Positions 1 through 64,000 of a stretch of 64,000 nt of DNA are shown here, one piece after another. Made by a program: the position numbers and the translations under genes. The stretch's first letter is position 1; each line of letters opens with the position of its first letter. The notes under the pieces were generated by a model that saw only the letters and a program-made list of their open reading frames with translations, ran no database searches and was not told the origin of the DNA. The stretch covers positions 310,001-374,000 of the forward strand of contig NZ_CP040332.1 in NCBI RefSeq assembly GCF_005576615.1, in the 5' to 3' direction. The stretch comes from Natrinema versiforme (GTDB taxonomy: Archaea > Halobacteriota > Halobacteria > Halobacteriales > Natrialbaceae).

Positions 1-1167
1 CGCCAGCACGACCACGACCGGCGTGTAGTACCCCGAGAACCGGTCGACGAACTGCTCGGTCTCGGTCTTCTTCGCCTGTGCGCCCTGCACCATCTCAATG
101 ATCCGCGAGAGCGTCGAGTCGCCCGCCGTCGACGTGACCTCCACCTCGAGGTAGCCCTCCTCGTTGATCGCGCCGGCGTACACCTCATCGCCGGCGGTCT
201 TGTCAACAGGGACGCTCTCGCCCGTAATCGGCGACTGGTCGACCGCGCTTTCGCCCTCGATGACAGTCCCGTCGAGCGGAATCTTATCGCCGGGCCGGAC
301 GACCACGACTTCGCCGACTTCCACCTCGTCGGCGGGCACCGTCACTTCCTCGCCGTCGCGGCTCGCGGGTCGCTCACGCTCCCCGCTCGCTCGTTCGGCG
401 GCCTCGCTCCCGCCGGTCGCTGCGGCCTCCCGCTTGACGGTGGCTTCGTCGGGCGACAGCTCCATCAGTTCGCGCAGGGAATTCCGTGCTCTGTCCATCG
501 CGTAGTCCTCGAGCAGTTCGGCGATGCTGAAGAGGACGGCCAGCGTCGCCGCCTCGACGAAGTAGCCGATGCCGGTCGCGGCGATGATCGCCGTCCCCAT
601 CAGCAGGTCGATGTCGAGACTCCGGTTCTTCGCGGAGTAGTAGCCGCTACGGACGACGGGGACGCCGCTGGCGGCGACAGCACCGAGAAACAGGACGTCC
701 GCCACGTGAAGTGGATAGTCGAGGACGCTCGCCACCGCGGCGTTCTGGGCAGTGAGGAGAAACTCGAAGAGGAGTCCGAGGGTAACGAACGCCGCACCGA
801 TCCACGTCTTCTTCGCACGAGGACTCGTCCAAACCGTCGACGGCGGCGCGATGTCGACGCCGTCGGCTGCCGCGGTTCGCTCGTCGTTGCCGTCGGCGTC
901 CGAGCCCCCGACGACCTCGTAGCCGGCGGCCTCGATCGCCTCGACCACGTCGGCTTCGCTGGTGTGGTCGGGATCGTATGTGACGTTTGCTGTGCCGGTG
1001 GTCGGCTGCAGCGTGGCGTCGACGACGCCGTCGACGCGCTGGAGGCTCTTGTCGACCTTCTGGGCGCAAGAGGGACAGTCCATCTCGGGGACCACGAGGC
1101 GTGCAGTCAGCTCCTGTTGCCGACCGCCCCCGCTCACCCGCTCGGCCGCGTTTGATTCGTCGGTCAT
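1..1167 (-). CDS. Heavy-metal translocating P1B-type ATPase, N-terminal part
   Basis: ATP-driven metal exporter of the cytoplasmic membrane. Reading leftward from the ATG at 1167, the protein has an N-terminal HMA metal-binding domain with MDCPSCAQ near residue 30. A serine/alanine-rich linker follows, then hydrophobic segments and the actuator domain with the TGES motif (DQSPITGESVPV). The window ends before the CPx metal motif and the phosphorylated DKTG aspartate, so about half of a usual 750-850-residue protein is visible. The acidic MDCPSCA form and the ELLEDYAMDRARNSL helix resemble CadA/ZntA (Zn/Cd/Pb) pumps more than CopA, but the deciding CPx segment is not in view. The start follows a TATA-like stretch (about 1187-1199), consistent with a leaderless transcript. 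The neighbouring HTH_10 gene is its likely regulator. Confidence 0.93.
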   Translation of the reverse strand, partial: MTDESNAAERVSGGGRQQELTARLVVPEMDCPSCAQKVDKSLQRVDGVVDATLQPTTGTANVTYDPDHTSEADVVEAIEAAGYEVVGGSDADGNDERTAAADGVDIAPPSTVWTSPRAKKTWIGAAFVTLGLLFEFLLTAQNAAVASVLDYPLHVADVLFLGAVAASGVPVVRSGYYSAKNRSLDIDLLMGTAIIAATGIGYFVEAATLAVLFSIAELLEDYAMDRARNSLRELMELSPDEATVKREAAATGGSEAAERASGERERPASRDGEEVTVPADEVEVGEVVVVRPGDKIPLDGTVIEGESAVDQSPITGESVPVDKTAGDEVYAGAINEEGYLEVEVTSTAGDSTLSRIIEMVQGAQAKKTETEQFVDRFSGYYTPVVVVLA

Positions 1168-1204
1168 CACCTCGAGGTAGGGGCGTTATTTCGATAAGCC
1201 TTTG

Positions 1205-1218
1205 TTGGAATATTCCAA
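1205..1218. promoter_or_regulatory. Perfect 14-bp palindrome upstream of the metal ATPase
   Basis: TTGGAATATTCCAA is a perfect palindrome. It sits about 40 bases upstream of the ATPase start codon and just upstream of the TATA-like region, between the two genes. That is the usual place for an archaeal activator site. The adjacent HTH_10 protein is the obvious candidate to bind it (inference). Confidence 0.6.
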
Positions 1219-1231
1219 ATTCCCTGCCCCG

Positions 1232-1987
1232 TTAGAGCGGTGGCGACGCCCCACCTGTCAGTTGCTCGCCAGCGACGTACCGCTTGGCCAAGTGTTCCTC
1301 GGCCCGACGGAGCCGGTATGTGAGCGTCGACCGCGGCACGTCGAGGTGGTCGGCAAGGTCGCCGACGTCGACCTCGCGCGGCGACTGGTAGTACCCGTGT
1401 TCGACGGCGGCCCGGAGGGCAGCCTCCTGATCGGGGGACAGTCCACTCGAGTCGGCTGTCGTCTCTCTGGTTGGCGCCGACGTATCTGCCGTCCGGAGCA
1501 TCTCCGTTTGAGCGCAGTCGCCGACCGCCGCCTCGAGGTCGTCGAAGAATGCGGCCACGTCGCCCTCGCCGGAGTGGATGATGCGCCACGTGTAGTGGCG
1601 CCCCTCGTGACGGGTCTCGAACAGCACGCCGTCGCCGAGGTGGTCGCGGGCGATGTGGGGGACGGACGCGCAGTCGGGGGTGCGCTCCCAGTCAGAGTAG
1701 AGAACGAGCGTGTCGTCGGTGTGATCAAGGACTTGGGTTTCCTGGGTGGCGCCGCAGTCCTCAGTAGCAAGACAGTCAGCGTAGTAGTCGCTAGTGAGGA
1801 AGGCGTCCCCGATATCGTCGAGGGCATCGGGGGGTCCGGTGACGTGGTCGACTCGCCAGAGACGCTCAGCGGTGGCATGCAGTGACAGCGAGCGGATCCG
1901 GGCGTCGGGGTGATCGGCGAGGGTGTCCGCCACCCTGTTACACCCGGGTTCGTATTCGAGGGCGAAGACGAGTTCGCGCATACCCAT
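1232..1987 (-). CDS. HTH_10 (bacterio-opsin activator-like) transcriptional regulator
   Basis: Predicted DNA-binding regulator of 251 residues. The C-terminal ~55 residues form the bacterio-opsin-activator HTH_10 domain (SPREVDVGDLADHLDVPRST, then a LTYRLRRAEEHL helix). The N-terminal ~190 residues form the mixed alpha/beta sensor part seen in this haloarchaeal family. It contains several cysteines (CNRV, DCLATEDC, PDCA, GDCAQ), which could serve metal sensing. A second Met two codons in is an equally good start. It lies directly upstream of the heavy-metal ATPase on the same strand, 64 bases away with a palindrome in the gap. Control of the ATPase is therefore likely, but inferred. Confidence 0.85.
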   Translation of the reverse strand: MGMRELVFALEYEPGCNRVADTLADHPDARIRSLSLHATAERLWRVDHVTGPPDALDDIGDAFLTSDYYADCLATEDCGATQETQVLDHTDDTLVLYSDWERTPDCASVPHIARDHLGDGVLFETRHEGRHYTWRIIHSGEGDVAAFFDDLEAAVGDCAQTEMLRTADTSAPTRETTADSSGLSPDQEAALRAAVEHGYYQSPREVDVGDLADHLDVPRSTLTYRLRRAEEHLAKRYVAGEQLTGGASPPL

Positions 1988-2169
1988 GCTAGGGAGTGGC
2001 TGAATATAACACGTGGGTCGGTGCTGCCGGCGCTGTGTCGTTACGCGTGAAACGTGAGAACAGTTCGTGCAACAACGAGAAGGGAGAGTCCTCGAGGTTC
2101 GAAAGGGGCACCGTCGGACGAGGACAGCAGGCGGAATCTAGAGGGTTGTCGATCGACGCTATCGTCGGG

Positions 2170-5100
2170 TCAGTCCTCCGTTCTTCGGTCCTCCGGCCGG
2201 CCGCCATCACTGGCCGTCGTGGCGGTCGAACCGGCACTCGCTGCGTCGAAGGAGACGTCCGGCCCGAGATACTTCGTCCAGACGACGAGCAGACTCGGGA
2301 GGACGAGTACGCTGGCGAGGAACGCGTAGACGATCGTCAGCCCGGTGATGATCCCGAACTGCTGGAGCGGCGGGAGGATGGCGAAGACGAGAACGCCGAA
2401 GCCGCCGACGGTCGTGGCGGCACTGCCAAGCAGTGCGCCGCCGGTTCCCGTGGTCGTTCGGGACATCGCTTCCCAGACCGATCCCGTCCGTTCCAGCTCC
2501 AGACTGTACCGTTCGCTCATGTGGATGCTGTAGGCGACGCCGAGTCCGACGGTGAGGCTCGTGATCATCCCCGTCATGACGTTGAACGGAATCTCGAGCA
2601 GATACATCGTCCCGAGAATCCACGAGACGCTGAACACGACCGGGAGCAGCGTCACCGCGCCGAGGGTCGCGCTCCCCTTCGTGATCCGGTAGGCGACCAT
2701 CAGGAAGGCGAAGACGGCCACGAGGGTAATCAGCAGGCTCTCGATGACCGTATCCATCAGCTGGCCTTGCACGATATCGAACGTGATCGTCTGTCCGGTC
2801 GCGGTGGCCTCGAGGCCGTTCCCGTCGATCCCGTCCGCGATGGCTCGCATCTCGCTCGTGACATCGCTCATGGACGCAGTGCCGCTCGTCGAGACGACCA
2901 TTCGAACGGCCTCGTAGTCGCCACCGGTGGACGAGTCGTCCACCGTGGATCCGTCGGAGCCCTCACCGCCGTCGACCCGATGGATGACGCTCCGCGCTTC
3001 GTCGGGGGCAGTGGCGAACAGGTCGTCGTACACCTGCTCGACGTTCCGATCGGGCACTCTGTCGCCGTCGGTATCGGCCGCGGTGAACGTCGCGTTGAAC
3101 GACTCGTTCTCGGCGGCGACCTGTCGCATCGTCCCGAGGGGGCTCTGGATGTCGGCCTCGCCGCTCGAGAGAGTGATCGCGACGTCGCTCTCGGCGGCCT
3201 CGCGTTCGGCCTCGGAGAGTCGCTGTAACGTCTCGGGATCAGTTACGTTCCCCGCGACGAGGATCTGGGCTTGGGAGTCCTCTCGGGCGAAGTTCTGGTT
3301 GACGAACTCGAGGTTCTCCTTCATCGAGTAGTCGCCCGGCTCCATCGGGCCGGGGAGGTTGCTCGTCCACTCCGGCGGATCCTCTGCGATGAAGTCCTCC
3401 TGGTTGAAGCTGGTGTCGACCTGTGTCGCGCCGTACGCACCGCCCGCGCTCACGAGAACTGCGACGAGGATGATGGCGAGTGGCATCCGTCGAGCCGCCG
3501 TCGAGCCGATAGACAGGAGTTGGCTGAATCGGCCGCCACCCGTCCCGAACGCGCGCTTTTTCCGATCGATGCCGCGAGACTCGAGGAGTTCATCGAGTTC
3601 GACTTTGAGCGCCGGGATCAGGACGCCGAAGACGAGCAGGGCGGCCGCAATACCGACCGCACTCACGATGCCGAACTCCTGTATCGGCGGGATCGGACTC
3701 GTGAGATTCGAGAGGAAGCCGATGGCCGTCGTTGCGGTCACCAGCACGAGCGCCACGCCGACGCCGGCCAGGGCCACCCGCATCGATCCGCGAGTGTCGT
3801 CTGCACCGTACGCACCGCCCGCTTGGCGCTGTTCGCGGTGGCGCATGAAGATGTGGATCGCGTAGTCGATCGAGAGCCCGATCAGCAGGACGGGCACCGC
3901 GATGAACATCTGGTTGAAGTCGATACCCGCCCAGCCCATGAACCCGAACGTCCAGAGGAGGACTGCGCCGATACCGACGAGGCCGAGGAAGATATCGAGC
4001 AGATCGCGGTACGCGACCAGCAGCGCGACGACGACGAACAACAACGCGAGCGGGCCGACGATCGCGATGCTGTCGCCCATCGAATTCTCGATCTCTTCGC
4101 CCATGATCCCGCCGCCGAAGACGATGGCCGCCGATCCGTCTCCCTCGACGTCCTCGTTCGCGATGGACTGCATGGCCAGTTGCGCGTCGACGACTGCGTC
4201 GGATACCGTTCCCCCTTGGCCGCCACCACCGTCGGTCTGATGAGTGACCAGCAGCATCGTCGCGTTCGCGCTCGTCGACCCCGGATCGTAGCTCGTCGGC
4301 ATGAACGACAGTCCGCTCATCTCGCCGGACGAGTTCTCACTCAGTACGCTACTGCGTGCCCGTTCGTACTCCGTCGCGTTCATCGACTCGAGCGCGTCGA
4401 TCTGTTCCTGCAGCGTGGCTGTCGAGGCGTTCTCTAGGCCAGCCCGTTGCGCTTCCAGTTGCGCGCCGAGTTCCGCTAGCCGCTCGGCCTGTGACTCGAG
4501 GTCCGTACTGCGCTGGTCGAGGGCCTCGTACTCGTCGGCGAGAACGCCTTGAGTGCCGCGCTGATAGGCCGCTTCGATCCCTGACTCGTTTTCGGCGTTT
4601 CTAAGCAGTCGCGTCGATTCGTTGAACGTCGCATACTGTGTCTCGCCGAGGTCGACTGACGAGTTCTCGTCGACTGCCTCGAACTGCACACGTGGCGATG
4701 CCGACGGGTCCTCCTGAAGCGTCTCGAGCGCCGCACGGAGTTCCTGCTGGGTGGCGTTCAGTTCCGCACTCCGCCGTTCCACCGCAGTGCGTTCGTCCTG
4801 TACAGTCGCGTTCAACTCCTCGAACTCCGCTGCCGTCGCCTCCAGTTCCCGCTGCTGTTCGCCGGTGAGAGAGGAGATCGCGACGAGATTCGCCACGCCG
4901 ACCGTCGGCTGTTCGTCGACGAGTGTCCGCTCGATCGTCCCGTTCTCGCGGAACGACTGTTGCAATCGGAGGTTCTCGACCATCGACTCCTGGGTGAGCA
5001 CGTTCTCACCCCTGAGTATCACTTGTGCTGCCGACGTGTTCTCTTGGCCGGTCGAGAAGTTCCCCTCGATGTACTCCAGTTTCTGCGCTTCCTCGCTGTC

Positions 5101-5241
5101 GCTCTGGAACGCATCGAGATTTGAGGACTGGTCGACCATCCCAGCGCCCGCGCCAACGACGAGCGTGAGAACGAGCATGACGGCGATCACGGGCCGACTG
5201 TAGTCCGTGATCGTCTCGGAAACCGTGTCGAGCCAGCTCAT
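2170..5241 (-). CDS. RND/MMPL-superfamily exporter
   Basis: Large membrane transporter of 1023 residues with two homologous halves. Each half has one N-terminal transmembrane helix, a long outer domain and a block of about five transmembrane helices. Examples are residues ~395-520 with LIGLSIDYAIHIFMRHREQ and ~830-985 with VGLGVAYSIHMSERYSLELE. The first outer domain has a coiled-coil stretch (~130-300) rich in E/Q/R/L; the second carries a DTDGDRVPDRN loop. The architecture fits the archaeal MMPL/HpnN-like RND group, which moves hydrophobic or amphipathic substrates using ion gradients. The substrate is unknown. It is divergent from a TetR repressor with two operator-like palindromes between them, so inducible export of a lipophilic compound is plausible. 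Confidence 0.9.
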   Translation of the reverse strand: MSWLDTVSETITDYSRPVIAVMLVLTLVVGAGAGMVDQSSNLDAFQSDSEEAQKLEYIEGNFSTGQENTSAAQVILRGENVLTQESMVENLRLQQSFRENGTIERTLVDEQPTVGVANLVAISSLTGEQQRELEATAAEFEELNATVQDERTAVERRSAELNATQQELRAALETLQEDPSASPRVQFEAVDENSSVDLGETQYATFNESTRLLRNAENESGIEAAYQRGTQGVLADEYEALDQRSTDLESQAERLAELGAQLEAQRAGLENASTATLQEQIDALESMNATEYERARSSVLSENSSGEMSGLSFMPTSYDPGSTSANATMLLVTHQTDGGGGQGGTVSDAVVDAQLAMQSIANEDVEGDGSAAIVFGGGIMGEEIENSMGDSIAIVGPLALLFVVVALLVAYRDLLDIFLGLVGIGAVLLWTFGFMGWAGIDFNQMFIAVPVLLIGLSIDYAIHIFMRHREQRQAGGAYGADDTRGSMRVALAGVGVALVLVTATTAIGFLSNLTSPIPPIQEFGIVSAVGIAAALLVFGVLIPALKVELDELLESRGIDRKKRAFGTGGGRFSQLLSIGSTAARRMPLAIILVAVLVSAGGAYGATQVDTSFNQEDFIAEDPPEWTSNLPGPMEPGDYSMKENLEFVNQNFAREDSQAQILVAGNVTDPETLQRLSEAEREAAESDVAITLSSGEADIQSPLGTMRQVAAENESFNATFTAADTDGDRVPDRNVEQVYDDLFATAPDEARSVIHRVDGGEGSDGSTVDDSSTGGDYEAVRMVVSTSGTASMSDVTSEMRAIADGIDGNGLEATATGQTITFDIVQGQLMDTVIESLLITLVAVFAFLMVAYRITKGSATLGAVTLLPVVFSVSWILGTMYLLEIPFNVMTGMITSLTVGLGVAYSIHMSERYSLELERTGSVWEAMSRTTTGTGGALLGSAATTVGGFGVLVFAILPPLQQFGIITGLTIVYAFLASVLVLPSLLVVWTKYLGPDVSFDAASAGSTATTASDGGRPEDRRTED

Positions 5242-5370
5242 CTACCGGGCCGACCTCCGTCCCGGATACCGACTCTCTGTCGTCCGTGACGCTATGCTGA
5301 GCGAAGAGTCCCCCTCGTTTTGATCGGCGGGGGCCGTTCCGATCGTCCAACTCGTGTCCGCTACCATGTG

Positions 5371-5390
5371 TTGATTGAATATTCAGTCAA
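5371..5390. promoter_or_regulatory. TetR-type operator 1 (20-bp near-palindrome)
   Basis: TTGATTGAATATTCAGTCAA is a near-perfect dyad (one mismatched pair) beside a TATAACTG-type element read toward the RND gene. It shares its arms with a second site at 5455-5474, so the pair is probably the binding sequence of the divergent TetR protein. Confidence 0.7.
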
Positions 5391-5454
5391 CAGTTATAGG
5401 CCTTTTTCCATCTGCTGTGAATGAAGTCACCTGCTGGTGAACGAAAGACAGTAG

Positions 5455-5474
5455 TAGACTGATCATTCAATCAA
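5455..5474. promoter_or_regulatory. TetR-type operator 2
   Basis: TAGACTGATCATTCAATCAA matches the reverse complement of operator 1 at 17 of 20 positions. It lies directly before a TTTTTATAG TATA-like box that reads toward the TetR gene. The second site suggests that the regulator controls itself as well as the exporter. Confidence 0.65.
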
Positions 5475-5588
5475 TTTTTATAGTTGGTAGTCGTATACGG
5501 TATTCAGTATGGTGGGAACAACGGGATCGAATCGGAATCCACATCGGGGTGTCGTCGAAATACCCGGGGCGAACAGGACACGATCACG

Positions 5589-6200
5589 ATGACACAACTC
5601 CCACCGTTCCTCGAGGATCCGGGCGGAACTCGCGGCGCCATCATGAGCGCGACGTACGTGGCGCTCTGTAAACACGGGTACAGCGATCTCACGATCCAGC
5701 GGATCGGCGACGAGTTCTCGAAGAGCAAGTCGCTGCTGTACCACCACTACGACAGCAAGGACGATCTCCTCCTCGATTTCCTCGAGTTCATGTTGAATCA
5801 GGTCGAGGAACAGATTCCCGTGTATGGGGACGGGGACGTGGACGATCACATCGAGGAAATCGTCGACCAAACGTTCGGCTTCGGCGACACCGCAACCCCA
5901 ACCGAGTTCACGCAAGCGATCGTCGAACTTCGATCGCAGGCGACCCACAACGACGATTACCGGGAGTATTTCACCCGAAGCGACCGGTTCATTCGAAAAC
6001 ACATCGCACATACGATCCGATCGGGGATCGAACAGGGCGAGTTTCAGGAGGTCGACCCCCAGCAAACGGCAGCGCTCTTCCAGAGCGTCTTCCTCGGAAC
6101 GATGGTGTTTCGCGTTACCAACGACGAGGAGAAGGTACTCGAAGACAGCCGTGATGCGTTCGAGCGCTACATTCGGGAGTATCTCCTCGTCGAAGAGTAA
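5589..6200 (+). CDS. TetR/AcrR-family transcriptional regulator
   Basis: Repressor of 203 residues counted from the ATG at 5589 (MTQLPPFLEDPGG). An upstream in-frame ATG at 5484 would add 35 unlikely residues. The N-terminal helix-turn-helix is clear: YSDLTIQRIGDEF, then SKSLLYHHYDSKDDLLLDF, the classic TetR recognition helix followed by the hinge. The rest is an alpha-helical ligand-binding domain. The gene is divergent from the RND exporter across about 350 bp that carry two matching palindromes. It probably represses both genes until a hydrophobic ligand binds. Confidence 0.9.
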   Translation: MTQLPPFLEDPGGTRGAIMSATYVALCKHGYSDLTIQRIGDEFSKSKSLLYHHYDSKDDLLLDFLEFMLNQVEEQIPVYGDGDVDDHIEEIVDQTFGFGDTATPTEFTQAIVELRSQATHNDDYREYFTRSDRFIRKHIAHTIRSGIEQGEFQEVDPQQTAALFQSVFLGTMVFRVTNDEEKVLEDSRDAFERYIREYLLVEE

Positions 6201-6863
6201 GACGCGGATCGGTGACCGACTATACTGCGCAAGTCGAGTCACTTCGACGTGTTCGAACGGCGACACGTCGATCACGATCATCGCGAAATCGAACGTGTCG
6301 CGAACAGGGAGGAACTAGTACAGCAGGAATCCATCTGTGAGTAGCCATCCACGAAACTGCGCCTGCTGACTGGATCTTCGACAGGTTCACAGTAGTGACG
6401 AGGTCGTCTCGAGCCCACTGTGAAGTCTCGCTTACCGTCCCGTCAGCCGGCACTTGCCCCGTTCGACGTTCTCGACGAATGTGTGGTCGTCCAGTTCGAT
6501 CAGACGGTTCACTCCTTCCGGCTGAATCCAGTGTTGAAGGCGATGACCGACGACGTCAGTATGAGGTCTCTGCCCTAAAGCGCGGAGAATGTCGTCGCCC
6601 ACCGGTGTCATTCACCATCTGATCGGCGTCTCACCGGGACCTGTTCGCATGAATTCGTCGTCTATGTACTGTGGAGCTGCGAACGGACGATCGTTCTCCG
6701 TGCGAACCGTCCGGATCTAGTTTAGTGAATACAGTGAGCGTTCGTTTCAGAGAGCGGAACTCGTACTCGAGATCACCAAAGCAGCAAGGATGATACTTTG
6801 GAGTATCATACTTTAGAGTACGATTATCAAAAGTACTATTGATCCACCGATAGTACAGCATCT
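6201..6863. other. Intergenic stretch without a convincing gene
   Basis: About 660 bases between the TetR and ATPase genes. Reading frames are short and lack haloarchaeal codon bias or recognisable motifs. A short plus-strand frame ending near 6578 (with VLDECVVVQFDQTVHSFRLNP) reads protein-like and may be a decayed remnant. The right end holds the promoter repeats described separately. Confidence 0.4.
6793..6821. promoter_or_regulatory. Two 14-bp direct repeats in the promoter of the DUF234 ATPase
   Basis: ATACTTTGGAGTAT (6793-6806) and ATACTTTAGAGTAC (6808-6821) are direct repeats with a 15-bp period. Each is itself an imperfect dyad (ATACT...AGTAT). A further AAGTACT half site follows at 6831-6837. 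They lie 43-71 bases before the start codon, where a regulator, possibly the gene's own product, could bind. Confidence 0.55.
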
Positions 6864-8255
6864 ATGCCGGATTTCGTGAATCGAACGGAAGAACTCTCAC
6901 GCCTCCACGAACTCTACGATTCGGCGAACGCCGAACTCGCAGTGATTTTCGGTCGCCGTCGCCTCGGGAAAACGGCGCTCGTCAAGGAATCGCTCGAGGG
7001 CGACGACGACGCCATCATCTATCAGGCGAAGCAGAAAACGAGCGCCCTCCAACTCCGACAGTTCATCGACGCAGCCGCGGAATCGTACCCCGGAGTGACG
7101 CGCATTCGGGAAGACTGGGAGGAAATTCTCGGATATCTCGCCGAACAGGACGCCATCATCGTCCTCGACGAGTTCCCCTACCTCGTCGAACAGGACGGCA
7201 GCCTTCCGTCCGTGCTGCAGGCGATGTTCGATCACGACCTCGACGACTCGTCCGCGACGTTCGTACTCGTCGGTTCGTCGATCAGTATGATGGAAGAGGC
7301 AGCCCTACTCGGGAACAGTCCGCTCTACGGGCGATCGTCGCTGAAACTCGATATCAGGCAGCTTCCGTTCGACGCCGCGATGGAGTTTTTCGACGACTCG
7401 TACACTGCGGACAAGCAAGTGCTTACGTGGGGCGTTTTCGGTGGCGTTCCGTACTACCTCGAAGAGGTGTCACCGAACGCGACGCTGGCGGAAAACGTTC
7501 AGTCGACGATCCTCACCCGACACGGGACGCTCCACGACGAGCCGGACTACGTCCTTCGAATGGAACTAACGGAACCGACACGGTACTTTTCGATTCTGGA
7601 GGCGATCGCCGGCGGAAGCACCAGCCGAAACGAGATTGCCGGGACGACAGGAATCGACTACAACCAGCTCTCGAAGTACCTCAACCGTCTCTCCCGACTC
7701 CGCCTCGTCGACCAGCACGTGCCGATCACCGAGCAGAAAGAGCGCAGCAAGCGTAGCCGCTACCGCATCCGCGATCCGTTTTTCCGGTTCTGGTTCCACT
7801 TCGTCTACGGCACCGGCGAACAGTACGACGAGCTTGGCGCGGACGCCTACGAAGCGCTCATCGAACCGGAACTGGCCGACTTCGTGAGCCAGTCGTTCGA
7901 AGAACTCTGTTGTTCGGCACTTCGAACGTTCTATCCGGAGTATACGATCACGGAGACAGGACAGTGGTGGTACGGCGAGCACGAGGTCGACGTCGTCGGC
8001 CTCACGTCCGAGGGGACGCTGATCGCCGGTGAGTGTAAATTCCAGCAATCACCGCTCGGGTACGACGCGCTCTCGAAACTCGAACGGCACGTCGACGAGC
8101 TTCGATGGTCACCCCAAGGCGGGAACGAGCGGGCCGAGACGTACGCGCTCTTCTCGCGGAGCGGATTCAAACCGTCGGTGGAAGAAGCCGCCGCAGAGCG
8201 GGCCGATCTCCGATTGTTCACCGTTACCGACATCGTCGACGCACTCGATGCGTAG
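6864..8255 (+). CDS. Archaeal ATPase (ATPase_2) with C-terminal DUF234 nuclease-like domain
   Basis: Protein of 463 residues from a family common in archaea and of unclear function. The N-terminal P-loop domain has FGRRRLGKTALVKE (Walker A) near residue 30 and IIVLDEFPYL (Walker B) near residue 98. A winged-helix segment follows around residues 240-290 (SRNEIAGTTGIDYNQLSKYLNRL). The C-terminal DUF234 part contains HEVDVVGL...LIAGECKF, the E/D-x(n)-ExK pattern of PD-(D/E)XK nucleases. Such proteins often stand alone in mobile or defence-like contexts. It is a single gene with its own repeat-bearing promoter. Confidence 0.88.
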   Translation: MPDFVNRTEELSRLHELYDSANAELAVIFGRRRLGKTALVKESLEGDDDAIIYQAKQKTSALQLRQFIDAAAESYPGVTRIREDWEEILGYLAEQDAIIVLDEFPYLVEQDGSLPSVLQAMFDHDLDDSSATFVLVGSSISMMEEAALLGNSPLYGRSSLKLDIRQLPFDAAMEFFDDSYTADKQVLTWGVFGGVPYYLEEVSPNATLAENVQSTILTRHGTLHDEPDYVLRMELTEPTRYFSILEAIAGGSTSRNEIAGTTGIDYNQLSKYLNRLSRLRLVDQHVPITEQKERSKRSRYRIRDPFFRFWFHFVYGTGEQYDELGADAYEALIEPELADFVSQSFEELCCSALRTFYPEYTITETGQWWYGEHEVDVVGLTSEGTLIAGECKFQQSPLGYDALSKLERHVDELRWSPQGGNERAETYALFSRSGFKPSVEEAAAERADLRLFTVTDIVDALDA

Positions 8256-8855
8256 AGCGATTTCAGCGGGTCAGCTGCCTTTGACGTCATATATTCCCTG
8301 TAATTGCTGTGTAGGAAGACCGTGATGGCGATTATCGCAAAAACCGGCGAAGCCATCTTTGCAGTCGCTGCGGCGTACCACTATGTGACGGATACGTCGT
8401 CGTGCTGACCGTCTCTGTCCGTTGAACTCGCTGTATGGAACGATTCGTATTGGGGAATCGCTCGAAGAAAGCTCGACGTTTGTCGGGAAGAGTCGAGCGA
8501 TGAAGACACGCTCACAGTGGACTACACCACGGTATCGGCGGGCGACTTCGGCCGGCTAGCCGACATGAACGGCTCTGTTGAAATCCTCTTCTTTATATGG
8601 TTATTTCTGTGAATTTAATTCACACTACACGTGCATATTGACCGCCAACGATTCCGCCAGCTTCGATAGCTGTTCTTCGCGGTGTGCTGAATACAGGGCG
8701 CGTTTCGGTCACGACATTCCCAACTGTTCGACCGCTTCAATCAACTGGACGCGACTACGTCGGATCACGAACCGTTGAACGGCCTGTACGGTCTCGAGTC
8801 GAGCGCTCTACCCACCGAACGCTGCGGGATCGACCGCGGGATTGCGGCGACTCGG
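8256..8855. other. Intergenic stretch, possible insertion-sequence debris
   Basis: About 600 bases with no gene that I trust. A GGCTCTGTTGAAATCCTC stretch near 8573 is followed by AT-rich sequence and resembles the terminal sequence of some haloarchaeal insertion sequences. No transposase reading frame or second terminus is visible, so this is only a suspicion. Confidence 0.3.
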
Positions 8856-9548
8856 TCACCCGGGAACGTCGATAGCCACGAGATACAATTCCTGCTCCGG
8901 TGTTTCGCCCCAGAGCGCCGGCTCCATCAGCGGTTCCTGTTCGACCCGCTCGAATCCGTGGCCAGCGATAAACTCGCGTAACTCTTCGGGCGGGCGACCG
9001 CGATACAACGGGAGATCCTCGTGGATTTCCCGGTACTCGTCCCACGGCTGCGGGAAATCCCAGTAGCCCTCGATGAGAATGATGCGACCGCCGGGCCGGA
9101 CGACGCGACGCCACTCCCGCAGCGCGCTCGCGGGGTTCGGGAGCGTCCAGATGAGATGGCGCGCCGTCACCACGTCGTAGGCGGAATCGGGCACCTGTAG
9201 AGACTCGGCGTCCCCCGTGCGAAAGTCGATCGAGAGATCGCGCTCTCGAGCCTTCGATCGAGCCCGCTCGAGCATCGCTGGCGACAGATCGACCCCGGTA
9301 ACGTCGTGTCCCAACGCCGCCAGCAGCACCGAGAGCGTCCCCGTTCCACAGCCGAGATCGAGGACGCGTTTGGATTGATCGGGGTCGCCGGTCCACCCCC
9401 GGAGGAGCGACAGCCACGCCTCACGCTGCTCGGCCGTGTCTATGCCGGAGATGCCGTCGGCGTCGTACGAGTCGGAGCGCCCGTTCCAGTATCGGCGAAC
9501 GACGGCTTTGACCGCCTTTTCGGGTCCGGGTGGGGGCGATCCCGTCAC
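8856..9548 (-). CDS. Class I SAM-dependent methyltransferase
   Basis: Protein of 230 residues, counted from the GTG at 9548 that overlaps the upstream gene's stop (GTGA, 4-bp overlap). A longer frame exists but would lie wholly inside that gene. Motif I is VLDLGCGTGTLSVLLAALG (residues ~60-78), followed by the acidic TGVDLSPAML that binds the ribose of SAM. The later TARHLIWTLPNPASAL and VVRPGGRIILIEG segments fit the UbiE/Methyltransf_11 group. The substrate is unknown. Overlap with a creatininase-family hydrolase implies translational coupling and a shared pathway. Confidence 0.85.
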   Translation of the reverse strand: MTGSPPPGPEKAVKAVVRRYWNGRSDSYDADGISGIDTAEQREAWLSLLRGWTGDPDQSKRVLDLGCGTGTLSVLLAALGHDVTGVDLSPAMLERARSKARERDLSIDFRTGDAESLQVPDSAYDVVTARHLIWTLPNPASALREWRRVVRPGGRIILIEGYWDFPQPWDEYREIHEDLPLYRGRPPEELREFIAGHGFERVEQEPLMEPALWGETPEQELYLVAIDVPG

Positions 9549-10252
9549 GACTGCTCGGTCGCGACTCGATCGAGAAACGACGCGAGCGCGTCGACCGCGG
9601 TCGCGAACGTCCGCTCGCCCAGTTCCGGCGAGGCGTCCGTCGCGTCGCCGACCGCACCGTTCTCGCTGAACTCGTCGGTGAAATCGTGGAGGACGCCGCC
9701 GTCGACCGTGCTCGCCCACGTCGGTGCATCGCCGGCGACTGGGTCCCCGACATCGTCGGGACACAGGTGCAACAGGACCGACGTCTCGAGGGTTCCCGCG
9801 TGCCCGACGTGGTCGTCGACAGCACGCATCCACTCCCAGAGGAACACGTCTACGTCGATCGAGTCCCGCTCGGTCAACTCTCGAGCGAGGTGAGACAGCG
9901 TGTCGCCGTTCCCGCCGTGTTCGTTTACGAACACGACCGTCTCGATACTGTCACTCGAGTCCGAGACGGAGTCCACGACATCGCGGGCGTACCGACGAAG
10001 CGTCTCCGGCGAGACCGACAGCGTCCCGGGAAACCGACCGTGGTACGGTGCGACCCCGACCGGCAACGGTGGGAGCACGGCCGCGTTCCCGTCCCACTCC
10101 TGATCGACCGCAGCGGCGATCGACCGAGCGATGATCGTATCGGTCCCGACCGGCGCATGGGGCCCGTGCTGTTCCGTGCTGCCGACGGGCAGGAGTGCCG
10201 TCGTCAGTGCTGCCGACTCGATCTCCGTCCACGAATTCCGCTCGAGATCCAT
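9545..10252 (-). CDS. Creatininase-family amidohydrolase
   Basis: Protein of 235 residues from the ATG at 10252 (MDLERNSWTEIES), where family similarity begins; an in-frame ATG at 10438 would add a non-homologous leader. Metal-site motifs of the family are present: LPVGSTEQHGPHAPVGTD, APYHGRFPGTLS, FVNEHGGNGDTL and HAGTLETSVLLHL. Members hydrolyse creatinine, formamidopyrimidines (ArfB in F420/riboflavin synthesis) or peptide ends (MftE). Which activity applies cannot be told. It is coupled to a methyltransferase gene by a 4-bp overlap. Confidence 0.87.
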   Translation of the reverse strand: MDLERNSWTEIESAALTTALLPVGSTEQHGPHAPVGTDTIIARSIAAAVDQEWDGNAAVLPPLPVGVAPYHGRFPGTLSVSPETLRRYARDVVDSVSDSSDSIETVVFVNEHGGNGDTLSHLARELTERDSIDVDVFLWEWMRAVDDHVGHAGTLETSVLLHLCPDDVGDPVAGDAPTWASTVDGGVLHDFTDEFSENGAVGDATDASPELGERTFATAVDALASFLDRVATEQS

Positions 10253-10927
10253 GTGTCTGTGCGGTTGGTCGGTGACCCGTTTAACAGGTGCGAACGTATC
10301 GCCTGCCGCGATTCGGGGTGGGAATCGATGGCCACAGCATTCGTCCGATTCTGCGGTCGATCGAAACAGGGGGCCCACGATCCGTCTCGGATCGCTGCCG
10401 ATCTCGCCCTGCAACAAGGGTACTCCGATCGGGATCACTGTACCAACCCCTCGCTTTCAGATACAGTTCGAGAACTCGAGTGTTTGTGAAGGTGGCGCGC
10501 TCGAGCCAGCGAACTCGGAAGTCAGCGGTTCGGGACCGGTCATAACCGCCTCGAGAAAACCTCAAAAGCGCCCGGCGGGTTGGGGGTGGCAACCGTCGCC
10601 GGGCGAGCCGCGGACAATGTCAGGTGGGATGTTGGTTGGATCGGCCATGTCGCGCGGTGGGAGCGCGACAGTGAATATGTTCGGCGACGGTATTATCAAC
10701 TTCATCCCGATTCCAGCGAGCTCGGAATCGTCCCTGTTCGTCACAACAACTACCGTGATGTGTGAGTCAAGCAGATACTGAGGCGCTCGAGAATTCTCTC
10801 CACAGACCGTGAGGAGGACGGACGGGAGCGAATGTGTGCTGTGATCCAGCCCTTGGTTTAGGCAGTGCGAAAAATTGTTTAGTAATTGAAAAGTTATAAG
10901 AGAGTGACGGACCAATAGTGAATCGTA
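10253..10927. other. Intergenic region with the dpsA promoter
   Basis: About 670 bases without a convincing gene. The last 60 bases are AT-rich, with a TATA-like AAAGTTATAAG about 25-30 bases before the likely transcription start of dpsA. No iron-type palindrome is visible here, unlike at the iron genes downstream. Confidence 0.5.
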
Positions 10928-11473
10928 ATGAACACGCAAAAGAGCACCCGACAGGACGCAGATACCGTCGAAGAGAACGCCCTTCGACTCGAGACCGGAA
11001 AGGCCGAACAGATCATCGACGCCCTCAATACCGACCTCGCGGACGCCTACGTCCTCTACCATCAGCTCCACAAGCACCACTGGAACGTCGAAGGCGCGGA
11101 GTTCCTCGACGTTCACGTCTTCCTCCAAGAGGTTTACGAAGACGTCGAAGACGCGGCCGACGAACTCGCCGAGCGACTCCAAGCGCTCGGTGGCGTCCCG
11201 CACGCGAGCATGACGACGCTCGCAGAAACCGCGACGGTCGAACCCGAGGACGAAGACGTCTACGACATCCGGACCTCGCTCGCCAACGACCTCGAGATGA
11301 TGGGGGATATCATCGAGAGCTACCGTCAGCACATCGAACTCGCGGAGCAACTCGGCGACTACGCGACGGGAGAGATCCTCCGCGAGCAACTCGAGACCAT
11401 CGAGGAACACGCCCACCACATCGAACACTACCTCGAAGACGATACCCTCGTCCTCGAGTCCGCGACGAACTAA
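10928..11473 (+). CDS. dpsA: DNA-protecting ferritin-like protein DpsA
   Basis: Ferritin-like protein of 181 residues that oxidises and stores iron inside a 12-subunit shell and protects DNA from peroxide. It shows the Dps four-helix pattern: YVLYHQLHKHHWNVEG, with ferroxidase histidines at the subunit interface, then a D/E-rich helix (FLDVHVFLQEVYEDVEDAADELAERL). The C-terminal helix has EEHAHHIEHYLED. Length and sequence fit haloarchaeal DpsA. It stands alone just before the iron-uptake locus, which suits coordinated iron handling. Confidence 0.95.
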   Translation: MNTQKSTRQDADTVEENALRLETGKAEQIIDALNTDLADAYVLYHQLHKHHWNVEGAEFLDVHVFLQEVYEDVEDAADELAERLQALGGVPHASMTTLAETATVEPEDEDVYDIRTSLANDLEMMGDIIESYRQHIELAEQLGDYATGEILREQLETIEEHAHHIEHYLEDDTLVLESATN

Positions 11474-11582
11474 CGGTGGATCTTCAACGGTTCCGAATCG
11501 GACTACTTTCCAGTCGGTGCAGACGGACCGACGGCCGAGCGAAATGAGGAAACCCCTGAGACCGGAGCGGGACTCGAGGGGA

Positions 11583-11750
11583 CTAGCGGCTTACATCGAC
11601 GATGTGATCGCTCGAAATCCACCCGTCGGTGTTTCCGGATTCGATGAAGACTGATTTCGCAGGGCTGCTTTCGCAGACGGATATCTCGGGTCCACGGTTC
11701 GAAGCCGGTTCGGAGTCGGACGGTGGAGACGACTGGGTCCCGGTAGCCAT
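11583..11750 (-). CDS. Small haloarchaeal protein, 55 residues, with an iron-box promoter
   Basis: The frame encodes MATGTQSSPPSDSEPASN... and ends ...VFIESGNTDGWISSDHIVDVSR. The disordered N-terminus followed by VFIESGNTDGWI..D resembles a widespread haloarchaeal small-protein family of unknown function. The ATG lies nine bases from an iron-type palindrome (11759-11774) and its TAAAATAAAA stretch, so iron-dependent expression is likely. There are no membrane segments. There is one cysteine (SVCESS). Confidence 0.7.
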   Translation of the reverse strand: MATGTQSSPPSDSEPASNRGPEISVCESSPAKSVFIESGNTDGWISSDHIVDVSR

Positions 11751-11758
11751 TAGCAGTG

Positions 11759-11774
11759 TTTAGGTAGACCTAAA
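11759..11774. promoter_or_regulatory. Iron-box palindrome 1 (DtxR/Idr-type)
   Basis: TTTAGGTAGACCTAAA has 7-bp arms around a 2-bp centre. It is the first of five such boxes in the window, directly upstream of the 55-residue small-protein gene. The form matches known haloarchaeal and bacterial DtxR-family iron operators. Confidence 0.75.
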
Positions 11775-11871
11775 ATAAAAAGCTCGCGGTTCGTCTCAGT
11801 CGACGTGACGGCGGAGAATCGGAGAGTAACGCATCGTCCCGAGCCGATCGCGACAGCCGTCCCGAAACACC

Positions 11872-12228
11872 TCACTCGGTGAGCAGGGCCGACTCGAGTC
11901 GCTCGGCGACCACCGGACTGATCGTTCCGGCCAGCTCCATCGCCTCGCGCTCGTACTCGTCGAGTTCGAGCACGTCGTGAAAGAACTGTGAGAGAGTGGT
12001 GTAGGTCTCGTAGAGTTCTTCGGCGGCGTCCCGCCCTGCTGGGGTGAGCGTCGCCCCCTCGTAGGGTTCGTACGTCACCAGCCCTCTGGACTCGAGGCGC
12101 TGGAGCATCTCCGTCGTCGCCGCGGGCGACCGGTCGACCGCATCGGCGACGTGACCGGGCGAAACCGGCGGCGAATCGCGTCGTTCGGCGAGATAGAGAA
12201 CGAGTAGGTAGTGGGGAGCACCGGTCAT
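11872..12228 (-). CDS. DtxR/SirR-family iron-dependent regulator
   Basis: Metalloregulator of 118 residues. The winged helix (VSPGHVADAVDRSPAATTEMLQRLESRGLVTYEPYEGATLT) is followed by the DtxR dimerisation/metal helix region (YETYTTLSQFFHDVLELDEYEREAMELAG). It lacks the C-terminal SH3/FeoA domain, and the dimerisation region is short, so it is smaller than bacterial DtxR (~226) though not unusual for haloarchaea. It sits at the end of the siderophore gene cluster, whose promoters carry matching palindromes. It probably represses uptake when iron is sufficient. Confidence 0.85.
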   Translation of the reverse strand: MTGAPHYLLVLYLAERRDSPPVSPGHVADAVDRSPAATTEMLQRLESRGLVTYEPYEGATLTPAGRDAAEELYETYTTLSQFFHDVLELDEYEREAMELAGTISPVVAERLESALLTE

Positions 12229-12432
12229 TTATGACTGAATCGATACCCGGTCTCGAGTCGTCGGGGCGAGGCCGCCCGATCGAACGGCCGTCAGTGAGCC
12301 CGGCGAGATACGCGGAAACGACCGCCGTTTTGTGAGCCGCTCGAACGACTCCCGCTCGTTCGAATTCGCCTCCGCGACGCTGGGACGCAGCGGACGGTCG
12401 GGATCAGTGAGTGTGTCGTCGGGGAGAGTCAT
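12229..12432 (-). CDS. Doubtful 67-residue reading frame between the FAD and DtxR genes
   Basis: The frame runs from an ATG at 12432 to a TAA that directly abuts the ATG of the DtxR gene. The sequence (MTLPDDTLTDPDRPLRP...) has no recognised domain, is Arg/Ser/Thr-rich, and may simply be the leader of the next gene. Its position, 14 bases after the FAD gene on the same strand, is the only support. Confidence 0.25.
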   Translation of the reverse strand: MTLPDDTLTDPDRPLRPSVAEANSNERESFERLTKRRSFPRISPGSLTAVRSGGLAPTTRDRVSIQS

Positions 12433-12446
12433 TCGTCACTCCCGAC

Positions 12447-13358
12447 TCACTCCTCGCCCTCGATTTCGCGCGCCGCCTCGAGGATCAGGTCGTCGTCGAC
12501 GTGTTCGAGGAGTCGCCTGTGGCCGCGCTCGACGCGAGCGTCGATCTCGTCGTCGGAGAGGTACGTCTCGAGTCGGCGATCGACTTCCCGTTCGCGGATC
12601 TCGCGGCGTCGCTCGTCCTCGAGGTCGTGATCGTCTGGCAATCGGTCGTCGAACCACTCCCGCCACCGATCGCGGTCGCTCCACTCCGAATCGAGTTCCG
12701 CCGCCGGGCGCCTCCAGTCGTAGTAACTCGCGACGGACTCGGGATAGCCCCGTTCCCGTCGAACGTCCTCGACGACGGTTATCCCGACCCGTGTCCCGCG
12801 TCCGGCAGCCATGCTCGCCTGATAGCCGGTAGCTCCGTACGGTGACGCGATGTACAGGTCGTCGACGGGCGTCGTTCCGTCGCCCTCGGCGTACCCCTTG
12901 TCGAAGTGCTCGTGTTCTTCGCCGTCGTGTTCGTGCGTCTCGAACATCGCCGCCTCGTCGTCGAGACCGCGCATGTATTCGCCGTCGTAGCGCGTGGCGG
13001 CGATCACTCGGCGAGCCGTGACCGGCTCACCCTCCTGAACGCCGACGACGAACCCCTCGCCGCCGTCGGCGCGCTCGAGCGACTCGACGAGATCGGGGAC
13101 GATCTCACAGCCTGCCTCCTCGGCGTGGTCGTGGATCAGCCCGTACAGCGTCTCGATGTCGATCCCACCGGGAAAGCCGAGATAATTCTCGAGGACGGCA
13201 CACCGCTGGATCGAGGAGCGCCCGCGATCGAAGATCACCGTGTCCAGCCCGTAGCGTGCGGTAAAGACCCCCGCGGCACAGCCCGCTGGGCCGCCGCCGA
13301 CGATGACGACATCGTGATCGAACGCTGCGTTCGTTTGGGTCGTGTCGCTATCACTCAT
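12447..13358 (-). CDS. FAD/NAD(P)-dependent oxidoreductase (thioredoxin-reductase-like)
   Basis: Flavoprotein of 303 residues. The N-terminal FAD-binding motif is VVIVGGGPAGCAAGVFTARYG, then VIFDRG and ENYLGFPGGI as in thioredoxin-reductase-like enzymes. The redox CxxC of true thioredoxin reductases is absent; only a lone QRCAVLENY cysteine is there. A second flavin loop near DDLYIASPYGATGYQASMAAGRG fits. The last ~90 residues are a very charged D/E/R-rich tail. It overlaps the upstream binding-protein gene by 4 bp in an iron-uptake operon, so reduction or release of ferric-siderophore iron is a reasonable guess. Confidence 0.82.
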   Translation of the reverse strand: MSDSDTTQTNAAFDHDVVIVGGGPAGCAAGVFTARYGLDTVIFDRGRSSIQRCAVLENYLGFPGGIDIETLYGLIHDHAEEAGCEIVPDLVESLERADGGEGFVVGVQEGEPVTARRVIAATRYDGEYMRGLDDEAAMFETHEHDGEEHEHFDKGYAEGDGTTPVDDLYIASPYGATGYQASMAAGRGTRVGITVVEDVRRERGYPESVASYYDWRRPAAELDSEWSDRDRWREWFDDRLPDDHDLEDERRREIREREVDRRLETYLSDDEIDARVERGHRRLLEHVDDDLILEAAREIEGEE

Positions 13359-14488
13359 TTCTGAAATTCCCCGGTGACGATGTCCGCAACGCGCTGGCGG
13401 TCGAATAGCTGTTCGCCTCCGAACTCGTCGGGATACAGTCCACGAGCCGCCCGCTCGAGCTGGAAGAGGTGGATGATCGGCCCTTGGTAGGTCAGGCCAC
13501 CATAGATGACGCGGTCGTTTTGAACCGCCTGAAGCTCACTCGCGACGTTGTGGTTCCGTAGATGTGAGACGATTTCGGTGTCGAAATACTCCTGGGTGAT
13601 CTCACCTTGCATCCTGATCGCGAGGGCGTCCGGATCGATCTCCAACAGTGTTTCGTAGTCGATAGTTCCCCCGCCGGCTTGCGCATCGACGATATCGTTC
13701 CGGGCGAGACTATCCGCGACGTTCAGATCGGTCCAGTGTTTGGACTGTGTCCCGGAGCCGATCAGGTACGGATAGAACGATTCCGGCGGGACTCCCTCCG
13801 GGTAGAGAACCGCGATGGTCGGGGTTTCGTTCGGAAGGCGCGCTCGTACGTCCGCGAGTACCTCGTCGTGATACGCCGCGAACGCGTCGTAGCGAGCCTG
13901 CTCTTGGAACACCTGCGCGATCTTCTCGAAGGCCTCGTACAGCGTGTAGTCGGCGTAATCATGCCAGTCGTAGACACGCGAGAAGATCGTGTTCCCCACG
14001 AACGGCGCGACGGCGTCTCGGATCTCGTCGATGTCGACCCGATCCCACTGGAGGCGATTCTCCATGAAGTTCGGATCGATGAGGTGAACGTCGGCCTCGA
14101 GTTCGTAAAAGATCTCTTTGCCGGTGCCGTCCTGATAGAGTTCGGTGAGTTCGCTTCCGTCGACGGAGACGCCGGGGAGTTCCTCGTACAGGTGTGAGGC
14201 GAACCGGGCGCGGACGCCGATGGCCGAGAGTCCGTCACCCTGTCCGAGCGCGACGCCCATGTCCGCGTAATCGCCCGTGTACGGGAACCACGTTTCGGGA
14301 ACCTCGTCGAACTCGACGGTACCGACGGGATCCATCGTCACCGAGTACGATCCCTCCGTTTCGCTCGTTTCGTCCTCCGGGCTAGCCACACAGCCGGCGA
14401 GCAGCCCGCCGCCGACCACAGCGCCGCCGTACTTCAGCGTGTCTCTACGTGTCGGAATCCCGCTCGTGCTATCGGTATTGTCACTCAT
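13355..14488 (-). CDS. Siderophore/iron ABC transporter substrate-binding lipoprotein 1
   Basis: Periplasmic-binding-type protein of 377 residues. The N-terminus has a twin-arginine signal (PTRRDTLKYGG) ending in a lipobox LLAGC, so it should be exported folded and lipid-anchored outside the membrane. The body resembles the FepB/BtuF-like class III fold (ADMGVALGQGDGLSAIGVR, then VQNDRVIYGGLTYQGPIIHLFQLE near the C-terminus). It is the last of five related proteins in a row. It overlaps the FAD gene by 4 bp and is separated from binding protein 2 only by a 57-residue frame. Confidence 0.9.
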   Translation of the reverse strand: MSDNTDSTSGIPTRRDTLKYGGAVVGGGLLAGCVASPEDETSETEGSYSVTMDPVGTVEFDEVPETWFPYTGDYADMGVALGQGDGLSAIGVRARFASHLYEELPGVSVDGSELTELYQDGTGKEIFYELEADVHLIDPNFMENRLQWDRVDIDEIRDAVAPFVGNTIFSRVYDWHDYADYTLYEAFEKIAQVFQEQARYDAFAAYHDEVLADVRARLPNETPTIAVLYPEGVPPESFYPYLIGSGTQSKHWTDLNVADSLARNDIVDAQAGGGTIDYETLLEIDPDALAIRMQGEITQEYFDTEIVSHLRNHNVASELQAVQNDRVIYGGLTYQGPIIHLFQLERAARGLYPDEFGGEQLFDRQRVADIVTGEFQK

Positions 14489-14497
14489 GGGGTATCG

Positions 14498-14671
14498 TTA
14501 GCGTCTCACCGTCACTGGGTGGTCAGCGGCGATGAACGGCTCGTCGTCCTCGTCGGCGAAGGACAGCCCACCGCAGTCATTGCGACGGACGCGCCACGAC
14601 GGCAAATCGGGGATATCGTACTCCGCCGGGTCGCGGAAGGCTCCGGCGATCGCCCACTCTCGAGCGCGCAT
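14498..14671 (-). CDS. Small 57-residue protein inside the siderophore operon
   Basis: The ATG directly follows the TGA of binding-protein gene 2 (TGAATG), and the frame ends 9 bases before the next binding protein starts. It therefore fills the only gap between these genes. The sequence begins MRAREWAIAGAFRDPAEYDI and ends FIAADHPVTVRR. It is acidic, has haloarchaeal codon usage and one cysteine (NDCGG), and no signal peptide. I do not recognise the family. Perfect operon placement makes translation likely. Confidence 0.6.
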   Translation of the reverse strand: MRAREWAIAGAFRDPAEYDIPDLPSWRVRRNDCGGLSFADEDDEPFIAADHPVTVRR

Positions 14672-15856
14672 TCAGCGATCACCCGTGATGATGTCGGCGA
14701 CCGCTTGGCGGTCGAATAGCTGCTCGTCTGCCGGAATCTCCGGATACGGGCCCTCGGTATAGGTCGGCCACTCCCCGAAGACGTCGGGGTAGAGTTGCTT
14801 CGCAGTCATCTCCAACTGGAACAGGTTCAGGATCGGTCCCTGATAGCGGGCCCCCTGCGGGTAGACGCGGTCGTTTTGGACCGCCGAGAGCCTGCTACCG
14901 GCGGAGTGGTTCCGCAGCGACGATCGAATGCCGGCCAGATCCGTTTCGGGGTGCATCCCGCCCAGCGAGAAGAGCACGTCCGGATCGGCCTCGAGCAGCA
15001 CTTCCATGTCGATCACGTCGCCCGAGGAGATGTTGTCGCCCAGCGCGCCGATCGGATCGAGCGGGCGCACGTGCGCCGTCAGAAATCCGGGCGTATCCAG
15101 CGTGTAGGCGTACATGCCCTCGATGTCGCTCATCCCCGCCATGACGACGGTCGGGCGCTCCTCTTTCGCGGGCAGATTCGCCTCGATCGTGTCCAATAGG
15201 GACGTGTGTATCTCCGCGAGCGCCTCGTATCGCTCCGCTTCCTGAAAGATGCCTGCGACCTTCTCGAACATCTCCCAGAGGCCGTAGTACTCGTAGCGGT
15301 CGGCCCAGTTGGCGGGCGGCTCGTCGTGTCTGTCGCTGTACGTGTTGCCGAACCACGGGGACACGGTCCCGCCGATCTCCTCGACGTCCTCCGCGTTCCA
15401 GCTATCGAGGGCGTTGACGCTCGCCGGATCGGCGAGGTGAACGTCGCTCTCGAGATCATAGAGCTTCTCCTTGCTCGGCTCCCACGAGGAGTACAACCCG
15501 GTCCAGTCGAGCGTAACACCGGGCAGTCGCGGCGTGAACTGATTCCACAGTTTGTCGTAGTACTCGGGCGCGTGCATCGCGTTGACGTCGTTTCCGCGTC
15601 CGAGGGCAAACGCCATCCCGGCGTGGTGTGTCAGTCGCGTGAAGATGCTCTCCGGCGGCGAGTCGAACGACACCTCGCCCATCGGAGCCATCGTCACCGA
15701 ATACGTCCCCTCGCCTGATTGGGCACCCCGTTCGTCGCTCTGTCCGACCAGCTCCGAACAGCCCGCGAGAGCGGTCCCGGTCGCGAGCGCGCCGCCGTAT
15801 TTCAGTGTGTCTCTGCGCGTCGGTCCGTCGACTGTAGTATCGATTTCGTCAGTCAT
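14672..15856 (-). CDS. Siderophore/iron ABC transporter substrate-binding lipoprotein 2
   Basis: Protein of 394 residues from the ATG at 15856 (MTDEIDTTVDG), which overlaps the preceding gene by 4 bp; longer in-frame starts lie inside that gene. Tat motif PTRRDTLKYGG and lipobox ALAGC are clear. The C-terminal third is nearly identical to that of binding protein 3 (ELFGEWPTYTEGPYPEIP-like segment, DEQLFDRQ.VADIITG), while the centre, which should form the ligand cleft, differs. This suggests duplication followed by divergence of ligand preference. Confidence 0.9.
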   Translation of the reverse strand: MTDEIDTTVDGPTRRDTLKYGGALATGTALAGCSELVGQSDERGAQSGEGTYSVTMAPMGEVSFDSPPESIFTRLTHHAGMAFALGRGNDVNAMHAPEYYDKLWNQFTPRLPGVTLDWTGLYSSWEPSKEKLYDLESDVHLADPASVNALDSWNAEDVEEIGGTVSPWFGNTYSDRHDEPPANWADRYEYYGLWEMFEKVAGIFQEAERYEALAEIHTSLLDTIEANLPAKEERPTVVMAGMSDIEGMYAYTLDTPGFLTAHVRPLDPIGALGDNISSGDVIDMEVLLEADPDVLFSLGGMHPETDLAGIRSSLRNHSAGSRLSAVQNDRVYPQGARYQGPILNLFQLEMTAKQLYPDVFGEWPTYTEGPYPEIPADEQLFDRQAVADIITGDR

Positions 15857-17046
15857 GCGTTGTTGGCTCCAGTGATAATGTCTGCAACGTCCTGCCGGTC
15901 GAACAGCTGTTCGTCCTCGGGAATCTCGGGATATGGCCCCTCGGTGTAGGTCGGCCATTCCCCGAATACATCGGGGTAGAGTTGCTTGGCCGCCATTTCA
16001 GTTTGGAAGAGGTTCATGATCGGCCCCTGGTTCCGCCCGCCCTGCGTGTAGATGCGATCGTTTTCCACGGCCGACACCGACGCCGTCGTCGGATCGTCCG
16101 CGAGTCGCTCTCGGGTCTTCGACACGTGCCTGAATTCGGACATCCCCGCGAGACAGAGGATGACATCGGGGTCGGCCTCGATGAGCGCCTCGAAGTCGAC
16201 CGTCGACTCGGTCGCCACGTCGGCGAAGACGTCCGTCACGCCGAGGGGGCGGGTGTGGGCCGTCAGGAAACCGGGACCGTTCAGCGCGTAGACGTACATG
16301 CTGTCCTCGGACTGGTTGAGGATGATCATCGCCGCGCTCGGTCGCTCGTCTTCGGACGGGAGGTCCGCTTCGATGGTCGCGAGCATCTCAGCGTGAACGT
16401 CGGCGAGCGCCTGGTACCGCGCCTCCGCTTGGAAGACCTGTGCAACCTTCGCGAAGAGTTCCCAGAGCGTGTAGTACTCATAGCCGTCGGCCCACTCGGC
16501 CGGCGGCTCCTTGTTCGCGTTACTGAACGTGTTCCCGAACCACGGGGCGACGGTCTCGCCGATCTCCTCGATGTCGTCGGTACTCCAGGCACCCATCGTC
16601 GTCATGTAGGCTGGATCAGCCAAGTGGAGGTCGCTCTCGAGTTCGTAGAGGAACTCCTTGTCCGGGTCCCACGTACCGGGGAGGTCGGCCCACTCCGCGG
16701 AGACACCGTCGAGGCGCTCGAGGAATTTGTTCCAGATCGTGTCGTTGTACTCGGGGTTGTACAGCATCGACGAGACGGCGTCGCCGTGGCCGGCTGCAAG
16801 CGCCATGTCCGCGTGATGCGGGAGGACCGTGAGGACGTTCTCCGGCGGCCGTTCGAACTCGACGGTTCCGCTCGGCGCCATCGTCACCGAGTACGTCCCA
16901 TCCGGCTCGTCGGACGAACTCGGTTCGCTCTGGCCGGCGAGTTCCGAACAGCCAGCGACCAGTCCGCTGCCGACGACCGTTCCGCCGTACTTCAGGGTGT
17001 CTCGTCTCGTCAGTGTCTCGTGTCGAACGGTATCGTCATCCGTCAT
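15853..17046 (-). CDS. Siderophore/iron ABC transporter substrate-binding lipoprotein 3
   Basis: Protein of 397 residues with Tat motif LTRRDTLKYGG and lipobox LVAGC. It has the common family pattern ADMALAAGHGDAVSSM near residue 80, a long central helix region (YYTLWELFAKVAQVFQAEARYQALADVHAEM) and VENDRIYTQGGRNQGPIMNLFQTEMAAKQLYPDVFGEW toward the end. It starts 4 bp inside gene 4 and overlaps gene 2 by 4 bp, so ribosomes probably pass straight along. Closest relative in the window is binding protein 2. Confidence 0.9.
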   Translation of the reverse strand: MTDDDTVRHETLTRRDTLKYGGTVVGSGLVAGCSELAGQSEPSSSDEPDGTYSVTMAPSGTVEFERPPENVLTVLPHHADMALAAGHGDAVSSMLYNPEYNDTIWNKFLERLDGVSAEWADLPGTWDPDKEFLYELESDLHLADPAYMTTMGAWSTDDIEEIGETVAPWFGNTFSNANKEPPAEWADGYEYYTLWELFAKVAQVFQAEARYQALADVHAEMLATIEADLPSEDERPSAAMIILNQSEDSMYVYALNGPGFLTAHTRPLGVTDVFADVATESTVDFEALIEADPDVILCLAGMSEFRHVSKTRERLADDPTTASVSAVENDRIYTQGGRNQGPIMNLFQTEMAAKQLYPDVFGEWPTYTEGPYPEIPEDEQLFDRQDVADIITGANNA

Positions 17047-18221
17047 CGTTCGAATTCTCCGTTGATAATGTCCGCAACGCGATCGTAGTCGAAGAGGCGC
17101 TCATCCCCGTTCGACAGCGTTTCGAGACCGTTCCACTCTCCGAACGTCTCGGGGTAGAACTGCTTGGCGGCAGCTTCGGTCTGGAACAGGTTGATGATTG
17201 GTCCCTGATAGGAGGTTCCACCGCGATAGAGCCGATCGTTCTGGACGGCAGTGAGCCGTTTGCCGACCGGGTCTTCGCGCATGGCATCCATTCGCTGCTC
17301 GAACTGTTCGGTCGAGACGTGAGAAAACCCGTACTGGAACAGCAGCGCGTCCGGATCGATCTCGAGGAGCCGTTCGTAGTCCCACTCCGCGTAGCTCCCG
17401 TCGATCTCGTCGTCGAACGCGCCTCGCATCTCGAGGTCCCGGTACTGCTTGTGTCCGTTCCCGTCGTGAACCGGATAGGCGTAGAACGCACCCTTCTCGA
17501 AGTTCGAATTGATCGATAGCAGTCCGACGGTCGGTCGTTCCTCGTTCGGTGGTAGTTCGGACTGAATCTTTGAGAGGAGGCTTTCGTGAATCTCGTTGAG
17601 TGCCTCGTATCGCTCTCGTTGTTGAAATACATCGGCGATTACGTCGAAGGCCTCGTATAGCGAGTAGTACGGGTAGTCATGCCAGTCATCCCCGCGACGA
17701 CGAATCGAGTTGCCGACGATGGGGCCGATGCCGGTCGAGACTTCATCGAAATCTGCTGGCCCCCAACTGTCGTCGAGGACGCTGATGAAGTTCGGATCGA
17801 ACAGATGGACGTCGCTCTGGAGGTCGTAGAACGTCTCCTTATCGATTCCACCCTCACCCATGAGCTGCGGAACGTCGTCGAACGAGACATCGACGCCCGG
17901 AAGCACGTCGTAGAACGCGTTCGGCCAATTCTCCGTGTAGACGAGTCCCTGCAGGCCGTCGCGCTGGCCGAGTGCGATAGCCATGTCGGCATAGGTGCTG
18001 AAGTACGCCATCCACGTCTCGGGCACGGCGTCGAAGGAGACCTTGCCCATCGGGGCCATCGTCACCGTGTACGACTCACTACCGGTCATCTCGTCGCCGT
18101 CGCTCTGATCGGCTAGCTCCGAACAGCCGGCGAAGGAAACGCCGGCTGCGAGCGCGCCGCCGTATTTCAGCGCGTCTCTGCGAGTCGGCTCGCCGGTCGC
18201 GCTGTCGGTATTATCACTCAT
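17043..18221 (-). CDS. Siderophore/iron ABC transporter substrate-binding lipoprotein 4
   Basis: Protein of 392 residues. The ATG at 18221 (MSDNTDSATGEPTRRDALK) is preferred because it gives a Tat signal and a 4-bp overlap with gene 5; the frame extends further upstream only as an out-of-family shadow. Lipobox FAGC. Family landmarks are ADMAIALGQRDGLQGL, YYSLYEAFDVIADVFQQRERYEALNEIHESLL and VQNDRLYRGGTSYQGPIINLFQTEAAAKQFYPETFGEW. It is closer to proteins 1 and 5 than to 2 and 3 in its first half. Confidence 0.9.
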   Translation of the reverse strand: MSDNTDSATGEPTRRDALKYGGALAAGVSFAGCSELADQSDGDEMTGSESYTVTMAPMGKVSFDAVPETWMAYFSTYADMAIALGQRDGLQGLVYTENWPNAFYDVLPGVDVSFDDVPQLMGEGGIDKETFYDLQSDVHLFDPNFISVLDDSWGPADFDEVSTGIGPIVGNSIRRRGDDWHDYPYYSLYEAFDVIADVFQQRERYEALNEIHESLLSKIQSELPPNEERPTVGLLSINSNFEKGAFYAYPVHDGNGHKQYRDLEMRGAFDDEIDGSYAEWDYERLLEIDPDALLFQYGFSHVSTEQFEQRMDAMREDPVGKRLTAVQNDRLYRGGTSYQGPIINLFQTEAAAKQFYPETFGEWNGLETLSNGDERLFDYDRVADIINGEFER

Positions 18222-19381
18222 CGTTCGACCTCCCCGTTGACGATGTCTGCGACCACCTGTCGGTCGAAGAGTTGTTCGTCCCCGGTCACGGCCCCGAACT
18301 CGTCGGGGAACAGTTGCTTCGCCGCTCGCTCTGTCAGGAAGAGATTGTGAATCGGGCCCTGATTGAGGTAGCCGCCGCGGTAGACGCGCCCGTTCCGGAC
18401 GGCGGTGAGTTCGCTCCCGACGGGATGACTCTGCATATTGTCGAGAACGACGTCCCGGAACTCCGTGGCGGACTTTCGCTCGTGGCCCCGGATGAGAATC
18501 ACGTCGGGGTCGATCTCGAGCAGGTTCTCGTAGTCGAGTTTCCCGCGGTTCGTGGTGCTGAGATTGTCGGTGCCCGTCCCCGCGAGCGCGTCGTGGACGC
18601 CGAGATCCCGCCACTGTTTCTTGCTCGTCCCCCCGTCGTCGAGCCGGTACGGCGAGAACGTCTCCGGTTCGTCGGCCCCCTCGAACGTGAGGAAGACGGA
18701 CGGTCGGTCGTCAGCGGGCGGGAGTCGCTCCTGTATCGATGTGATGAACTCGGTGTGGAGTTCGCTGAACGCCTCGTAGCGCGCTCGCTGTTGGAACACC
18801 TCAGCGACTTTCTCGAACGCCTCGTACAGCGTGTAGTAGCGGTACTCGTGCCACTCGTCGGACCGACGAAAGATCAGGTTCCCGACGAACGGCGCGACGT
18901 TCGTCGCGATCTCGTCGACGTCTCCTTCGCCCCAGTCGAACCAGTTGACCAGCATCTGGGGATCGTACAGATGCACGTCGCTCTCGAGTTCGTAGAACTC
19001 CTCTTTGGTTCGGACCTCCGGATACTCCTCGAGGACGTCTTGATCGACCGTGACGCCGGGGAGGTCGTCGTAAACGTAGGTGTAGTACCGGTCCGCACCG
19101 CCGACACCGGCCAATCCGTCGGTCTGGCCCAGTGCGACGGCCATATCGGCGTACCCGCCGTCGTATGCGATCCACCGCTCGGGTACCTGGTCGAACGAGA
19201 CCGTCCCCATCGGTTCCATCGATACCGAGTACGATCCGTCCTCGGTCGTCTCGGTACCCTCAGCACCCTCCTGTCCGAGTAACTCCGAACAGCCCGCCAG
19301 TATTCCGCTGCCAACGGCCGTGCTGCCGTACGTCACGAAATCCCGCCGCGTCGGGCCTCCGCCTCTCGTTTCGTCTCCCAT
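18218..19381 (-). CDS. Siderophore/iron ABC transporter substrate-binding lipoprotein 5 (operon-first)
   Basis: Protein of 387 residues and the promoter-proximal gene of the five-gene array. Tat motif PTRRDFVTYGS and lipobox ILAGC. Landmarks include ADMAVALGQTDGLAGV, YYTLYEAFEKVAEVFQQRARYEAFSELHTEF and VRNGRVYRGGYLNQGPIHNLFLTERAAKQLFPDEF. Two iron boxes begin 6 bases upstream of the start codon, so the whole operon should be induced by iron shortage. No permease or ATPase gene belongs to this transcript; the nearest permease is the separate FecCD gene upstream. Confidence 0.91.
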   Translation of the reverse strand: MGDETRGGGPTRRDFVTYGSTAVGSGILAGCSELLGQEGAEGTETTEDGSYSVSMEPMGTVSFDQVPERWIAYDGGYADMAVALGQTDGLAGVGGADRYYTYVYDDLPGVTVDQDVLEEYPEVRTKEEFYELESDVHLYDPQMLVNWFDWGEGDVDEIATNVAPFVGNLIFRRSDEWHEYRYYTLYEAFEKVAEVFQQRARYEAFSELHTEFITSIQERLPPADDRPSVFLTFEGADEPETFSPYRLDDGGTSKKQWRDLGVHDALAGTGTDNLSTTNRGKLDYENLLEIDPDVILIRGHERKSATEFRDVVLDNMQSHPVGSELTAVRNGRVYRGGYLNQGPIHNLFLTERAAKQLFPDEFGAVTGDEQLFDRQVVADIVNGEVER

Positions 19382-19386
19382 CGTAC

Positions 19387-19404
19387 TTTTAGGCTTGCCT
19401 AAAA
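19387..19404. promoter_or_regulatory. Iron-box palindrome 2
   Basis: TTTTAGGCTTGCCTAAAA has 8-bp arms and a 2-bp centre and is the most symmetrical of the five boxes. It lies 6-23 bases before the ATG of binding protein 5, where it would cover the transcription start of a leaderless message. Confidence 0.8.
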
Positions 19405-19423
19405 CATAATAAGTCCACCGATT

Positions 19424-19439
19424 ATTAGGCCTGCCTAAA
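19424..19439. promoter_or_regulatory. Iron-box palindrome 3
   Basis: ATTAGGCCTGCCTAAA is 37 bp centre-to-centre from box 2, with an AT-rich ACATAATAAG stretch between them that probably holds the TATA element. Paired boxes flanking a promoter suggest cooperative repression. Confidence 0.75.
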
Positions 19440-19456
19440 TTAGAGGGCGGTATCGA

Positions 19457-19659
19457 CTACTCCTGAGCGACGGTCTCGAGAAATAATTCGGGGACGGCAT
19501 CGATTTCACCGCCTTGGACTTCCCACAGCGTCGCGTACAGTCCGTCCACCGCGAGGAAGTCGTCGTGAGTCCCCGCTCGACGATCCGCCCGTTCTCGAGG
19601 ACGATCGTGCGGTCGGCGAGCCGCGCCGGCTGTTCGATGTTCACCGGCGAGTCGGCGAC
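19457..19659 (-). pseudogene. C-terminal remnant of an ABC exporter ATPase
   Basis: Two overlapping minus-strand frames together read as the end of an MdlB/LplB-type ABC ATPase. One frame gives PARLADRTIVLENGRIVERG, the segment after the D-loop/H-loop region. The other continues THDDFLAVDGLYATLWEVQGGEIDAVPELFLETVAQE to a stop. A frameshift near 19575 separates them. The Walker A, Q-loop and signature parts are missing. It is therefore the tail of a deleted exporter gene, possibly a siderophore exporter. Confidence 0.75.
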
Positions 19660-19711
19660 GGCTGTCCTCCGATTCGGTCGACCGACCCGGGTCAGCGATG
19701 GGGCTTCCCAT

Positions 19712-20842
19712 TCAGATCTCACCCATGTTCTGTTGTTTTCGCATCAGGTAGAGGAAGTACGGGCCACCGAGGAGTCCGGTGACGATGCCGACGGGGATCT
19801 GTGTGGGGCTCAACGCAAGTCGCGCGCCCACGTCGGCACCGACCATTAACGCCGGCCCGACGAAGAGACAGCCGATGATCAGCTTCTTCGAGTCGCTCCC
19901 GACGAGGTTTCGCACCATGTGCGGAACGATGAGACCGACGAACCCGACGATGCCGGCGACGGCGATGCTCGCCGCCGCCGCGAGGACCGCGACCCCCGAG
20001 AGCGCAAAGCGGACCTTCTCGATCGACATTCCCAGCGACTTCGCCGTCTGCTCACCGAGCAACATGACGTTCATTTGTCTCGACCCGGCGACGGAGAGCA
20101 ACACGACCACGAACGTCCACGGGAGCACGAGGCGGACCTGCTCCCAGTCGGTCCCGGTAAGCGACCCGGTCGTCCACGCGATCGCCGACTGGACGACGCC
20201 GATGTCGTCCGCGAAGAAAAACAGCGCCGTCTGCAGCGAGCCGAAGACCGTGCCGACGATGACGCCGGCGAGCACCAGTCGAACCGGTGACGTTCCGTTC
20301 TTCCACGCGATGACGTAGACGATGAGGAACGCACCGGCACCCCCGAGCGCGGCGATCAGCGGGAGAAACGCCGTCAGGCTCCCGAATACGACGAGCGTCA
20401 GCAAAATCATGAGCCCCGCGCCGGAGGAGACGCCGAGAATGAACGGGCTCGCGAGTTCGTTTCGCGTCACCGCCTGAAAAATCGCCCCCGAGACGCCGAG
20501 GTTCATCCCGACGAGGGCCGCGACGAACACCCGCGGCAGTCGGATGTTCCAGACGATGAGACTTTCGGTGCTCATCTCCGGCATCGTTTCGCCCAACAGG
20601 AACGCGTCCCACGCCTGCGGATTGAACACCACGTTCGGATTGAACACCGCGGCCCACGCCTCGGCGAACGTCATCGAATACGCACCGAAACTCACCTGGA
20701 TCAACCCGCCGGCGAACACGATAGCGAAGCTGCCGAGGACTACCGTGATAAGGTTCGGATCGAAGAGCCACCCGAACCGCGTCTCGTTTGCCGGTGACGA
20801 AGCTGTCCGGTCCGGCCCGACAGTCGACTTTCGCTTACTCAT
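19712..20842 (-). CDS. FecCD-family iron-siderophore ABC permease
   Basis: Inner-membrane permease of 376 residues from the ATG at 20842 (MSKRKSTVGPDRTASS). Earlier in-frame starts would add a non-family leader overlapping the promoter. About ten transmembrane helices are visible. Family motifs include LRLPRVFVAALVGMNLGVSGAIFQ-type sequence (here IRLPRVFVAALVGMNL), NELASPFILGVSSGAG, and the cytoplasmic coupling loop ending GFVGLIVPHMVRNLVGSDSKK. It should pass iron-siderophores delivered by the binding proteins. The partner FecE-type ATPase is not in the window. It is preceded by a small frame and two iron boxes. Confidence 0.92.
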   Translation of the reverse strand: MSKRKSTVGPDRTASSPANETRFGWLFDPNLITVVLGSFAIVFAGGLIQVSFGAYSMTFAEAWAAVFNPNVVFNPQAWDAFLLGETMPEMSTESLIVWNIRLPRVFVAALVGMNLGVSGAIFQAVTRNELASPFILGVSSGAGLMILLTLVVFGSLTAFLPLIAALGGAGAFLIVYVIAWKNGTSPVRLVLAGVIVGTVFGSLQTALFFFADDIGVVQSAIAWTTGSLTGTDWEQVRLVLPWTFVVVLLSVAGSRQMNVMLLGEQTAKSLGMSIEKVRFALSGVAVLAAAASIAVAGIVGFVGLIVPHMVRNLVGSDSKKLIIGCLFVGPALMVGADVGARLALSPTQIPVGIVTGLLGGPYFLYLMRKQQNMGEI

Positions 20843-21011
20843 GTCGGACCACGCTGGCCGATTCGAGCCAGCCGTAGTTGCCCGTCGCGTCGGTCGGTCC
20901 GGTGGATCGCTCCCCACGCCGCGCACCCGACACGCCGTCGATGACTGCGTCGCTATCCGTCCGGCGTTCGCGACGGACGACCGCTTCGATCGCCCCGGTT
21001 TTGTCACCCAT
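20835..21011 (-). CDS. Small 58-residue leader reading frame before the FecCD permease
   Basis: The frame starts at an ATG at 21011, six bases from iron box 4, and ends with a TAA inside the first codons of the permease (8-bp overlap). It is therefore the first start codon on that transcript. The sequence begins MGDKTGAIEAVVRRERRTDS and ends NYGWLESASVVRHE. No domain is recognised. It may be a true small protein, a coupling leader, or the N-terminal stub of a deleted gene. Confidence 0.45.
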   Translation of the reverse strand: MGDKTGAIEAVVRRERRTDSDAVIDGVSGARRGERSTGPTDATGNYGWLESASVVRHE

Positions 21012-21016
21012 AGTGA

Positions 21017-21032
21017 TTTAGGTCTGCCTAAA
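21017..21032. promoter_or_regulatory. Iron-box palindrome 4
   Basis: TTTAGGTCTGCCTAAA lies 6-21 bases before the first ATG of the permease transcript, exactly like box 2 at the binding-protein operon. An AATACAAAA stretch follows on the far side. Confidence 0.78.
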
Positions 21033-21049
21033 ATACAAAACCATTCCGA

Positions 21050-21065
21050 TTTAGGCACACCTAAT
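21050..21065. promoter_or_regulatory. Iron-box palindrome 5
   Basis: TTTAGGCACACCTAAT is 33 bp centre-to-centre from box 4, repeating the paired arrangement seen at 19387/19424. The left arm is intact and the right arm has a final A-to-T change. Confidence 0.7.
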
Positions 21066-21110
21066 TCTTTCGGCAGTCGGGGCGAGCTACCATACCGTTA
21101 TGTCGCCGGA

Positions 21111-22124
21111 TTAGTACGGAACGCCACATCGCGGACACATCGGAGTGCTCGCTTCGGGAAGCACGAGTCCGCAGTTCGGACACTCGTCGCCGTCCGGAGT
21201 AGTGATTTCTGCAACGATCTCGTCGGTTCGGTCACGGATGGCTGGGATCGACCCGATCGTCTCGGGAACGGCATCTCCGGGATCGTCGTCTCCAAAGTCG
21301 TCGTCTCCGCCGGTCGCAAAGCGAACTCGAGCGGCGAGGAACTGTTCGGGGTCGTCGTCGACGGCCGCGGTCACGTCCGGGATCGACACGTCCGAGTCCG
21401 CTCGCTCGAGCAATCCGAACGCCTCGACTACCCGGCCGCGCACGTAGGGGTTCTCGTCGTCCAATCGATCGCGCAGTGTGGCGGCGCTCTCGGATAGCGC
21501 ATCGGGGGACGCACAACCGATCGCGACGAGCGCGGTACAGAGGTGATAGCGGACGAGTTCGTTCGGATCGTCGAGCGACTCGGTCAGGGTCGAGACGCGG
21601 TGTCGGAGCCGATCCTGATCGCCAAGCGCCACGAACTCGAGGGCCTTCGCCAGCTTCTCTCTGACCTCGGGCTCGTCGAACGACAGTCCGATTTGCAGGT
21701 CAGCCAGCACCTCGGGTGTGGCGGCCGTCTCCGGGTGCTCCAACGCGACATAGCCCAGCGCCTCCGCCGAGCGAGCGCGCACGTAATAGAACTCGTCCTC
21801 GTCGGCCAATCGGTCCGCGAGCGATGGGACGACCGACGAGACGACGTCGGGGTCGGCCTCGGCGACTTCGACGAACAGTTTCGCGGTCGTCAAACGGATC
21901 GATCGCTCCTCGTCAGTGAGAAACGACGGCAGCGTCGTGAGGACGGGCTCGAGTGCGGTCGGTTGCGTTTCGGCGAACTGACGTATCGCTCGAACAGCTG
22001 CTTTCCGCGTCTCCATATCGTGCGTTGCGAGACGCTCGAGACACGTGACAGCCTCCTCGGGGGCTCCGCTATCGAGGGCAGACTCGAGCTGGTCGACAGA
22101 CGACTGCTGTGGTGAATCGTCCAT
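21111..22124 (-). CDS. HEAT-repeat protein with C-terminal zinc ribbon
   Basis: Protein of 337 residues from the ATG at 22124 (MDDSPQQSS). It consists of about six helical HEAT/armadillo-type repeats (for example RSIRLTTAKLFVEVAEADPD and YYVRARSAEALGYVALEHPE). An acidic linker (GDDDFGDDDPGD) and a two-CxxC zinc ribbon (CPNCG...CPRCG) end the protein. Such proteins are protein-interaction scaffolds; no catalytic site is seen. It ends convergent to the iron boxes, has its own promoter, and has no obvious tie to iron uptake. Confidence 0.8.
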   Translation of the reverse strand: MDDSPQQSSVDQLESALDSGAPEEAVTCLERLATHDMETRKAAVRAIRQFAETQPTALEPVLTTLPSFLTDEERSIRLTTAKLFVEVAEADPDVVSSVVPSLADRLADEDEFYYVRARSAEALGYVALEHPETAATPEVLADLQIGLSFDEPEVREKLAKALEFVALGDQDRLRHRVSTLTESLDDPNELVRYHLCTALVAIGCASPDALSESAATLRDRLDDENPYVRGRVVEAFGLLERADSDVSIPDVTAAVDDDPEQFLAARVRFATGGDDDFGDDDPGDAVPETIGSIPAIRDRTDEIVAEITTPDGDECPNCGLVLPEASTPMCPRCGVPY

Positions 22125-22401
22125 AGTTACGTCGGCGTGTACCGGTGGATTCGAGCCCGCCGGACAATAAAATCCAGTGCGTGTCCGGCTGGCACAGGGG
22201 AGTGATTTCGAGACGTCCATCGAACAGCGCGGAGAGTGCCGCTAAATGTGGGTCTACCGTCCCCTTCGTGTGTGCTGGATTTCCCGGATACTTCGGCAAA
22301 CTCTTATCCGATATCTCCGGCTTCAGTCGGTGCGGATAGTTGATACGAACAGTCTCGCGGATGATTCCCGTACAGTCGAGCAGCGACACGCAATAGCAGA
22401 G

Positions 22402-22797
22402 ATGACTCTCAACAGAAACGATACGGGACTCGGAAGGGTGACGAACAACGAAACGGGAACGGGAAAGCGACGGGAGACGTCCGGACGGGGGATTCGACGC
22501 GTGCTGTGGTGGCTCATCGGCGGGTCGCGCGGCGGTGAGAACCGGCTTCGAATTATCCGCGCGATACAGGACCAACCGAGAAACACCAACCAGCTCTCTA
22601 CGGCCCTTGACCTCAACTACAAGACCGTCGAACACCACCTCGAGCGGCTCGTCGAGCACTGCGTCCTCCTCACGAACGGGGACGGGTACGGCGAGTTGTA
22701 CTTCCTCTCCGATCGGTTAGCGGAGAACCTCGACGTGTTAGACGAAATCGTCGACGAAGCGGGGATTGAGATCGCGAATGCGAAAACCGATCGCTAG
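22402..22797 (+). CDS. Winged-helix (ArsR/MarR-like) transcriptional regulator
   Basis: Protein of 131 residues from the ATG at 22402 (MTLNRND). The wHTH is RLRIIRAIQDQPRNTNQLSTALDLNYKTVEHHLERLVEHCVLLTNGDGYGELYFLS. In haloarchaea this HTH type is regularly encoded just before a small multi-spanning membrane protein, and here it overlaps one (a decayed one) by 20 bp. It is probably the soluble partner of a membrane sensor system now defective. Confidence 0.82.
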   Translation: MTLNRNDTGLGRVTNNETGTGKRRETSGRGIRRVLWWLIGGSRGGENRLRIIRAIQDQPRNTNQLSTALDLNYKTVEHHLERLVEHCVLLTNGDGYGELYFLSDRLAENLDVLDEIVDEAGIEIANAKTDR

Positions 22798-23192
22798 AAC
22801 GCTCGTCGTTACGGGTACCGGGCTCGTCTGTGCAGTGGTGGGAGCCGCTCTCTTGCCGTCTCTCGGCCATGGCCTCGCACACGGACCGAAAGAAGGTTCG
22901 CTGCCGTTGCTCTCCTCTTCGTTCGGGCAAAGCTGTTCATCACGACGTTCAATCTCGTCATATTAGTCATCCTCACGCGGACCGACGTCGGTATCTATCG
23001 GGGGTTATCGAACAAGTACACGCGAAGTCTCATCGTATTGAGCGCCGTGTTGCTCCTGTACGCACTCACGAGCAACCCGCTCTGCCAGCTCCTTTTGTAC
23101 GACCGAAACCGACTCTCGGGGTGTTCCTCTTTCTCCCCGACCTATTCGTCGGCATCGCGATCAGCGTGCTCTACTACCAGAGCCAGGCGTGA
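22778..23192 (+). pseudogene. Frameshifted small membrane protein paired with the HTH gene
   Basis: Three consecutive segments in three different frames make one plausible membrane protein: MRKPIARTLVVTGTGLVCAVVGAALLPS, then KLFITTFNLVILVILTRTDV...SLIVLSAVLLLYALTSNPL, then GVFLFLPDLFVGIAISVLYYQSQA and a stop. The breaks fall near 22910 and 23110. Each piece has transmembrane character and good codon use, so decay looks recent. Sequencing error is possible but would need two indels. Confidence 0.72.
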
Positions 23193-23290
23193 TGGAGCAA
23201 TCCTGACAATTCGAGCGAGAAAGTCGTCCTGCCGATTCGAGTGAGAGCGGTTCGATTGCGATTCGAGAGTTCTCCGGTGGCCGGTCCGAG

Positions 23291-23310
23291 ACACACCTCT
23301 ATCGAAGTGT
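23291..23310 (-). repeat. Outlying copy of origin-A box
   Basis: ACACACCTCTATCGAAGTGT is the family-A origin box in the reverse sense. It is identical to the copy at 28093-28112. It lies 2.4 kb left of the next family-A box, on the other side of the histidine kinase gene, so that kinase is enclosed by the origin-A box set. Confidence 0.75.
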
Positions 23311-23526
23311 TCGTGCGTGTAGCTCACTCGCATCTCGAGAACGGATATTTCGGGAACGGTCCTCATCCCGCTCGTTCACGGTATTCGCTCGTGGCTGCCA
23401 GCGGCGACATCTCCGCCGTTCTGATATATGATCCCGTTCCCCTTTTATACCCCCTCTGGGATCGAGGAAGAATATCGTCTTCAGAAATCGACAGGAGTAA
23501 ACCGCCTCTGGAGATAGAGTGACGAA

Positions 23527-25566
23527 ATGAGTCGTGATGGGAAACAGTCAGTAAACGAGGTGATCGGAGCGGTCACCCGAGCGTTGATCCCGACCATCAC
23601 CACAAACGAAATGCGTCGACGCGTTTGCGAGCAGTTCGCAGCATCGGAGTTGTACTCCTTCGCGTGGATCGGGCGCTATAATCCGAAGACAGAGGCGATG
23701 ATTCCGACAGCCTCGGCCGGGATCGCGGAGCAGACGCTCTCTGAAGTCACCATCACCGAGGAGTCACCCCGAGCGGAACTGATAAACGAGGCAGTGCGGA
23801 CGCGGGAGATTACGGTCGGACGGAATCTCGTTGACGATCCGCCGTGCGAGGATCGGCGCGACCACGCCCTCGAACACGACTACCGAACTTTCGCGGTCGT
23901 CCCCCTCGGTTACGACGAGACGCTGTACGGTGCCTTGCATCTGGCTACCGATCGGCCGCACGGGTTTGGCGCGGCCGAGCGAGAATCGCTCGCAGAGAGC
24001 GGCGTAACGATCGCATACGCCTTCGAAAATGCGGAATCGTCCGCGAATACCGACGGCACCGAGCGCGAGGACGCGGCGGCAGAGACGACGAGAGTGCCCG
24101 TGCAGTCCGAGCGGGAGCGGCGGCTCTACGAGACGATCATCTCCAGTACACCCGACCTCGTCTACGCGTTCGACCTCGACTACCGCTTCATATTCGCCAA
24201 CGACGCACTGCTCGAGATGTGGGGCCAGACCTTCGAAGAGTCCGTCGGAAAGACCCTGCTGGAAAACGGCTACGAGCAATGGCACGCGGAGATGCACGAA
24301 CGCGAGATCGACCAGGTCGTAGAGACGAAAGAACCCGTCCGCGGCGAGGTGGCGTTCCAACACGCTGAGCACGGCCGCCGTATCTACGACTACATCTTTG
24401 CTCCGGTACTCAACGACGAGGGGGAAGTGGAAGCCATCGCCGGGACAACGCGCGATATCACCGAGCGCAAGGAGGTCGAGGAGGCGCTTCAGGAGAGCGA
24501 GGAGCGATTCCGGGCGTTGGTCGCCGCCAGCTCGGACGTCGTGTATCGCATGAGCCCCGATTGGAGCGAAATGCACCACCTCGAAGGCAAGGAGTTCATC
24601 CCCGATACGCACGAATCGACCAGCGAGTGGCTTGAGAGATACATTCATCCGGACGACCACGAGCGTGTCATGGAGGCCATCAACGAAGCGATCCGGACCA
24701 AGAGCGTCTTCGAACTAGAACACCAGGTAGAGCAGGTCGACGGGAGCCTGGGCTGGACGTTCTCGCGCGCGGTACCGATGCTGGACGAGGACGGTGATAT
24801 CACCGAGTGGATCGGGATGGCGAGCGACATCACCGACCGCAAAGAGTACGAGCGGGAACTCGAACAAACCAACGCGCAACTGAAACGCTCGAACGCGGAA
24901 CTCGAGCGATTCGCCCACGCCGCCTCCCACGACCTTCAAGAGCCGTTACGGATGGTCTCGAGCTATCTCCAGCTGCTCGAGAATCGCTACGGAGACGACC
25001 TCGATGCCGACGCGAGGGAGTTCATCGAGTTCGCTGTCGATGGCGCGGACCGGATGCGGGAGATGGTCGATGCGTTGCTCGAGTATTCACGGGTCAACAC
25101 CTGTAAGGAGAACTTCGAGCAGATCGACTGTGAGACGGTCCTCGAGGAGGCGATGGAGAACCTTCAGATGGCAATCGACGAACGCAATGCCATCATCACG
25201 TCGGACGAACTGCCCACTGTGAGCGGCGATGAACGCCAACTCATTCAGCTCTTCCAGAACCTCCTCGATAACGCTATCACGTATGCGGACGATGGCCCAC
25301 CGACCGTCCACGTTTCCGCCGAGAAGCGGGACGACGAGTGGCTGTTTTCGGTCCGCGACGACGGGATCGGGATAGCCCCGAAGAGGACGGACGACATCTT
25401 CGAGGTGTTCAACCGCCTCCACGCTCCCGACGAGTACGAGGGAACTGGTATCGGTCTCGCGATTTGCAAACGCATCGTGATGACGCATGATGGCCGTATC
25501 TGGGTCGAGTCCGACCCCGGCGAGGGAACGACGTTCTTCTTCACAATCCCGGATAACACGGAGTGA
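23527..25566 (+). CDS. Sensor histidine kinase (GAF-PAS-PAS-HisKA-HATPase)
   Basis: Soluble kinase of 679 residues with no transmembrane helix. Residues ~15-175 form a GAF-like domain (YSFAWIGRYNPKTEAM...FAVVPLGYDETLYGALHLATDR). Two PAS domains follow (~197-318 and ~325-447), each ending in a DIT(E/D)RKE linker. The HisKA helix has the phospho-histidine in AASHDLQEPLRMVSSYLQLLE, then N box NLLDNAITYA, G1 DDGIGIAP and G2 GTGIGLAICK. No response regulator is adjacent, which is usual in haloarchaea. The C-terminal third closely resembles the kinase at 45073-47487. Confidence 0.93.
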   Translation: MSRDGKQSVNEVIGAVTRALIPTITTNEMRRRVCEQFAASELYSFAWIGRYNPKTEAMIPTASAGIAEQTLSEVTITEESPRAELINEAVRTREITVGRNLVDDPPCEDRRDHALEHDYRTFAVVPLGYDETLYGALHLATDRPHGFGAAERESLAESGVTIAYAFENAESSANTDGTEREDAAAETTRVPVQSERERRLYETIISSTPDLVYAFDLDYRFIFANDALLEMWGQTFEESVGKTLLENGYEQWHAEMHEREIDQVVETKEPVRGEVAFQHAEHGRRIYDYIFAPVLNDEGEVEAIAGTTRDITERKEVEEALQESEERFRALVAASSDVVYRMSPDWSEMHHLEGKEFIPDTHESTSEWLERYIHPDDHERVMEAINEAIRTKSVFELEHQVEQVDGSLGWTFSRAVPMLDEDGDITEWIGMASDITDRKEYERELEQTNAQLKRSNAELERFAHAASHDLQEPLRMVSSYLQLLENRYGDDLDADAREFIEFAVDGADRMREMVDALLEYSRVNTCKENFEQIDCETVLEEAMENLQMAIDERNAIITSDELPTVSGDERQLIQLFQNLLDNAITYADDGPPTVHVSAEKRDDEWLFSVRDDGIGIAPKRTDDIFEVFNRLHAPDEYEGTGIGLAICKRIVMTHDGRIWVESDPGEGTTFFFTIPDNTE

Positions 25567-25727
25567 AAACGACAGAGGAGGGAAGATAACAGCGGAGATA
25601 AGACGAGAGAAGAGTGCGTGATCAATAGAGGGAGAGATCTAGATCTGTTAGTCGAGGATACACTTGATCGAGAATACTCCTCGTGATATCCGTCTCATCC
25701 ACGAGATGTGGAACTCTCTGCAAACGG

Positions 25728-26375
25728 ACGCCCCTCTATCGATGTGTCTCTCGAAGTGTCTCTCGAAATCGGCTTTCGCTCGAGACGGGATCGTTCGGAG
25801 ACGTTCCGGAGAGAGCGAATGGACCGCGACACAGACACCCCTCTATCGATGTGTTCTCTCTATAGGGAGAGACGGTATCCGGACGTCTGAGCGGATAGTC
25901 GATCGAGATGAAAATCGTTCAATCCGTATCGGCCCGGAAATCGTCTGATACGCCTGTTCAGACCGTCTCTCTCCTCGAGGAATTTCGTGAAGTGGAAAGG
26001 CAAGGGAAACGACAGACTCACTGCAGTTCGGAACACATCGAACACATCGATAGAGGGGTGTGTGAGTGTATCGTCTAGAAAGCTAGAAGAAAGGAAGCAA
26101 ACGGAATCACTCAAATACCCGTGATCGATGTCCTGACTGTTCTTCTCCTGAAATCTCTCGAGTCATCGTTCTTCTCGCAGTTTCGCTATCGAGCGTACCC
26201 CCTCCCGCTCGAGGGACCAAACACATCGATAGAGGGGTGTCTGTCTCGCGACGGACTCGATCCTCGAACACATCGTCAGTCGTCGTTGCTATCCCGACGA
26301 CGTCCCGTCTCAGCCGAGTCGAAATAGCGCATATCATCCACTCAATCGGAGAAATACACATCGATAGAGGTGGGG
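25728..26375. repeat. Replication origin A: five family-A origin boxes around a central spacer
   Basis: The consensus box is ACACATCGATAGAGGGGTGT. Reverse-sense copies are at 25728-25747 and 25835-25854. Forward copies are at 26042-26061, 26221-26240 and 26356-26375 (the last ends GAGGTGGGG). The G-rich ends therefore point away from the 187-bp spacer 25855-26041, the layout of archaeal origin recognition boxes around an unwinding region. An extra AACACATCG half copy directly precedes the box at 26042. The last box ends 23 bases before the orc1/cdc6 gene. Confidence 0.85.
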
Positions 26376-26398
26376 CAACATTTTTCTTTCTCCTCTGT

Positions 26399-27838
26399 AT
26401 GGATCACCGTATGGACGACTTCGACGATCCTCGAGATGGATCGGGGACATCGAAGGATGAAGCGACGGAGCGGGTCGAATCCTCGTCTGATTCTACGATA
26501 CCCGAGACGACTCCCTCCTCGACCGGCTCGGCGACGGCCGGTGAGTCACAATCGATCGAAGAGATGTTACTGGAGTTCGACCAACAGGAGGGGCTCATTC
26601 GCGATCGGTCGCTTCTCGACCCGAATCACATCGTCTCCGAGGATCGGATCGTCGGTCGCGACGAGCAGTTACAGGAAGTAACCAAGATGCTCCGCGTCGC
26701 TCTCGGGGACAACCGGCCGCCCAATCTCTTTCTCTACGGCCCCTCCGGAACCGGAAAATCGCTGATCACGAAGGCCGTCTGTAAGAACATCAGCAAAATC
26801 TGCGAGACGCGAGACATTCGGTTCGGGACGATCGAAGTCAACTGCCAGGATCTCGATACCCTCGGCGTCGCCGTCTACGAACTCGCGAGTCGCGCGGCGG
26901 ACGAAGCGGCCGTCGAGGTACAGGTCCCGAAACACGGCGTCGCGACGAAAGAGAAGTGGGACGAACTCTATCGGATCGTCAACGAAAACTTCGACTCGGC
27001 AGTGTTCGTTCTCGACGAACTCGACATGCTCGTCGGCCGACGGGACAAGCAGGACCCAGCCTTCTCCCGTCTCCTCTATCAGCTCTCTCGAGCCGGCGCG
27101 AACAACGACCTCACTGCTCACGTCTCCGTCGTCGCGATTTCGAACGACACGAAAATGATGGAGTCCGTGGGGAGCCGCGCCCTGAGTTCCTTTACCCCCG
27201 AAGACGTCCACTTCGACGACTACGACGCGAACCAGCTCCAGTCGATTCTCCGTCGCCGGCGAGACGCCTTCTACGACGACGTTCTGGACGAGGACGTTAT
27301 CCCGCTGGCAGCGGCCTTCGCGGCCCAGACCCACGGCGACGCTCGCAAGGCGATCGATCTCGTTCGAGTCGCCGGTGAACTCGCGGAACGCGAAGGCGAC
27401 GAGCGCGTTCGCGAGGAACACGTCCGCGAAGCACAGGACAAAGTCGAGAAGAATCGGGTCCTCGAGGTCGTCCGCGGTATCAGCACACAGAAGAAGCTTT
27501 GTCTCTACGCGACGGCCGCCGTCGCTTCGGAGACGGACGACGAATCCGCTCGCAGCACGACTGGCTACCGCGTGTACCAGTTCCTCACGGATGCGATCGA
27601 CGCCGAACAGTACCATCAGGAGACCTACGTCAACAAGATGAAGGAAATGACGACGTACTCGCTCGTCGACTTCGAACGGCGGAGCCACGGCCCCAGTTCG
27701 GGGATGTTCCTCGAGTTCCAGTTCGGAGAGCGTCCCGAGACGATCCTCGAAACGCTTCGCGAGGATTCGCGCCTCGAAATGGTCTCCGTGGACGAGGTCT
27801 CGAGCGTCGTCAAAGCACAGGTTCGAAACGAGACGTAA
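26399..27838 (+). CDS. Orc1/Cdc6 replication initiator A
   Basis: AAA+ initiator of 479 residues that binds origin boxes and loads the MCM helicase. The ATG at 26399 follows an AT-rich CATTTTTCTTT element; the ATG at 26411 (MDDFDD) is an alternative. After a ~75-residue acidic N-terminal tail come the IVGRDEQL box, Walker A YGPSGTGKSLITK, Walker B VFVLDELDML, sensor 1 VVAISND and sensor 2 HGDARKAIDLVRVAGE, then a winged helix. The motifs all look intact. It lies within the family-A boxes and presumably recognises them. Confidence 0.95.
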   Translation: MDHRMDDFDDPRDGSGTSKDEATERVESSSDSTIPETTPSSTGSATAGESQSIEEMLLEFDQQEGLIRDRSLLDPNHIVSEDRIVGRDEQLQEVTKMLRVALGDNRPPNLFLYGPSGTGKSLITKAVCKNISKICETRDIRFGTIEVNCQDLDTLGVAVYELASRAADEAAVEVQVPKHGVATKEKWDELYRIVNENFDSAVFVLDELDMLVGRRDKQDPAFSRLLYQLSRAGANNDLTAHVSVVAISNDTKMMESVGSRALSSFTPEDVHFDDYDANQLQSILRRRRDAFYDDVLDEDVIPLAAAFAAQTHGDARKAIDLVRVAGELAEREGDERVREEHVREAQDKVEKNRVLEVVRGISTQKKLCLYATAAVASETDDESARSTTGYRVYQFLTDAIDAEQYHQETYVNKMKEMTTYSLVDFERRSHGPSSGMFLEFQFGERPETILETLREDSRLEMVSVDEVSSVVKAQVRNET

Positions 27839-27851
27839 GTCGTTGTTCGTC

Positions 27852-28112
27852 GGGCCCCGCTATCGATGTGTTTCTCCGCGGTCGCCATCGTTGTCGTCCA
27901 ATCCGGAAAGGTGAGTACAGTCGTCTCATCTCAGTACACACCGTTATCGATGTGTGATCTTCGGTTTGATGTCCTGATAGACGGAAAATATGGAGTTTGG
28001 AAATTCAATCCGATACGGATACCTATCCTCGATTATCGCCAGTTCGGGGAGTCTCTCGTTTCTCATCACTTTCTCAATTATTGAGAAATTAGACACACCT
28101 CTATCGAAGTGT
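27852..28112. repeat. Family-A origin boxes downstream of orc A
   Basis: Three more reverse-sense copies lie at 27852-27871 (divergent left end GGGCCCCGC), 27936-27955 (ACACACCGTTATCGATGTGT) and 28093-28112 (identical to the outlying copy at 23291). The 137 bases between the last two are clearly AT-rich and include a perfect 19-bp dyad at 28070-28088, so this side could equally be the unwinding region. Confidence 0.8.
28070..28088. other. AT-rich perfect dyad beside an origin-A box
   Basis: TTTCTCAAT-T-ATTGAGAAA has 9-bp arms around one base, five bases from the box at 28093. It could be a hairpin, a protein-binding dyad, or part of the duplex unwinding element. There is no U-run, so a simple terminator is less likely. 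Confidence 0.6.
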
Positions 28113-28374
28113 TTCCGTCCCCAGCCGACAGCAGTGGCTGTCAAGAGAAAAATAGGAAAAGAACAGCGGACAGAGTGGTGTTAACTTCGAGTGTGATACG
28201 CACAGCCATTGTTCAAAGAAAGGCGAGAGTATACTACATCGTTATATCTGATATGTGCTCATCGATGGAACCCTCATTTCTATTAGATATCTAACAGCGT
28301 CGTAAACAGTTACGGATACTGGATCCGCACCCAGATAAAATAGAGTACAGGAGGTATGAGATTGGATTTTACTC

Positions 28375-28390
28375 CGGACATGGTGGTGTG
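28375..28390 (+). repeat. Isolated origin-B box downstream of orc B
   Basis: CGGACATGGTGGTGTG, followed by GGG, matches the family-B box set at 29758-30335. It lies 63 bases beyond the stop of the orc B gene, so family-B boxes flank that gene on both sides, like family A around orc A. Confidence 0.75.
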
Positions 28391-28452
28391 GGGTTCGTAG
28401 AAGTGACTCACTCGGTAGGTGGGGATTCTGATATTGGAATTAGTAATCTGAA

Positions 28453-29712
28453 TTACTGAAATTCGGCTAATGACGTATTTTCGTCGGTCGTATCGCCATC
28501 GAGTAAGTGCTCTTGAATGGAGTCGTGGATACCGACGTCGTCGAGGACCTCATCGAGTGCCGACAGGATGAGTTCGATGTCCATATCGAGTGTATACTCG
28601 CGATACGTTCCCCCGCGTCGGCCCTCGTTTCGTTCGGTGACCGAGACGAGTCCGAGCATGGCCAGTTCCGCCAGATGATCGCGCATCCGGCGCGGAACAA
28701 GCGGGTCCCGCCCGGCTCGCTGTGCGAAGTTGGTGTACCGGGGCCGGACGTCTCGTGAACGGACCGGAGTCTCGTTTTGGAGATGCAGCGTGAGCAGGGA
28801 GTACAACACGAGATGACCGTGCTGAGTGAGTCCGCTGATCCCCTCTTCGATCCGGCCGCGTTCCAGATCGTGACGGCCTGCCTCTACGTGGGTTTCGGCG
28901 ACGGTCGTCGTCTCGGCTTCCTCGCGAGCGAGATCGCCGGCTTTCATCAGGAGGTCGATCGACTGGCGAGCGTCGCCGGCGTCTTTCGCACCATAGGCGG
29001 CACACAGCGGGATCACTGCATCGTCGAGGACGTCGTCGTGAAACGCGACCGCCGCCCGCTGCTCGAGGATTTTCTGCAGATCGCTCGCGTCGTACGCGGG
29101 GAAATGGATCTCCTGTTCACAGAGCGAACTCTTTACCTTTGGGGAGAGGTCGTCTCGAAACGAGAAATCGTTCGAGATACCGATAATCCCAATTTTCGCT
29201 TCGGAGAGGTTATTGTTCGCACGCGCTCGCGGAAGCTGATAGAGGATCGAGTCGTCTTCGACGTGGTCGACTTCGTCCAGAACGATGAGATTGGTCCCGC
29301 CGAGATCGTCGAGGTCGTCCCAGAGCATCTCGTAGACCGTCGCTCGCGGGTAGCCGGTCGTACTGATCTGATTCGTTTCGTCTCGGAGTTCGTTGACCAG
29401 ACGCGTCGCGATCTGATACGAGGACGTGAGGCCGTCGCAGTTGAGGAAGGTGAGCCGGAGATCGATATCGTCGTACTGACTGGCGTCTTCCTCGAGGTGG
29501 GAAAGCAAATATCTGGTTGCGGCGGTCTTTCCGACGCCGGTCTTGCCGTAGAGAAAGACGTTGTTCGGTTGTTCGCCGTTGATCACGGGCTGGAGCGCAG
29601 CCTGATACATCTGGATTTCTTCGTCGCGACCGACGAGTTGCGCCGGTTGGTAATCCTCCCGCAGCGCGTCGCGATTCCTGTAGATTTCGGTGTCTCGTTC
29701 GAACAGGCTCAT
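28453..29712 (-). CDS. Orc1/Cdc6 replication initiator B
   Basis: AAA+ initiator of 419 residues. It starts MSLFERDTEIYRNRDALREDYQPAQLVGRDEEIQ, the short N-terminus typical of plasmid-type haloarchaeal Cdc6 proteins. Walker A is YGKTGVGKTAATRYL, Walker B LIVLDEVDHVEDD, sensor 1 IGIIGISND and sensor 2 AGDARQSIDLLMKAGD. The C-terminal winged helix is complete (MRDHLAELAMLGLVSVTERNEGRRGGTYREYTL). It points away from its origin boxes, which begin 46 bases upstream of the start beyond a GTTTTATAAACC TATA element, so self-regulation by box binding is plausible. Confidence 0.95.
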   Translation of the reverse strand: MSLFERDTEIYRNRDALREDYQPAQLVGRDEEIQMYQAALQPVINGEQPNNVFLYGKTGVGKTAATRYLLSHLEEDASQYDDIDLRLTFLNCDGLTSSYQIATRLVNELRDETNQISTTGYPRATVYEMLWDDLDDLGGTNLIVLDEVDHVEDDSILYQLPRARANNNLSEAKIGIIGISNDFSFRDDLSPKVKSSLCEQEIHFPAYDASDLQKILEQRAAVAFHDDVLDDAVIPLCAAYGAKDAGDARQSIDLLMKAGDLAREEAETTTVAETHVEAGRHDLERGRIEEGISGLTQHGHLVLYSLLTLHLQNETPVRSRDVRPRYTNFAQRAGRDPLVPRRMRDHLAELAMLGLVSVTERNEGRRGGTYREYTLDMDIELILSALDEVLDDVGIHDSIQEHLLDGDTTDENTSLAEFQ

Positions 29713-29757
29713 TCGGACTGTCTCTGGGAGTGTGTCTCTCGGCAGGGTTTATAAAAC

Positions 29758-30335
29758 CACACCGTCCGGAGTGTCCGCAGTTCTTCTCACTTATATCAAA
29801 CCGAGGAACACACCCACCCCACTGTGTCCGCAGTAATAGGTCTACGAGAGGGGGATGGTCTCAGACGACCATCTAGACTACAGAAGTTTTAATGCAATCT
29901 ACTGAGAGCTAGTCCAAATGGCAACTATAGTTGATATTTCAGATCAGGCATGGTCTGAAATATATTCTCGCAGATCAGGCCACCCCCGTTCGTCCGGAAG
30001 AACAGCGGACATGGTGGGGTGGGTGTGTCGGCTTCCGTAATCGACCGGCAGCGGGATCGGATTGCTTCGTCTCTTTCCGCCGCTGTCTGCCTATACCGTC
30101 CGATTGACTGGTCTCTTCGGACTGAGCTCTCCGAGTAGCAACGGTGCCGACTCCGTTCTCTTACACCACGATGTCCGCTGCTCTTGGTTCGCTTCTTCCC
30201 CATGGAACAGCGGACATCGTGGTGTCAGTCCGTCCACTCTACTCCTTGCGAGTTACGTTACCTCGGAGCACCCCACACCACCGTGTCCGTTGTTATTTTG
30301 ATATTTCGATCGAAAACTGCGGACATGGTGGTGTG
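29758..30335. repeat. Replication origin B: seven family-B origin boxes in inverted pairs
   Basis: The core is GCGGACATGGTGGTGTG. Reverse copies are at 29758-29780 (variant), 29809-29834, 30163-30180 and 30271-30294. Forward copies are at 30002-30028, 30206-30225 and 30316-30335. The two copies nearest the spacer 29835-30001 carry an extended end (GGGGTGGGTGTG) and mirror each other. The spacer is AT-rich with a 10-bp hairpin, so it is the best candidate unwinding region. The right-hand copies form two further inverted pairs. Confidence 0.85.
29934..29963. other. 10-bp hairpin in the candidate unwinding region of origin B
   Basis: ATATTTCAGA (29934-29943) and TCTGAAATAT (29954-29963) are perfect inverted arms around a 10-base loop. 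A CAGATCAGGC direct repeat occurs at 29940-29949 and 29971-29980. Structure of this sort inside the box-free spacer is consistent with an initiator-remodelled element. Confidence 0.6.
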
Positions 30336-30531
30336 ATGTCGACAGAACCGACCTTCCTAACTCCGTTGCACCGCTCATCCACCGCCGACACTCGCTTTCG
30401 CGAGCCTCGAGCCCGAGTCATCATCTCGGTCCGACCTCGATCCGATCACGCGTCCACGGCTAGACGCTCTATCGCACTTTCGATGTATGGAGGGACCGTT
30501 CCCGTAATCAACCTCTGTATCGGTTTATGGG

Positions 30532-30557
30532 TTAGGCTAATTCGTTAGGCTAACTGG
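30532..30557. repeat. Two-unit satellite of the 13-bp repeat family
   Basis: TTAGGCTAATTCG and TTAGGCTAACTGG follow each other head to tail with no spacer. They are the clearest matches to the 13-bp repeat found in bulk at 42623-43510, 12 kb away. They lie between origin B and the end of the TPP-enzyme gene, with a GGTTTATGGG element just before them. Confidence 0.75.
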
Positions 30558-30670
30558 AATGTGGTCGGACGTAGTTCTCACTGGTTTCCGATGCCGGACT
30601 CACCCGCTTCGAGTTCTCGAGCGAACGGAAACAGGAACTCAGAGCGAAACCGAATTGCTTCCGTCGACGC

Positions 30671-32398
30671 TCAGAACTTCACGCTCGAGTCGTACTCGGA
30701 AACGTCGGCAGCTGTTGGCTCGTCCGGATCGACGCGAACGTCGATCAGTTCCGGTCCGTCCGCTCGTGCCAGTGCAGTATCGACTGCGCTCTCGAGTTCC
30801 GAGAGCGTCCTCACAGTCTCGCCCCGACAGCCGAATCCCTCCGCGATGGCGGCGAACTCGGGAGACGACCAGTCGAACCGATGCCCCTCTGCATACTGAT
30901 CGATTTCCGGCGACTTACTGATGACTCCGTAGTCCTGGTTGTTGAAGAGGATCGTGACCACGTCTAGGTCGTACGCCGCCGCCGTATGCAGCTCCTGTAA
31001 GCACATCATCGCCCCGCCGTCACCGGTCAACGCGACGACCGGCCGATCCGGCACGGCGAGTTTCGCGCCGATCGCAGCCGGTAGTCCGACGCCCATTCCC
31101 GCCCACGACCCGGAAGTAACGTACGCCTCGGGTTCGTACGTCTCGAAGGTCTGCTTGGCCCAGAGACGGAAGCCGCCGATATCGGTCGTCACAACGGCCT
31201 CTCGCGGCAACACCTCGCGAAGCGTCCGGAGCGCGCCGGCCGTCGCGATCGGCGTCTCGTCCTCGAGCAAGCTGCAGGCACGAAGCCGGTCGTCGTACTC
31301 CGAGCGAACGCGGTCGCCGATGGACGCCCCGTCCCAAGCGGTGTCGGGACGCGACGCAGAACGGAGTCCCGCTCGTAGCCGATCGACCGCGCTGGCGACG
31401 TCCGCAACGATCGCGATATCGGCGTCGTAGGCGATGTCGATGCGACTCGTCTCGAGGGTAACGTGAACGAGTTCGTCACCCATCGGCAGCGACCAGTCGG
31501 CGGTCGTCACGCCGTCGAACCGGGTGCCGAGCGCGAGGACGACGTCGGCAGCCTCGAGGGTCTCGTTCGCTCCTGACGGGAGATGACTGCCCGTGACACC
31601 GAGCCAGCGCGGATCGTCCTCGGGGAAGACGCCCTTTCCTTTGTAGGACGCGACGACCGGCGCGTCCAGCGTCTCAACGAGGGCCCGAATCGCGTCCGGG
31701 TCTCCCGTTCGGCGGGCACCGACGCCGAGGTAGACGACCGGTCGCTCCGCGTCGGCGAGCAGTTGCTTTGCGTCTTCGTACTCGGCGTCGCCGCCGAAGC
31801 GACTCGTCTGCGGATCGATCGTTACGGCCGGTGAGCGGAACTCGGCCTCGAGGAGGGACTTCGGAACGCCGAGCCGGACCGGTCCGCGCGGGGGTGTGAG
31901 TGCGGTTTCGATCCCCGAACGGATCGCCTGCTGGAACTCGACCGGCCGCTCGACCGAGACGTTCTCCTTGACGACGGTGTCGTACGTCTCGGGTTCGATT
32001 TCGTGGATCGGCCCCTTCCCGCGGTCGGCCGGATCGGCGTCGGCGGCGACGTGGATCAGTGGAACGCGGTCGTCGAGTGCGTTCTTCAACCCGTGCATCG
32101 CGTTCGTGTCGCCGGGGCCGGGGACGGTAAGCGTCGCGGCGACCTCACCTCCAGACTCGTAGTATCCCCATGCGATGTGCGGGATCGCCGTCTCGTGGCG
32201 CGCCATCACGTATCGAATGTCCTCTCGGCGCTCGACGGTACGATCTAACGGGAGCGTCTGCGTCCCGGGGAGCCCGACGAGGAGGTCGACCCCGGCGTCA
32301 ACGAGGGCATCGTACAGTTGCTCACTGCCGGGTTGGGCCGGCGGACCGTCTCTGTTCCAGGCATCGCTCTCGAGTCTGATTGGAGCGACACAGCGCAA
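30671..32398 (-). CDS. TPP-dependent enzyme, acetolactate-synthase-like
   Basis: Protein of 575 residues with the three-domain layout of the acetolactate synthase/benzoylformate decarboxylase superfamily. The N-terminal pyrimidine-binding domain has the activating glutamate in MARHETAIPHIAWGYY. The central domain has VVYLGVGARRTGD. The C-terminal PP-binding domain has LTGDGGAMMCLQELHTA...NNQDYG, the GDG-x(n)-NN cofactor motif. It is not accompanied by a small regulatory subunit, so it is more likely a catabolic or unassigned family member than the biosynthetic IlvB. The first ~22 residues fit the family poorly and the start may lie further in. Confidence 0.85.
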   Translation of the reverse strand: MRCVAPIRLESDAWNRDGPPAQPGSEQLYDALVDAGVDLLVGLPGTQTLPLDRTVERREDIRYVMARHETAIPHIAWGYYESGGEVAATLTVPGPGDTNAMHGLKNALDDRVPLIHVAADADPADRGKGPIHEIEPETYDTVVKENVSVERPVEFQQAIRSGIETALTPPRGPVRLGVPKSLLEAEFRSPAVTIDPQTSRFGGDAEYEDAKQLLADAERPVVYLGVGARRTGDPDAIRALVETLDAPVVASYKGKGVFPEDDPRWLGVTGSHLPSGANETLEAADVVLALGTRFDGVTTADWSLPMGDELVHVTLETSRIDIAYDADIAIVADVASAVDRLRAGLRSASRPDTAWDGASIGDRVRSEYDDRLRACSLLEDETPIATAGALRTLREVLPREAVVTTDIGGFRLWAKQTFETYEPEAYVTSGSWAGMGVGLPAAIGAKLAVPDRPVVALTGDGGAMMCLQELHTAAAYDLDVVTILFNNQDYGVISKSPEIDQYAEGHRFDWSSPEFAAIAEGFGCRGETVRTLSELESAVDTALARADGPELIDVRVDPDEPTAADVSEYDSSVKF

Positions 32399-32551
32399 TA
32401 AATACCGTCGGTCGTTCTCGATTAACTGCTCGGCTCATCACGAAAACGGTCATCGTCGAGACGATCGGCGGCCGTTGAGGCGGCCGGCGGCGAGATATTC
32501 GTTCACGGGAAGACGAACCCGTCGAAGCCACTGGCTTTTCGGACCGACCGG

Positions 32552-34807
<2,256 letters not shown>

Positions 34808-34881
34808 TATCGTCTCGAGTGTCTCCGGCCGACCGATAAAAGTGTGCGGTTGCGCTCAATTGTTCCCATCTATGTGAAATA

Positions 34882-35259
34882 ATAGGTTAGAAATGACCGC
34901 AAACGTTGCGACAGCCACCAGAGAAACAGTTCGGATATCATCCGAAAATGAGTCGGCCCTATTTTGGTGTCACTGCCGATATTTAACCACCTCGTCGACT
35001 CTCGTAGCGGCCCTCGAGTCTCGGTTGTGGATCTCGAGGCGAGACCATGGAGCGGACTCACTCGAGAGCGGGAGACGGATGTCGACCACATCGAACGGAT
35101 CGTTGACGGAGTCCTCACTCGATGAATCAATCCTCCAGACGCTGTGTTAGACTGATACAAGCAAGAGACGTCCGATGAGAACAGCAGGATGACTCGAGAT
35201 ATACACCGAACGTAACGCTGACCGTTTATATTGAACTGGAGCTTATCCCGTCGTAGCAG
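34882..35259. other. Intergenic stretch left of origin C
   Basis: About 380 bases between the malic enzyme promoter and the first origin-C box. No reading frame with convincing composition is seen on either strand. AT content rises toward the origin. Confidence 0.4.
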
Positions 35260-35896
35260 ACACACCCCTCGTTGCCGCTGTATAGCTGCTTGAAATTGCT
35301 TCTACCGACTGAAGTCCTGAGATGTAATTATCCGGCTGATCTAGCTGTCAGTTTGTGAGGAAGGAATGCCGAGTTACCATTACGATTAAATACTAGTGCT
35401 TCAAAACGACCACTAAGTGAATTGAACGCAAAATCGTTCAAGCGGTATTGAACGCAGATTTCTGCTCGAGACGAACTGTACCGCAACTTTCTCGGTCTAA
35501 TTTCTGCTGTCACGCTGTTTTTCATTGGGTCCTACGGTCGCCGGACTGTTTCAACTTGCGTGGACCATCGGATCGTTACAGCGGCAACGAGGGGTGTGTG
35601 TCTCCTAATACAGCGGCACTCCGCACTCACTACTGTTCGAATGAGCGTATCTCTTCCCTATATCCGAATCTATACAGCGGAAATGCGGTGCGTCTTCTCA
35701 TTTCCGATCCTGTTTTGATCAGCACCACTGGGAACTCTGAGTTCAACTCGTATACAGCGGCATTCCGGGGTGTCGATGATCTATACAGCGGAATTTCGGG
35801 GTGGCGTTGATCCCAATACAGCGGCACTCCGGGGTGTAACTCGCGACCAATAGCGACTCACACCCTTGAATTACCATCCATACAGCGGCAACTCGG
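35260..35896. repeat. Replication origin C: eight family-C origin boxes
   Basis: The core is TACAGCGGCACTCCGGGGTG. One reverse copy lies at 35260-35284. Forward copies begin at 35577 (with CAACGAGGGGTGTGTGT), 35609, 35671, 35751, 35782, 35816 and 35880; those at 35609 and 35880 lack the G-rich end. The 292-bp spacer 35285-35576 is AT-rich and contains ATTGAACGCA twice, so it is the probable unwinding region. The last box is 44 bases before the orc C start. Confidence 0.87.
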
Positions 35897-35940
35897 CTCC
35901 GAACGTTTATGCCAGATGAGTGTGACGTGCCATCAAGCGA

Positions 35941-37140
35941 ATGTCGGGCCCGACCAACTATTTCGGAAGTGAAAATGAAATCTTCCAAAACAAGGAGTTG
36001 TTGCAAGTTTCTCATCTACCGGATGGTGATCGAATCATCGGTCGCGAAGATGAACTCACAAATTTAGCGAACGCGATCAAGCCTGCGACGCGTGGGAATA
36101 CGCCGAACAATGTCCTCGTCTACGGAAAAACGGGAACTGGAAAATCTCTTTGTTCGAAGTTCATCACGAATCAGGCTGTGAATCAGGCCGCAAGCAATGA
36201 TATCTCGATTGGTGTCGCCTATATCGATTGTTTGCAGGAATCAACGGAAACGCAGGCCGTCCAATCTATCGGTTATCAACTGAACGAGCCGACGAAAACT
36301 GACGTATCAATTCCTCATTCCGGTCTTAGTACATCGGAATATTATCGCCGCCTCTGGCGAATTGTTGACGACCGGTACGATGTTGCCCTGATAATCCTCG
36401 ATGAAGTCGACAAGATTGAGGACGACGACATTCTTATGCAACTCTCTCGAGCGGTTGAGTCGGGGAAACTCACCAAAAGCACAATTGGCGTGATCGGGAT
36501 TTCGAATAAGGTTCGGTACAAGGAGTCCCTTGACGAGCGAATCAAGTCGAGTCTCTGTGAGCGCGAATATGTCTTCTCACCATATGATGCGAATCAGATC
36601 CGAGAGATACTACATTCGCGGTCTGATGCCTTTCATGAAGGTGTCCTCGATGAAGCCGTTATCCCTCGAGTAGCTGCACTCGCTGCTCGCGAGCATGGTG
36701 ACGCGCGAAAGGCGATCGACATTTTCAGATTTGCTGGAGAGATTGCCGAGGAAAATGATCACGATGCCGTCGCTGAGGAATGCGTTGAACAGGCCCATGA
36801 ACGTGAGGAAACCAGCCGTCTCGCTGAACTAATCTCGAAGAGTCCGAGCCATGCGAAACTGGTGCTTGAAGCAATGGCCTTCTTGTCTCAACAGAAAGGT
36901 GGCGATGATGCACCGATCACGACCAACGAAGTGTTTGATCTCTATAAGAGCCTCTGCGACCGTGATGGCTCTGACCATATCAAACTGCGCCGTGTTCGCG
37001 ATATTCTGTCTGAGCTTGAATTCCTATCGATAATTAAGCAAGAGCGTAAATGGGCGGGGAAGGGCAAAGGGAACTATATGGAGAACAGATTGATTGACGA
37101 TCCACAGGTCATTATCGCTGCTTGTAACGAATCTGAGTGA
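35941..37140 (+). CDS. Orc1/Cdc6 replication initiator C
   Basis: AAA+ initiator of 399 residues. Motifs: IIGREDELTNLANAIKP, Walker A YGKTGTGKSLCSKF, Walker B LIILDEVDKIEDDD, sensor 1 IGVIGISNK and sensor 2 HGDARKAIDIFRFAGE. The winged helix is at ~310-390 (ITTNEVFDLYKSLCDRDGSDHIKLRRVRDILSELEFLSIIKQ). Codon use is noticeably more A/T-rich than that of neighbours (many AAT, GAT, TCT), which suggests a different replicon or host as its source. It has its own box family directly upstream, and a dead IS6-type transposase lies just after it. Confidence 0.95.
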   Translation: MSGPTNYFGSENEIFQNKELLQVSHLPDGDRIIGREDELTNLANAIKPATRGNTPNNVLVYGKTGTGKSLCSKFITNQAVNQAASNDISIGVAYIDCLQESTETQAVQSIGYQLNEPTKTDVSIPHSGLSTSEYYRRLWRIVDDRYDVALIILDEVDKIEDDDILMQLSRAVESGKLTKSTIGVIGISNKVRYKESLDERIKSSLCEREYVFSPYDANQIREILHSRSDAFHEGVLDEAVIPRVAALAAREHGDARKAIDIFRFAGEIAEENDHDAVAEECVEQAHEREETSRLAELISKSPSHAKLVLEAMAFLSQQKGGDDAPITTNEVFDLYKSLCDRDGSDHIKLRRVRDILSELEFLSIIKQERKWAGKGKGNYMENRLIDDPQVIIAACNESE

Positions 37141-37168
37141 CAGCACTTTTCGGAATGATCGATCCGTG

Positions 37169-37739
37169 TGACTGTCTTGATAGACGGTCGCAAACGGCAG
37201 ATAAATCGGCTAGCTGACAGCGCGCTAGACTCGCCGACGTCTACGAGGGTTTCGCTCTTCTGCGCCTCTTGGATCGCTTTGCGCTCCAATGGTCGGCGAA
37301 TCGAAGATTTACCTCGACAGCAGAACGCAAAGTGTTCTGCGGACGGTGTCGCCGTCGCGGGCCACCATTGATAAAATAACTGCCATAATTGATGGAGAGT
37401 GGTATTGGGTATACTCTACAATAGATATAGAAACATGGCTAATTCTCGATGTCGTAGTGTTCGGACGGCAAGGCCCCGGCCCAGCCGCTGCGTTCTGCAT
37501 CATTTGATCGAGAAACACAATCTCGACGGCACAGTGTTTCTCATTAACGGCTACAAATATCTAACTGCACTCTCCCGGAAGGATTGAACGGTCAACTCAA
37601 CTATGTCAAGAGAAATCTGATCGAAAAGTGGTTTTATGGCTTCAAAATGCGGGTTGACCGCTTCCATAACTCGTGGGAAAGTTGGGCAAGAATCAGCGAA
37701 TGGATTGAACAGTTTGCACACTACTACAATACACAATGA
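37169..37739 (+). pseudogene. Decayed IS6-family transposase
   Basis: Fragments in different frames match the DDE core of haloarchaeal IS6-type transposases: DGEWYWVYSTIDIETWLILDVVVFGRQG..PAAAF near 37390, EKHNLDGTVFLINGYKYLTAL near 37510, then IEKWFYGFKMRVDRFHNSW...WIEQFAHYYNTQ to a stop. Several shifts and stops interrupt it. The N-terminal part (RQINRLADSALDSPTS) is hardly recognisable. Terminal inverted repeats were not found. Confidence 0.78.
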
Positions 37740-37950
37740 CTACATTAGTCACTCACTGGAGAGATTCTATCGGAGGTACTAAACTAGACTGTGCCACGTA
37801 TCTCAAATTTTGAAGACCGTTTGGGAACGCGAATCTGACAGTCGATAAAATATACTACCAGTGACATCTATACTGCCAGAAACTCCTACTTTGAACGACG
37901 TCGCCATCACGCCGCGGCGCATTGTCGAACGCTTTATCGTTGTGAACCGT

Positions 37951-40900
37951 ATGACGACCCATTCGAAGGTTCAGTTGAGGATGACTGCGAGATCTAACAC
38001 CGCATTCGACGCAGGGGGCGATACCGAGGCCGAAATCGACGATCAGCGGGCCGCGTATGATTTCGTCTCGGACGACGTGGATCGACCCGCACTGGTCGAC
38101 GAGCTCCGCGACCGTGTCGACGGCGACGTCCGATTCGACACCTACACGCGGCAGCTGTACGCGACTGACGCGAGCGCGTACGAACTGACACCGATCGGCG
38201 TCGTCTACCCGAAGTCGACCGCCGATGTCGCCGCGACCGTCGCGTACTGTGCGGACCGCGAGATCCCGGTCCTCCCGCGCGGCGGTGGGACGAGCCTCGC
38301 GGGACAGGCGGTCAACGAGGCCGTCGTGCTCGATTTCACCCGTCACATGGACGGCATCGTAACCGTCGATCCCGATCAGCAACGGGCCCGCGTCGAGGCC
38401 GGGACGGTGCTCGGCGACCTCAACGAGGCGCTCGCTTCGCACAATCTGAAGTTCGCGCCCGACCCGGCTGCGGGGGACCGAAGCGCGATCGGCGGTGCGA
38501 TCGGGAACAACTCGACCGGCGCTCACTCGCTCGTCTACGGGAAGACCGACGCCTATCTCGAGGAGTGCGAGGTCGTACTGGCCGACGGAACAGTCGCCAC
38601 GCTCGGCGAGATATCCGTCGCGGAACTCCGCGAGTCCGCCGATTCCGAGGGGGACCTCCTCGAGCGGATCTACGCGGAAGTCGTCCGGATCATCGACGAG
38701 GAAGGTGACGAGGTGCGGGAGCGATTCCCGGATCTGAAGCGTAACGTCTCGGGGTATAACTTCGACGTACTCGTCGAGGAAGCCGAGACCGGGACTGTCA
38801 ACCTCGCGCGGCTGCTCGCGGGCAGCGAAGGGACCCTCGCTGTGGTCACCGAAGCCGAGGTGTCCCTCGAGCCCGTCCCGGAGACCAAGGCTGTGTCCCT
38901 GCTGTTTTACGAGAGCGTCCTCGAGGCCGTAACCGACGTGCAACACGTCCTCGAGCACGAACCGGCCGCGGTCGAGCTCATCGATAACGTGCTCCTCGGG
39001 CTGGCCCGGGGGACGACCGAGTTCGAGGCGGCAGCGTCGCTCGTCCCCGACGAGGCCGAGGCGGGGTTACTCGTCGAGTTCTACGCCGAGGACGACGATC
39101 ACGGCCGCGAGCAGACTGCCTCCCTCCTCGCGGATAGGGTTCCGGGGACCGGGACCGAGGCGACGCCGGCCGAGGATCGACCGGCGATCGACGAGACGAT
39201 CGCGTTCGCCGGGCTCGAGGCTCACGAGGAAGCCGAGCGCGAGACCTTCTGGACGCTGCGCAAGGCCGGGCTGCCAATCTTGCTCTCGCGGACCTCCGAC
39301 GAGAAGCACATCAGCTTCATCGAGGACTGTGCGATCCCGCCCGAACACCTCCCCGAGTTCGTCGAGCGGTTCCAGTCGCTGCTGGCCGAGAAGGGCCGCG
39401 ACGACGACGCGGCCTTTTATGCTCACGCCGGGCCGGGGGTGCTCCACGTCCGCCCGCTGGTCGATACGAAGGCCGACCGGGACCGCGAGGACATGGTCGC
39501 TATCGCCGACGAGGTCACCGACATGGTCGTCGAGTTCGGCGGCAGCGTCTCCGGCGAGCACGGCGACGGTCGGGCCCGCACCCAGTGGAATCACAAGCTC
39601 TACGGCGACGACCTCTGGCAGGCCTTTCGCGATCTGAAGACCGCGTTCGACCCCGACTGGCTGCTCAATCCGGGCAACGTCTGCGGCGACCACGACATGA
39701 CCGAACACCTCCGGTACGACGCCGACTACGAGTACGACGCGGGACTCGAGCCGTCGCTGAACTGGGACAACGAGAACGGCATGCAGGGGATGGTCGAACT
39801 CTGTCACGGCTGTGGCGGCTGTCGCGGCGAGCAGGAGACCACGGGCGGCGTGATGTGTCCGACCTACCGGGCGGCCGACGAGGAGATCACGGCGACCCGC
39901 GGCCGGGCGAACCTCCTCCGACAGTCGATGAGCGGCGACCTGCCGGACGACCCGACCGACGACGAGTTCGCCGAGGAGGTGCTCGACCTCTGTATCGGCT
40001 GTAAGGGCTGCAAGCGGGACTGTCCGAGCGGTGTCGACATGGCGAAGCTCAAGACCGAAGTCATGCACGAGCGTCATCAGGAACACGGCGCGAGCCTCCG
40101 GGACAGGCTCTTCGCTAACTTCGATACGCTCGCCGCAGTCGGCAGCGCGTTAGCACCGGTCTCGAACCTCGCCCAGTCGCTTCCCGGTTCGGACGTGCTC
40201 GCCGAGAAGACGGTCGGAATCGCGAGCGAGCGGTCGCTCCCCGAATTCAGCCGCGAGACGCTCCAGGACTGGTTCGAGGGGCGAGGCGGTTCGCGCGTTT
40301 CCGAAGCCGAGGCCGAGCGAAAAGCGGTCCTGTTCGCCGATACCTACACGAATTACAGCCATCCCGAGGTCGGCAAGGCGGCGGTGCGCGTCTTAGAGGC
40401 CGCGGGCGTTCACGTCGACGTGGCCGGCCGGACCGACAGCGGCCGGCCGGCCCTGTCGAAGGGGTTCGTCGACGCCGCCCGCGACGCCGTCGCGAAGAAC
40501 GTGGCGGCGCTCGAGCCGCGGGTTCGCGAGGGCTGGGACATCGTCGTGGCGGAACCGTCCGACGTCGTGATGTTCCAGTCCGACGCCCTCGACTTGCGGT
40601 CGGGGAAGGCTGTGGAGTCGTTCGCCGCGAACGCCTACGGCCTCTGTGAGTATCTGGATACGTTCCGGCTCGATGAGGCCGTCGAGTGGGCGGCACCCGC
40701 CGACTCGGTCGTCTACCACGGTCACTGCCATCAGAAGGCGGAGAAGAAAGACCACCACGCCGTCGGCGTACTCCGGCGGGCCGGCTACGCCGTCGACCCG
40801 CTCGATTCGGGCTGTTGTGGCATGGCCGGCACGTTCGGGTACGAGGCGGAACACTACTCGCTGAGTCAGTCCATCGGCGATATCCTCTTCGACCAGATCG

Positions 40901-41070
40901 AAGACAGTGGTGCCGAGGTCGTCGCCGCGCCGGGGACGTCCTGCCGGACCCAGCTCGGCGACAGTCGGATCGAATCGGTCCCCGCCGACAGCTCGCTCGC
41001 CGGGACCTCGCTCGACGGCGAGGCGCCCCCGACGCCGATCGAATTGCTCGCACACGCGCTTCCACGCTAG
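37951..41070 (+). CDS. FAD-linked oxidase/Fe-S fusion, D-lactate or glycolate dehydrogenase-like
   Basis: Protein of 1039 residues from the ATG at 37951, just after a GCTTTATCGT TATA element; the ATG at 37981 is also possible. Residues ~60-280 are a PCMH FAD domain (PRGGGTSLAGQAV, NNSTGAHSLVYGKT). The FAD-oxidase C-terminal domain follows, with GGSVSGEHGDGRAR. Next come ferredoxin-like cysteines (CHGCGGCRG...CP and CIGCKGCKRDCP) and a CCG domain (GHCHQKAEKKDHH, DSGCCGMAGTFGYE). This GlcD+GlpC-type fusion oxidises 2-hydroxyacids and passes electrons to the respiratory chain. The adjacent anion transporter may supply the substrate. Confidence 0.9.
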   Translation: MTTHSKVQLRMTARSNTAFDAGGDTEAEIDDQRAAYDFVSDDVDRPALVDELRDRVDGDVRFDTYTRQLYATDASAYELTPIGVVYPKSTADVAATVAYCADREIPVLPRGGGTSLAGQAVNEAVVLDFTRHMDGIVTVDPDQQRARVEAGTVLGDLNEALASHNLKFAPDPAAGDRSAIGGAIGNNSTGAHSLVYGKTDAYLEECEVVLADGTVATLGEISVAELRESADSEGDLLERIYAEVVRIIDEEGDEVRERFPDLKRNVSGYNFDVLVEEAETGTVNLARLLAGSEGTLAVVTEAEVSLEPVPETKAVSLLFYESVLEAVTDVQHVLEHEPAAVELIDNVLLGLARGTTEFEAAASLVPDEAEAGLLVEFYAEDDDHGREQTASLLADRVPGTGTEATPAEDRPAIDETIAFAGLEAHEEAERETFWTLRKAGLPILLSRTSDEKHISFIEDCAIPPEHLPEFVERFQSLLAEKGRDDDAAFYAHAGPGVLHVRPLVDTKADRDREDMVAIADEVTDMVVEFGGSVSGEHGDGRARTQWNHKLYGDDLWQAFRDLKTAFDPDWLLNPGNVCGDHDMTEHLRYDADYEYDAGLEPSLNWDNENGMQGMVELCHGCGGCRGEQETTGGVMCPTYRAADEEITATRGRANLLRQSMSGDLPDDPTDDEFAEEVLDLCIGCKGCKRDCPSGVDMAKLKTEVMHERHQEHGASLRDRLFANFDTLAAVGSALAPVSNLAQSLPGSDVLAEKTVGIASERSLPEFSRETLQDWFEGRGGSRVSEAEAERKAVLFADTYTNYSHPEVGKAAVRVLEAAGVHVDVAGRTDSGRPALSKGFVDAARDAVAKNVAALEPRVREGWDIVVAEPSDVVMFQSDALDLRSGKAVESFAANAYGLCEYLDTFRLDEAVEWAAPADSVVYHGHCHQKAEKKDHHAVGVLRRAGYAVDPLDSGCCGMAGTFGYEAEHYSLSQSIGDILFDQIEDSGAEVVAAPGTSCRTQLGDSRIESVPADSSLAGTSLDGEAPPTPIELLAHALPR

Positions 41071-41139
41071 TGGTCGGGTACTAGCCGTTGAATTCACGAA
41101 TCACGACAATTTTCCCGTTGTGTTGCCGAGCATCGGTCA

Positions 41140-42528
41140 ATGAATCGATCGGAAGCGGTCGAGGCGATTCGGTCACCAATATTCGCGTTCTCCCTCGCTA
41201 TCGCTGTCGCCGTCGCGACGTGGCTGCTCGCCTCGGGGTCGACGGCGACGATGCTCGCCATCACGCTCTTCTGTATCGTCCTCTGGGTTCTGACGCCGGT
41301 TCCGCCCTCGTACACGGGGCTGATCGGCCTCGGGCTGATCGCCGTGACCTTCTCGACGGAGTTGGCGCTCGTCGGCTTCCAGAAACCGGCGACGTGGCTC
41401 ATCGGGTTCGGGTTACTGATGGGCGAAGCGACACGCCAGAGCGGTCTCGCGAGCGGGGTCGGACGGTGGCTCGCGACCAGAACCATCGGCGACCCGACCG
41501 AGGCCGATTCGGTCCGAACCTACCGCCGACTGCTGCTCGCGCTCTCGATCGGTGCCCACGCGCTGGCCTTTCTCGTCCCCTCGGCGCTCGTCCGCATCCT
41601 CGCACTCGCACCGATCCTCCGCGAACTCGGCTCGCTTTTCGACTCCCGAGCGGCTCGAGTCGGCCTCTATCTCGGCCCGTTGTTCGCGACGTTTTACGGC
41701 TCCGCGGGCATCCTGACTGCGGACCTGCCGAATATCATCATCTCGGGCTTCAGTCAGTCGATCGCCGGACACACCATCTCGTGGTCCGAGTGGTGGCTCC
41801 ACATGTACCCCGTCATGGGCCTCGCCCGCGTGTTACTGGTCATCGGGATCGTCTACGCCTTCTTTCGGCCGTCAGCCGACTCGAGTTTCACGCTCCCCGA
41901 GAGTGGGCCGACGGACGGTGCCGCCCAACGACGGATGCTGGCGTTCCTGCTCGTCGGCGCGTCGATCTGGGCGACGGATTTCGTCCACGGGTTCCATCCG
42001 GTGATCGGTGCGGTCGTCGTCGTCATCCTCGCGTTCCTGCCGACCGTCGGCGTCGCCGACTTCGACACCGCCGGTCGCGATGTCGATTTCTCGATCCTGT
42101 TCTTTATCGCCGCGGTGTTCGCCATCGGCGACGGACTGACCGAGACCGGATTCACCGATCGCTCGGCGACGTACCTGCTCGAGTTGATCCCGACGGACGG
42201 CTCGCTCGCGGTGATACTCGCCTCCGTCTTTTTCATCACGTTCGCACTCACCTTCCTGATGGAGGGGTTGGCCGTCGCGAGCGTTCTCACTCCGATCCTG
42301 ATCCCCTACATCGACGCGGCGGGACTTCCGTTCACGCCCGTTTTGTTGGCCGAGGTACTGGCGCTGAGTTCGTACTTCTTTCCCTACCAGTCGGCGGTCC
42401 TCATCGTCATTCTGACCGAGGGTGATCTCGAGACGCGGGAACTGATCGTCACGACGGTCGCGTGTTCGGTCGCGACGATCGTGGTCTTGCTTCCGATCCA
42501 GTTCGGTCTGTTTAGCGTCTTCTACTGA
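41140..42528 (+). CDS. SLC13/DASS-family anion transporter
   Basis: Membrane protein of 462 residues with about 12 hydrophobic segments. Features include VLTPVPPSYTGLIGLGLIAV near the start, the paired re-entrant loops (FATFYGSAGILTADLPNIIISG and SSYFFPYQSAVLIVILTEG) and a central ILFFIAAVFAIGDGLTETGF. These fit the divalent-anion:Na+ symporter family, which takes up di- or tricarboxylates or sulfate. It starts 69 bases after the FAD/Fe-S dehydrogenase on the same strand, so uptake of a hydroxy- or dicarboxylate for that enzyme is likely but unproven. Confidence 0.86.
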   Translation: MNRSEAVEAIRSPIFAFSLAIAVAVATWLLASGSTATMLAITLFCIVLWVLTPVPPSYTGLIGLGLIAVTFSTELALVGFQKPATWLIGFGLLMGEATRQSGLASGVGRWLATRTIGDPTEADSVRTYRRLLLALSIGAHALAFLVPSALVRILALAPILRELGSLFDSRAARVGLYLGPLFATFYGSAGILTADLPNIIISGFSQSIAGHTISWSEWWLHMYPVMGLARVLLVIGIVYAFFRPSADSSFTLPESGPTDGAAQRRMLAFLLVGASIWATDFVHGFHPVIGAVVVVILAFLPTVGVADFDTAGRDVDFSILFFIAAVFAIGDGLTETGFTDRSATYLLELIPTDGSLAVILASVFFITFALTFLMEGLAVASVLTPILIPYIDAAGLPFTPVLLAEVLALSSYFFPYQSAVLIVILTEGDLETRELIVTTVACSVATIVVLLPIQFGLFSVFY

Positions 42529-42622
42529 GAGGGACTCCTCGAGCGGGCTCGCGTTCGGATCGAGCGAGAGTGAGGACTCGATCCCCCGACGGAGTTCATA
42601 GCGTTCTGTTTCGGTTATTCCT

Positions 42623-43510
42623 GTAGCCTATCCAGACAGGCTAACTGATCAGCCTAATTCATTAGCCTTCCTTGTAAGGTGGTCCCTCTCTCCGAACCAG
42701 CTGCTTCCGAAGCTATCGATCGGCGACTCCGGGTGCGCGTTCTGCAGGAACTCGAGCAGCGAGCGTTACCGAAGAGCGAGGATTGTGTCCCGGTCCATGA
42801 CCGATCGAATCAGCCGATTCAGATGCGCGGACTCGCCCACCCATCGAGACCTCCTGTTCTCTCGGCGAGTTGGGTCCCTCGTTCGCATCGATCGGTGCTT
42901 TCGACGTGAGCACCGATCAAACGTGCACTCGATCGCGAGTACAACGATTAGGCTATCTCGTTAGGCCAACTAGTTATGCTTCCGAGTAGGGTTGGTTAGC
43001 AATCTGCTACCGCTGGCACACCGATGCAGCCTACCCGATTCGATTTCCCTGATCGAAATGCCTGTTGGGATAGGTAGGCAGGCCTGGCTGTTAGGCTTCA
43101 AAGTTAGTCCCACTGGTTAGGTCAGCTAGCTATTCTGGCTGGCCCGTCTGCATTTCGATTAGGCCTACTGAATAGGCCAACCGAACGGACTTCTCGAGCC
43201 GAGGGCCGGGTACGAACCCTCTCTGTGGGCTACTCCGTTAGTCTCCCCAGTCGGCCTAACCGAATAGGTGGGCCGAATAGCCTATTTAGAACCCCTTCCT
43301 CGGGCCCTCGGTTAGCTTCGTCGAGCCTGCCGACTGCTACTCCTCTCCGTGTAGGCTACTCGGCTTTACCCGTCTGTCTCTGCCCTCATCTTCCGGCTGG
43401 CGGGGCAACTGCTTGCCAAACCCACTAGTTAGTTAGTCTAACTGGTTGGCCTAACTCAATGGCCTACTGAGTGCGTATGGTGAAGTATTATATTCGGGAA
43501 GGCTAACTAA
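42623..43510. repeat. Array of degenerate 13-bp phased repeats upstream of the ParA operon
   Basis: Non-coding DNA holding many 13-bp units of form T-T-A-G-G/C-C-Y-A-A-C-T-N-R, arranged head to tail without spacers. Clear runs are 42623-42674 (4 units), 42948-42999 (4), 43078-43142 (5), 43159-43184 (2), 43225-43289 (5) and 43433-43471 (3), plus single units at 43351 and 43498. Runs one and two keep the same 13-bp register across the gap (325 bp, 25 units). A period of 13 excludes coding. The last unit lies between the TATA element (43484-43495) and the ATG of the ParA gene. Confidence 0.8.
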
Positions 43511-43515
43511 CTCGT

Positions 43516-44358
43516 ATGCTCACATATACGACCTACTCGGAGGCGGGCGGCGTCGGCAAGTCGACGATCGGTGCGGCGCTGCTCGAGGCTCACGCCAATC
43601 ACGGACTCGACGTGCTCGCGATCGATATGGACCAGCAAAACGGCTCGCTCACCTACCTCCTCGACGTCGACGCTCCCCGCGACGACAGTCAGGCGGATAA
43701 CATCGTTCGACACCTGATCGACCGACCGAAGGGTCCGCTCGAGGATCTCATTCACGAAACCGAATCCGGCTTCGATCTCCTCCCGAGCCACAACATGCTC
43801 GAGAACCTCGAGGATCTGCTCAATCGCGCACAGCAGATGGCCGACGATCTCGGCGAGGGCGACGACTTCGATCCCTACGACCGACTTCGGCAGGTGCTCC
43901 TCGAGTCCAGCATCCCACAGGAATACGACGTGATCGTCGTCGATCCCCCGGCCACCGCGGGCCCCCACCTCTACAACGCCGTGTCGGCCACACGGAGCTT
44001 AGTGATCCCGGTCGAGCCCACCGGCAAGGGAATGCAAAGCGTCCTCGGGTTAGAAGAGCTCGTCGACGGCCTCGAGGATCGACTCGAAGCCGAGATCGGT
44101 GTCCTCGCGGCCGTCCCGAACGGCGTCGGCCGAACGTCCGATCAGGAGCGGTACCTCACGGAGATCCGTGATCGGGGCTATCCCGCCCCGGTTGCGATCC
44201 GCGAGCGATCGTCGCTCTTCGAAGGCTGCTGGGATCAACAGTGTACCCCGCGACACTACGTCGAGGAATACCGCGACCGGCAGCGCGACCACGAGATGGA
44301 AACGCTCGAGAAGATCGATCAGTTGGCGACGGAGATCGAGGAGGTCGACGACCGATGA
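43516..44358 (+). CDS. ParA/MinD-family partition ATPase
   Basis: Protein of 280 residues. The P-loop is SEAGGVGKSTIGAALLEAHA at residues ~8-27. The signature lysine before GGxGK in classical ParA (KGGVGKT) is replaced by alanine, as in several haloarchaeal paralogues. Switch motifs are LAIDMDQQNGSLTYLL and VIVVDPPATAG. The gene follows a 0.9-kb repeat array and overlaps the next gene by 4 bp (ATGA). A role in segregating this replicon, with the array as centromere and the partner as adaptor, is the simplest reading but is inferred. Confidence 0.9.
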   Translation: MLTYTTYSEAGGVGKSTIGAALLEAHANHGLDVLAIDMDQQNGSLTYLLDVDAPRDDSQADNIVRHLIDRPKGPLEDLIHETESGFDLLPSHNMLENLEDLLNRAQQMADDLGEGDDFDPYDRLRQVLLESSIPQEYDVIVVDPPATAGPHLYNAVSATRSLVIPVEPTGKGMQSVLGLEELVDGLEDRLEAEIGVLAAVPNGVGRTSDQERYLTEIRDRGYPAPVAIRERSSLFEGCWDQQCTPRHYVEEYRDRQRDHEMETLEKIDQLATEIEEVDDR

Positions 44359-44834
44359 AGAAGGGCTCCGGGAGCGATCCGTTCGCGGAGGTCCAGGAGG
44401 AAGCCGAATCGGAACCGGACGCGAACGAAGAGCAGGCCGTCGACGACGAGTCCGATTCCGAACCGGCCCAGCCGGTCACTGAAGACATCGACTCTCAAGC
44501 GGAGTCCGAGACGGATGGCGATCAGAACGAGGAGACTACCGCCGACTCGAGCGAGGCGGTCATCGGAGAGCCGCCCCAAAACGGTGCTGACGACGGCGGC
44601 GTTCCGTGGGTTTACGTCCGGGATACGGTCAAGCAGGACCGCGAGATGGTCCAGTTCTATCTCCGGGATTACGTCGTCGACGCGGAGGACGATTTCGTCG
44701 ATGCGGTCAGCGACCGACTCGGGACCGACGTTTCGAAGACCGACGTTCGGGAAGCGGCCTACGAGGCGGCGATGCACAACGTCGACGAAGTCGTCGACCG
44801 ACTCGAGGCGTGGGGCTTCGAATCGGAGGACTGA
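44355..44834 (+). CDS. Acidic partner of the ParA-like ATPase (candidate centromere-binding protein)
   Basis: Protein of 159 residues from the ATG at 44355 inside the ParA stop. Residues 1-80 are disordered and extremely acidic (ESEPDANEEQAVDDESDSEP...). Residues ~85-159 are a compact helical domain (VPWVYVRDTVKQDREMVQFYLRDYVVDAEDDFVDAV...KTDVREAAYEAAMHNVDEVVDRLEAWGFE). I do not recognise a named family and see no ParB nuclease-like motif. Position and coupling suggest an adaptor between ATPase and DNA repeats. Confidence 0.8.
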   Translation: MKKGSGSDPFAEVQEEAESEPDANEEQAVDDESDSEPAQPVTEDIDSQAESETDGDQNEETTADSSEAVIGEPPQNGADDGGVPWVYVRDTVKQDREMVQFYLRDYVVDAEDDFVDAVSDRLGTDVSKTDVREAAYEAAMHNVDEVVDRLEAWGFESED

Positions 44835-45072
44835 CACCGCCCGTTGCCACCGTGAGTCTCGGGTGAAGGCGCACCCGTAAACGTGCGCTTGAATCGCGGG
44901 ACGTTGACCGGAACGGGGATTACGTGCCTGCCGCCGACGGCGGCCAGAACGGAAGTCCACGCGAAAGCCAGTGTAGACTCACAGTCTGTACGTCATCAGA
45001 CCTCGTCTGATGGAATCCTCAACGAAGCGAACGGCCCCGCCGTGAGCGAGTAGGGGGAGGGGAGGAGGTAAT

Positions 45073-47487
45073 TTACTTATCTACTGCGGGGAGTGAGACT
45101 GAGAACGTCGTTCCATCGTCCGGTTCCGAATCGATCCATATTTCGCCCCCATGACGCTCGACGATTCGCTTGCACAACGCGAGTCCGATACCCGTTCCGT
45201 CGTGCTCCTCACGCGAGTGAAGGCGTTGGAAAATCTCGAAGATCCGGTCTTGGTCATCGGGGTCAATGCCGATCCCGTTGTCGCTGACCGATACGACCCA
45301 CTTTTTACCGGCTCGTTCGGCCGAGATATGGACTTGGGGAGGCGCATCGCCTCTATATTCGATGGCGTTCTCTAGTAGATTCTGGAAGACCTGACGGAGT
45401 TGGCTGGCGTCACCCTCAACCTCGGGTAAGTCCTCACTCGTAATCTCCGCATCGTGCTCCTCGATCCGAAGCTGGAGATTATCTACAACACCGTCCAGAA
45501 CCATCTCTAGGTCGATTGGTTCAAAGGGGTCTCCCTGGGTCTCGACCCGGGAATATTCGAGCAAGCCGTCAATAATCTCTCGCATTCGGTCCGCGCCATC
45601 CACAGCGAAGTCGATGAATTCACGGCCATCCTCGTCGAGTTCGTCGCTGTAGCGTTCCTCGAGCAACTGGAGATAGCTGGATACCATCCGCAGTGGCTCT
45701 TGGAGATCGTGGGAGGCCGCGTACGCGAACTGCTCGAGGCGCTCATTTGACTCCTGTAACTTCTGCTCGAAGGTCTTTCGGTCGGTGATGTCCCGTGCCA
45801 CACCGACCATCCGCGTCAATCCGTCTTCGTCTTGAATGGGCCGACCTGGGGCTTCGATCCAGCGCTCTTCCCCGTCCCGATCAATGCGAATCTCTTCGTA
45901 TTTCGGCTCGCCAGTGTCGAGTGATTCTCTGATCTTCTCTTCGATCATCTCTCGGTCGTCGGGGTGGACGATCCCGATGAAATCGTCCCAGGTTTCGACT
46001 GTGGATCCGTATAACGACTCCGCCGAGGGATAGAAGGACGTCTGATCCTCGTCGATATTCCAGTCCCAGACGATCGCATCTGTGGCGTCGAGGGCGAACT
46101 CCATCCGCTCCCGGACACGCTGGAGTTCTCGTTCGCGTTCTTTCCGTTCAGTGATGTCCTGGACAGCGCCGCGGAGCGACACGATTTCCCCATCCTCGAG
46201 ATCGGGTTCACCGATGACTCGGAGCCATCGCACCTCGCCAGTAGGCGTCTGGAACCGGGTTTCAATGTCGAAGGACTTGCCGGATTGGATCGCCTCATCG
46301 ATAGCACGCTCAACGTTCGGTCGATCTTCATCGTGGTACACGTCCAATGCTTCATCCAATGGCGGCTCTTCATCGGATTGAATCGCTAAAATCTCGAAAA
46401 GATGGTCTGTCCAGAAGACATCGTGCGTGTCTGGGTCAATTTCCCACCCGCCGATATCCGCAACACGCTCCGCACGCTCGAGCAGATCGTACACTCGTTC
46501 GAGTTCCTGTTCGCGCTCTTTGCGCTGGGTTATATCTTCGAAGTACACGGAGAGTCCAGACTCGGAAGGATAAATCCGAACCATCGACCAGGTGCCGAGT
46601 GGCTCCGAGTACCGTTCAAACCTCATTGGTTCCTGTGTTGCTAAGGCCTCGTCAAACCGTTCGAAGATCGGGTCAGATTTGTCAACATCAAACACTTCCC
46701 ACGGTTTCTGACCAACGAGTTTGCTGGCCGACTTCCCGATATATTCTTGCGCTTTTTCGTTCACATATTCATACTGGAACTCTTCGTCGAGTGCGTAGAA
46801 GGCGTCGTCAATTCGCTCGAAGACATCATCGAGTTCTTGTTCGAGTTGGTCAGTCTGTTTTTCGAGTTGTTGCTCGTACTCGCGCCGGTCAGTCATGTCT
46901 CGAGTGACTTTCGTGAATCCTTGAAGCTCTCCGTCGTCTCTGATGGCAGTGATCGTGACGTTCGCCCAGAAGCGCGATCCGTCTTTCCGAATCCGCCACC
47001 CTTCGTCCTCGACGCGGCCTTCGGCCGCAGCCCGTTCGAGGTTCTGCTCGGGAACGCCAGCGGCGATATCGTCCTTGGTATAAAACGCCGAGAAGTGCTG
47101 GCCGATGATGTCGTCGGCGGAATACCCCTTGATTCGCTCGGCTCCCTCGTTCCAACTAACGACCGTGCCCTCGGGATCGAGCATGAAGATGGCGTAATCC
47201 TTGACCGCTCTCACGAAGGCACTGAACTGCTCACTGTCCGGATCGTGACGATCCACCTCGCCTCTCTCAGTGGACCACCACACCCGGGTGAAACCATTGA
47301 TCTGTTTCGTTCGCAACTCTCCCTGTTCGGTAAGATCCCCCAGATACCCGCGTGCCGTCTGTGGGGGACAGTCCAGTTCTTGGGTAATTTCCTCAACCGA
47401 TACCGGGGTTTCCGGCTGTTCTAATTGATTAAAGAATAACCGAATATCGTCAATAGCGATATCCGACGAAGAGTCCGAGGTTTCCAT
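45073..47487 (-). CDS. Sensor histidine kinase with N-terminal winged helix and four PAS domains
   Basis: Soluble protein of 804 residues. Residues ~1-70 form a DNA-binding-like winged helix (VSVEEITQELDCPPQTARGYLGDLTEQGELRTKQING). Four PAS/PAC units follow at ~85-205, 215-325, 340-450 and 455-575 (linkers DMTDRREYE, DITQRKERE, DITERKERE, DITDRKTFE). HisKA has AASHDLQEPLRMVSSYLQLLE and HATPase has NLLENAIEYR, DNGIGI and GTGIGLALCK. Fusion of a wHTH to a kinase is unusual and suggests direct regulation of a promoter or promoter-linked sensing. Its kinase core is a close paralogue of the one at 23527-25566. Confidence 0.92.
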   Translation of the reverse strand: METSDSSSDIAIDDIRLFFNQLEQPETPVSVEEITQELDCPPQTARGYLGDLTEQGELRTKQINGFTRVWWSTERGEVDRHDPDSEQFSAFVRAVKDYAIFMLDPEGTVVSWNEGAERIKGYSADDIIGQHFSAFYTKDDIAAGVPEQNLERAAAEGRVEDEGWRIRKDGSRFWANVTITAIRDDGELQGFTKVTRDMTDRREYEQQLEKQTDQLEQELDDVFERIDDAFYALDEEFQYEYVNEKAQEYIGKSASKLVGQKPWEVFDVDKSDPIFERFDEALATQEPMRFERYSEPLGTWSMVRIYPSESGLSVYFEDITQRKEREQELERVYDLLERAERVADIGGWEIDPDTHDVFWTDHLFEILAIQSDEEPPLDEALDVYHDEDRPNVERAIDEAIQSGKSFDIETRFQTPTGEVRWLRVIGEPDLEDGEIVSLRGAVQDITERKERERELQRVRERMEFALDATDAIVWDWNIDEDQTSFYPSAESLYGSTVETWDDFIGIVHPDDREMIEEKIRESLDTGEPKYEEIRIDRDGEERWIEAPGRPIQDEDGLTRMVGVARDITDRKTFEQKLQESNERLEQFAYAASHDLQEPLRMVSSYLQLLEERYSDELDEDGREFIDFAVDGADRMREIIDGLLEYSRVETQGDPFEPIDLEMVLDGVVDNLQLRIEEHDAEITSEDLPEVEGDASQLRQVFQNLLENAIEYRGDAPPQVHISAERAGKKWVVSVSDNGIGIDPDDQDRIFEIFQRLHSREEHDGTGIGLALCKRIVERHGGEIWIDSEPDDGTTFSVSLPAVDK

Positions 47488-47648
47488 TGTCCTCTACTTA
47501 CGGTGTGAACTAATAAGCCCTTGGCGGAGAGACGTATGCTCAGTATCGGCGGAGGCGTTGCCGCCAGCAGTCGCGAGCGAACGGAACTCTTTCGTCATCA
47601 CGAGACGGCGCCGCCGCCTCGAACGACCGTGCTTTTCACCGAAGCTAA

Positions 47649-47783
47649 GCGGGAGCGAAGTTCCCGCGAGGTCCGAGAGAGCGTCGCTCTCTCGAGATTT
47701 TGCCGGGACGAGACGGAGTCGCGCCCGTGGATCAAAAGGTGTTCGCGCCTTTCGTCATCACGGAAGACGCTATGCGTCTTCCG
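47649..47783. repeat. Cluster of strong hairpins
   Basis: Within 135 bases there are at least three near-perfect stems: GCGGGA...TCCCGC-type at 47649-47667, a 9-bp stem with GTC loop at 47674-47694, and a 10-bp stem with TAT loop at 47761-47783. A weaker AAAGG...CCTTT stem lies between the last two. There is no protein-like composition. The block resembles dispersed palindromic elements, or a bidirectional transcription stop after the kinase promoter region. Confidence 0.6.
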
Positions 47784-47956
47784 AACGACAGCGCAAAAGT
47801 TCGGTGTGCAGACGTAGTACCGAACTATCCGATCGCGTTTCAGGCGTTTTCCGAATACAGAGATTGTACTATTTACTAGGAACGTATCTCAGATACGAAC
47901 CCGAGCACTGACGACCCGACGGCTGTCTTTATGATGCCCTCGTCCGTCGCCCCGAT

Positions 47957-48859
47957 ATGGACGCCACTCGCGACGCGGTTCTGGACTGTCTCGGGTCGTT
48001 CCCCGACCGCCCCGATCCGGCCGTCGAGACCGTCTCGGTCTCGTCCGCCGACGGGTTCGAGCGCCGCCTCCTCGAGTACGAGGTCGAACCGGGGGACCGA
48101 ATCCGGCCTATCTGCTCGTTCCCGACGGTATCGACGGTGAGCGCCCTGGGTGCTCGCCGTTCACCCTCACGCGGGCGAGTTCGCCGTTGGGAAGTCGGAT
48201 CCCGCCGGCCTGAGCGACACGAAAGCATACCATTACGGCGTCGAACTCTGCGAGCGCGGACACGTCGTCTGCTGTCCGGATCTGCTCTGTTTCGAGGACC
48301 GACGCCCGTCCGAACGCGAACGGACGGCCGGGACGACCCCCTCGGGGGCTGACTACGAGAAGTTCGTCGCGATGGAGCGCCTGTTGCGAGGCTCTTCTCC
48401 AAGCGAAGTATCTCTCGGACCTCGCCGCACGCTCGACGTTCTCGCGGGCCACGAACTGGTCGACCCGGACGCTATGGGGGTCCTCGGTCACTCGTTGGGC
48501 GGGCAAGAGGCCGCGTGGCTGTCGTGGTTCGACGACCGGATCGCCGCTGCGGTCGTCTCCAGCGGCACGGCACAACTCGCCGCCGTCCAGCGCGAGCGAA
48601 TCACCCACAACTTCGCGCTGTACGTCCCCGGCCTGTTGACCGTCGCGATATGGTGGACGTACTGGCGGACGTCGCCCCGACGCCGCTGCTGGTGACCCAC
48701 GGCACCGAGGACCGAATCTTCCCGCCCGACTCCGTCCACACCCTCGCCGATACCGTTTCCGAGGCCCACGACGCCGGCGCTTCGGAGCGGTTCGAGACGC
48801 TCTTTTTCGACGGCGGCCACGAGTTCCCCGCCGACGTTCGCTCGAGCGCCTACGACTAG
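47957..48859 (+). pseudogene. Frameshifted alpha/beta hydrolase (dienelactone-hydrolase-like)
   Basis: The gene starts MDATRDAVLDCLGSFPDRPDP after a CTTTATGA TATA element. The reading frame shifts near 48120 (resuming VLAVHPHAGEFAVGKSDPAGLSDTKAYHYG) and again near 48645 (resuming DMVDVLADVAPTPLLVTHGTEDRIFPPDS), and ends ...FFDGGHEFPADVRSSAYD. The nucleophile elbow GHSLGGQEAAW, acid HGTEDRIF and histidine GGHEF all survive, so decay is recent or two sequence errors exist. Intact length would be about 300 residues. Confidence 0.8.
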
Positions 48860-48933
48860 TTGGACCGCTGGCTCGATCCGTAATTCGGACGCCGGATGTG
48901 GTCACTGGAGTCCCGAGCCGCGACCGGTACGTC

Positions 48934-50616
48934 TCACGCCGTCTCGGCGTCGTCTGCCGTCTCGTCTCGGAGTTCCGTCCGGCGGATCTTCCCGGTGACT
49001 GTCTTCGGGAGATCCTCCCGGAACTCGATTTCGCGGGGGTACTCGTGTGCCGACAGTTCTTCTCGAACGTGGGTCTTGATCTCCTCTGCGAGGCCTTCGG
49101 AGACCGTCGTCCCCTCGCTGGGAACGACGTAGGCCTTCACGATGTTGCCCCGCTCTCGATGGGGCTTCGGTACGACGGCCGCCTCGGCGACGGCCTCGTG
49201 TTCGCCCAGCGAACTCTCGACCTCGAAGGGGCCGATCCGGTACCCCGACGAGAGGATGACATCGTCGGCGCGCCCCTCGAACCAGAAGTACCCGTCCTCG
49301 TCCCTGTGTGCGAGGTCGCCCGAGAGGTACCACTTACCGTCCGGTCCATCGACGAAGCAGTCCGCGGTCTTGTCGGACTTCTCCCAGTATTCCGCGAAGA
49401 AACAGGGGTAGTCCCCGCGCTGGGCGATTTCGCCGGTTTCACCGGGCTCGAGCACCTCTCCCGTTTCGGGGTCGACGACGGCGGCTTCGATCCCGGGCAG
49501 CGGCTTGCCCATCGATCCCGGCCGGACCGCCATCGTCGGGTAGTTATTGATGATCATGTTCCCCGTCTCCGTCTGGCCGTAGGTGTCGTGGATCGTGACG
49601 CCGAGGGTCTCCTCGCCCCACTCGACGACGCCCGCCGAGAGCGGTTCGCCGATCGACAGCGCGTGGCGGAGATCGAGCGAGACCCCCTCGAGGACCGATT
49701 CGTGCTCGCGGAGCATGCGGTAGGCCGTCGGGACCGAGAACAGGACCGTGACGGGATAGGTATCGAGGAGTTCGGCCCACGCCTCGGTCTCGAACTCGCC
49801 CTCGTAGGTGAACAGTGCGGTCCCCCAGAACCACGCACCGAGGGTGTTGATCGGACCGGTCAGCCAGCCGAGGTCCGCGGTCGACCAGTAGCAATCGCCT
49901 TCCCGTAGATCGACCGCGTACTTCTGCGTAGCAGCGACACCGGCGACCCACCGGTGTCTGTGTAGGACTCCCTTCGCCAGTCCGGTCGTCCCGCTGGTGT
50001 AGTACAGCAATGCGTCGTCCTCGCCGCCGGTGTCGGCCGGCTCATACTCGCGACTCGCGTTCGCCATTTCGCTCCGGTAGCTCGCATCGCCGCGACGGAT
50101 CCCCGTCCCGTCGTCGCTGACGACGATCACGTGTTCGACGGACGGGGCATCCTCGAGCGCGTCCGCGACCGTCTCGCGGTTCGCAGCGGTGGTGACGATC
50201 GCCTTCGCGTCGCAGTCGTCTAGCCGGTAGGCGATCCCGTCGGGACCGAACCGCTCGTTGATACCGCCGAAGACGGCACCTCGCTTGAGCGTCCCGACCA
50301 GCGCCACGTAGTGTTCGGGGATTCGTGGCATGTACGAGAACACGCGGTCGCCCCGTTCGATGCCGAGCCCCTCGAGGACGTTCGCGAACCGGTCGGTTCG
50401 GTCGGCGAGTTCCCAGAAGGTCATCGTCGTCAGCTCCCCGTCCGTGCCGACCTGATACAGCGCGACTTTCTCCTTGTTCTCGGCGTGGCGGTCGCACACC
50501 TCGTGTGCGATATTCAACGACGAGGGAGCGTCCCAGTCCGCCGCGTTGTAGATCTCGTCCCACGAGAACGCCTCGCGAGTGTCCTCGTAATCGGCCATAT
50601 TGTGACTCTGTGGCAT
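48934..50616 (-). CDS. AMP-forming acyl-CoA synthetase (acetyl-CoA synthetase-like)
   Basis: Protein of 560 residues that activates a carboxylic acid with ATP and CoA. Motifs of the ANL superfamily: LLYYTSGTTGLAKGVLHRHR (P-loop A3), IHDTYGQTETGN (A5), YLSGDLAHRDEDGYFWFEGRADDVILSSGYRIGPFEVE (hinge and A8), and PKTVTGKIRRTELRD, with the catalytic lysine in TGKI (A10). It belongs nearer to acetyl/propionyl- or medium-chain synthetases than to long-chain FadD. The start could also be six codons in (MADYED). No partner gene is adjacent; the substrate is unassigned. Confidence 0.92.
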   Translation of the reverse strand: MPQSHNMADYEDTREAFSWDEIYNAADWDAPSSLNIAHEVCDRHAENKEKVALYQVGTDGELTTMTFWELADRTDRFANVLEGLGIERGDRVFSYMPRIPEHYVALVGTLKRGAVFGGINERFGPDGIAYRLDDCDAKAIVTTAANRETVADALEDAPSVEHVIVVSDDGTGIRRGDASYRSEMANASREYEPADTGGEDDALLYYTSGTTGLAKGVLHRHRWVAGVAATQKYAVDLREGDCYWSTADLGWLTGPINTLGAWFWGTALFTYEGEFETEAWAELLDTYPVTVLFSVPTAYRMLREHESVLEGVSLDLRHALSIGEPLSAGVVEWGEETLGVTIHDTYGQTETGNMIINNYPTMAVRPGSMGKPLPGIEAAVVDPETGEVLEPGETGEIAQRGDYPCFFAEYWEKSDKTADCFVDGPDGKWYLSGDLAHRDEDGYFWFEGRADDVILSSGYRIGPFEVESSLGEHEAVAEAAVVPKPHRERGNIVKAYVVPSEGTTVSEGLAEEIKTHVREELSAHEYPREIEFREDLPKTVTGKIRRTELRDETADDAETA

Positions 50617-50912
50617 ACACTACGGGTGGCTTCGTTCTCGGCAATAATTGCACCGGATGGTTGCACACTCGCTTCTGCGGAGAAAAACTCGCGGAGTGGC
50701 GACCCCGCTTCGAAAGCCCGGTTTCCGCGGGTGAGGGCAGTCTCGAGAACACTGGCTACAACTGAAAATAGGTCACTGCTCGCGGTCGCCGTTTGTCCGT
50801 CGACTCGAATTCCCGACTGATCGCTTCGAAGGCACGTCCCGTCTCGTCGCTTGGCTCTCGATTGGCAAGAGCGATCGGCTGTCTCGCCCGCCTGTCGCGA
50901 ATACCGTGCCAG
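50617..50912. other. Intergenic stretch before the acyl-CoA synthetase
   Basis: About 300 bases holding the synthetase promoter side. No gene or notable repeat is visible. Confidence 0.35.
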
Positions 50913-51239
50913 CTACGACCCCGTTTCGACGAGGTCCGCTTCCCCATACGTCTCGTCGACGGTCGTCACACGGACCGTCGCCTCGATCGCCGCGATGTCC
51001 GCCTCGAGGAAGAGGACGAACCCGCTTTCTGTCTTGCAGACGAGCGTGCCGTCGGCTTTCTCGTCGACGATATCTACGGTCACCTCGTCACCCGGTTCGG
51101 GCTTTCCACCCAAGGATTCCCCGCATCGCCAACAGTCGGGATCGTACTCCGTGGCCCCTTCAGGAGCGTTGTTTGCCCCGCAGCGACGCGTATCGCATTT
51201 GATGAACGAGTCGTGTTTTCTCGGCTGGTAGCGTCCCAC
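50913..51239 (-). CDS. TRAM-domain protein with N-terminal zinc ribbon
   Basis: Small protein with CDTRRCGANNAPEG...DCWRCGESL (two Cys pairs, zinc-ribbon-like) followed by a TRAM-type beta-barrel (EPGDEVTVDIVDEKADGTLVCKTESGFVLFLE). Haloarchaea encode many short TRAM proteins thought to act as RNA-binding chaperones. The start is uncertain: I favour GTG at 51239 (108 residues); an ATG at 51305 would add a basic leader. Single gene. Confidence 0.68.
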   Translation of the reverse strand: MGRYQPRKHDSFIKCDTRRCGANNAPEGATEYDPDCWRCGESLGGKPEPGDEVTVDIVDEKADGTLVCKTESGFVLFLEADIAAIEATVRVTTVDETYGEADLVETGS

Positions 51240-51907
51240 AGTACTTCGTCTGTACCGTCTCCTAAAAGCATGCCGCTCGTTCAACGACGCCGGATTTGGT
51301 CTCATTCGAACGAAGTCGGTCTCGAACCTTGCCCATCAGTATCTGACAAGCCTGAGATTGAGGTGAGCGACGATGTCGGCGATCAGCTTACGGTGGTATC
51401 TCTCAAGAAGGCGAGGGCCTGTCTCGGAGCGGATCGGTGCTGGAGAGACAACCGTATCCGTCCCCCGCCGTTGGCACGTCGGACGTAGTGATAATTAATG
51501 CTACTGGCTCTGTACTGAGGTAACACGATGCTACCGACTCGAATTTCTCTCCTATAGACCGTGATGTGTCCCGTTTCGTTCCCGTGCGACTACTGAATTG
51601 GGAGCCGCTGTTGCTCGAATCGACTCTCTGTCCGCAAACGAGGGCACAGTTTCCCAGCGCCGCCGGCCTCTCCTCGATGGGTGACGAAACTCGTTGCCCC
51701 GAGCGCAGCTATTCTTCAGAACGAGACCGATACGACGCACGAGAGCGACTCTCGAGCAGTTTCGATATAACAGTAGTTGACTGCATGACTCGATCTTCTG
51801 AGACTCATTCAACCAGTCATATTCGAGCCGTATACTAGTTTAGTCCATGATATCTTCCGTTCACTTGTTCTCGGAATCCTTATCCGTCGATAGACAGAAA
51901 TTCCGAT
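51240..51907. other. Intergenic stretch before the PadR gene
   Basis: About 670 bases without a gene I can support; frames are short and Arg/Ser-rich. AT content rises just before the PadR gene, whose promoter probably includes the sequence around 51870-51895. Confidence 0.35.
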
Positions 51908-52201
51908 ATGTACGATCTCACTGGCTTCCAGCGAGACTTGCTATACACGATCGCCGGACAGGACGAACCGCACGGACTCGCGATCAAGGAGGAACTCGAG
52001 GAGTACTACGAAAAGGAGATCCACCACGGACGACTCTACCCCAACCTCGACACCCTCGTCGATAAAGGGCTCGTCGAGAAAGGCGAACTCGACCAGCGAA
52101 CGAATTACTACACGGTCACGGCCCGCGGGCGACGGGAACTCGAGGCTCGTCGCGAGTGGGAAGACAGCTACGTCGGCGAGTTACTCGCCGACTCCGAGTA
52201 A
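51908..52201 (+). CDS. PadR-family transcriptional regulator
   Basis: Winged-helix protein of 97 residues. PadR landmarks are LTGFQRDLLYTIAGQDEPHGLAIKEELEEYYEKEIHHGRLYPNLDTLVDKGLVEKGELDQRTNYYTVTARGRRELE, including the conserved Y-P-x-L recognition helix. It lacks the C-terminal dimerisation helix of long PadR proteins, as do most haloarchaeal ones, and is almost full family length here. No regulated neighbour is evident. Confidence 0.9.
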   Translation: MYDLTGFQRDLLYTIAGQDEPHGLAIKEELEEYYEKEIHHGRLYPNLDTLVDKGLVEKGELDQRTNYYTVTARGRRELEARREWEDSYVGELLADSE

Positions 52202-53125
52202 GAGAGGGCGTTGTTCGTCCCGGGGTGGGACACTGTCGGGTCTCTCGGACGCCGATCTGCAGTGGTCAGCATCGAATCGGGACCGCTGATCGCGTCTTTT
52301 CTACGGTCTCCTCGAGGGACCTCGCGGCCGACTCGATCCGTAGCTCCTTCGCAGCTGGTCGCAGCTCCGGACCGGTGCATTATTTCGACCAGTTGCGGTG
52401 TTCCGACTGCAGTCTGCCCTGACTAACTACCAGATTGAAATACTATTGTAATATTTGAGTGTTGGTGGATCAAGCGGCCTTCGTGATCGGCCATGACTGC
52501 TTCTTCGAAGCCGATCGACAACTCGAGACTGACCGTTGTTCGATTGTGTTGCGATCGATAACTCGGGGATCCTTCCAGTGGAGAGCGCTACCGCTCGTCC
52601 GTCGCTGTCGATATTGGAACGAATGAAATGTGGGTGTATAGCGGCTATAAAACTTCGATTGTGGTGCTTACTCGAGAAACCAATCAGAAATTCCATAACC
52701 AATGCGATGCCGATGCCAGCCGTTTCTCGTCGATTCGATACTGCAGTTCAGTCGCTTCCGCCGTCGCTACCGGCATTGATTTCGAGATGAAAACTCCGGA
52801 TACCGACGATCACTGTAACGGTTCATATCCAAATAGTATCCTATAACTACCAGTTTTATTACCTCTATAGAATCACTCGTCTTTCGATCATCGATACGGA
52901 GATCCAGCGTGATGCCTAGCCGCATTCGTCAACCGGTCCGTCGGTCCGTTCGATCTCTCTATCTGTCTCTCGTTCTGTATGACAACCGATAGCTCGTCTA
53001 CGGATGAGCGTCCGCGATGGTCTTACTGCTCCCAGCGGTCGATGCCACGACCGAATCCGACCCCCTCATCGGATTTCGACGACCGAAAACGGACGGCTCG
53101 GCGATCGTTAGCGATCTGTTGTGAG
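52202..53125. other. Long non-coding or decayed stretch
   Basis: About 920 bases, more A/T-rich than the surroundings, with no intact gene. A plus-strand frame near 52628 (MWVYSGYKTSIVVLTRETNQKF) reads somewhat protein-like and may be a mobile-element remnant; I could not match it. The stretch separates the PadR gene from a truncated arabinofuranosidase, so it probably records deletions. Confidence 0.4.
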
Positions 53126-53700
53126 CTACTTAATCGAGATGCCGGCTACCGTTGAGGAGGGGAGATCGGCTATCAGCGACCCGCTGTCGGCCGTCACGTC
53201 GAGGTTGTCGGCGGCGTCCGTCGCCGCGGTGTCGGCGTCGACTTCCGTTTCGGGGGCTTGATCCTCGAACAGTATCTCCGCGTCGACGGCATCGGGCTCG
53301 AGTGCCATTCCCTCGAGGGACACTTCGACCGTATGCGTCTCGCGACAGTCGAGGTTCGTAACGGTGACGTAGGCCTCGTCACCGGCGGTCGATGCGGACG
53401 CTCCGACGAGGGGCCGCTCCTGATCGTCCTCGAGATCGCGCACCGGCGTCTCGACGGACGTCTGGACGGCCTCGTTCCCCTTGTGCGGCGCGTACAGGTC
53501 GAAGACGCGGTAGGTCGGACGCGCCCAGGCCTCGTCCGCGTCGGTCTCGATGAGACACTGCAGGACGTTGACCGTCTGTGCGATGTTCGACATCGTCAAG
53601 ATGTCGCTGTAGTGGTTGAAGATATCGAGGACGGCCGCCGCGGAGAGTGCGTCGAGGACGGTCCCCGGCTGCTCGAGTCCGTTGTCGGCGTTCCGTCTTC
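53126..53700 (-). pseudogene. C-terminal fragment of a GH51 alpha-L-arabinofuranosidase
   Basis: About 190 residues in one frame: VLDALSAAAVLDIFNHYSDILTMSNIAQTVNVLQCLI, then RPTYRVFDLYAPHKGNEAV and a beta-sandwich end (AYVTVTNLDCRETHTVEVSLEG). These are the end of the catalytic barrel and the C-terminal domain of GH51 enzymes. The catalytic glutamates and the first ~300 residues are missing. The open frame does continue to a proper stop. It is a deletion remnant; arabinan-degrading genes are not nearby. Confidence 0.8.
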
Positions 53701-53856
53701 TCCATCTCCGTCGGTTGCCGCTCGAGTTTCCGGCGGCAAACGGCGGAGATTGAATGCTATTTTTACTCTCATATGGATGTAATGGGGGGCCGATAGCTGA
53801 ATCGCGGGCAATTCATAATAGTAACAGAGAGTCGGTACCCGAGAATGGCAAGGAAT

Positions 53857-54648
53857 TCAAGAATGAGCGAGATTCAGTTCGATTTCGTTTGTCACACTTC
53901 GCAGTGTCTCGACCACTTGTGACGTTTTTCCGGTATCGTTCATACGATGAGTCGGTCCGGAAACGGTACATGCTCCGATGACGTTCTCCGAGACGGACAT
54001 CACCGGGACGGAAACGGCGAATAGCTTCTTCGTACTCTCCGACCGATTCGTCGCGTATCCTCGCTCTCGGATTTCTGCTAGTTCGTCGTTGAGCGTCTCT
54101 GTATCGGTGATCGTGTTTTCCGTCGCCGCTGGCAGCCCGTGGCGCTGTACGATCTCGTCGACGCGAGCGTCGGGCATGAACGCGAGCATGGCCTTCCCCG
54201 ACGCGACCTGATGGATCGGGAGCTGCGCGCCGACCCTCGTTCGGAGCGACACGCCCTGATGCCCGACTTCCTTGAAGACGATGACCGATTTCCCGTTCGA
54301 CTCGACCATGTATTGGGCGACCTCCTCCGTTTTGTCGGCGATTTCGGCGATCTTCGGCTTGATGATGTGCTGGCCCTCGAGTTGCTCCCGAACCAGCCCG
54401 CCGAGATCGAGATAGCCGAGTCCAAGACGGAACTCGTCGTCGTTCCGCTCGACGAACCCCTGCGCTTTGAGCGTGTTGAGGTGCTTGTACACGTTCGCTT
54501 TCGAATGCCCGGTCAATTGGGCCAGTTCGCTAACTTTCGCCGTCCGTTCTCGTTTGAGTGCCTCGACGATCGAAAGCGACGTATCGACCGCTTTGATCGT
54601 GTTCCTGCCGTCTCGATCGCCGGTTCGGCCCGGATCGTCCGTTCCCAT
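53857..54648 (-). CDS. IclR-family transcriptional regulator 1
   Basis: Regulator of 263 residues. The N-terminal winged helix (SLSIVEALKRERTAKVSELAQLTGHSKANVYKHLNTLKAQGFVER) is followed by the IclR effector domain (KSVIVFKEVGHQGVSLRTRVGAQLPIHQVASGKAMLAFMP; ERGYATNRSE). It is divergent from the CoA-transferase gene across ~250 bp that carry dyads, so it most likely controls the organic-acid module to its right, responding to the substrate or its CoA ester. Confidence 0.92.
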   Translation of the reverse strand: MGTDDPGRTGDRDGRNTIKAVDTSLSIVEALKRERTAKVSELAQLTGHSKANVYKHLNTLKAQGFVERNDDEFRLGLGYLDLGGLVREQLEGQHIIKPKIAEIADKTEEVAQYMVESNGKSVIVFKEVGHQGVSLRTRVGAQLPIHQVASGKAMLAFMPDARVDEIVQRHGLPAATENTITDTETLNDELAEIRERGYATNRSESTKKLFAVSVPVMSVSENVIGACTVSGPTHRMNDTGKTSQVVETLRSVTNEIELNLAHS

Positions 54649-54820
54649 ATCGTCCCGGACTTCCGTCGCCGACTATTTATGAGTTACTCCCAGTTGATCG
54701 ATTCGATATATAATTCACAGCGTGAAACGTGGCCGGTCGTCGGAGCGACGATACCGAACGAGCGTGCTGGGATCGGCTACGGAGTCGCCGTTCCCTCGGC
54801 GGAAGCCGGACGATATCGTT

Positions 54821-54836
54821 CGAATCCATCGATTCG
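54821..54836. promoter_or_regulatory. Dyad in the IclR-1/CoA-transferase intergenic region
   Basis: CGAATC-CATC-GATTCG is a 16-bp interrupted dyad just before an AAACGTTTATTA TATA-like stretch that reads toward the CoA-transferase gene. The position suits an IclR operator. Confidence 0.5.
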
Positions 54837-54902
54837 CACAAACGTTTATTACCGTCCCTGTTCCACGTTCAGGCGGCCTGACTACTGGAGGATACGAAAC
54901 GC

Positions 54903-56105
54903 ATGCTCGATACTATCACCGTCTTAGACGTGACGCAAGTCGTCTCGGGATCGTTCGCGTCGATGACGCTCGCTGACATGGGTGCCGACGTCGTGAAGAT
55001 CGAACGACCGACGGGAGGAGACGTGGGCCGTCACAACCCGCCCTACGTCGGCGATTTCAGCTCCTACTTCGCATCCGTCAATCGGAACAAACGATCCGTC
55101 TCCCTGAACCTCAAGAGCGACGAGGGCGCGGCGCTCTTTCTCGAGTTGGCCGAGGAAGCGGACGTGGTCGTCGAAAACTTTCGGCCGGGGGCGATGGAGC
55201 GGTTCGGAATCGACTACGAGACAGTCGCCGAGCGGAATCCGGAAATCGTCTACTGCTCGATCAGCGGCTTCGGGCAGGACGGTCCCTACGCCGAGTACCC
55301 CGCGCTCGACATCATCGCACAGGCGATGTCGGGGAACATGAGCATCACGGGACCGCCGGATTCGAAACCGTATCGCTCGGGCATCCCGATCGCCGACATC
55401 GCCGGTTCGATGTACGCGGTACAGGGCGTTCTCGGCGCGCTCTTCCGGCGCGAACGGACCGGTGAGGGACAGTACATCGATATCTCGATGTTAGATTGTA
55501 TGCTCTCCTGGCTGACCGTTCGAGCCGGCTACACATTCGCGACAGATGAACCGTATCCGCGGATGGGAAACAAACTGGACGAATTCGTCCCCTACGGCGT
55601 CTTCGAGACGGCGGACTCGCATCTCGCGATCGTCGTCGTGCAGGATCACCACTGGGAGAAATTGTGCGCCGCTATCAATCGCCCCGGACTCGCAACGGAC
55701 AACCGCTTCCAGACGACCGAACAGCGGCGTGCGAACCGGGACGAACTCGAGTCGATTCTGGAAGACGAACTAACCGCACGGTCGACGACGGAGTGGTTCG
55801 ACGTGATGGCTGATCACGGCGTTCCGAGCGGTCCGATCTACGATACGAAGGAGGTCTGGGACGACGAGCACGTGAAACACCGAGAACTGCGCTCCGAGAT
55901 ACGGATGGGCGACGAGGAACTGTCGGTGATCGACCATCCCGTGAAGTACGACGACGACACGACGGGGATCACTCGAGGCGTTCCTCGCGTCGGCGAAGAC
56001 ACGTACGAGACGCTCGAGCGGATGGGATACACCGAGGCGGAAGTCGCGGCGTTGATCGAGCGCGGCGTCGTCGGGTCACCGGAGACGGCTCACCCCGACC
56101 GATAG
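54903..56105 (+). CDS. Class III CoA-transferase (CaiB/BaiF family)
   Basis: Enzyme of 400 residues that moves CoA between carboxylic acids. Motifs: VLDVTQVVSGSFASMTLADMGADVVKIERPTGGD, VVENFRPGAMERFGIDY, SISGFGQDGPYAEYPALDIIAQAMSG, and PIADIAGSMYAVQGVLGALF, containing the aspartate that forms the acyl-enzyme in this family. Next to a CitE-like lyase and a citrate-type transporter, its acceptor is probably a 2-hydroxy di- or tricarboxylate such as malate, citramalate or citrate. That is inference from context. Confidence 0.92.
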   Translation: MLDTITVLDVTQVVSGSFASMTLADMGADVVKIERPTGGDVGRHNPPYVGDFSSYFASVNRNKRSVSLNLKSDEGAALFLELAEEADVVVENFRPGAMERFGIDYETVAERNPEIVYCSISGFGQDGPYAEYPALDIIAQAMSGNMSITGPPDSKPYRSGIPIADIAGSMYAVQGVLGALFRRERTGEGQYIDISMLDCMLSWLTVRAGYTFATDEPYPRMGNKLDEFVPYGVFETADSHLAIVVVQDHHWEKLCAAINRPGLATDNRFQTTEQRRANRDELESILEDELTARSTTEWFDVMADHGVPSGPIYDTKEVWDDEHVKHRELRSEIRMGDEELSVIDHPVKYDDDTTGITRGVPRVGEDTYETLERMGYTEAEVAALIERGVVGSPETAHPDR

Positions 56106-56172
56106 GGTCGAACCGGTCCTTCGGTCGTGATGATTTCTACTGGTTGTGCTGCTCGCGATCCGGCATCGTTGC

Positions 56173-57126
56173 TCAGTCCGACGCGTACTCGAGGTCGTTT
56201 AGTCGCTCCGCGACATCGTCGTCCAGTTCGTCCCGAAACGCGACCGCACGCCGGAGGTGCTCCCGGGCCGTTTCGAGGTTCGCCGTATCGATCATCTCGC
56301 CGCGGTAACGGATCGCGCTCTCGCCGAGATCGATCGCGTCCTGCAACGCTGCGTAGAGGTCGATCCAGTACTCGACTGTCTCGTTGTCGGGCGTGAACTG
56401 ATCGTTCGCGTACTGGACGTGCGACGGGTGAACGACGACGTATCCCTCGTATCCCATTTCGCGAGCGAATTCGATGTCCTCGACTAGCCCGTCGTGATCG
56501 TCAATATCGACGTACGGACCGGCGAGCGGGTAATCGATACCCGCGGCTCTCGCGTCGAGCAGCGCCTTCTGCCGCATGTGTACTGTCTCGAGGCCTTGTC
56601 GACCCGGCCCCGTCCAGTCGAACCGGAGTGCACGGTTCGTATCCGTTCCCTTCGTGGCCCCGCACATGATGGACGTGACGCGGTCGGACGCGAGACAGAT
56701 CTCGTAGCACTGTTTCATCGCTCGTGCCGTTTCGATCGTCACGAGGAGTTCCGTGCTCCCGATATCCAGCCCCTCGCGCCGCTCGATATGCGTGAGGACG
56801 GCCTCGAGTTCCTCGATATCCGCGGCGGTCGCGACCTTCGGGACGACGAGCCCGTTCGGCTCTCGGGGGACGATCGCCTCGAGATCTCGGGTGACACTGT
56901 CGGCCGACGCGTTCGGATGTCCGTTGATACGGACGAAGACGCGTTGGCCGTCGTCTCGAAGCGTCGGGACTGCGTCCGAGACGTCGTCTCTGGCCGCGCC
57001 CGTTTCGGCCGGCGGGACGGCATCCTCGAGGTCGATGATAACGAGATCGGCTCCGTTAGTCGCTGCATCGTCGATCCACTCCGGACGATTACCGGGTATG
57101 AACAGCGCTGAGCGGGTCGGTTTCAT
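56173..57126 (-). CDS. CitE-like lyase (malyl-/citramalyl-CoA lyase family)
   Basis: Protein of 317 residues of the HpcH/HpaI/CitE aldolase superfamily. The barrel starts SALFIPGNRPEWIDDAATNGADLVIIDLEDAVPP and has VRINGHPNASAD, the substrate-Arg region. Metal-ligand candidates are LVTIETARAM and the acidic site after MCGATKGTDTNRALRFDW. A C-terminal segment runs GYEGYVVVHPSHVQYANDQFTP. Such stand-alone proteins cleave malyl-CoA or citramalyl-CoA to acetyl-CoA plus glyoxylate or pyruvate. Its gene is convergent to the CoA-transferase gene. Confidence 0.88.
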   Translation of the reverse strand: MKPTRSALFIPGNRPEWIDDAATNGADLVIIDLEDAVPPAETGAARDDVSDAVPTLRDDGQRVFVRINGHPNASADSVTRDLEAIVPREPNGLVVPKVATAADIEELEAVLTHIERREGLDIGSTELLVTIETARAMKQCYEICLASDRVTSIMCGATKGTDTNRALRFDWTGPGRQGLETVHMRQKALLDARAAGIDYPLAGPYVDIDDHDGLVEDIEFAREMGYEGYVVVHPSHVQYANDQFTPDNETVEYWIDLYAALQDAIDLGESAIRYRGEMIDTANLETAREHLRRAVAFRDELDDDVAERLNDLEYASD

Positions 57127-57271
57127 ACGCTCCGAACTATCTATTCGTTAGCCCATATGTACTTCGGTGGGGACGATATCGGCGGGAGATTCCCGTCTCG
57201 GGGCGTCGCTATCCTCAGTGAGTGAATGACTACCAAAATAATTATGAGGGTAGATGGGATAGTCCCACAGG

Positions 57272-58666
57272 ATGTTAGTTAGCATCACACAATCGCTGCC
57301 AGTAGTGCCGTTGCAACTCGACGGGACCGGGCTCGGTATCATCGGCTATCTGGTGATTGCACTCATTCTGGTGTTGATCATCGGGAAGATTACGTACGTG
57401 GTGCCGACCCTGATCATCGTCCCGGTCCTCGGCGCGCTCGTCGCCGGATTCGGGCCGTCGGAACTGGGGGAGTTCGCGGCCTCCGGGTTGGGTGGGATCG
57501 TCGAGATCACCGCCATGTTCGCGTTCGCCGTCTGGTACTTCGCGATCATGCGGGACAGAGGATTGTTCGATCCGCTCGTGAGGCGAGTCATCCACGTCGT
57601 CCTGGATCGGCCCGCGCTGCTGACGTTCGGAACGGTGGTCTTGGCGGTCGCATCACACCTCGACGGGGCCGGTGCGACGACCTTCCTCATCACGATTCCG
57701 GCGCTCCTGCCGATCTACGCGGCACTCGATGTCGATACGAAGATTCTAGCCGCGCTGGCGGCGTTGAGCGCGGGGACGATGAATCTCGTCCCGTGGGGCG
57801 GTGTCACGGTTCGAGCGATCGGCTCCGTCGATGCTGCGACCGTCGGAAACGTCTACAATCCGCTGATACCGGCACAGATCGCAGGATTCGCGACGATCCT
57901 TCTGATCGCGTACTACTTCAGCCGACGGATCGACACCGACCTTGAACTCTCCGAGAACGAACGGGAGCGGCTCGTCACGGAAGCGCTCGCCGGTGACGAC
58001 ACCGATCTTCGGACCGACGGCGGCACGGAACTCGAGACCGGAGTGAACCGGCGCTGGTATTTCAACGTCCTCGTGACGGTCGTGATTATCGCGCTCCTGA
58101 TGCTCGACATCACCAGTCCGGCAATCGTCTTCATGATCGGACTCGTGATCGCCCTCGTCGTGAACGTTCCGGACTACGAAGAACAACGGAACATCCTCGA
58201 GGAGTACTCCTCGGACGTGATGACCTACGTCGGAATTCTCCTCGCCGCGGGCGTCCTGCTCGGCGTTCTCAATGAGACCGGAATGATCACCGAGATGGCG
58301 AACATCTTGGTCTCGATCGTCCCCGATTGGATGGGACCGTACATGGCCGCTCTGGTCGGACTCATCGCGATGCCGGCGAGCCTCGTCTTTAGCCCCGACG
58401 CCTATTACTTCGGCGTACTGCCGGTGTTAGCTGAGACGGCTCAGGCGTACGGTATCCCCGAAGTCGCGGTCGTTCGCGCGTCGCTGATCGGGCAGATGAC
58501 GGTCGGGTTCCCGATCTCGCCGCTGACCGGTGCGACGTACTTGCTGATCGGACTCGCCGACGTCGACCTCGGCGAACACATCAAGTTCACCTTCCTCTGG
58601 GCGTGGGTCGTGTCGCTGGTCATGCTGACGGTTGCCATCCTCACGGGCGCGATTCCGCTGTTCTGA
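57272..58666 (+). CDS. CitMHS-type citrate/organic-acid transporter
   Basis: Membrane protein of 464 residues with about 12 helices. LIIGKITYVVPTLIIVPVLGALVAGF, the conserved HLDGAGATTFLITIPALLPIY, NLVPWGGVTVRAIGS, and the second-half SLVFSPDAYYFGVLPVLAE with ISPLTGATYLLIGLA fit the citrate-metal:H+ symporter family. The gene is divergent from the lyase gene and starts ATG after an ATAATTATGAGG region. It probably imports the acid processed by the CoA-transferase and lyase. Confidence 0.9.
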   Translation: MLVSITQSLPVVPLQLDGTGLGIIGYLVIALILVLIIGKITYVVPTLIIVPVLGALVAGFGPSELGEFAASGLGGIVEITAMFAFAVWYFAIMRDRGLFDPLVRRVIHVVLDRPALLTFGTVVLAVASHLDGAGATTFLITIPALLPIYAALDVDTKILAALAALSAGTMNLVPWGGVTVRAIGSVDAATVGNVYNPLIPAQIAGFATILLIAYYFSRRIDTDLELSENERERLVTEALAGDDTDLRTDGGTELETGVNRRWYFNVLVTVVIIALLMLDITSPAIVFMIGLVIALVVNVPDYEEQRNILEEYSSDVMTYVGILLAAGVLLGVLNETGMITEMANILVSIVPDWMGPYMAALVGLIAMPASLVFSPDAYYFGVLPVLAETAQAYGIPEVAVVRASLIGQMTVGFPISPLTGATYLLIGLADVDLGEHIKFTFLWAWVVSLVMLTVAILTGAIPLF

Positions 58667-59238
58667 ACCACGTACCCTTTCTCCGTCGGTATTGATACGG
58701 ATTTCGGCTGATTCAGACGATACCAATCGTTTCCAGCTCTGCCGCTCGATTCGTTCGAGACCCGATATCGGCCGGGTGATGGCCCGTAGGTATTGATCGG
58801 CAACCGTACGTTTAGTTCGCCGTTTTTCTGTCCGGGGCGACATCTGATCATCCTGTTCGAATCGATTTGAGCAGTGACCGCTACGCCGTGAGTGTGGTCG
58901 GCACTCGCCGCCGATGACTTGAGCGACACGAACACACCGGCACGACCGATAGTTTGGTATGTCCCTTCTTCGCGAGTACTGCTGCTGCCAACCGACACCT
59001 TCGGTGCTTGAGTTCGGCCGTGGTTCGACGACCGATTTCGAAGAGGTTCAGAATAGTTACTAGGATAGTTATCACTTTACTACACTACTCACTATCTATA
59101 GTAATTCAGTATCGCTCGAGTACGGCTGCCGTCCAGAGTTCGGTATGAGAGGGCGGTATCTGGCCGACAACTGGAGCCGAATCGGACCGCACTGCAGTCA
59201 ATGAACCAGCGTGCCCGACGTGTCGATCGCCGGTACGG
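58667..59238. other. Intergenic stretch after the transporter
   Basis: About 570 bases with no convincing gene. The segment 59060-59110 is strikingly AT-rich (ACTACACTACTCACTATCTATAG...). It may be a promoter or the edge of lost mobile DNA. Confidence 0.35.
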
Positions 59239-59622
59239 GTGTCCATTTCTCTTGATCCAGCATCGACCAAACAGTTCTACCGCTTTATTCGGCTCGAAGA
59301 TGGAAGCTACCTCGATATTATTGCTACACGACGAGGAACATACCACACTGACGATGGCACAGCCCTCGCTGAGATAGCACTCTACCGCAACGTTGAACTC
59401 TCCGACCGCGGGCTTTGGCGTCGATACGGATACCGCATGGGCTGGATCCTAGCAAATATTTGCGATAAGTTATACGAGAGACTTCCTATCGGATCTAAGA
59501 CTATTTTGAAATGTTCCGGCGAACGGTTCGTCCGAGCACTGTCGTGTACTGCACAGCCTGAATTACAATCCAGCCGTCTCACGTTCGGGAGTTGGTATCC
59601 TGAAGCCGTGAGCGTTCCGTAG
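59239..59622 (+). CDS. Unrecognised 127-residue protein
   Basis: The reading frame gives MSISLDPASTKQFYRFIRLEDGSYLDIIATRRGTYHTDDGTALAEIALYRN... and ends SRLTFGSWYPEAVSVP. The mixture of aromatic, charged and hydrophobic residues is protein-like and the frame is long for non-coding DNA, but codon use is less G/C-biased than in neighbours and no motif is known to me. It could be a recently acquired gene or a decayed one. Confidence 0.4.
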   Translation: MSISLDPASTKQFYRFIRLEDGSYLDIIATRRGTYHTDDGTALAEIALYRNVELSDRGLWRRYGYRMGWILANICDKLYERLPIGSKTILKCSGERFVRALSCTAQPELQSSRLTFGSWYPEAVSVP

Positions 59623-59759
59623 TGGTGAACGACCGAACGACGAACGCAGATGAATTACAGGGATATGGGTGTAAATAGAAATAGCGTCTGAGTGAATTTG
59701 TCGGTTCCGCGGCGTCATATCGCTCCACCCCGACGGATCGTTCCGTAAGAGCGAACGAG

Positions 59760-60533
59760 TTAGCTGTAGGTCGTCCGAATCGCGATGACGCGAGCGCTCC
59801 GTTGAACCTGTTTCGGCAGCTCGTCTTCCGCGGCGCGGTCGTCGATGCGGGTCGTCGGCACCGAGACACTGATCGCCCCGAGTACGTCGTTCTGATCGGT
59901 GACGATCGGTGCGCCGACCGCTCGCATGCCGATGATCCGCTCCTCGCGGTTCAGGGCGTACCCCTGTTCGCGAACCGTTTCGAGTTCGTCCCGGAACGCC
60001 TCTCGGTCCGTGATCGTGTGTTCGGTCTGTTCTGCGAGTCCGACATCGTCGAGGTAGGCCTCGAGTTCGTCTTCGGGCAGGTTGGCGAGGTAGCACTTGC
60101 CGACCGCGGTACAGTGGAGATCGACGGTGCTGCCGATGTGGGAGTCCGTTCGGACGGCCTGTTCGCCGGCGGTCTGGTAGATGTAGACGCCGTGGTGGCC
60201 CTCCGGGACCATTATCTGACACCGCTCACCGGTCATCTCCGCGAGCTGGTCGGCTTCCGCCTTCGCCGACTCGTAGAGGTTGTACCGCGACCGCGCGTGG
60301 TGGCCGAGCTCGAGGAAGCGCAGTCCGACGCGGTAGGTTCCGTCGACTTTGACGACGTGTCCTATCGACTCCATCGTCGACAGATGACCGTGTGCGGTGC
60401 TCTTCGACACCGACAGCGCGTCGGCGATCTCGGTCACTCCAGCCCCCTCGTTGTGCTGGAGGTAATCGAGAATCTCGAAGGCCGTCTCGACCGATTGGAT
60501 GCGTTCGGATTCGTGGGCTGTCATTGCAGACAC
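59760..60533 (-). CDS. IclR-family transcriptional regulator 2
   Basis: Regulator of 257 residues (or 254 from the ATG at 60524). The wHTH is SVETAFEILDYLQHNEGAGVTEIADALSVSKSTAHGHLSTMESIGHVVKVDG. The effector domain has MVPEGHHGVYIYQTAGEQAVRTDSHIGSTVDLHCTAVGKCYLANLP and ISVSVPTTRIDD. It is divergent from the flavoprotein operon, with a perfect 19-bp dyad at that operon's start, so it is the probable controller. Confidence 0.92.
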   Translation of the reverse strand: MSAMTAHESERIQSVETAFEILDYLQHNEGAGVTEIADALSVSKSTAHGHLSTMESIGHVVKVDGTYRVGLRFLELGHHARSRYNLYESAKAEADQLAEMTGERCQIMVPEGHHGVYIYQTAGEQAVRTDSHIGSTVDLHCTAVGKCYLANLPEDELEAYLDDVGLAEQTEHTITDREAFRDELETVREQGYALNREERIIGMRAVGAPIVTDQNDVLGAISVSVPTTRIDDRAAEDELPKQVQRSARVIAIRTTYS

Positions 60534-60714
60534 CTACTCGGCCGACCCGCAAAGTTCTTTCTAGGGGAACGGCGGTTCGCTACCCCCGAACGAGACGATC
60601 AGTCCGTTGGATCCCTGCCTCCGTATATGAGCGCGTAGCGGCGAGATTCCGGGGTGGCGAATCGGCCGCCGTTTCGACGTTACGCCGCGGAATCAGCGGA
60701 GTGAATACCTTTAC

Positions 60715-60733
60715 GTATCGGTGGCACCGATAC
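60715..60733. promoter_or_regulatory. Perfect 19-bp dyad at the start of the flavoprotein operon
   Basis: GTATCGGTG-G-CACCGATAC has 9-bp perfect arms around one base. It overlaps the end of a CTTTACGTA TATA-like element and ends 7 bases before the ATG at 60741. Binding here would block transcription start, fitting repression by the divergent IclR protein. Confidence 0.72.
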
Positions 60734-60740
60734 ACACGGT

Positions 60741-62180
60741 ATGTCGACTCCCGATTACAGCCGACGGACAATCGAAGATGCCACGCCCGAAGTCGTCTCC
60801 GTCGACGACGTGACGATCGACGTCGAAACCGACGTACTCGTCGCCGGCGGCGGTGGAACGGGGCTAGTCGCCGCGCTCGCGGCTTCTGAACGAACGAACG
60901 GGACCGTCACCGTCCTCGAGAAGTCGGACCGGCTGGGTGGCAATACGTCGCTGTCGACGGGGATGATCCCCGCGGCGGGGACGCGGTTTCAGCGCGACGC
61001 GGGCATCGAGGAAACGGCCGACGACATGGCCCGGGACATCCTCGAGAAGAACGATTACGAGGCAGATGAGGAGATGGTGCGACACCTCTGTGCTGAGAGC
61101 AAGCACTTGGTCCACTGGCTGGTCGACGAGTGGAATATCACGCTCCGACTCGTGGACGATTTCAAGTACCCCCAACACTCGGCCTATCGGATGCATGCGC
61201 CGCCCGGCCGGAACGGGGAGCATCTGATAGACGAACTGGCGGCGCGGATCGAGGCCGACGACGACATCGAACTGCTCACGAACACGCCCGTGACGAAACT
61301 CGTCGCGGACGGCGACGCGGTCGCGGGTGCGGTCGCCGGCGAAACGCACGAGGAGGTGATCGGCGCGGGGAAGGTCGTCCTCGCGACCGACGGCTTCGCC
61401 GGCAACCGGCGGATGGTCGAGAACAACTGCGGGGAGATCGCGGACGCGCTGTACTTCGGCTCGGACGGCAACACCGGCGACGGTATCCGCTGGGGGGCGG
61501 CGCTCGACGCCGAAATCGCGTACATGGATTCCTTCCAAGGGCACGCGACCGTCGTGCAGGGAACCGGCGCGCTCTCGACGTACGCGGTCATCATGAACGG
61601 CGGCGTCCTCGTCAACGAGGACGGCGAGCGGTTCGGCAACGAAGCCAAGGGCTATTCCGCGCTCGCCATCGACGTCGTCGACCAGCCGGGCGGCGTCGGC
61701 TACGAACTCTTCGACGAGCGGATCTTCGAGAAACTCCGCGGCGAGTTCGACGACTTCGACGAGGCGGTCGATCTCGGCTCGTACGTCAGCGCGCCCGACA
61801 TCGAGACGCTGGCCGCGGAACTCGGGTGCGACCCGTCGGCGACCGCCGCGGCCCTCGAGTCGTACAACGATGCGGTTCGAGCGGGCGAACCGGACTCGGT
61901 CGGCCGCGTCGACGGCCGCGCCGTCCTCGAGCCACCGTTTTACGGCGCGACGATCGTCGGCTCGCTGTTCCACACGCAGGGCGGCTTGCTCGTCGACGAA
62001 CACGGCCGCGTCCTGCAGTCCGACGGGAGCGTCGTCGACAACCTCTACGCGGGCGGCGGCACCGCGGCGGGGATCAGCGGTCACGGCGCGGACGGCTACC
62101 TCAGCGGCAACGGGCTGACCACCGCGCTCGGACTCGGCCGACTCGCCGGTAGACACGCTGGCGACTCCCTCGAGGTGTGA
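60741..62180 (+). CDS. FAD-dependent oxidoreductase, fumarate-reductase/ketosteroid-dehydrogenase type
   Basis: Flavoprotein of 479 residues. The FAD site is VLVAGGGGTGLVAALAASERTNGTVTVLEKSDRLGGNTSLSTGMIPAAGTRFQ. Later features are VVLATDGFAGNRRMVENNCG, the substrate-side YSALAIDVVDQPGG, and the C-terminal LYAGGGTAAGISGHGADGYLSGNGLTTALGLGRLAGRHAG. No Tat signal or haem domain is present, so it acts in the cytoplasm. In this operon it may dehydrogenate a compound that the next two enzymes hydrolyse, or the product they release. Confidence 0.9.
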   Translation: MSTPDYSRRTIEDATPEVVSVDDVTIDVETDVLVAGGGGTGLVAALAASERTNGTVTVLEKSDRLGGNTSLSTGMIPAAGTRFQRDAGIEETADDMARDILEKNDYEADEEMVRHLCAESKHLVHWLVDEWNITLRLVDDFKYPQHSAYRMHAPPGRNGEHLIDELAARIEADDDIELLTNTPVTKLVADGDAVAGAVAGETHEEVIGAGKVVLATDGFAGNRRMVENNCGEIADALYFGSDGNTGDGIRWGAALDAEIAYMDSFQGHATVVQGTGALSTYAVIMNGGVLVNEDGERFGNEAKGYSALAIDVVDQPGGVGYELFDERIFEKLRGEFDDFDEAVDLGSYVSAPDIETLAAELGCDPSATAAALESYNDAVRAGEPDSVGRVDGRAVLEPPFYGATIVGSLFHTQGGLLVDEHGRVLQSDGSVVDNLYAGGGTAAGISGHGADGYLSGNGLTTALGLGRLAGRHAGDSLEV

Positions 62181-62342
62181 TTCGATGCCGCGCGCTCACA
62201 CCCCCTCGCCGGTCGGTCCGTCGACGGGACGGCCCGTCTCTCCGCGTCTCCGCGCGGCGCTCTCTCGCCGGGCCACCGGAACCTATCGGGTTTCGGAGGC
62301 GAGTACGCAGCTTTATAGTCATTCGATCACACGTGTCAAGAT

Positions 62343-63014
62343 ATGACGGATCGTGTCTGGGAAGACCTGCTATCCGAGCAGGACAAACGTGTCATCGAGA
62401 AGGCAGGCTACGACAAGGACGGCGCGTCCTCGTGGGAGTCACGCGGCGCGGGCGAGAACCCGATGGTCCTCGTCATCGACGTCCAAGAACTGATCGTCGG
62501 CGACGACGTGCCGATCCTCGAGGCGGTCGAGGAACACCGCACCGCGATGGGAGAGATCGCGTGGGACGCGGTCGATCGGATCGCGGACTTCCTCGAGTTC
62601 GCCCGGGGGAACGACATCCCCGTCGGGTACACGCGGGTGGTCCCGAGTTCGTACGACGACCCGGACCACGAGGATCTCGCGATCGTCGATCCCGTCGCGC
62701 CCGAACCGGGCGAGACGGTCGTCGACAAGAGCTACGCGAGCGCGTTCTACGGCACCGACCTGCTCGCCCGACTGAACCGGAACGACGTGGACACGCTGGT
62801 CGTCGTCGGCAACTCCACCAGCGGCTGCGTGCGGGCGACGACGGTCGACGCCCAGCAACACGGCTTCGACGTCGTCCTGCCACAGGAGTGCATCTTCGAC
62901 CGGATCGAAGCCTCGCACAAGATCGGCCTGCTCGACATGTGGATGAAGTACGCGGAAGTGCTCGAGACCGACGAAGTCGAGGACTACCTCGAGAACATGG
63001 GTGAGTCGGCGTGA
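62343..63014 (+). CDS. Cysteine hydrolase, isochorismatase/N-carbamoylsarcosinase-like
   Basis: Protein of 223 residues. The catalytic triad of the family is visible: Asp in MVLVIDVQELIVG, Lys in GETVVDKSYASAFYGTDL, and Cys in VVVGNSTSGCVRATTVDAQQHGF. The long N-terminal ~35 residues before the core and the overall length fit N-carbamoylsarcosine amidohydrolase-like enzymes rather than short nicotinamidases. It has its own CTTTATAG TATA element about 25 bases before the ATG. It overlaps the hydantoinase-like gene by GTGA. Confidence 0.9.
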   Translation: MTDRVWEDLLSEQDKRVIEKAGYDKDGASSWESRGAGENPMVLVIDVQELIVGDDVPILEAVEEHRTAMGEIAWDAVDRIADFLEFARGNDIPVGYTRVVPSSYDDPDHEDLAIVDPVAPEPGETVVDKSYASAFYGTDLLARLNRNDVDTLVVVGNSTSGCVRATTVDAQQHGFDVVLPQECIFDRIEASHKIGLLDMWMKYAEVLETDEVEDYLENMGESA

Positions 63015-64000
63015 CGGGTCACGACCTCGTGATCGAAAACGGCACTCTCGTCACCGAAGACGGGCTGCTCGAGGCCGACGTCGCCGCGACCGACGGCCGG
63101 ATCTCGGCGATCGGCGAACGCGACTCGCTCGACGGCGACGAGACGATCGACGCCGGCGGCGACCACGTCCTGCCGGGCGCGATCGACCCCCATACTCACC
63201 ACGGGATCTACAACTCGCTGGCCGAGGACGCGAACACGGAGAGCCGGTCGGATCTCGTCGGCGGCGTGACGACGACGGGGAACTTCTTCCGTCGGCCGGG
63301 TGCCTACGAGGAGATCATGGGCGACTACGTCGAGGCGGCCGAAGCGAACTACCGCCACGACTACTTCTTCTCGCTGGGACTGCTCTCGTTCGACCACGTC
63401 GCGGAGATCCCGACGATCATCGACGAGTTCGGGATCACGACGTTCAAGTGGTACATGAACTACAAGTACGCCGCCGCGGAGAAGTTCGGCGTCGACTGCG
63501 AGATGCGCGACGACTTCGGCGACGCGTTCATCGAGACGCTCGCCGACCAGGACGTGGAGACGACGCTCGGCTACCACTCCGAGAACGTCGAGATTACGAA
63601 CGCGCTGGCCGGCGGCAACCCCTACGTCGAGACCGAGGCCGACGCGGACGCCGACGAGGAGGAGTACGAGGTCTTCGTCGAGGAGTTCCCCGACTACGCC
63701 GAGACCCAGAGCATGGTCGCGGGCGCGAGCCTCGCGAAGCAACACGACTACGACGACAGCTTCTACGCCGTCCACGTCAGCGCCGGGCGGACGGCCGACG
63801 AACTCGCGACGCTACAGGACGCGGGCTACGAGGTCACCGGCGAGACCTGCACCCACTACCTGACGCTGACCGCCGAGGAGTGCGACGACCGCATGAAGGT
63901 CAACCCGCCCGTGCGCCACGAGAGCGACAAGGAGACGCTCTGGGAGCGCGTCGCCGACGGCACCATCTCCTGTATCGGCACCGACCACTGCGCGAACACG
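63011..64000 (+). CDS. Dihydropyrimidinase/hydantoinase-family amidohydrolase (5' part)
   Basis: First 330 residues of a zinc amidohydrolase that opens cyclic ureides; the window edge cuts the end. It starts at a GTG overlapping the previous stop. Metal-site residues are in place: PGAIDPHTHHG (HxH), TTFKWYMNYK (carbamylated lysine), TTLGYHSENVEI and AVHVSAGRTADEL (histidines), and ISCIGTDHC (aspartate). With a carbamoyl-hydrolase-like partner next to it, the pathway could run from a hydantoin or dihydropyrimidine to an amino acid. Confidence 0.92.
   Translation, partial: MTGHDLVIENGTLVTEDGLLEADVAATDGRISAIGERDSLDGDETIDAGGDHVLPGAIDPHTHHGIYNSLAEDANTESRSDLVGGVTTTGNFFRRPGAYEEIMGDYVEAAEANYRHDYFFSLGLLSFDHVAEIPTIIDEFGITTFKWYMNYKYAAAEKFGVDCEMRDDFGDAFIETLADQDVETTLGYHSENVEITNALAGGNPYVETEADADADEEEYEVFVEEFPDYAETQSMVAGASLAKQHDYDDSFYAVHVSAGRTADELATLQDAGYEVTGETCTHYLTLTAEECDDRMKVNPPVRHESDKETLWERVADGTISCIGTDHCANT

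Follow-up and report, generated by a model that had tools for sequence, protein, structure and literature searches.

The window analysed here, a stretch of 64,000 nucleotides of Natrinema versiforme (G000:C4:310001-374000), lies on C4, a contig of 413,865 bases in a genome of five contigs and 4,674,473 bases. C4 is taken to be a plasmid because of its size and because relatives are filed as such. The features relevant to this study are an orcA-orcB block with two predicted origins, a parA operon with an upstream repeat array, and a small satellite of that array beside origin B (Table 1). The ORB-like repeats of origin A overlap the very start of the longest orcA frame, whose start codon is uncertain, as most relatives align from about residue 47. 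Those of origin B have a consensus near GCGGACATGGTGGTGTG, and the last one ends about 190 bp before the satellite. The region 23527-37140 holds three orc1/cdc6 genes within 11 kb and ORB-like repeats of two different types. Elsewhere in the window, positions 13355-19381 carry on the minus strand at least four, perhaps five, consecutive Peripla_BP_2 frames, some of which overlap, followed by a FecCD permease and a HEAT-repeat protein. Two TTAGGnnnGCCTAA-like palindromes each stand at 19389-19438 and 21019-21064, just upstream of periplasmic-binding-protein and FecCD permease genes. These are probably DtxR-type iron boxes, and they are distinct from the repeat unit described below although both contain TTAGG.

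Table 1. Features of the window around the satellite pair and the parA operon (window coordinates).
Feature	Position	Strand	Remarks
ORB-like repeats ACACATCGATAGAGGGGTGT, predicted origin A	25724..26250	.	upstream of orcA
orcA, Orc1/Cdc6 initiator	26237..27838	+	TIGR02928 427.2 bits
orcB, Orc1/Cdc6 initiator	28453..29712	-	TIGR02928 432.8 bits; Pfam Cdc6_lid/Cdc6_C
ORB-like repeats, predicted origin B	29808..30343	both orientations	inverted and direct repeats, upstream of orcB
Satellite pair	30531..30554	.	palindromic units GTTAGGCTAAT, GTTAGGCTAAC, 13-bp period; tandem score 37.3 against a null of at most 15.9
TPP-dependent enzyme (acetolactate-synthase-like)	30671..32398	-	3' end borders the pair
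Main array, probable centromere	42622..43507	.	clusters of 1-4 units at 13-bp spacing
Promoter-proximal unit, probable operator	43497..43507	.	gap of 52 bp to its neighbour; immediately precedes the parA ATG
parA, Walker-type partition ATPase	43516..44358	+	Pfam AAA_31, CbiA; phrog_164 ParA-like
Partner, probable site-binding protein	44355..44834	+	start overlaps the parA stop (ATGA)

The satellite pair, formed by two 11-bp palindromes, is intergenic, with origin B on one side and the TPP-enzyme gene's 3' end on the other. The first-pass annotation had described it as two consecutive 13-mers, and both are present as exact matches (TTAGGCTAATTCG at 30532-30544 and TTAGGCTAACTGG at 30545-30557). 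Their "head to tail" order carries no strand meaning, since the unit is an 11-bp palindrome, GTTAGNCTAAC, recurring every 13 bp; a strand-specific direct repeat was rejected for the same reason. The same annotation had placed the pair 12 kb from the main array and beside origin B. The first array unit (42622) proved to lie 12,065 bp away, and the ORB-like repeats do lie between orcB and the pair, the origin itself being predicted. The exact degenerate pair, TTAGGCTAANTNG twice in succession, occurs once in the 4,674,473-base genome, and the reversed pattern does not occur. A repeat model was trained on 158 sites that precede parA at 34 related loci, with the window and its 99% sister excluded. 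Its consensus was the same palindrome with Y-R on the flanks, which emerged outside the model seed, at 13-bp recurrence. With this model, trained without the window array, the pair reached a tandem log-odds score of 37.3 bits, while the null maximum was 15.9 in the reversed replicon and 15.7 in 20 Markov-1 resamples of the 414-kb replicon. The satellite pair is real and specific. Tandem Repeats Finder reported neither the pair nor the array.

The array upstream of parA is, from its sequence and position, probably a centromere. Its clusters are separated by gaps of about 50-300 bp, and its period-13 autocorrelation has a z of 5.4. A 13-bp phasing across the whole array was considered and dropped, because the window array, with multiples of 13 at four of its six gaps, was not matched in this by three others. 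The 52-bp gap before the last unit is present in all four arrays analysed, and as the unit at 43497 directly precedes the parA start, it is likely to be an autoregulatory operator. ParA matches Pfam AAA_31 (64.1 bits), CbiA and the ParA-like phrog_164 (105.3 bits), with scores under the NCBIfam equivalog cut-offs, and its closest named relative is from Natrinema versiforme JCM 10478 (99%). With a Walker-type ParA, a partner gene in the operon and a repeated cis site adjoining it, the locus has the make-up of a ParABS-like system. The partner, of 159 residues, combines an acidic, low-confidence N-terminus with a conserved C-terminal domain of about 75 residues, and has no Pfam, NCBIfam or PHROG family match. 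Among 36 parA loci examined, L078 was removed as a spurious match. In all 35 remaining relatives an ORF with the partner's C-terminal domain lies downstream of parA, and in 33 at least one tandem pair of at least 18 bits lies within 2.6 kb upstream, a count that is partly circular because the model was trained on 34 of the same loci. The two without such a pair in that interval are L063 and L066.

The full-length model of the partner was set aside, its fold matches being meaningless, and a model of the C-terminal domain was used (pLDDT 82; helices 24-41, 47-59 and 62-71). The top VIA-align matches were the ribbon-helix-helix (RHH) proteins TraM (Z 4.6, rmsd 2.6, 51 aligned) and CopG (Z 4.5, rmsd 1.5, 42 aligned), with all Z under 5, and Foldseek gave no match with E below 0.001. 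At the level of a suggestion, the modelled fold would thus be RHH. In RHH proteins a beta strand is joined to two helices, and the dimer contacts DNA through the strand. No Pfam match to a ParB or HTH domain was found in the window partner up to E 5. ParB was also absent among the 25 of 32 Pfam families listed for 30 partner members, and a profile of these 30 partners against solved chains gave no SegB among the matches listed, up to E 5.

Several observations on related loci were made alongside. In Halorubrum (L061-L067), the repeats upstream of parA, read by eye, look shifted towards GTTGTACT, and the predicted DNA-reading strand segment of the partner is HKTIHYT instead of MVQFYLR; here, site and protein have possibly changed together. 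In Natrialba asiatica, a strong satellite (41.9; L053:13772-13795) lies about 2.9 kb downstream of parA. On the 4.19-Mb contig G010:C1, a ParA-array module and a satellite lie 52 kb apart (near 1214482 and 1267120; L103, L104), so the ParA-array system also occurs on a chromosome-sized replicon. A second ParA of the present genome (L195, 52%; G000:C3 near 372339-373368) has a weak site-like pair (18.2) just downstream, and its own centromere motif probably differs.

Scanning C4 with the tandem model recovered the array and three satellites, at 24145 (28.2), 118318 (42.7) and 340531 (37.3, the pair under study). On a control replicon of the same genome (400 kb scanned) the best scores were 18.7 and 18.2, and on two plasmids the reversed sequence scored up to 20.9 and 20.8. 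Less certainty therefore attaches to satellites near 20-25 bits, while the studied pair stands at 37.3. All five fully scanned plasmids carry one array at parA and 2-5 satellites: three on G000:C4, two on G053:C2, two on G011:C4 (omitting a 17.3-bit match under the reversed-sequence maximum), three on G021:C3 and five on G022:C5. Outside the arrays of these plasmids there are 26 pairs of neighbouring sites within 60 bp, and 19 of them are spaced by exactly 13 bp. None of the 19 distinct satellites with called gene context overlaps a called gene (two sets of 10 contexts, G011:44547 being in both); the context came from our own gene caller, which was checked against annotated records for G053 and G021. 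An apparent avoidance of single sites was dropped, since they are fewer than in reversed DNA but the rarity of TAG/CTAG explains this equally well.

With up to 3 mismatches, four pair places were found in the own genome, all on C4. The first-pass annotation would have been refuted by many pairs scattered evenly through the genome and unrelated to origins; this was not found, the genome's pairs being few and confined to this replicon. Across the genus, palindromic pairs at the same tolerance occur in 14 of 29 genomes at 41 places, against two places for the reversed pattern. For 40 of the 41, a ParA of at least 71% identity is encoded on the same contig; the single exception, G025:C62, is another contig of a draft genome. 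Sorted by ParA identity, places are present in 13/13 genomes at 89% or more, in 1/4 at 71% and in 0/12 below. For satellites alone, the contrast is 9/13 versus 0/12 genomes (P=3.5e-4). The same orcA type is found in seven of the 12 pair-free genomes lacking close ParA, so the site follows ParA and not the initiator. A wider pattern search gave matches in 22 of 119 genomes, including G063, G070, G039 and G066 outside the genus, together with 14 reversed-pattern matches, and single weak matches therefore prove little.

The pair persists inside diverged flanks. In alignments anchored on the pair, identity between G000 and G025 is 83% over its 24 bp, with 30% and 25% in the 100-bp flanks. G000 and G021 are 71% identical in the pair, with 25% and 17% in the flanks; these ungapped flank values understate similarity where indels occur. 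Gapped alignment and blastn still returned the pair as a separate island, 39 bp at 79%, and the orcA-side pairs of G021, G011 and G015 follow the same pattern, with the pair kept and the flanks diverged.

In 11 replicons with orcA and ParA on one contig, satellites flank the orcA-orcB block in six, and the array itself abuts orcA in two (G001 and G009, about 250 bp away). On the fully scanned G022 plasmid no site lies near orcA, and in G003 and G017, covered by pattern search only, none was found near it. On the TPP side of the block, a pair is also present in G025 and G021, which share the TPP-enzyme neighbour. On the orcA side, upstream, pairs are found in G021, G011 and G015, and in G023 at 2.8 kb. 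Placement at the block thus varies by species, without a single conserved position. The four orcA plasmids scanned in full carry 13 satellites, of which 4 fall within 3 kb of the block, where 0.30 would be expected (P=1.6e-4; P=0.015 at 1.5 kb and 8.6e-4 at 5 kb), with thresholds chosen after inspection and the plasmids' shared ancestry uncorrected. No matching orc gene lies near the C4 satellites 24145 and 118318, beside any of the five on G022, or near those of G053 (0/2), G010, G027, G017, G025:C62 and G011:44547. G013, with an orcB at 95% and no close ParA, has no pair in the 20 kb covered there. The origin link is enriched, not universal. Of the earlier proposal that the array is a centromere and the pair ties it to the origin region, one part therefore stands: the array has the appearance of a centromere, its site recurs in the pair, and satellites flank the orcA-orcB block above random expectation. 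As a general rule the link was rejected, because 24145, 118318 and the satellites examined on G022, G053, G010, G027 and G017 have no orc neighbour.

On balance, the pair is rather likely to be a secondary centromere: a parS-like nucleation site of minimal size, through which the partition complex would reach the origin. In this mechanism, the protein encoded directly downstream of parA would bind GTTAGNCTAAC as a dimer, and two adjacent dimers 13 bp apart would form the smallest stable complex. The main array would then amount to about seven such clusters in a row, and the satellite to one cluster alone. Once occupied by the partner, a satellite may load ParA and so turn the origin region into cargo of the ParA ATPase. 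By bridging to the main array 12 kb away, it could let newly replicated origins be captured by the partition machinery. The pair would act on segregation, not on replication.

Replication control through the same partner is the main rival, and we consider it unlikely. Bound beside the ORBs, the partner would modulate initiation, by competing with or remodelling Orc1/Cdc6 binding or by coupling the origin to the array, and thereby affect copy number and not segregation. The short distance from the pair to the last ORB-like repeat and the enrichment of satellites at orcA-orcB agree with this, but most satellites lie a long way from a matching orc gene, there is no overlap between sites and ORBs, and the sites occur on either side of the block, some more than 2.5 kb off. 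A precedent exists in Vibrio cholerae, where the origin of chromosome II contains a 39-mer that inhibits replication; ParB2 spreads into this element, which is stated not to be a centromere, and also binds it directly (PMC3688505). The likeness is a centromere-binding protein with a second site beside an origin, binding here being predicted; the V. cholerae case differs in its bacterial ParB and RctB initiator.

It is less probable still that the partner is a dispersed transcriptional regulator, with each satellite an operator for its neighbouring gene. In its favour are the intergenic location of the satellites, several of them 100-300 bp upstream of a called gene or flanked by divergent ones, and the likeness of the conserved site just before parA to an autoregulatory operator. 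Against this, neighbouring genes are unrelated between plasmids. At the studied pair, no start codon is likely to adjoin: it follows the 3' end of the TPP-enzyme gene, and the orcB start is 819 bp away on the far side of the ORBs. The first-pass suggestion that it regulates a nearby transcript is therefore weak. Functionless relics of earlier array positions or rearrangements would account for the turnover of satellite positions between species, yet they are very improbable given pairs kept at 71-83% identity between anchored flanks of about 17-34%, the exact 13-bp spacing, and satellites on five of five fully scanned plasmids. Finally, a chromosomal regulator site unrelated to parA, such as a DtxR-type iron box, could be imagined from the TTAGGCxxGCCTAA palindromes upstream of iron-transporter-like genes in the window, but is hardly credible, since the TTAGG/CCTAA halves are spaced differently from those iron-box-like sites, par-type pairs are absent from 12/12 genus genomes lacking close ParA, and G000's other replicons hold no pairs at up to 3 mismatches.

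Read as a secondary centromere, the satellite pair can be set beside several known systems. Bacterial ParA proteins also work with small RHH centromere-binding proteins, such as ParG and omega of pSM19035, on centromeres of 7-bp repeats. The present system resembles these in a small partner, putatively dimeric and RHH-like, encoded after parA, in short tandem repeats overlapping the promoter and in several sites per plasmid. It differs in being archaeal, in its 13-bp palindromic units and in satellites that lie tens to more than 100 kb off and beside Orc1/Cdc6 origins. The IR1-4 sites of N15 are dispersed over the plasmid and the KorB operators of RK2 are comparable, both being bound by HTH ParB-type proteins. 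In the prophage-plasmid N15, IR1-4 are separate centromere sites (PMC7205306). N15 and RK2 KorB share with C4 the use of separate single sites for one centromere-binding protein on one plasmid, and differ in having no large array and no link to an archaeal origin.

The nearest archaeal parallel, by analogy, is SegAB of the Sulfolobales, in which a ParA-type ATPase works with an RHH protein that recognises a palindrome in front of its operon and at scattered replicon sites (PMC12284271, PMC5120986). Common to both are a ParA-type ATPase, a candidate RHH-like partner (here a predicted binder), and a palindrome upstream of the operon and elsewhere on the replicon. SegB uses a chromosomal 13-bp palindrome with the motif TCTAGASTCTAGA and the core AGASTCT, and 83.7% of its palindromes lie inside genes (PMC12284271). 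Unlike those of SegB, the sites described here have the unit GTTAGNCTAAC, form 13-bp tandem clusters, are intergenic and mostly on megaplasmids, and the SegB motif TCTAGASTCTAGA is not found in them. A literature search found no publication on the array or its satellites, with most subscription journals outside its scope.

Beyond the single pair, a broader picture may tentatively be drawn, in which haloarchaeal megaplasmids would carry single-cluster satellites beside Orc1/Cdc6 origins and one RHH-like protein would couple the origin to the main centromere. Such a dispersed-centromere architecture would link replication and segregation, and individual sites would change place within a neighbourhood that is itself kept. 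A review lists among its open questions multi-replicon segregation in halophilic archaea, the form of archaeal centromeres, clustered or dispersed, and coordination with replication (PMC5120986). With a centromere motif, a candidate for the protein that binds it and a defined set of satellites, of which some adjoin predicted origins, the locus makes these questions testable in haloarchaea that can be cultured.

Follow-up and report, generated by a model that had tools for sequence, protein, structure and literature searches.

The window analysed here, a stretch of 64 kb from a haloarchaeal replicon of 413,865 bp (the genome totals 4.67 Mb), carries a gene for a ParA-type ATPase followed directly by one for a small acidic protein, hereafter the adaptor, with an array of 13-bp repeats upstream of the pair (Table 1). 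The ATPase matches AAA_31 in Pfam (E=2.1e-17) and PHROG 164, 'ParA-like partition protein' (E=8e-30), and its P-loop begins at about residue 9, with no N-terminal DNA-binding extension. The adaptor ATG (44355-44357) overlaps the parA TGA (44356-44358) by four bases, ATGA. A preliminary description had placed the adaptor start inside the ParA stop and reported no ParB motif, and both points held, the protein having no Pfam match. The open reading frame at 44355-44834 is a genuine gene and not a chance ORF, because diverged homologues, mostly 26-85% identical, retain the start overlap and the domain. The position of the TATA-like box, as read from the sequence, would fit leaderless transcription of parA. 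Three Orc1/Cdc6 initiator genes are found within 11 kb (window positions 26237-27838, 28453-29712 and 35941-37140), and the putative partition locus therefore lies near a likely plasmid replication origin.

Table 1 Features of the parA-adaptor locus and its surroundings, in window coordinates.
Feature	Position	Strand	Basis or remark
Satellite pair of the array's 13-bp repeat, TTAGGCTAATTCG TTAGGCTAACTGG	30526..30559	.	Near orc1/cdc6 genes
Proposed centromere/operator, 13-bp repeat clusters, core TTAGGCYAACTNG	42604..43512	.	Lag-13 z=7.8 and motif hits
TATA-like box TATTATATT	43486..43494	+	~26 bp 5' of parA ATG; read from sequence, inference
parA, 280 aa	43516..44358	+	Walker-type partition ATPase, no N-terminal HTH extension
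parA-linked adaptor gene, 159 aa	44355..44834	+	ATGA overlap with parA and conserved linkage in homologues
Conserved N-terminal peptide MKKGSGSDPFAE, residues 1-12	44355..44390	+	Proposed ParA contact
Acidic variable tail/linker, residues 13-80	44391..44594	+	AlphaFold2 pLDDT mostly 41-56
RHH-like domain (predicted), residues 96-143	44640..44783	+	AlphaFold2 model and structural alignment
Third C-terminal helix, residues 143-152	44781..44810	+	Conserved L150, W153, G154 at/after its end

The adaptor opens with a near-invariant motif, MKxG[S/A]GxDPF, continues as an acidic tail that varies between homologues and ends in a C-terminal domain that is conserved. Residues 1-11 read MKKGSGSDPFA. Of 77 distinct homologues 76 have KxG, and an alignment of 65 sequences (A4) shows no variation at K2 or G4. 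Residues 13-80 vary in both length and sequence and are modelled by AlphaFold2 with low confidence, and residues 1-80 together carry a net charge of -26. The acidic, disordered tail of ~80 residues in the preliminary description is thus borne out in charge and low pLDDT, but the strong conservation of the first ~11 residues means it is not featureless.

Only the small protein served as query in the homologue search, which kept ParA from biasing the linkage count. Members occur in 43/80 related genomes, and 86 of the 91 matching ORFs in the fetched loci start -4 to +2 nt from the ParA stop codon; among 77 distinct adaptor proteins, the overlap is of four bases in 66 and of one base in eight. 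The five ORFs left unplaced are two C-terminal pieces (56 and 59 aa), one 109-aa ORF, a copy that sits behind a ParA remnant (L074) and a fusion (L047). A scan of genome contigs, for which a broad alignment of homologues (A1) was too diverse to serve as seed, returned 72 adaptor loci, 71 of them with the same ParA-adaptor arrangement, and the sole exception (L161) still has a ParA frame upstream; these two sets overlap. Linkage is equally evident in reverse, with 83 of 84 ParA relatives (E<=1e-20) followed by an adaptor member. Two further adaptor copies are encoded in the same genome on a 492-kb replicon, both behind ParA, giving three copies of the system in the strain. Linkage is therefore shown, as is the domain layout, and homologues found mostly away from ParA genes, which would have refuted the preliminary description, are not what we observe.

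The one ParA relative without an adaptor is chromosomal (L213 2898-3755, G035 chromosome); it has an altered P-loop region, SSEPNTGATT, and overlaps a lumazine-synthase-like gene, and it appears to have been repurposed. In the L047 fusion (2365-3270; G008:C6, ~57.0-57.9 kb) the adaptor C-terminal domain is joined to a different N-terminal domain, whose D...ExK-like pattern (RRVDVMLIKK...YAFEVKT) resembles a PD-(D/E)XK nuclease by eye, without a Pfam match. The fusion lies near the end of a 57.9-kb contig, with a parA-adaptor pair at the contig start.

The family is unnamed and, in the searches made, found only in haloarchaea: 47 of 393 genomes sampled from the phylum are positive, all from the same order. 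Matches occur in 122 plasmid records, the best from Natrinema, and in annotated plasmids they repeatedly read 'hypothetical protein' alongside 'ParA family protein', the adaptors being almost all 'hypothetical protein'. One homologue, in NZ_CP084883.1 (344345-344812), is annotated 'MSCRAMM family adhesin SdrC', an evident misannotation owing to its acidic tail. No adaptor relatives were detected in the phages and viral contigs searched, and a phage search with ParA gave no match at E<=1e-10. The small protein matches nothing in Pfam or PHROGs, and none of 64 aligned relatives has a convincing match in Pfam. Weak NCBIfam hits (to the exodeoxyribonuclease VII small subunit, E=0.015, and to SdrC/SdrD) fell far below cut-off and were put down to composition. 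We found no description of the family in the open-access literature searched, which does not exclude an earlier one.

An AlphaFold2 model of the conserved C-terminal domain (residues 83-159; pLDDT 88.9, pTM 0.73) comprises a strand-like extended segment at residues 97-104 (44643-44666) followed by helices at 105-122, 128-140/141 and 143-152. The top structural matches in VIA-align are TraM (Z 4.6, 51 residues, 2.8 Å) and CopG (Z 4.4, 42/42 residues, 1.6 Å), and most of the remaining matches are to the antitoxins DinJ, VapB and ParD or to TCP domains from plants. TraM, CopG, DinJ, VapB and ParD are all ribbon-helix-helix (RHH) proteins, and TCP domains are RHH-like. The domain is therefore predicted to adopt an RHH-like DNA-binding fold, a reading of the model without binding data that rests on the uniform kind of the matches and on the full coverage of CopG. 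In absolute terms the matches are weak (Z<=4.6), and a Z below 5 can mean merely a common arrangement. A Foldseek search with the domain model gave no match at E<=0.001 (the full-length model was uninformative there owing to its disordered tail, the domain alone giving the better result), and a sequence-profile search of solved structures gave no credible match, the best (E 0.017) being an unrelated chain. By DSSP the monomer model has no strand, and a dimer model was not obtained; the missing strand would be explained if, as in RHH proteins, it pairs only in the dimer. The domain is also net acidic (-13), which is atypical of DNA-binding domains, though usual for halophiles. The preliminary description of a ~75-residue helical domain thus held only in part, since the strand-like segment ahead of the helices fits an RHH fold better than a purely helical one. 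Nor did a fold with a clear unrelated function emerge, which would also have counted against it; the predicted fold is RHH-like, as in known ParB substitutes.

Autocorrelation reveals a strong 13-bp period in the 926 bp upstream of parA (z = 7.8 at lag 13; harmonics 26, 39 and 52), confirming the 13-bp repeats noted in the preliminary description. Within the window, 36 of the 69 matches to the repeat motif fall in 42590-43515, and the last repeat unit or units sit between the TATA-like box and the parA start. The satellite pair is a perfect tandem in an intergenic region 12 kb from the array, and a similar pair is found at C4:118322. Exact GCCTA-N8-GCCTA pairs, counted beyond the window by pattern search, number four in the 4.67-Mb genome, all on the window's replicon, with three inside the array and the fourth at window positions 30533-30550. 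The period recurs in homologues. Of 121 non-redundant upstream regions, 55 reach a peak z>4.5, and the top lag is 13, 26 or 39 in 53 of these; averaged over 65 loci, z at lag 13 is 3.71 upstream of parA, compared to 0.40 downstream of the adaptor and -0.10 farther upstream. A 13-bp period upstream of parA is therefore a trait of the family. About half of the loci have no clear period in the 600 bp upstream (in clade 6, for example, 0/9); their repeats may be located elsewhere, degenerate or differently spaced.

The sequence of the repeat changes with the adaptor. The unit GCCTAAC/TAGCCTA accompanies the adaptor strand MVQFYLR, GTGTTCA/ATGAACA accompanies RVPLFLQ, CTGTTACAG goes with RIEVHLR-like strands and ATCTTAGAT with TVQLHLQ. 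When pairs sharing any 18-mer are left out, the 5-mer similarity of upstream regions is 0.41-0.42 for domains 60-90% identical and 0.26 for those <50% identical, whereas in control regions the corresponding values are 0.28 and 0.27-0.28. The partial correlation with repeat vocabulary is 0.36 for the RHH domain (ParA controlled) and 0.15 for ParA (domain controlled), although these values ignore phylogenetic non-independence and are indicative only. ParA and RHH clades correlate strongly (r = 0.80), and the reader of the repeats is therefore not fully separable from ParA. The covariation itself is shown; it is what would be expected if the RHH domain reads the repeats, which we consider likely on this comparative evidence, in the absence of binding data.

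The ParA motor departs from the usual P-loop, with EAGGVGKST carrying an alanine where the signature lysine would stand. In the 126 distinct linked ParAs whose P-loop could be read, the lysine never occurs; the residue is alanine in 108 and serine in 18. McdA likewise lacks it (SGGQGKT; PMC9178275), and its authors suggest the P-loop change underlies high ATPase activity (PMC6328274). Another ParA-like ATPase, on the 492-kb replicon (L214 3050-4407, replicon C3, ~270.5-272 kb), retains KGGAGKT and has a different acidic partner, a 135-aa protein whose gene it overlaps by ATGA. The C-terminus of this partner, RTIYIPDNVLDEME..., appears RHH-like by eye, and it may represent a second haloarchaeal adaptor family.

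We consider it very likely (probability ~0.85) that the adaptor is the centromere-binding partner of a type Ib-like haloarchaeal plasmid partition system, a reading with comparative and structural but no biochemical support. In this reading, the adaptor would form dimers through its C-terminal RHH domain and use that domain to bind the 13-bp repeats ahead of parA, with cooperativity along the array; both steps are inferred, and the array-bound adaptor would mark the plasmid. It would probably also repress its own operon, as inferred from the last repeats, which fall after the TATA-like box and before the start codon. The long acidic tail may serve as a flexible tether, presenting the N-terminal peptide MKxGxGxDPF to nucleoid-bound ParA; this contact, likewise inferred, would stimulate ATP hydrolysis, and ParA gradients would then move plasmid copies apart. 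The ATPase step remains uncertain because the signature lysine is missing. The 'ParB substitute' with adaptor architecture of the preliminary description is thus supported, with the refinement that the element touching the ATPase is most likely the N-terminal peptide, the acidic stretch being a linker.

How far does the system conform to known classes? The adaptor has no ParB_N domain (no Pfam match), and none was found in this genome by a search that detects ParB_N in 11/14 control genomes. Two marks of type Ib systems are met: a ParA without an N-terminal DNA-binding extension followed by an adaptor gene, and a repeated centromere upstream of parA, present in many homologues and absent from control regions. 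For a third mark, an RHH fold in the adaptor, the model draws mostly RHH matches, none of them above Z 4.6. The deviant Walker A mark, a signature lysine (KGGxxK[S/T]), is not met by the linked ParAs. The system therefore probably runs like type Ib partition, itself an inferred function here, but with a ParA that fails one defining mark.

Among the closest parallels is SegA/SegB of the Sulfolobales and relatives, in which a ParA-type gene overlaps a downstream RHH-protein gene and sites lie upstream of the operon (PMC5120986, PMC12284271). SegAB is, however, chromosomal, and SegB recognises dispersed palindromes whose core is AGA(g/c)TCT, whereas the pair described here is largely plasmid-borne with dense 13-bp arrays and has features of its own in the long acidic tail, the MKxGxGxDPF motif and a ParA without the signature lysine. 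The absence of SegB from the results of the profile search against solved structures leaves homology possible; the structures of SegB, ParG and omega were absent from the few chains given to VIA-align, so that comparison excludes nothing. The bacterial ParF/ParG (TP228) and delta/omega (pSM19035) systems similarly combine a small HTH-less ParA, a small RHH adaptor with a flexible N-terminal tail and repeats upstream of parA, but have shorter tails, other repeat lengths and a ParA with the signature lysine. The ParG tail carries an arginine finger (PMC9178275), and ParG and SegB/omega-type adaptors in general pair a DNA-bound RHH dimer with a ParA-facing tail (PMC9178275, PMC5120986, PMC12284271). 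No sequence similarity of the adaptor to ParG or omega surfaced in the searches made. By analogy, then, the adaptor very likely works like SegB, ParG or omega, but it has not been assigned to any known family. Canonical ParABS, with its CTPase/HTH ParB, shares the role and a ParA-contacting N-terminal peptide in ParB, but ParB_N is absent here. The AspA-ParB-ParA system of Sulfolobus pNOB8 is also an archaeal plasmid partition system with overlapping genes (PMC5120986), but has three proteins, including a winged-HTH centromere binder and a chimaeric ParB, against two at this locus.

Three other explanations deserve consideration. The adaptor could act chiefly as an RHH repressor of its own parA operon, the repeats being operators and segregation falling to another factor; indeed the repeats flank and overlap the promoter, and RHH proteins such as CopG are repressors. 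We nevertheless regard this as very unlikely, since the array reaches ~900 bp upstream, well past operator size, with a satellite pair 12 kb off, repression needs neither a conserved N-terminal peptide nor a long tether, and the genome has no ParB_N candidate. It is also highly improbable that the pair positions a protein cargo instead of DNA, as McdA/McdB do carboxysomes. In favour of this, McdA/McdB too combine a ParA-like ATPase without the signature lysine (A or S in the linked ParAs) and a partner gene with no ParB similarity (PMC6328274, PMC9178275); against it stand the RHH-like domain, the covarying repeat arrays and the plasmid matches, as well as a gel shift in which McdB showed no DNA binding (PMC6328274). 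Finally, small acidic ParA modulators such as ParC of Myxococcus pMF1 are known (PMC7843461), but there is little to commend an accessory modulator with ParA or an unseen ParB binding the repeats, as pMF1 also has a ParB whereas the search of this genome yielded none, ParA lacks an N-terminal extension that could house a DNA-binding domain, and the predicted RHH-like fold of the adaptor would supply the DNA reader.

The reading as a centromere-binding partner therefore stands, and the adaptor is likely to be a new family in a role already known; its centromere is distinctive and its ParA unusual. A bolder reading, taken as one joint claim and towards which the balance tips only slightly, is that this is a haloarchaea-specific partition class in which a lysine-less ParA works with an RHH adaptor, bearing a conserved MKxGxGxDPF activating peptide on a long acidic tether, and with a 13-bp-periodic centromere; by diversifying together with the RHH strand, the centromere sequence would allow a cell to keep several such plasmids free of cross-talk, this strain having three copies of the system. 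The look of archaeal centromeres, both chromosomal and plasmid, is an open question (PMC5120986), and for haloarchaeal megaplasmids the family offers a testable answer, in which a single short locus holds adaptor, motor and centromere. The lysine-less ParA is a test case for the role of the signature lysine, and the several natural pairings of protein and repeat could yield a recognition code as well as an explanation of plasmid compatibility.
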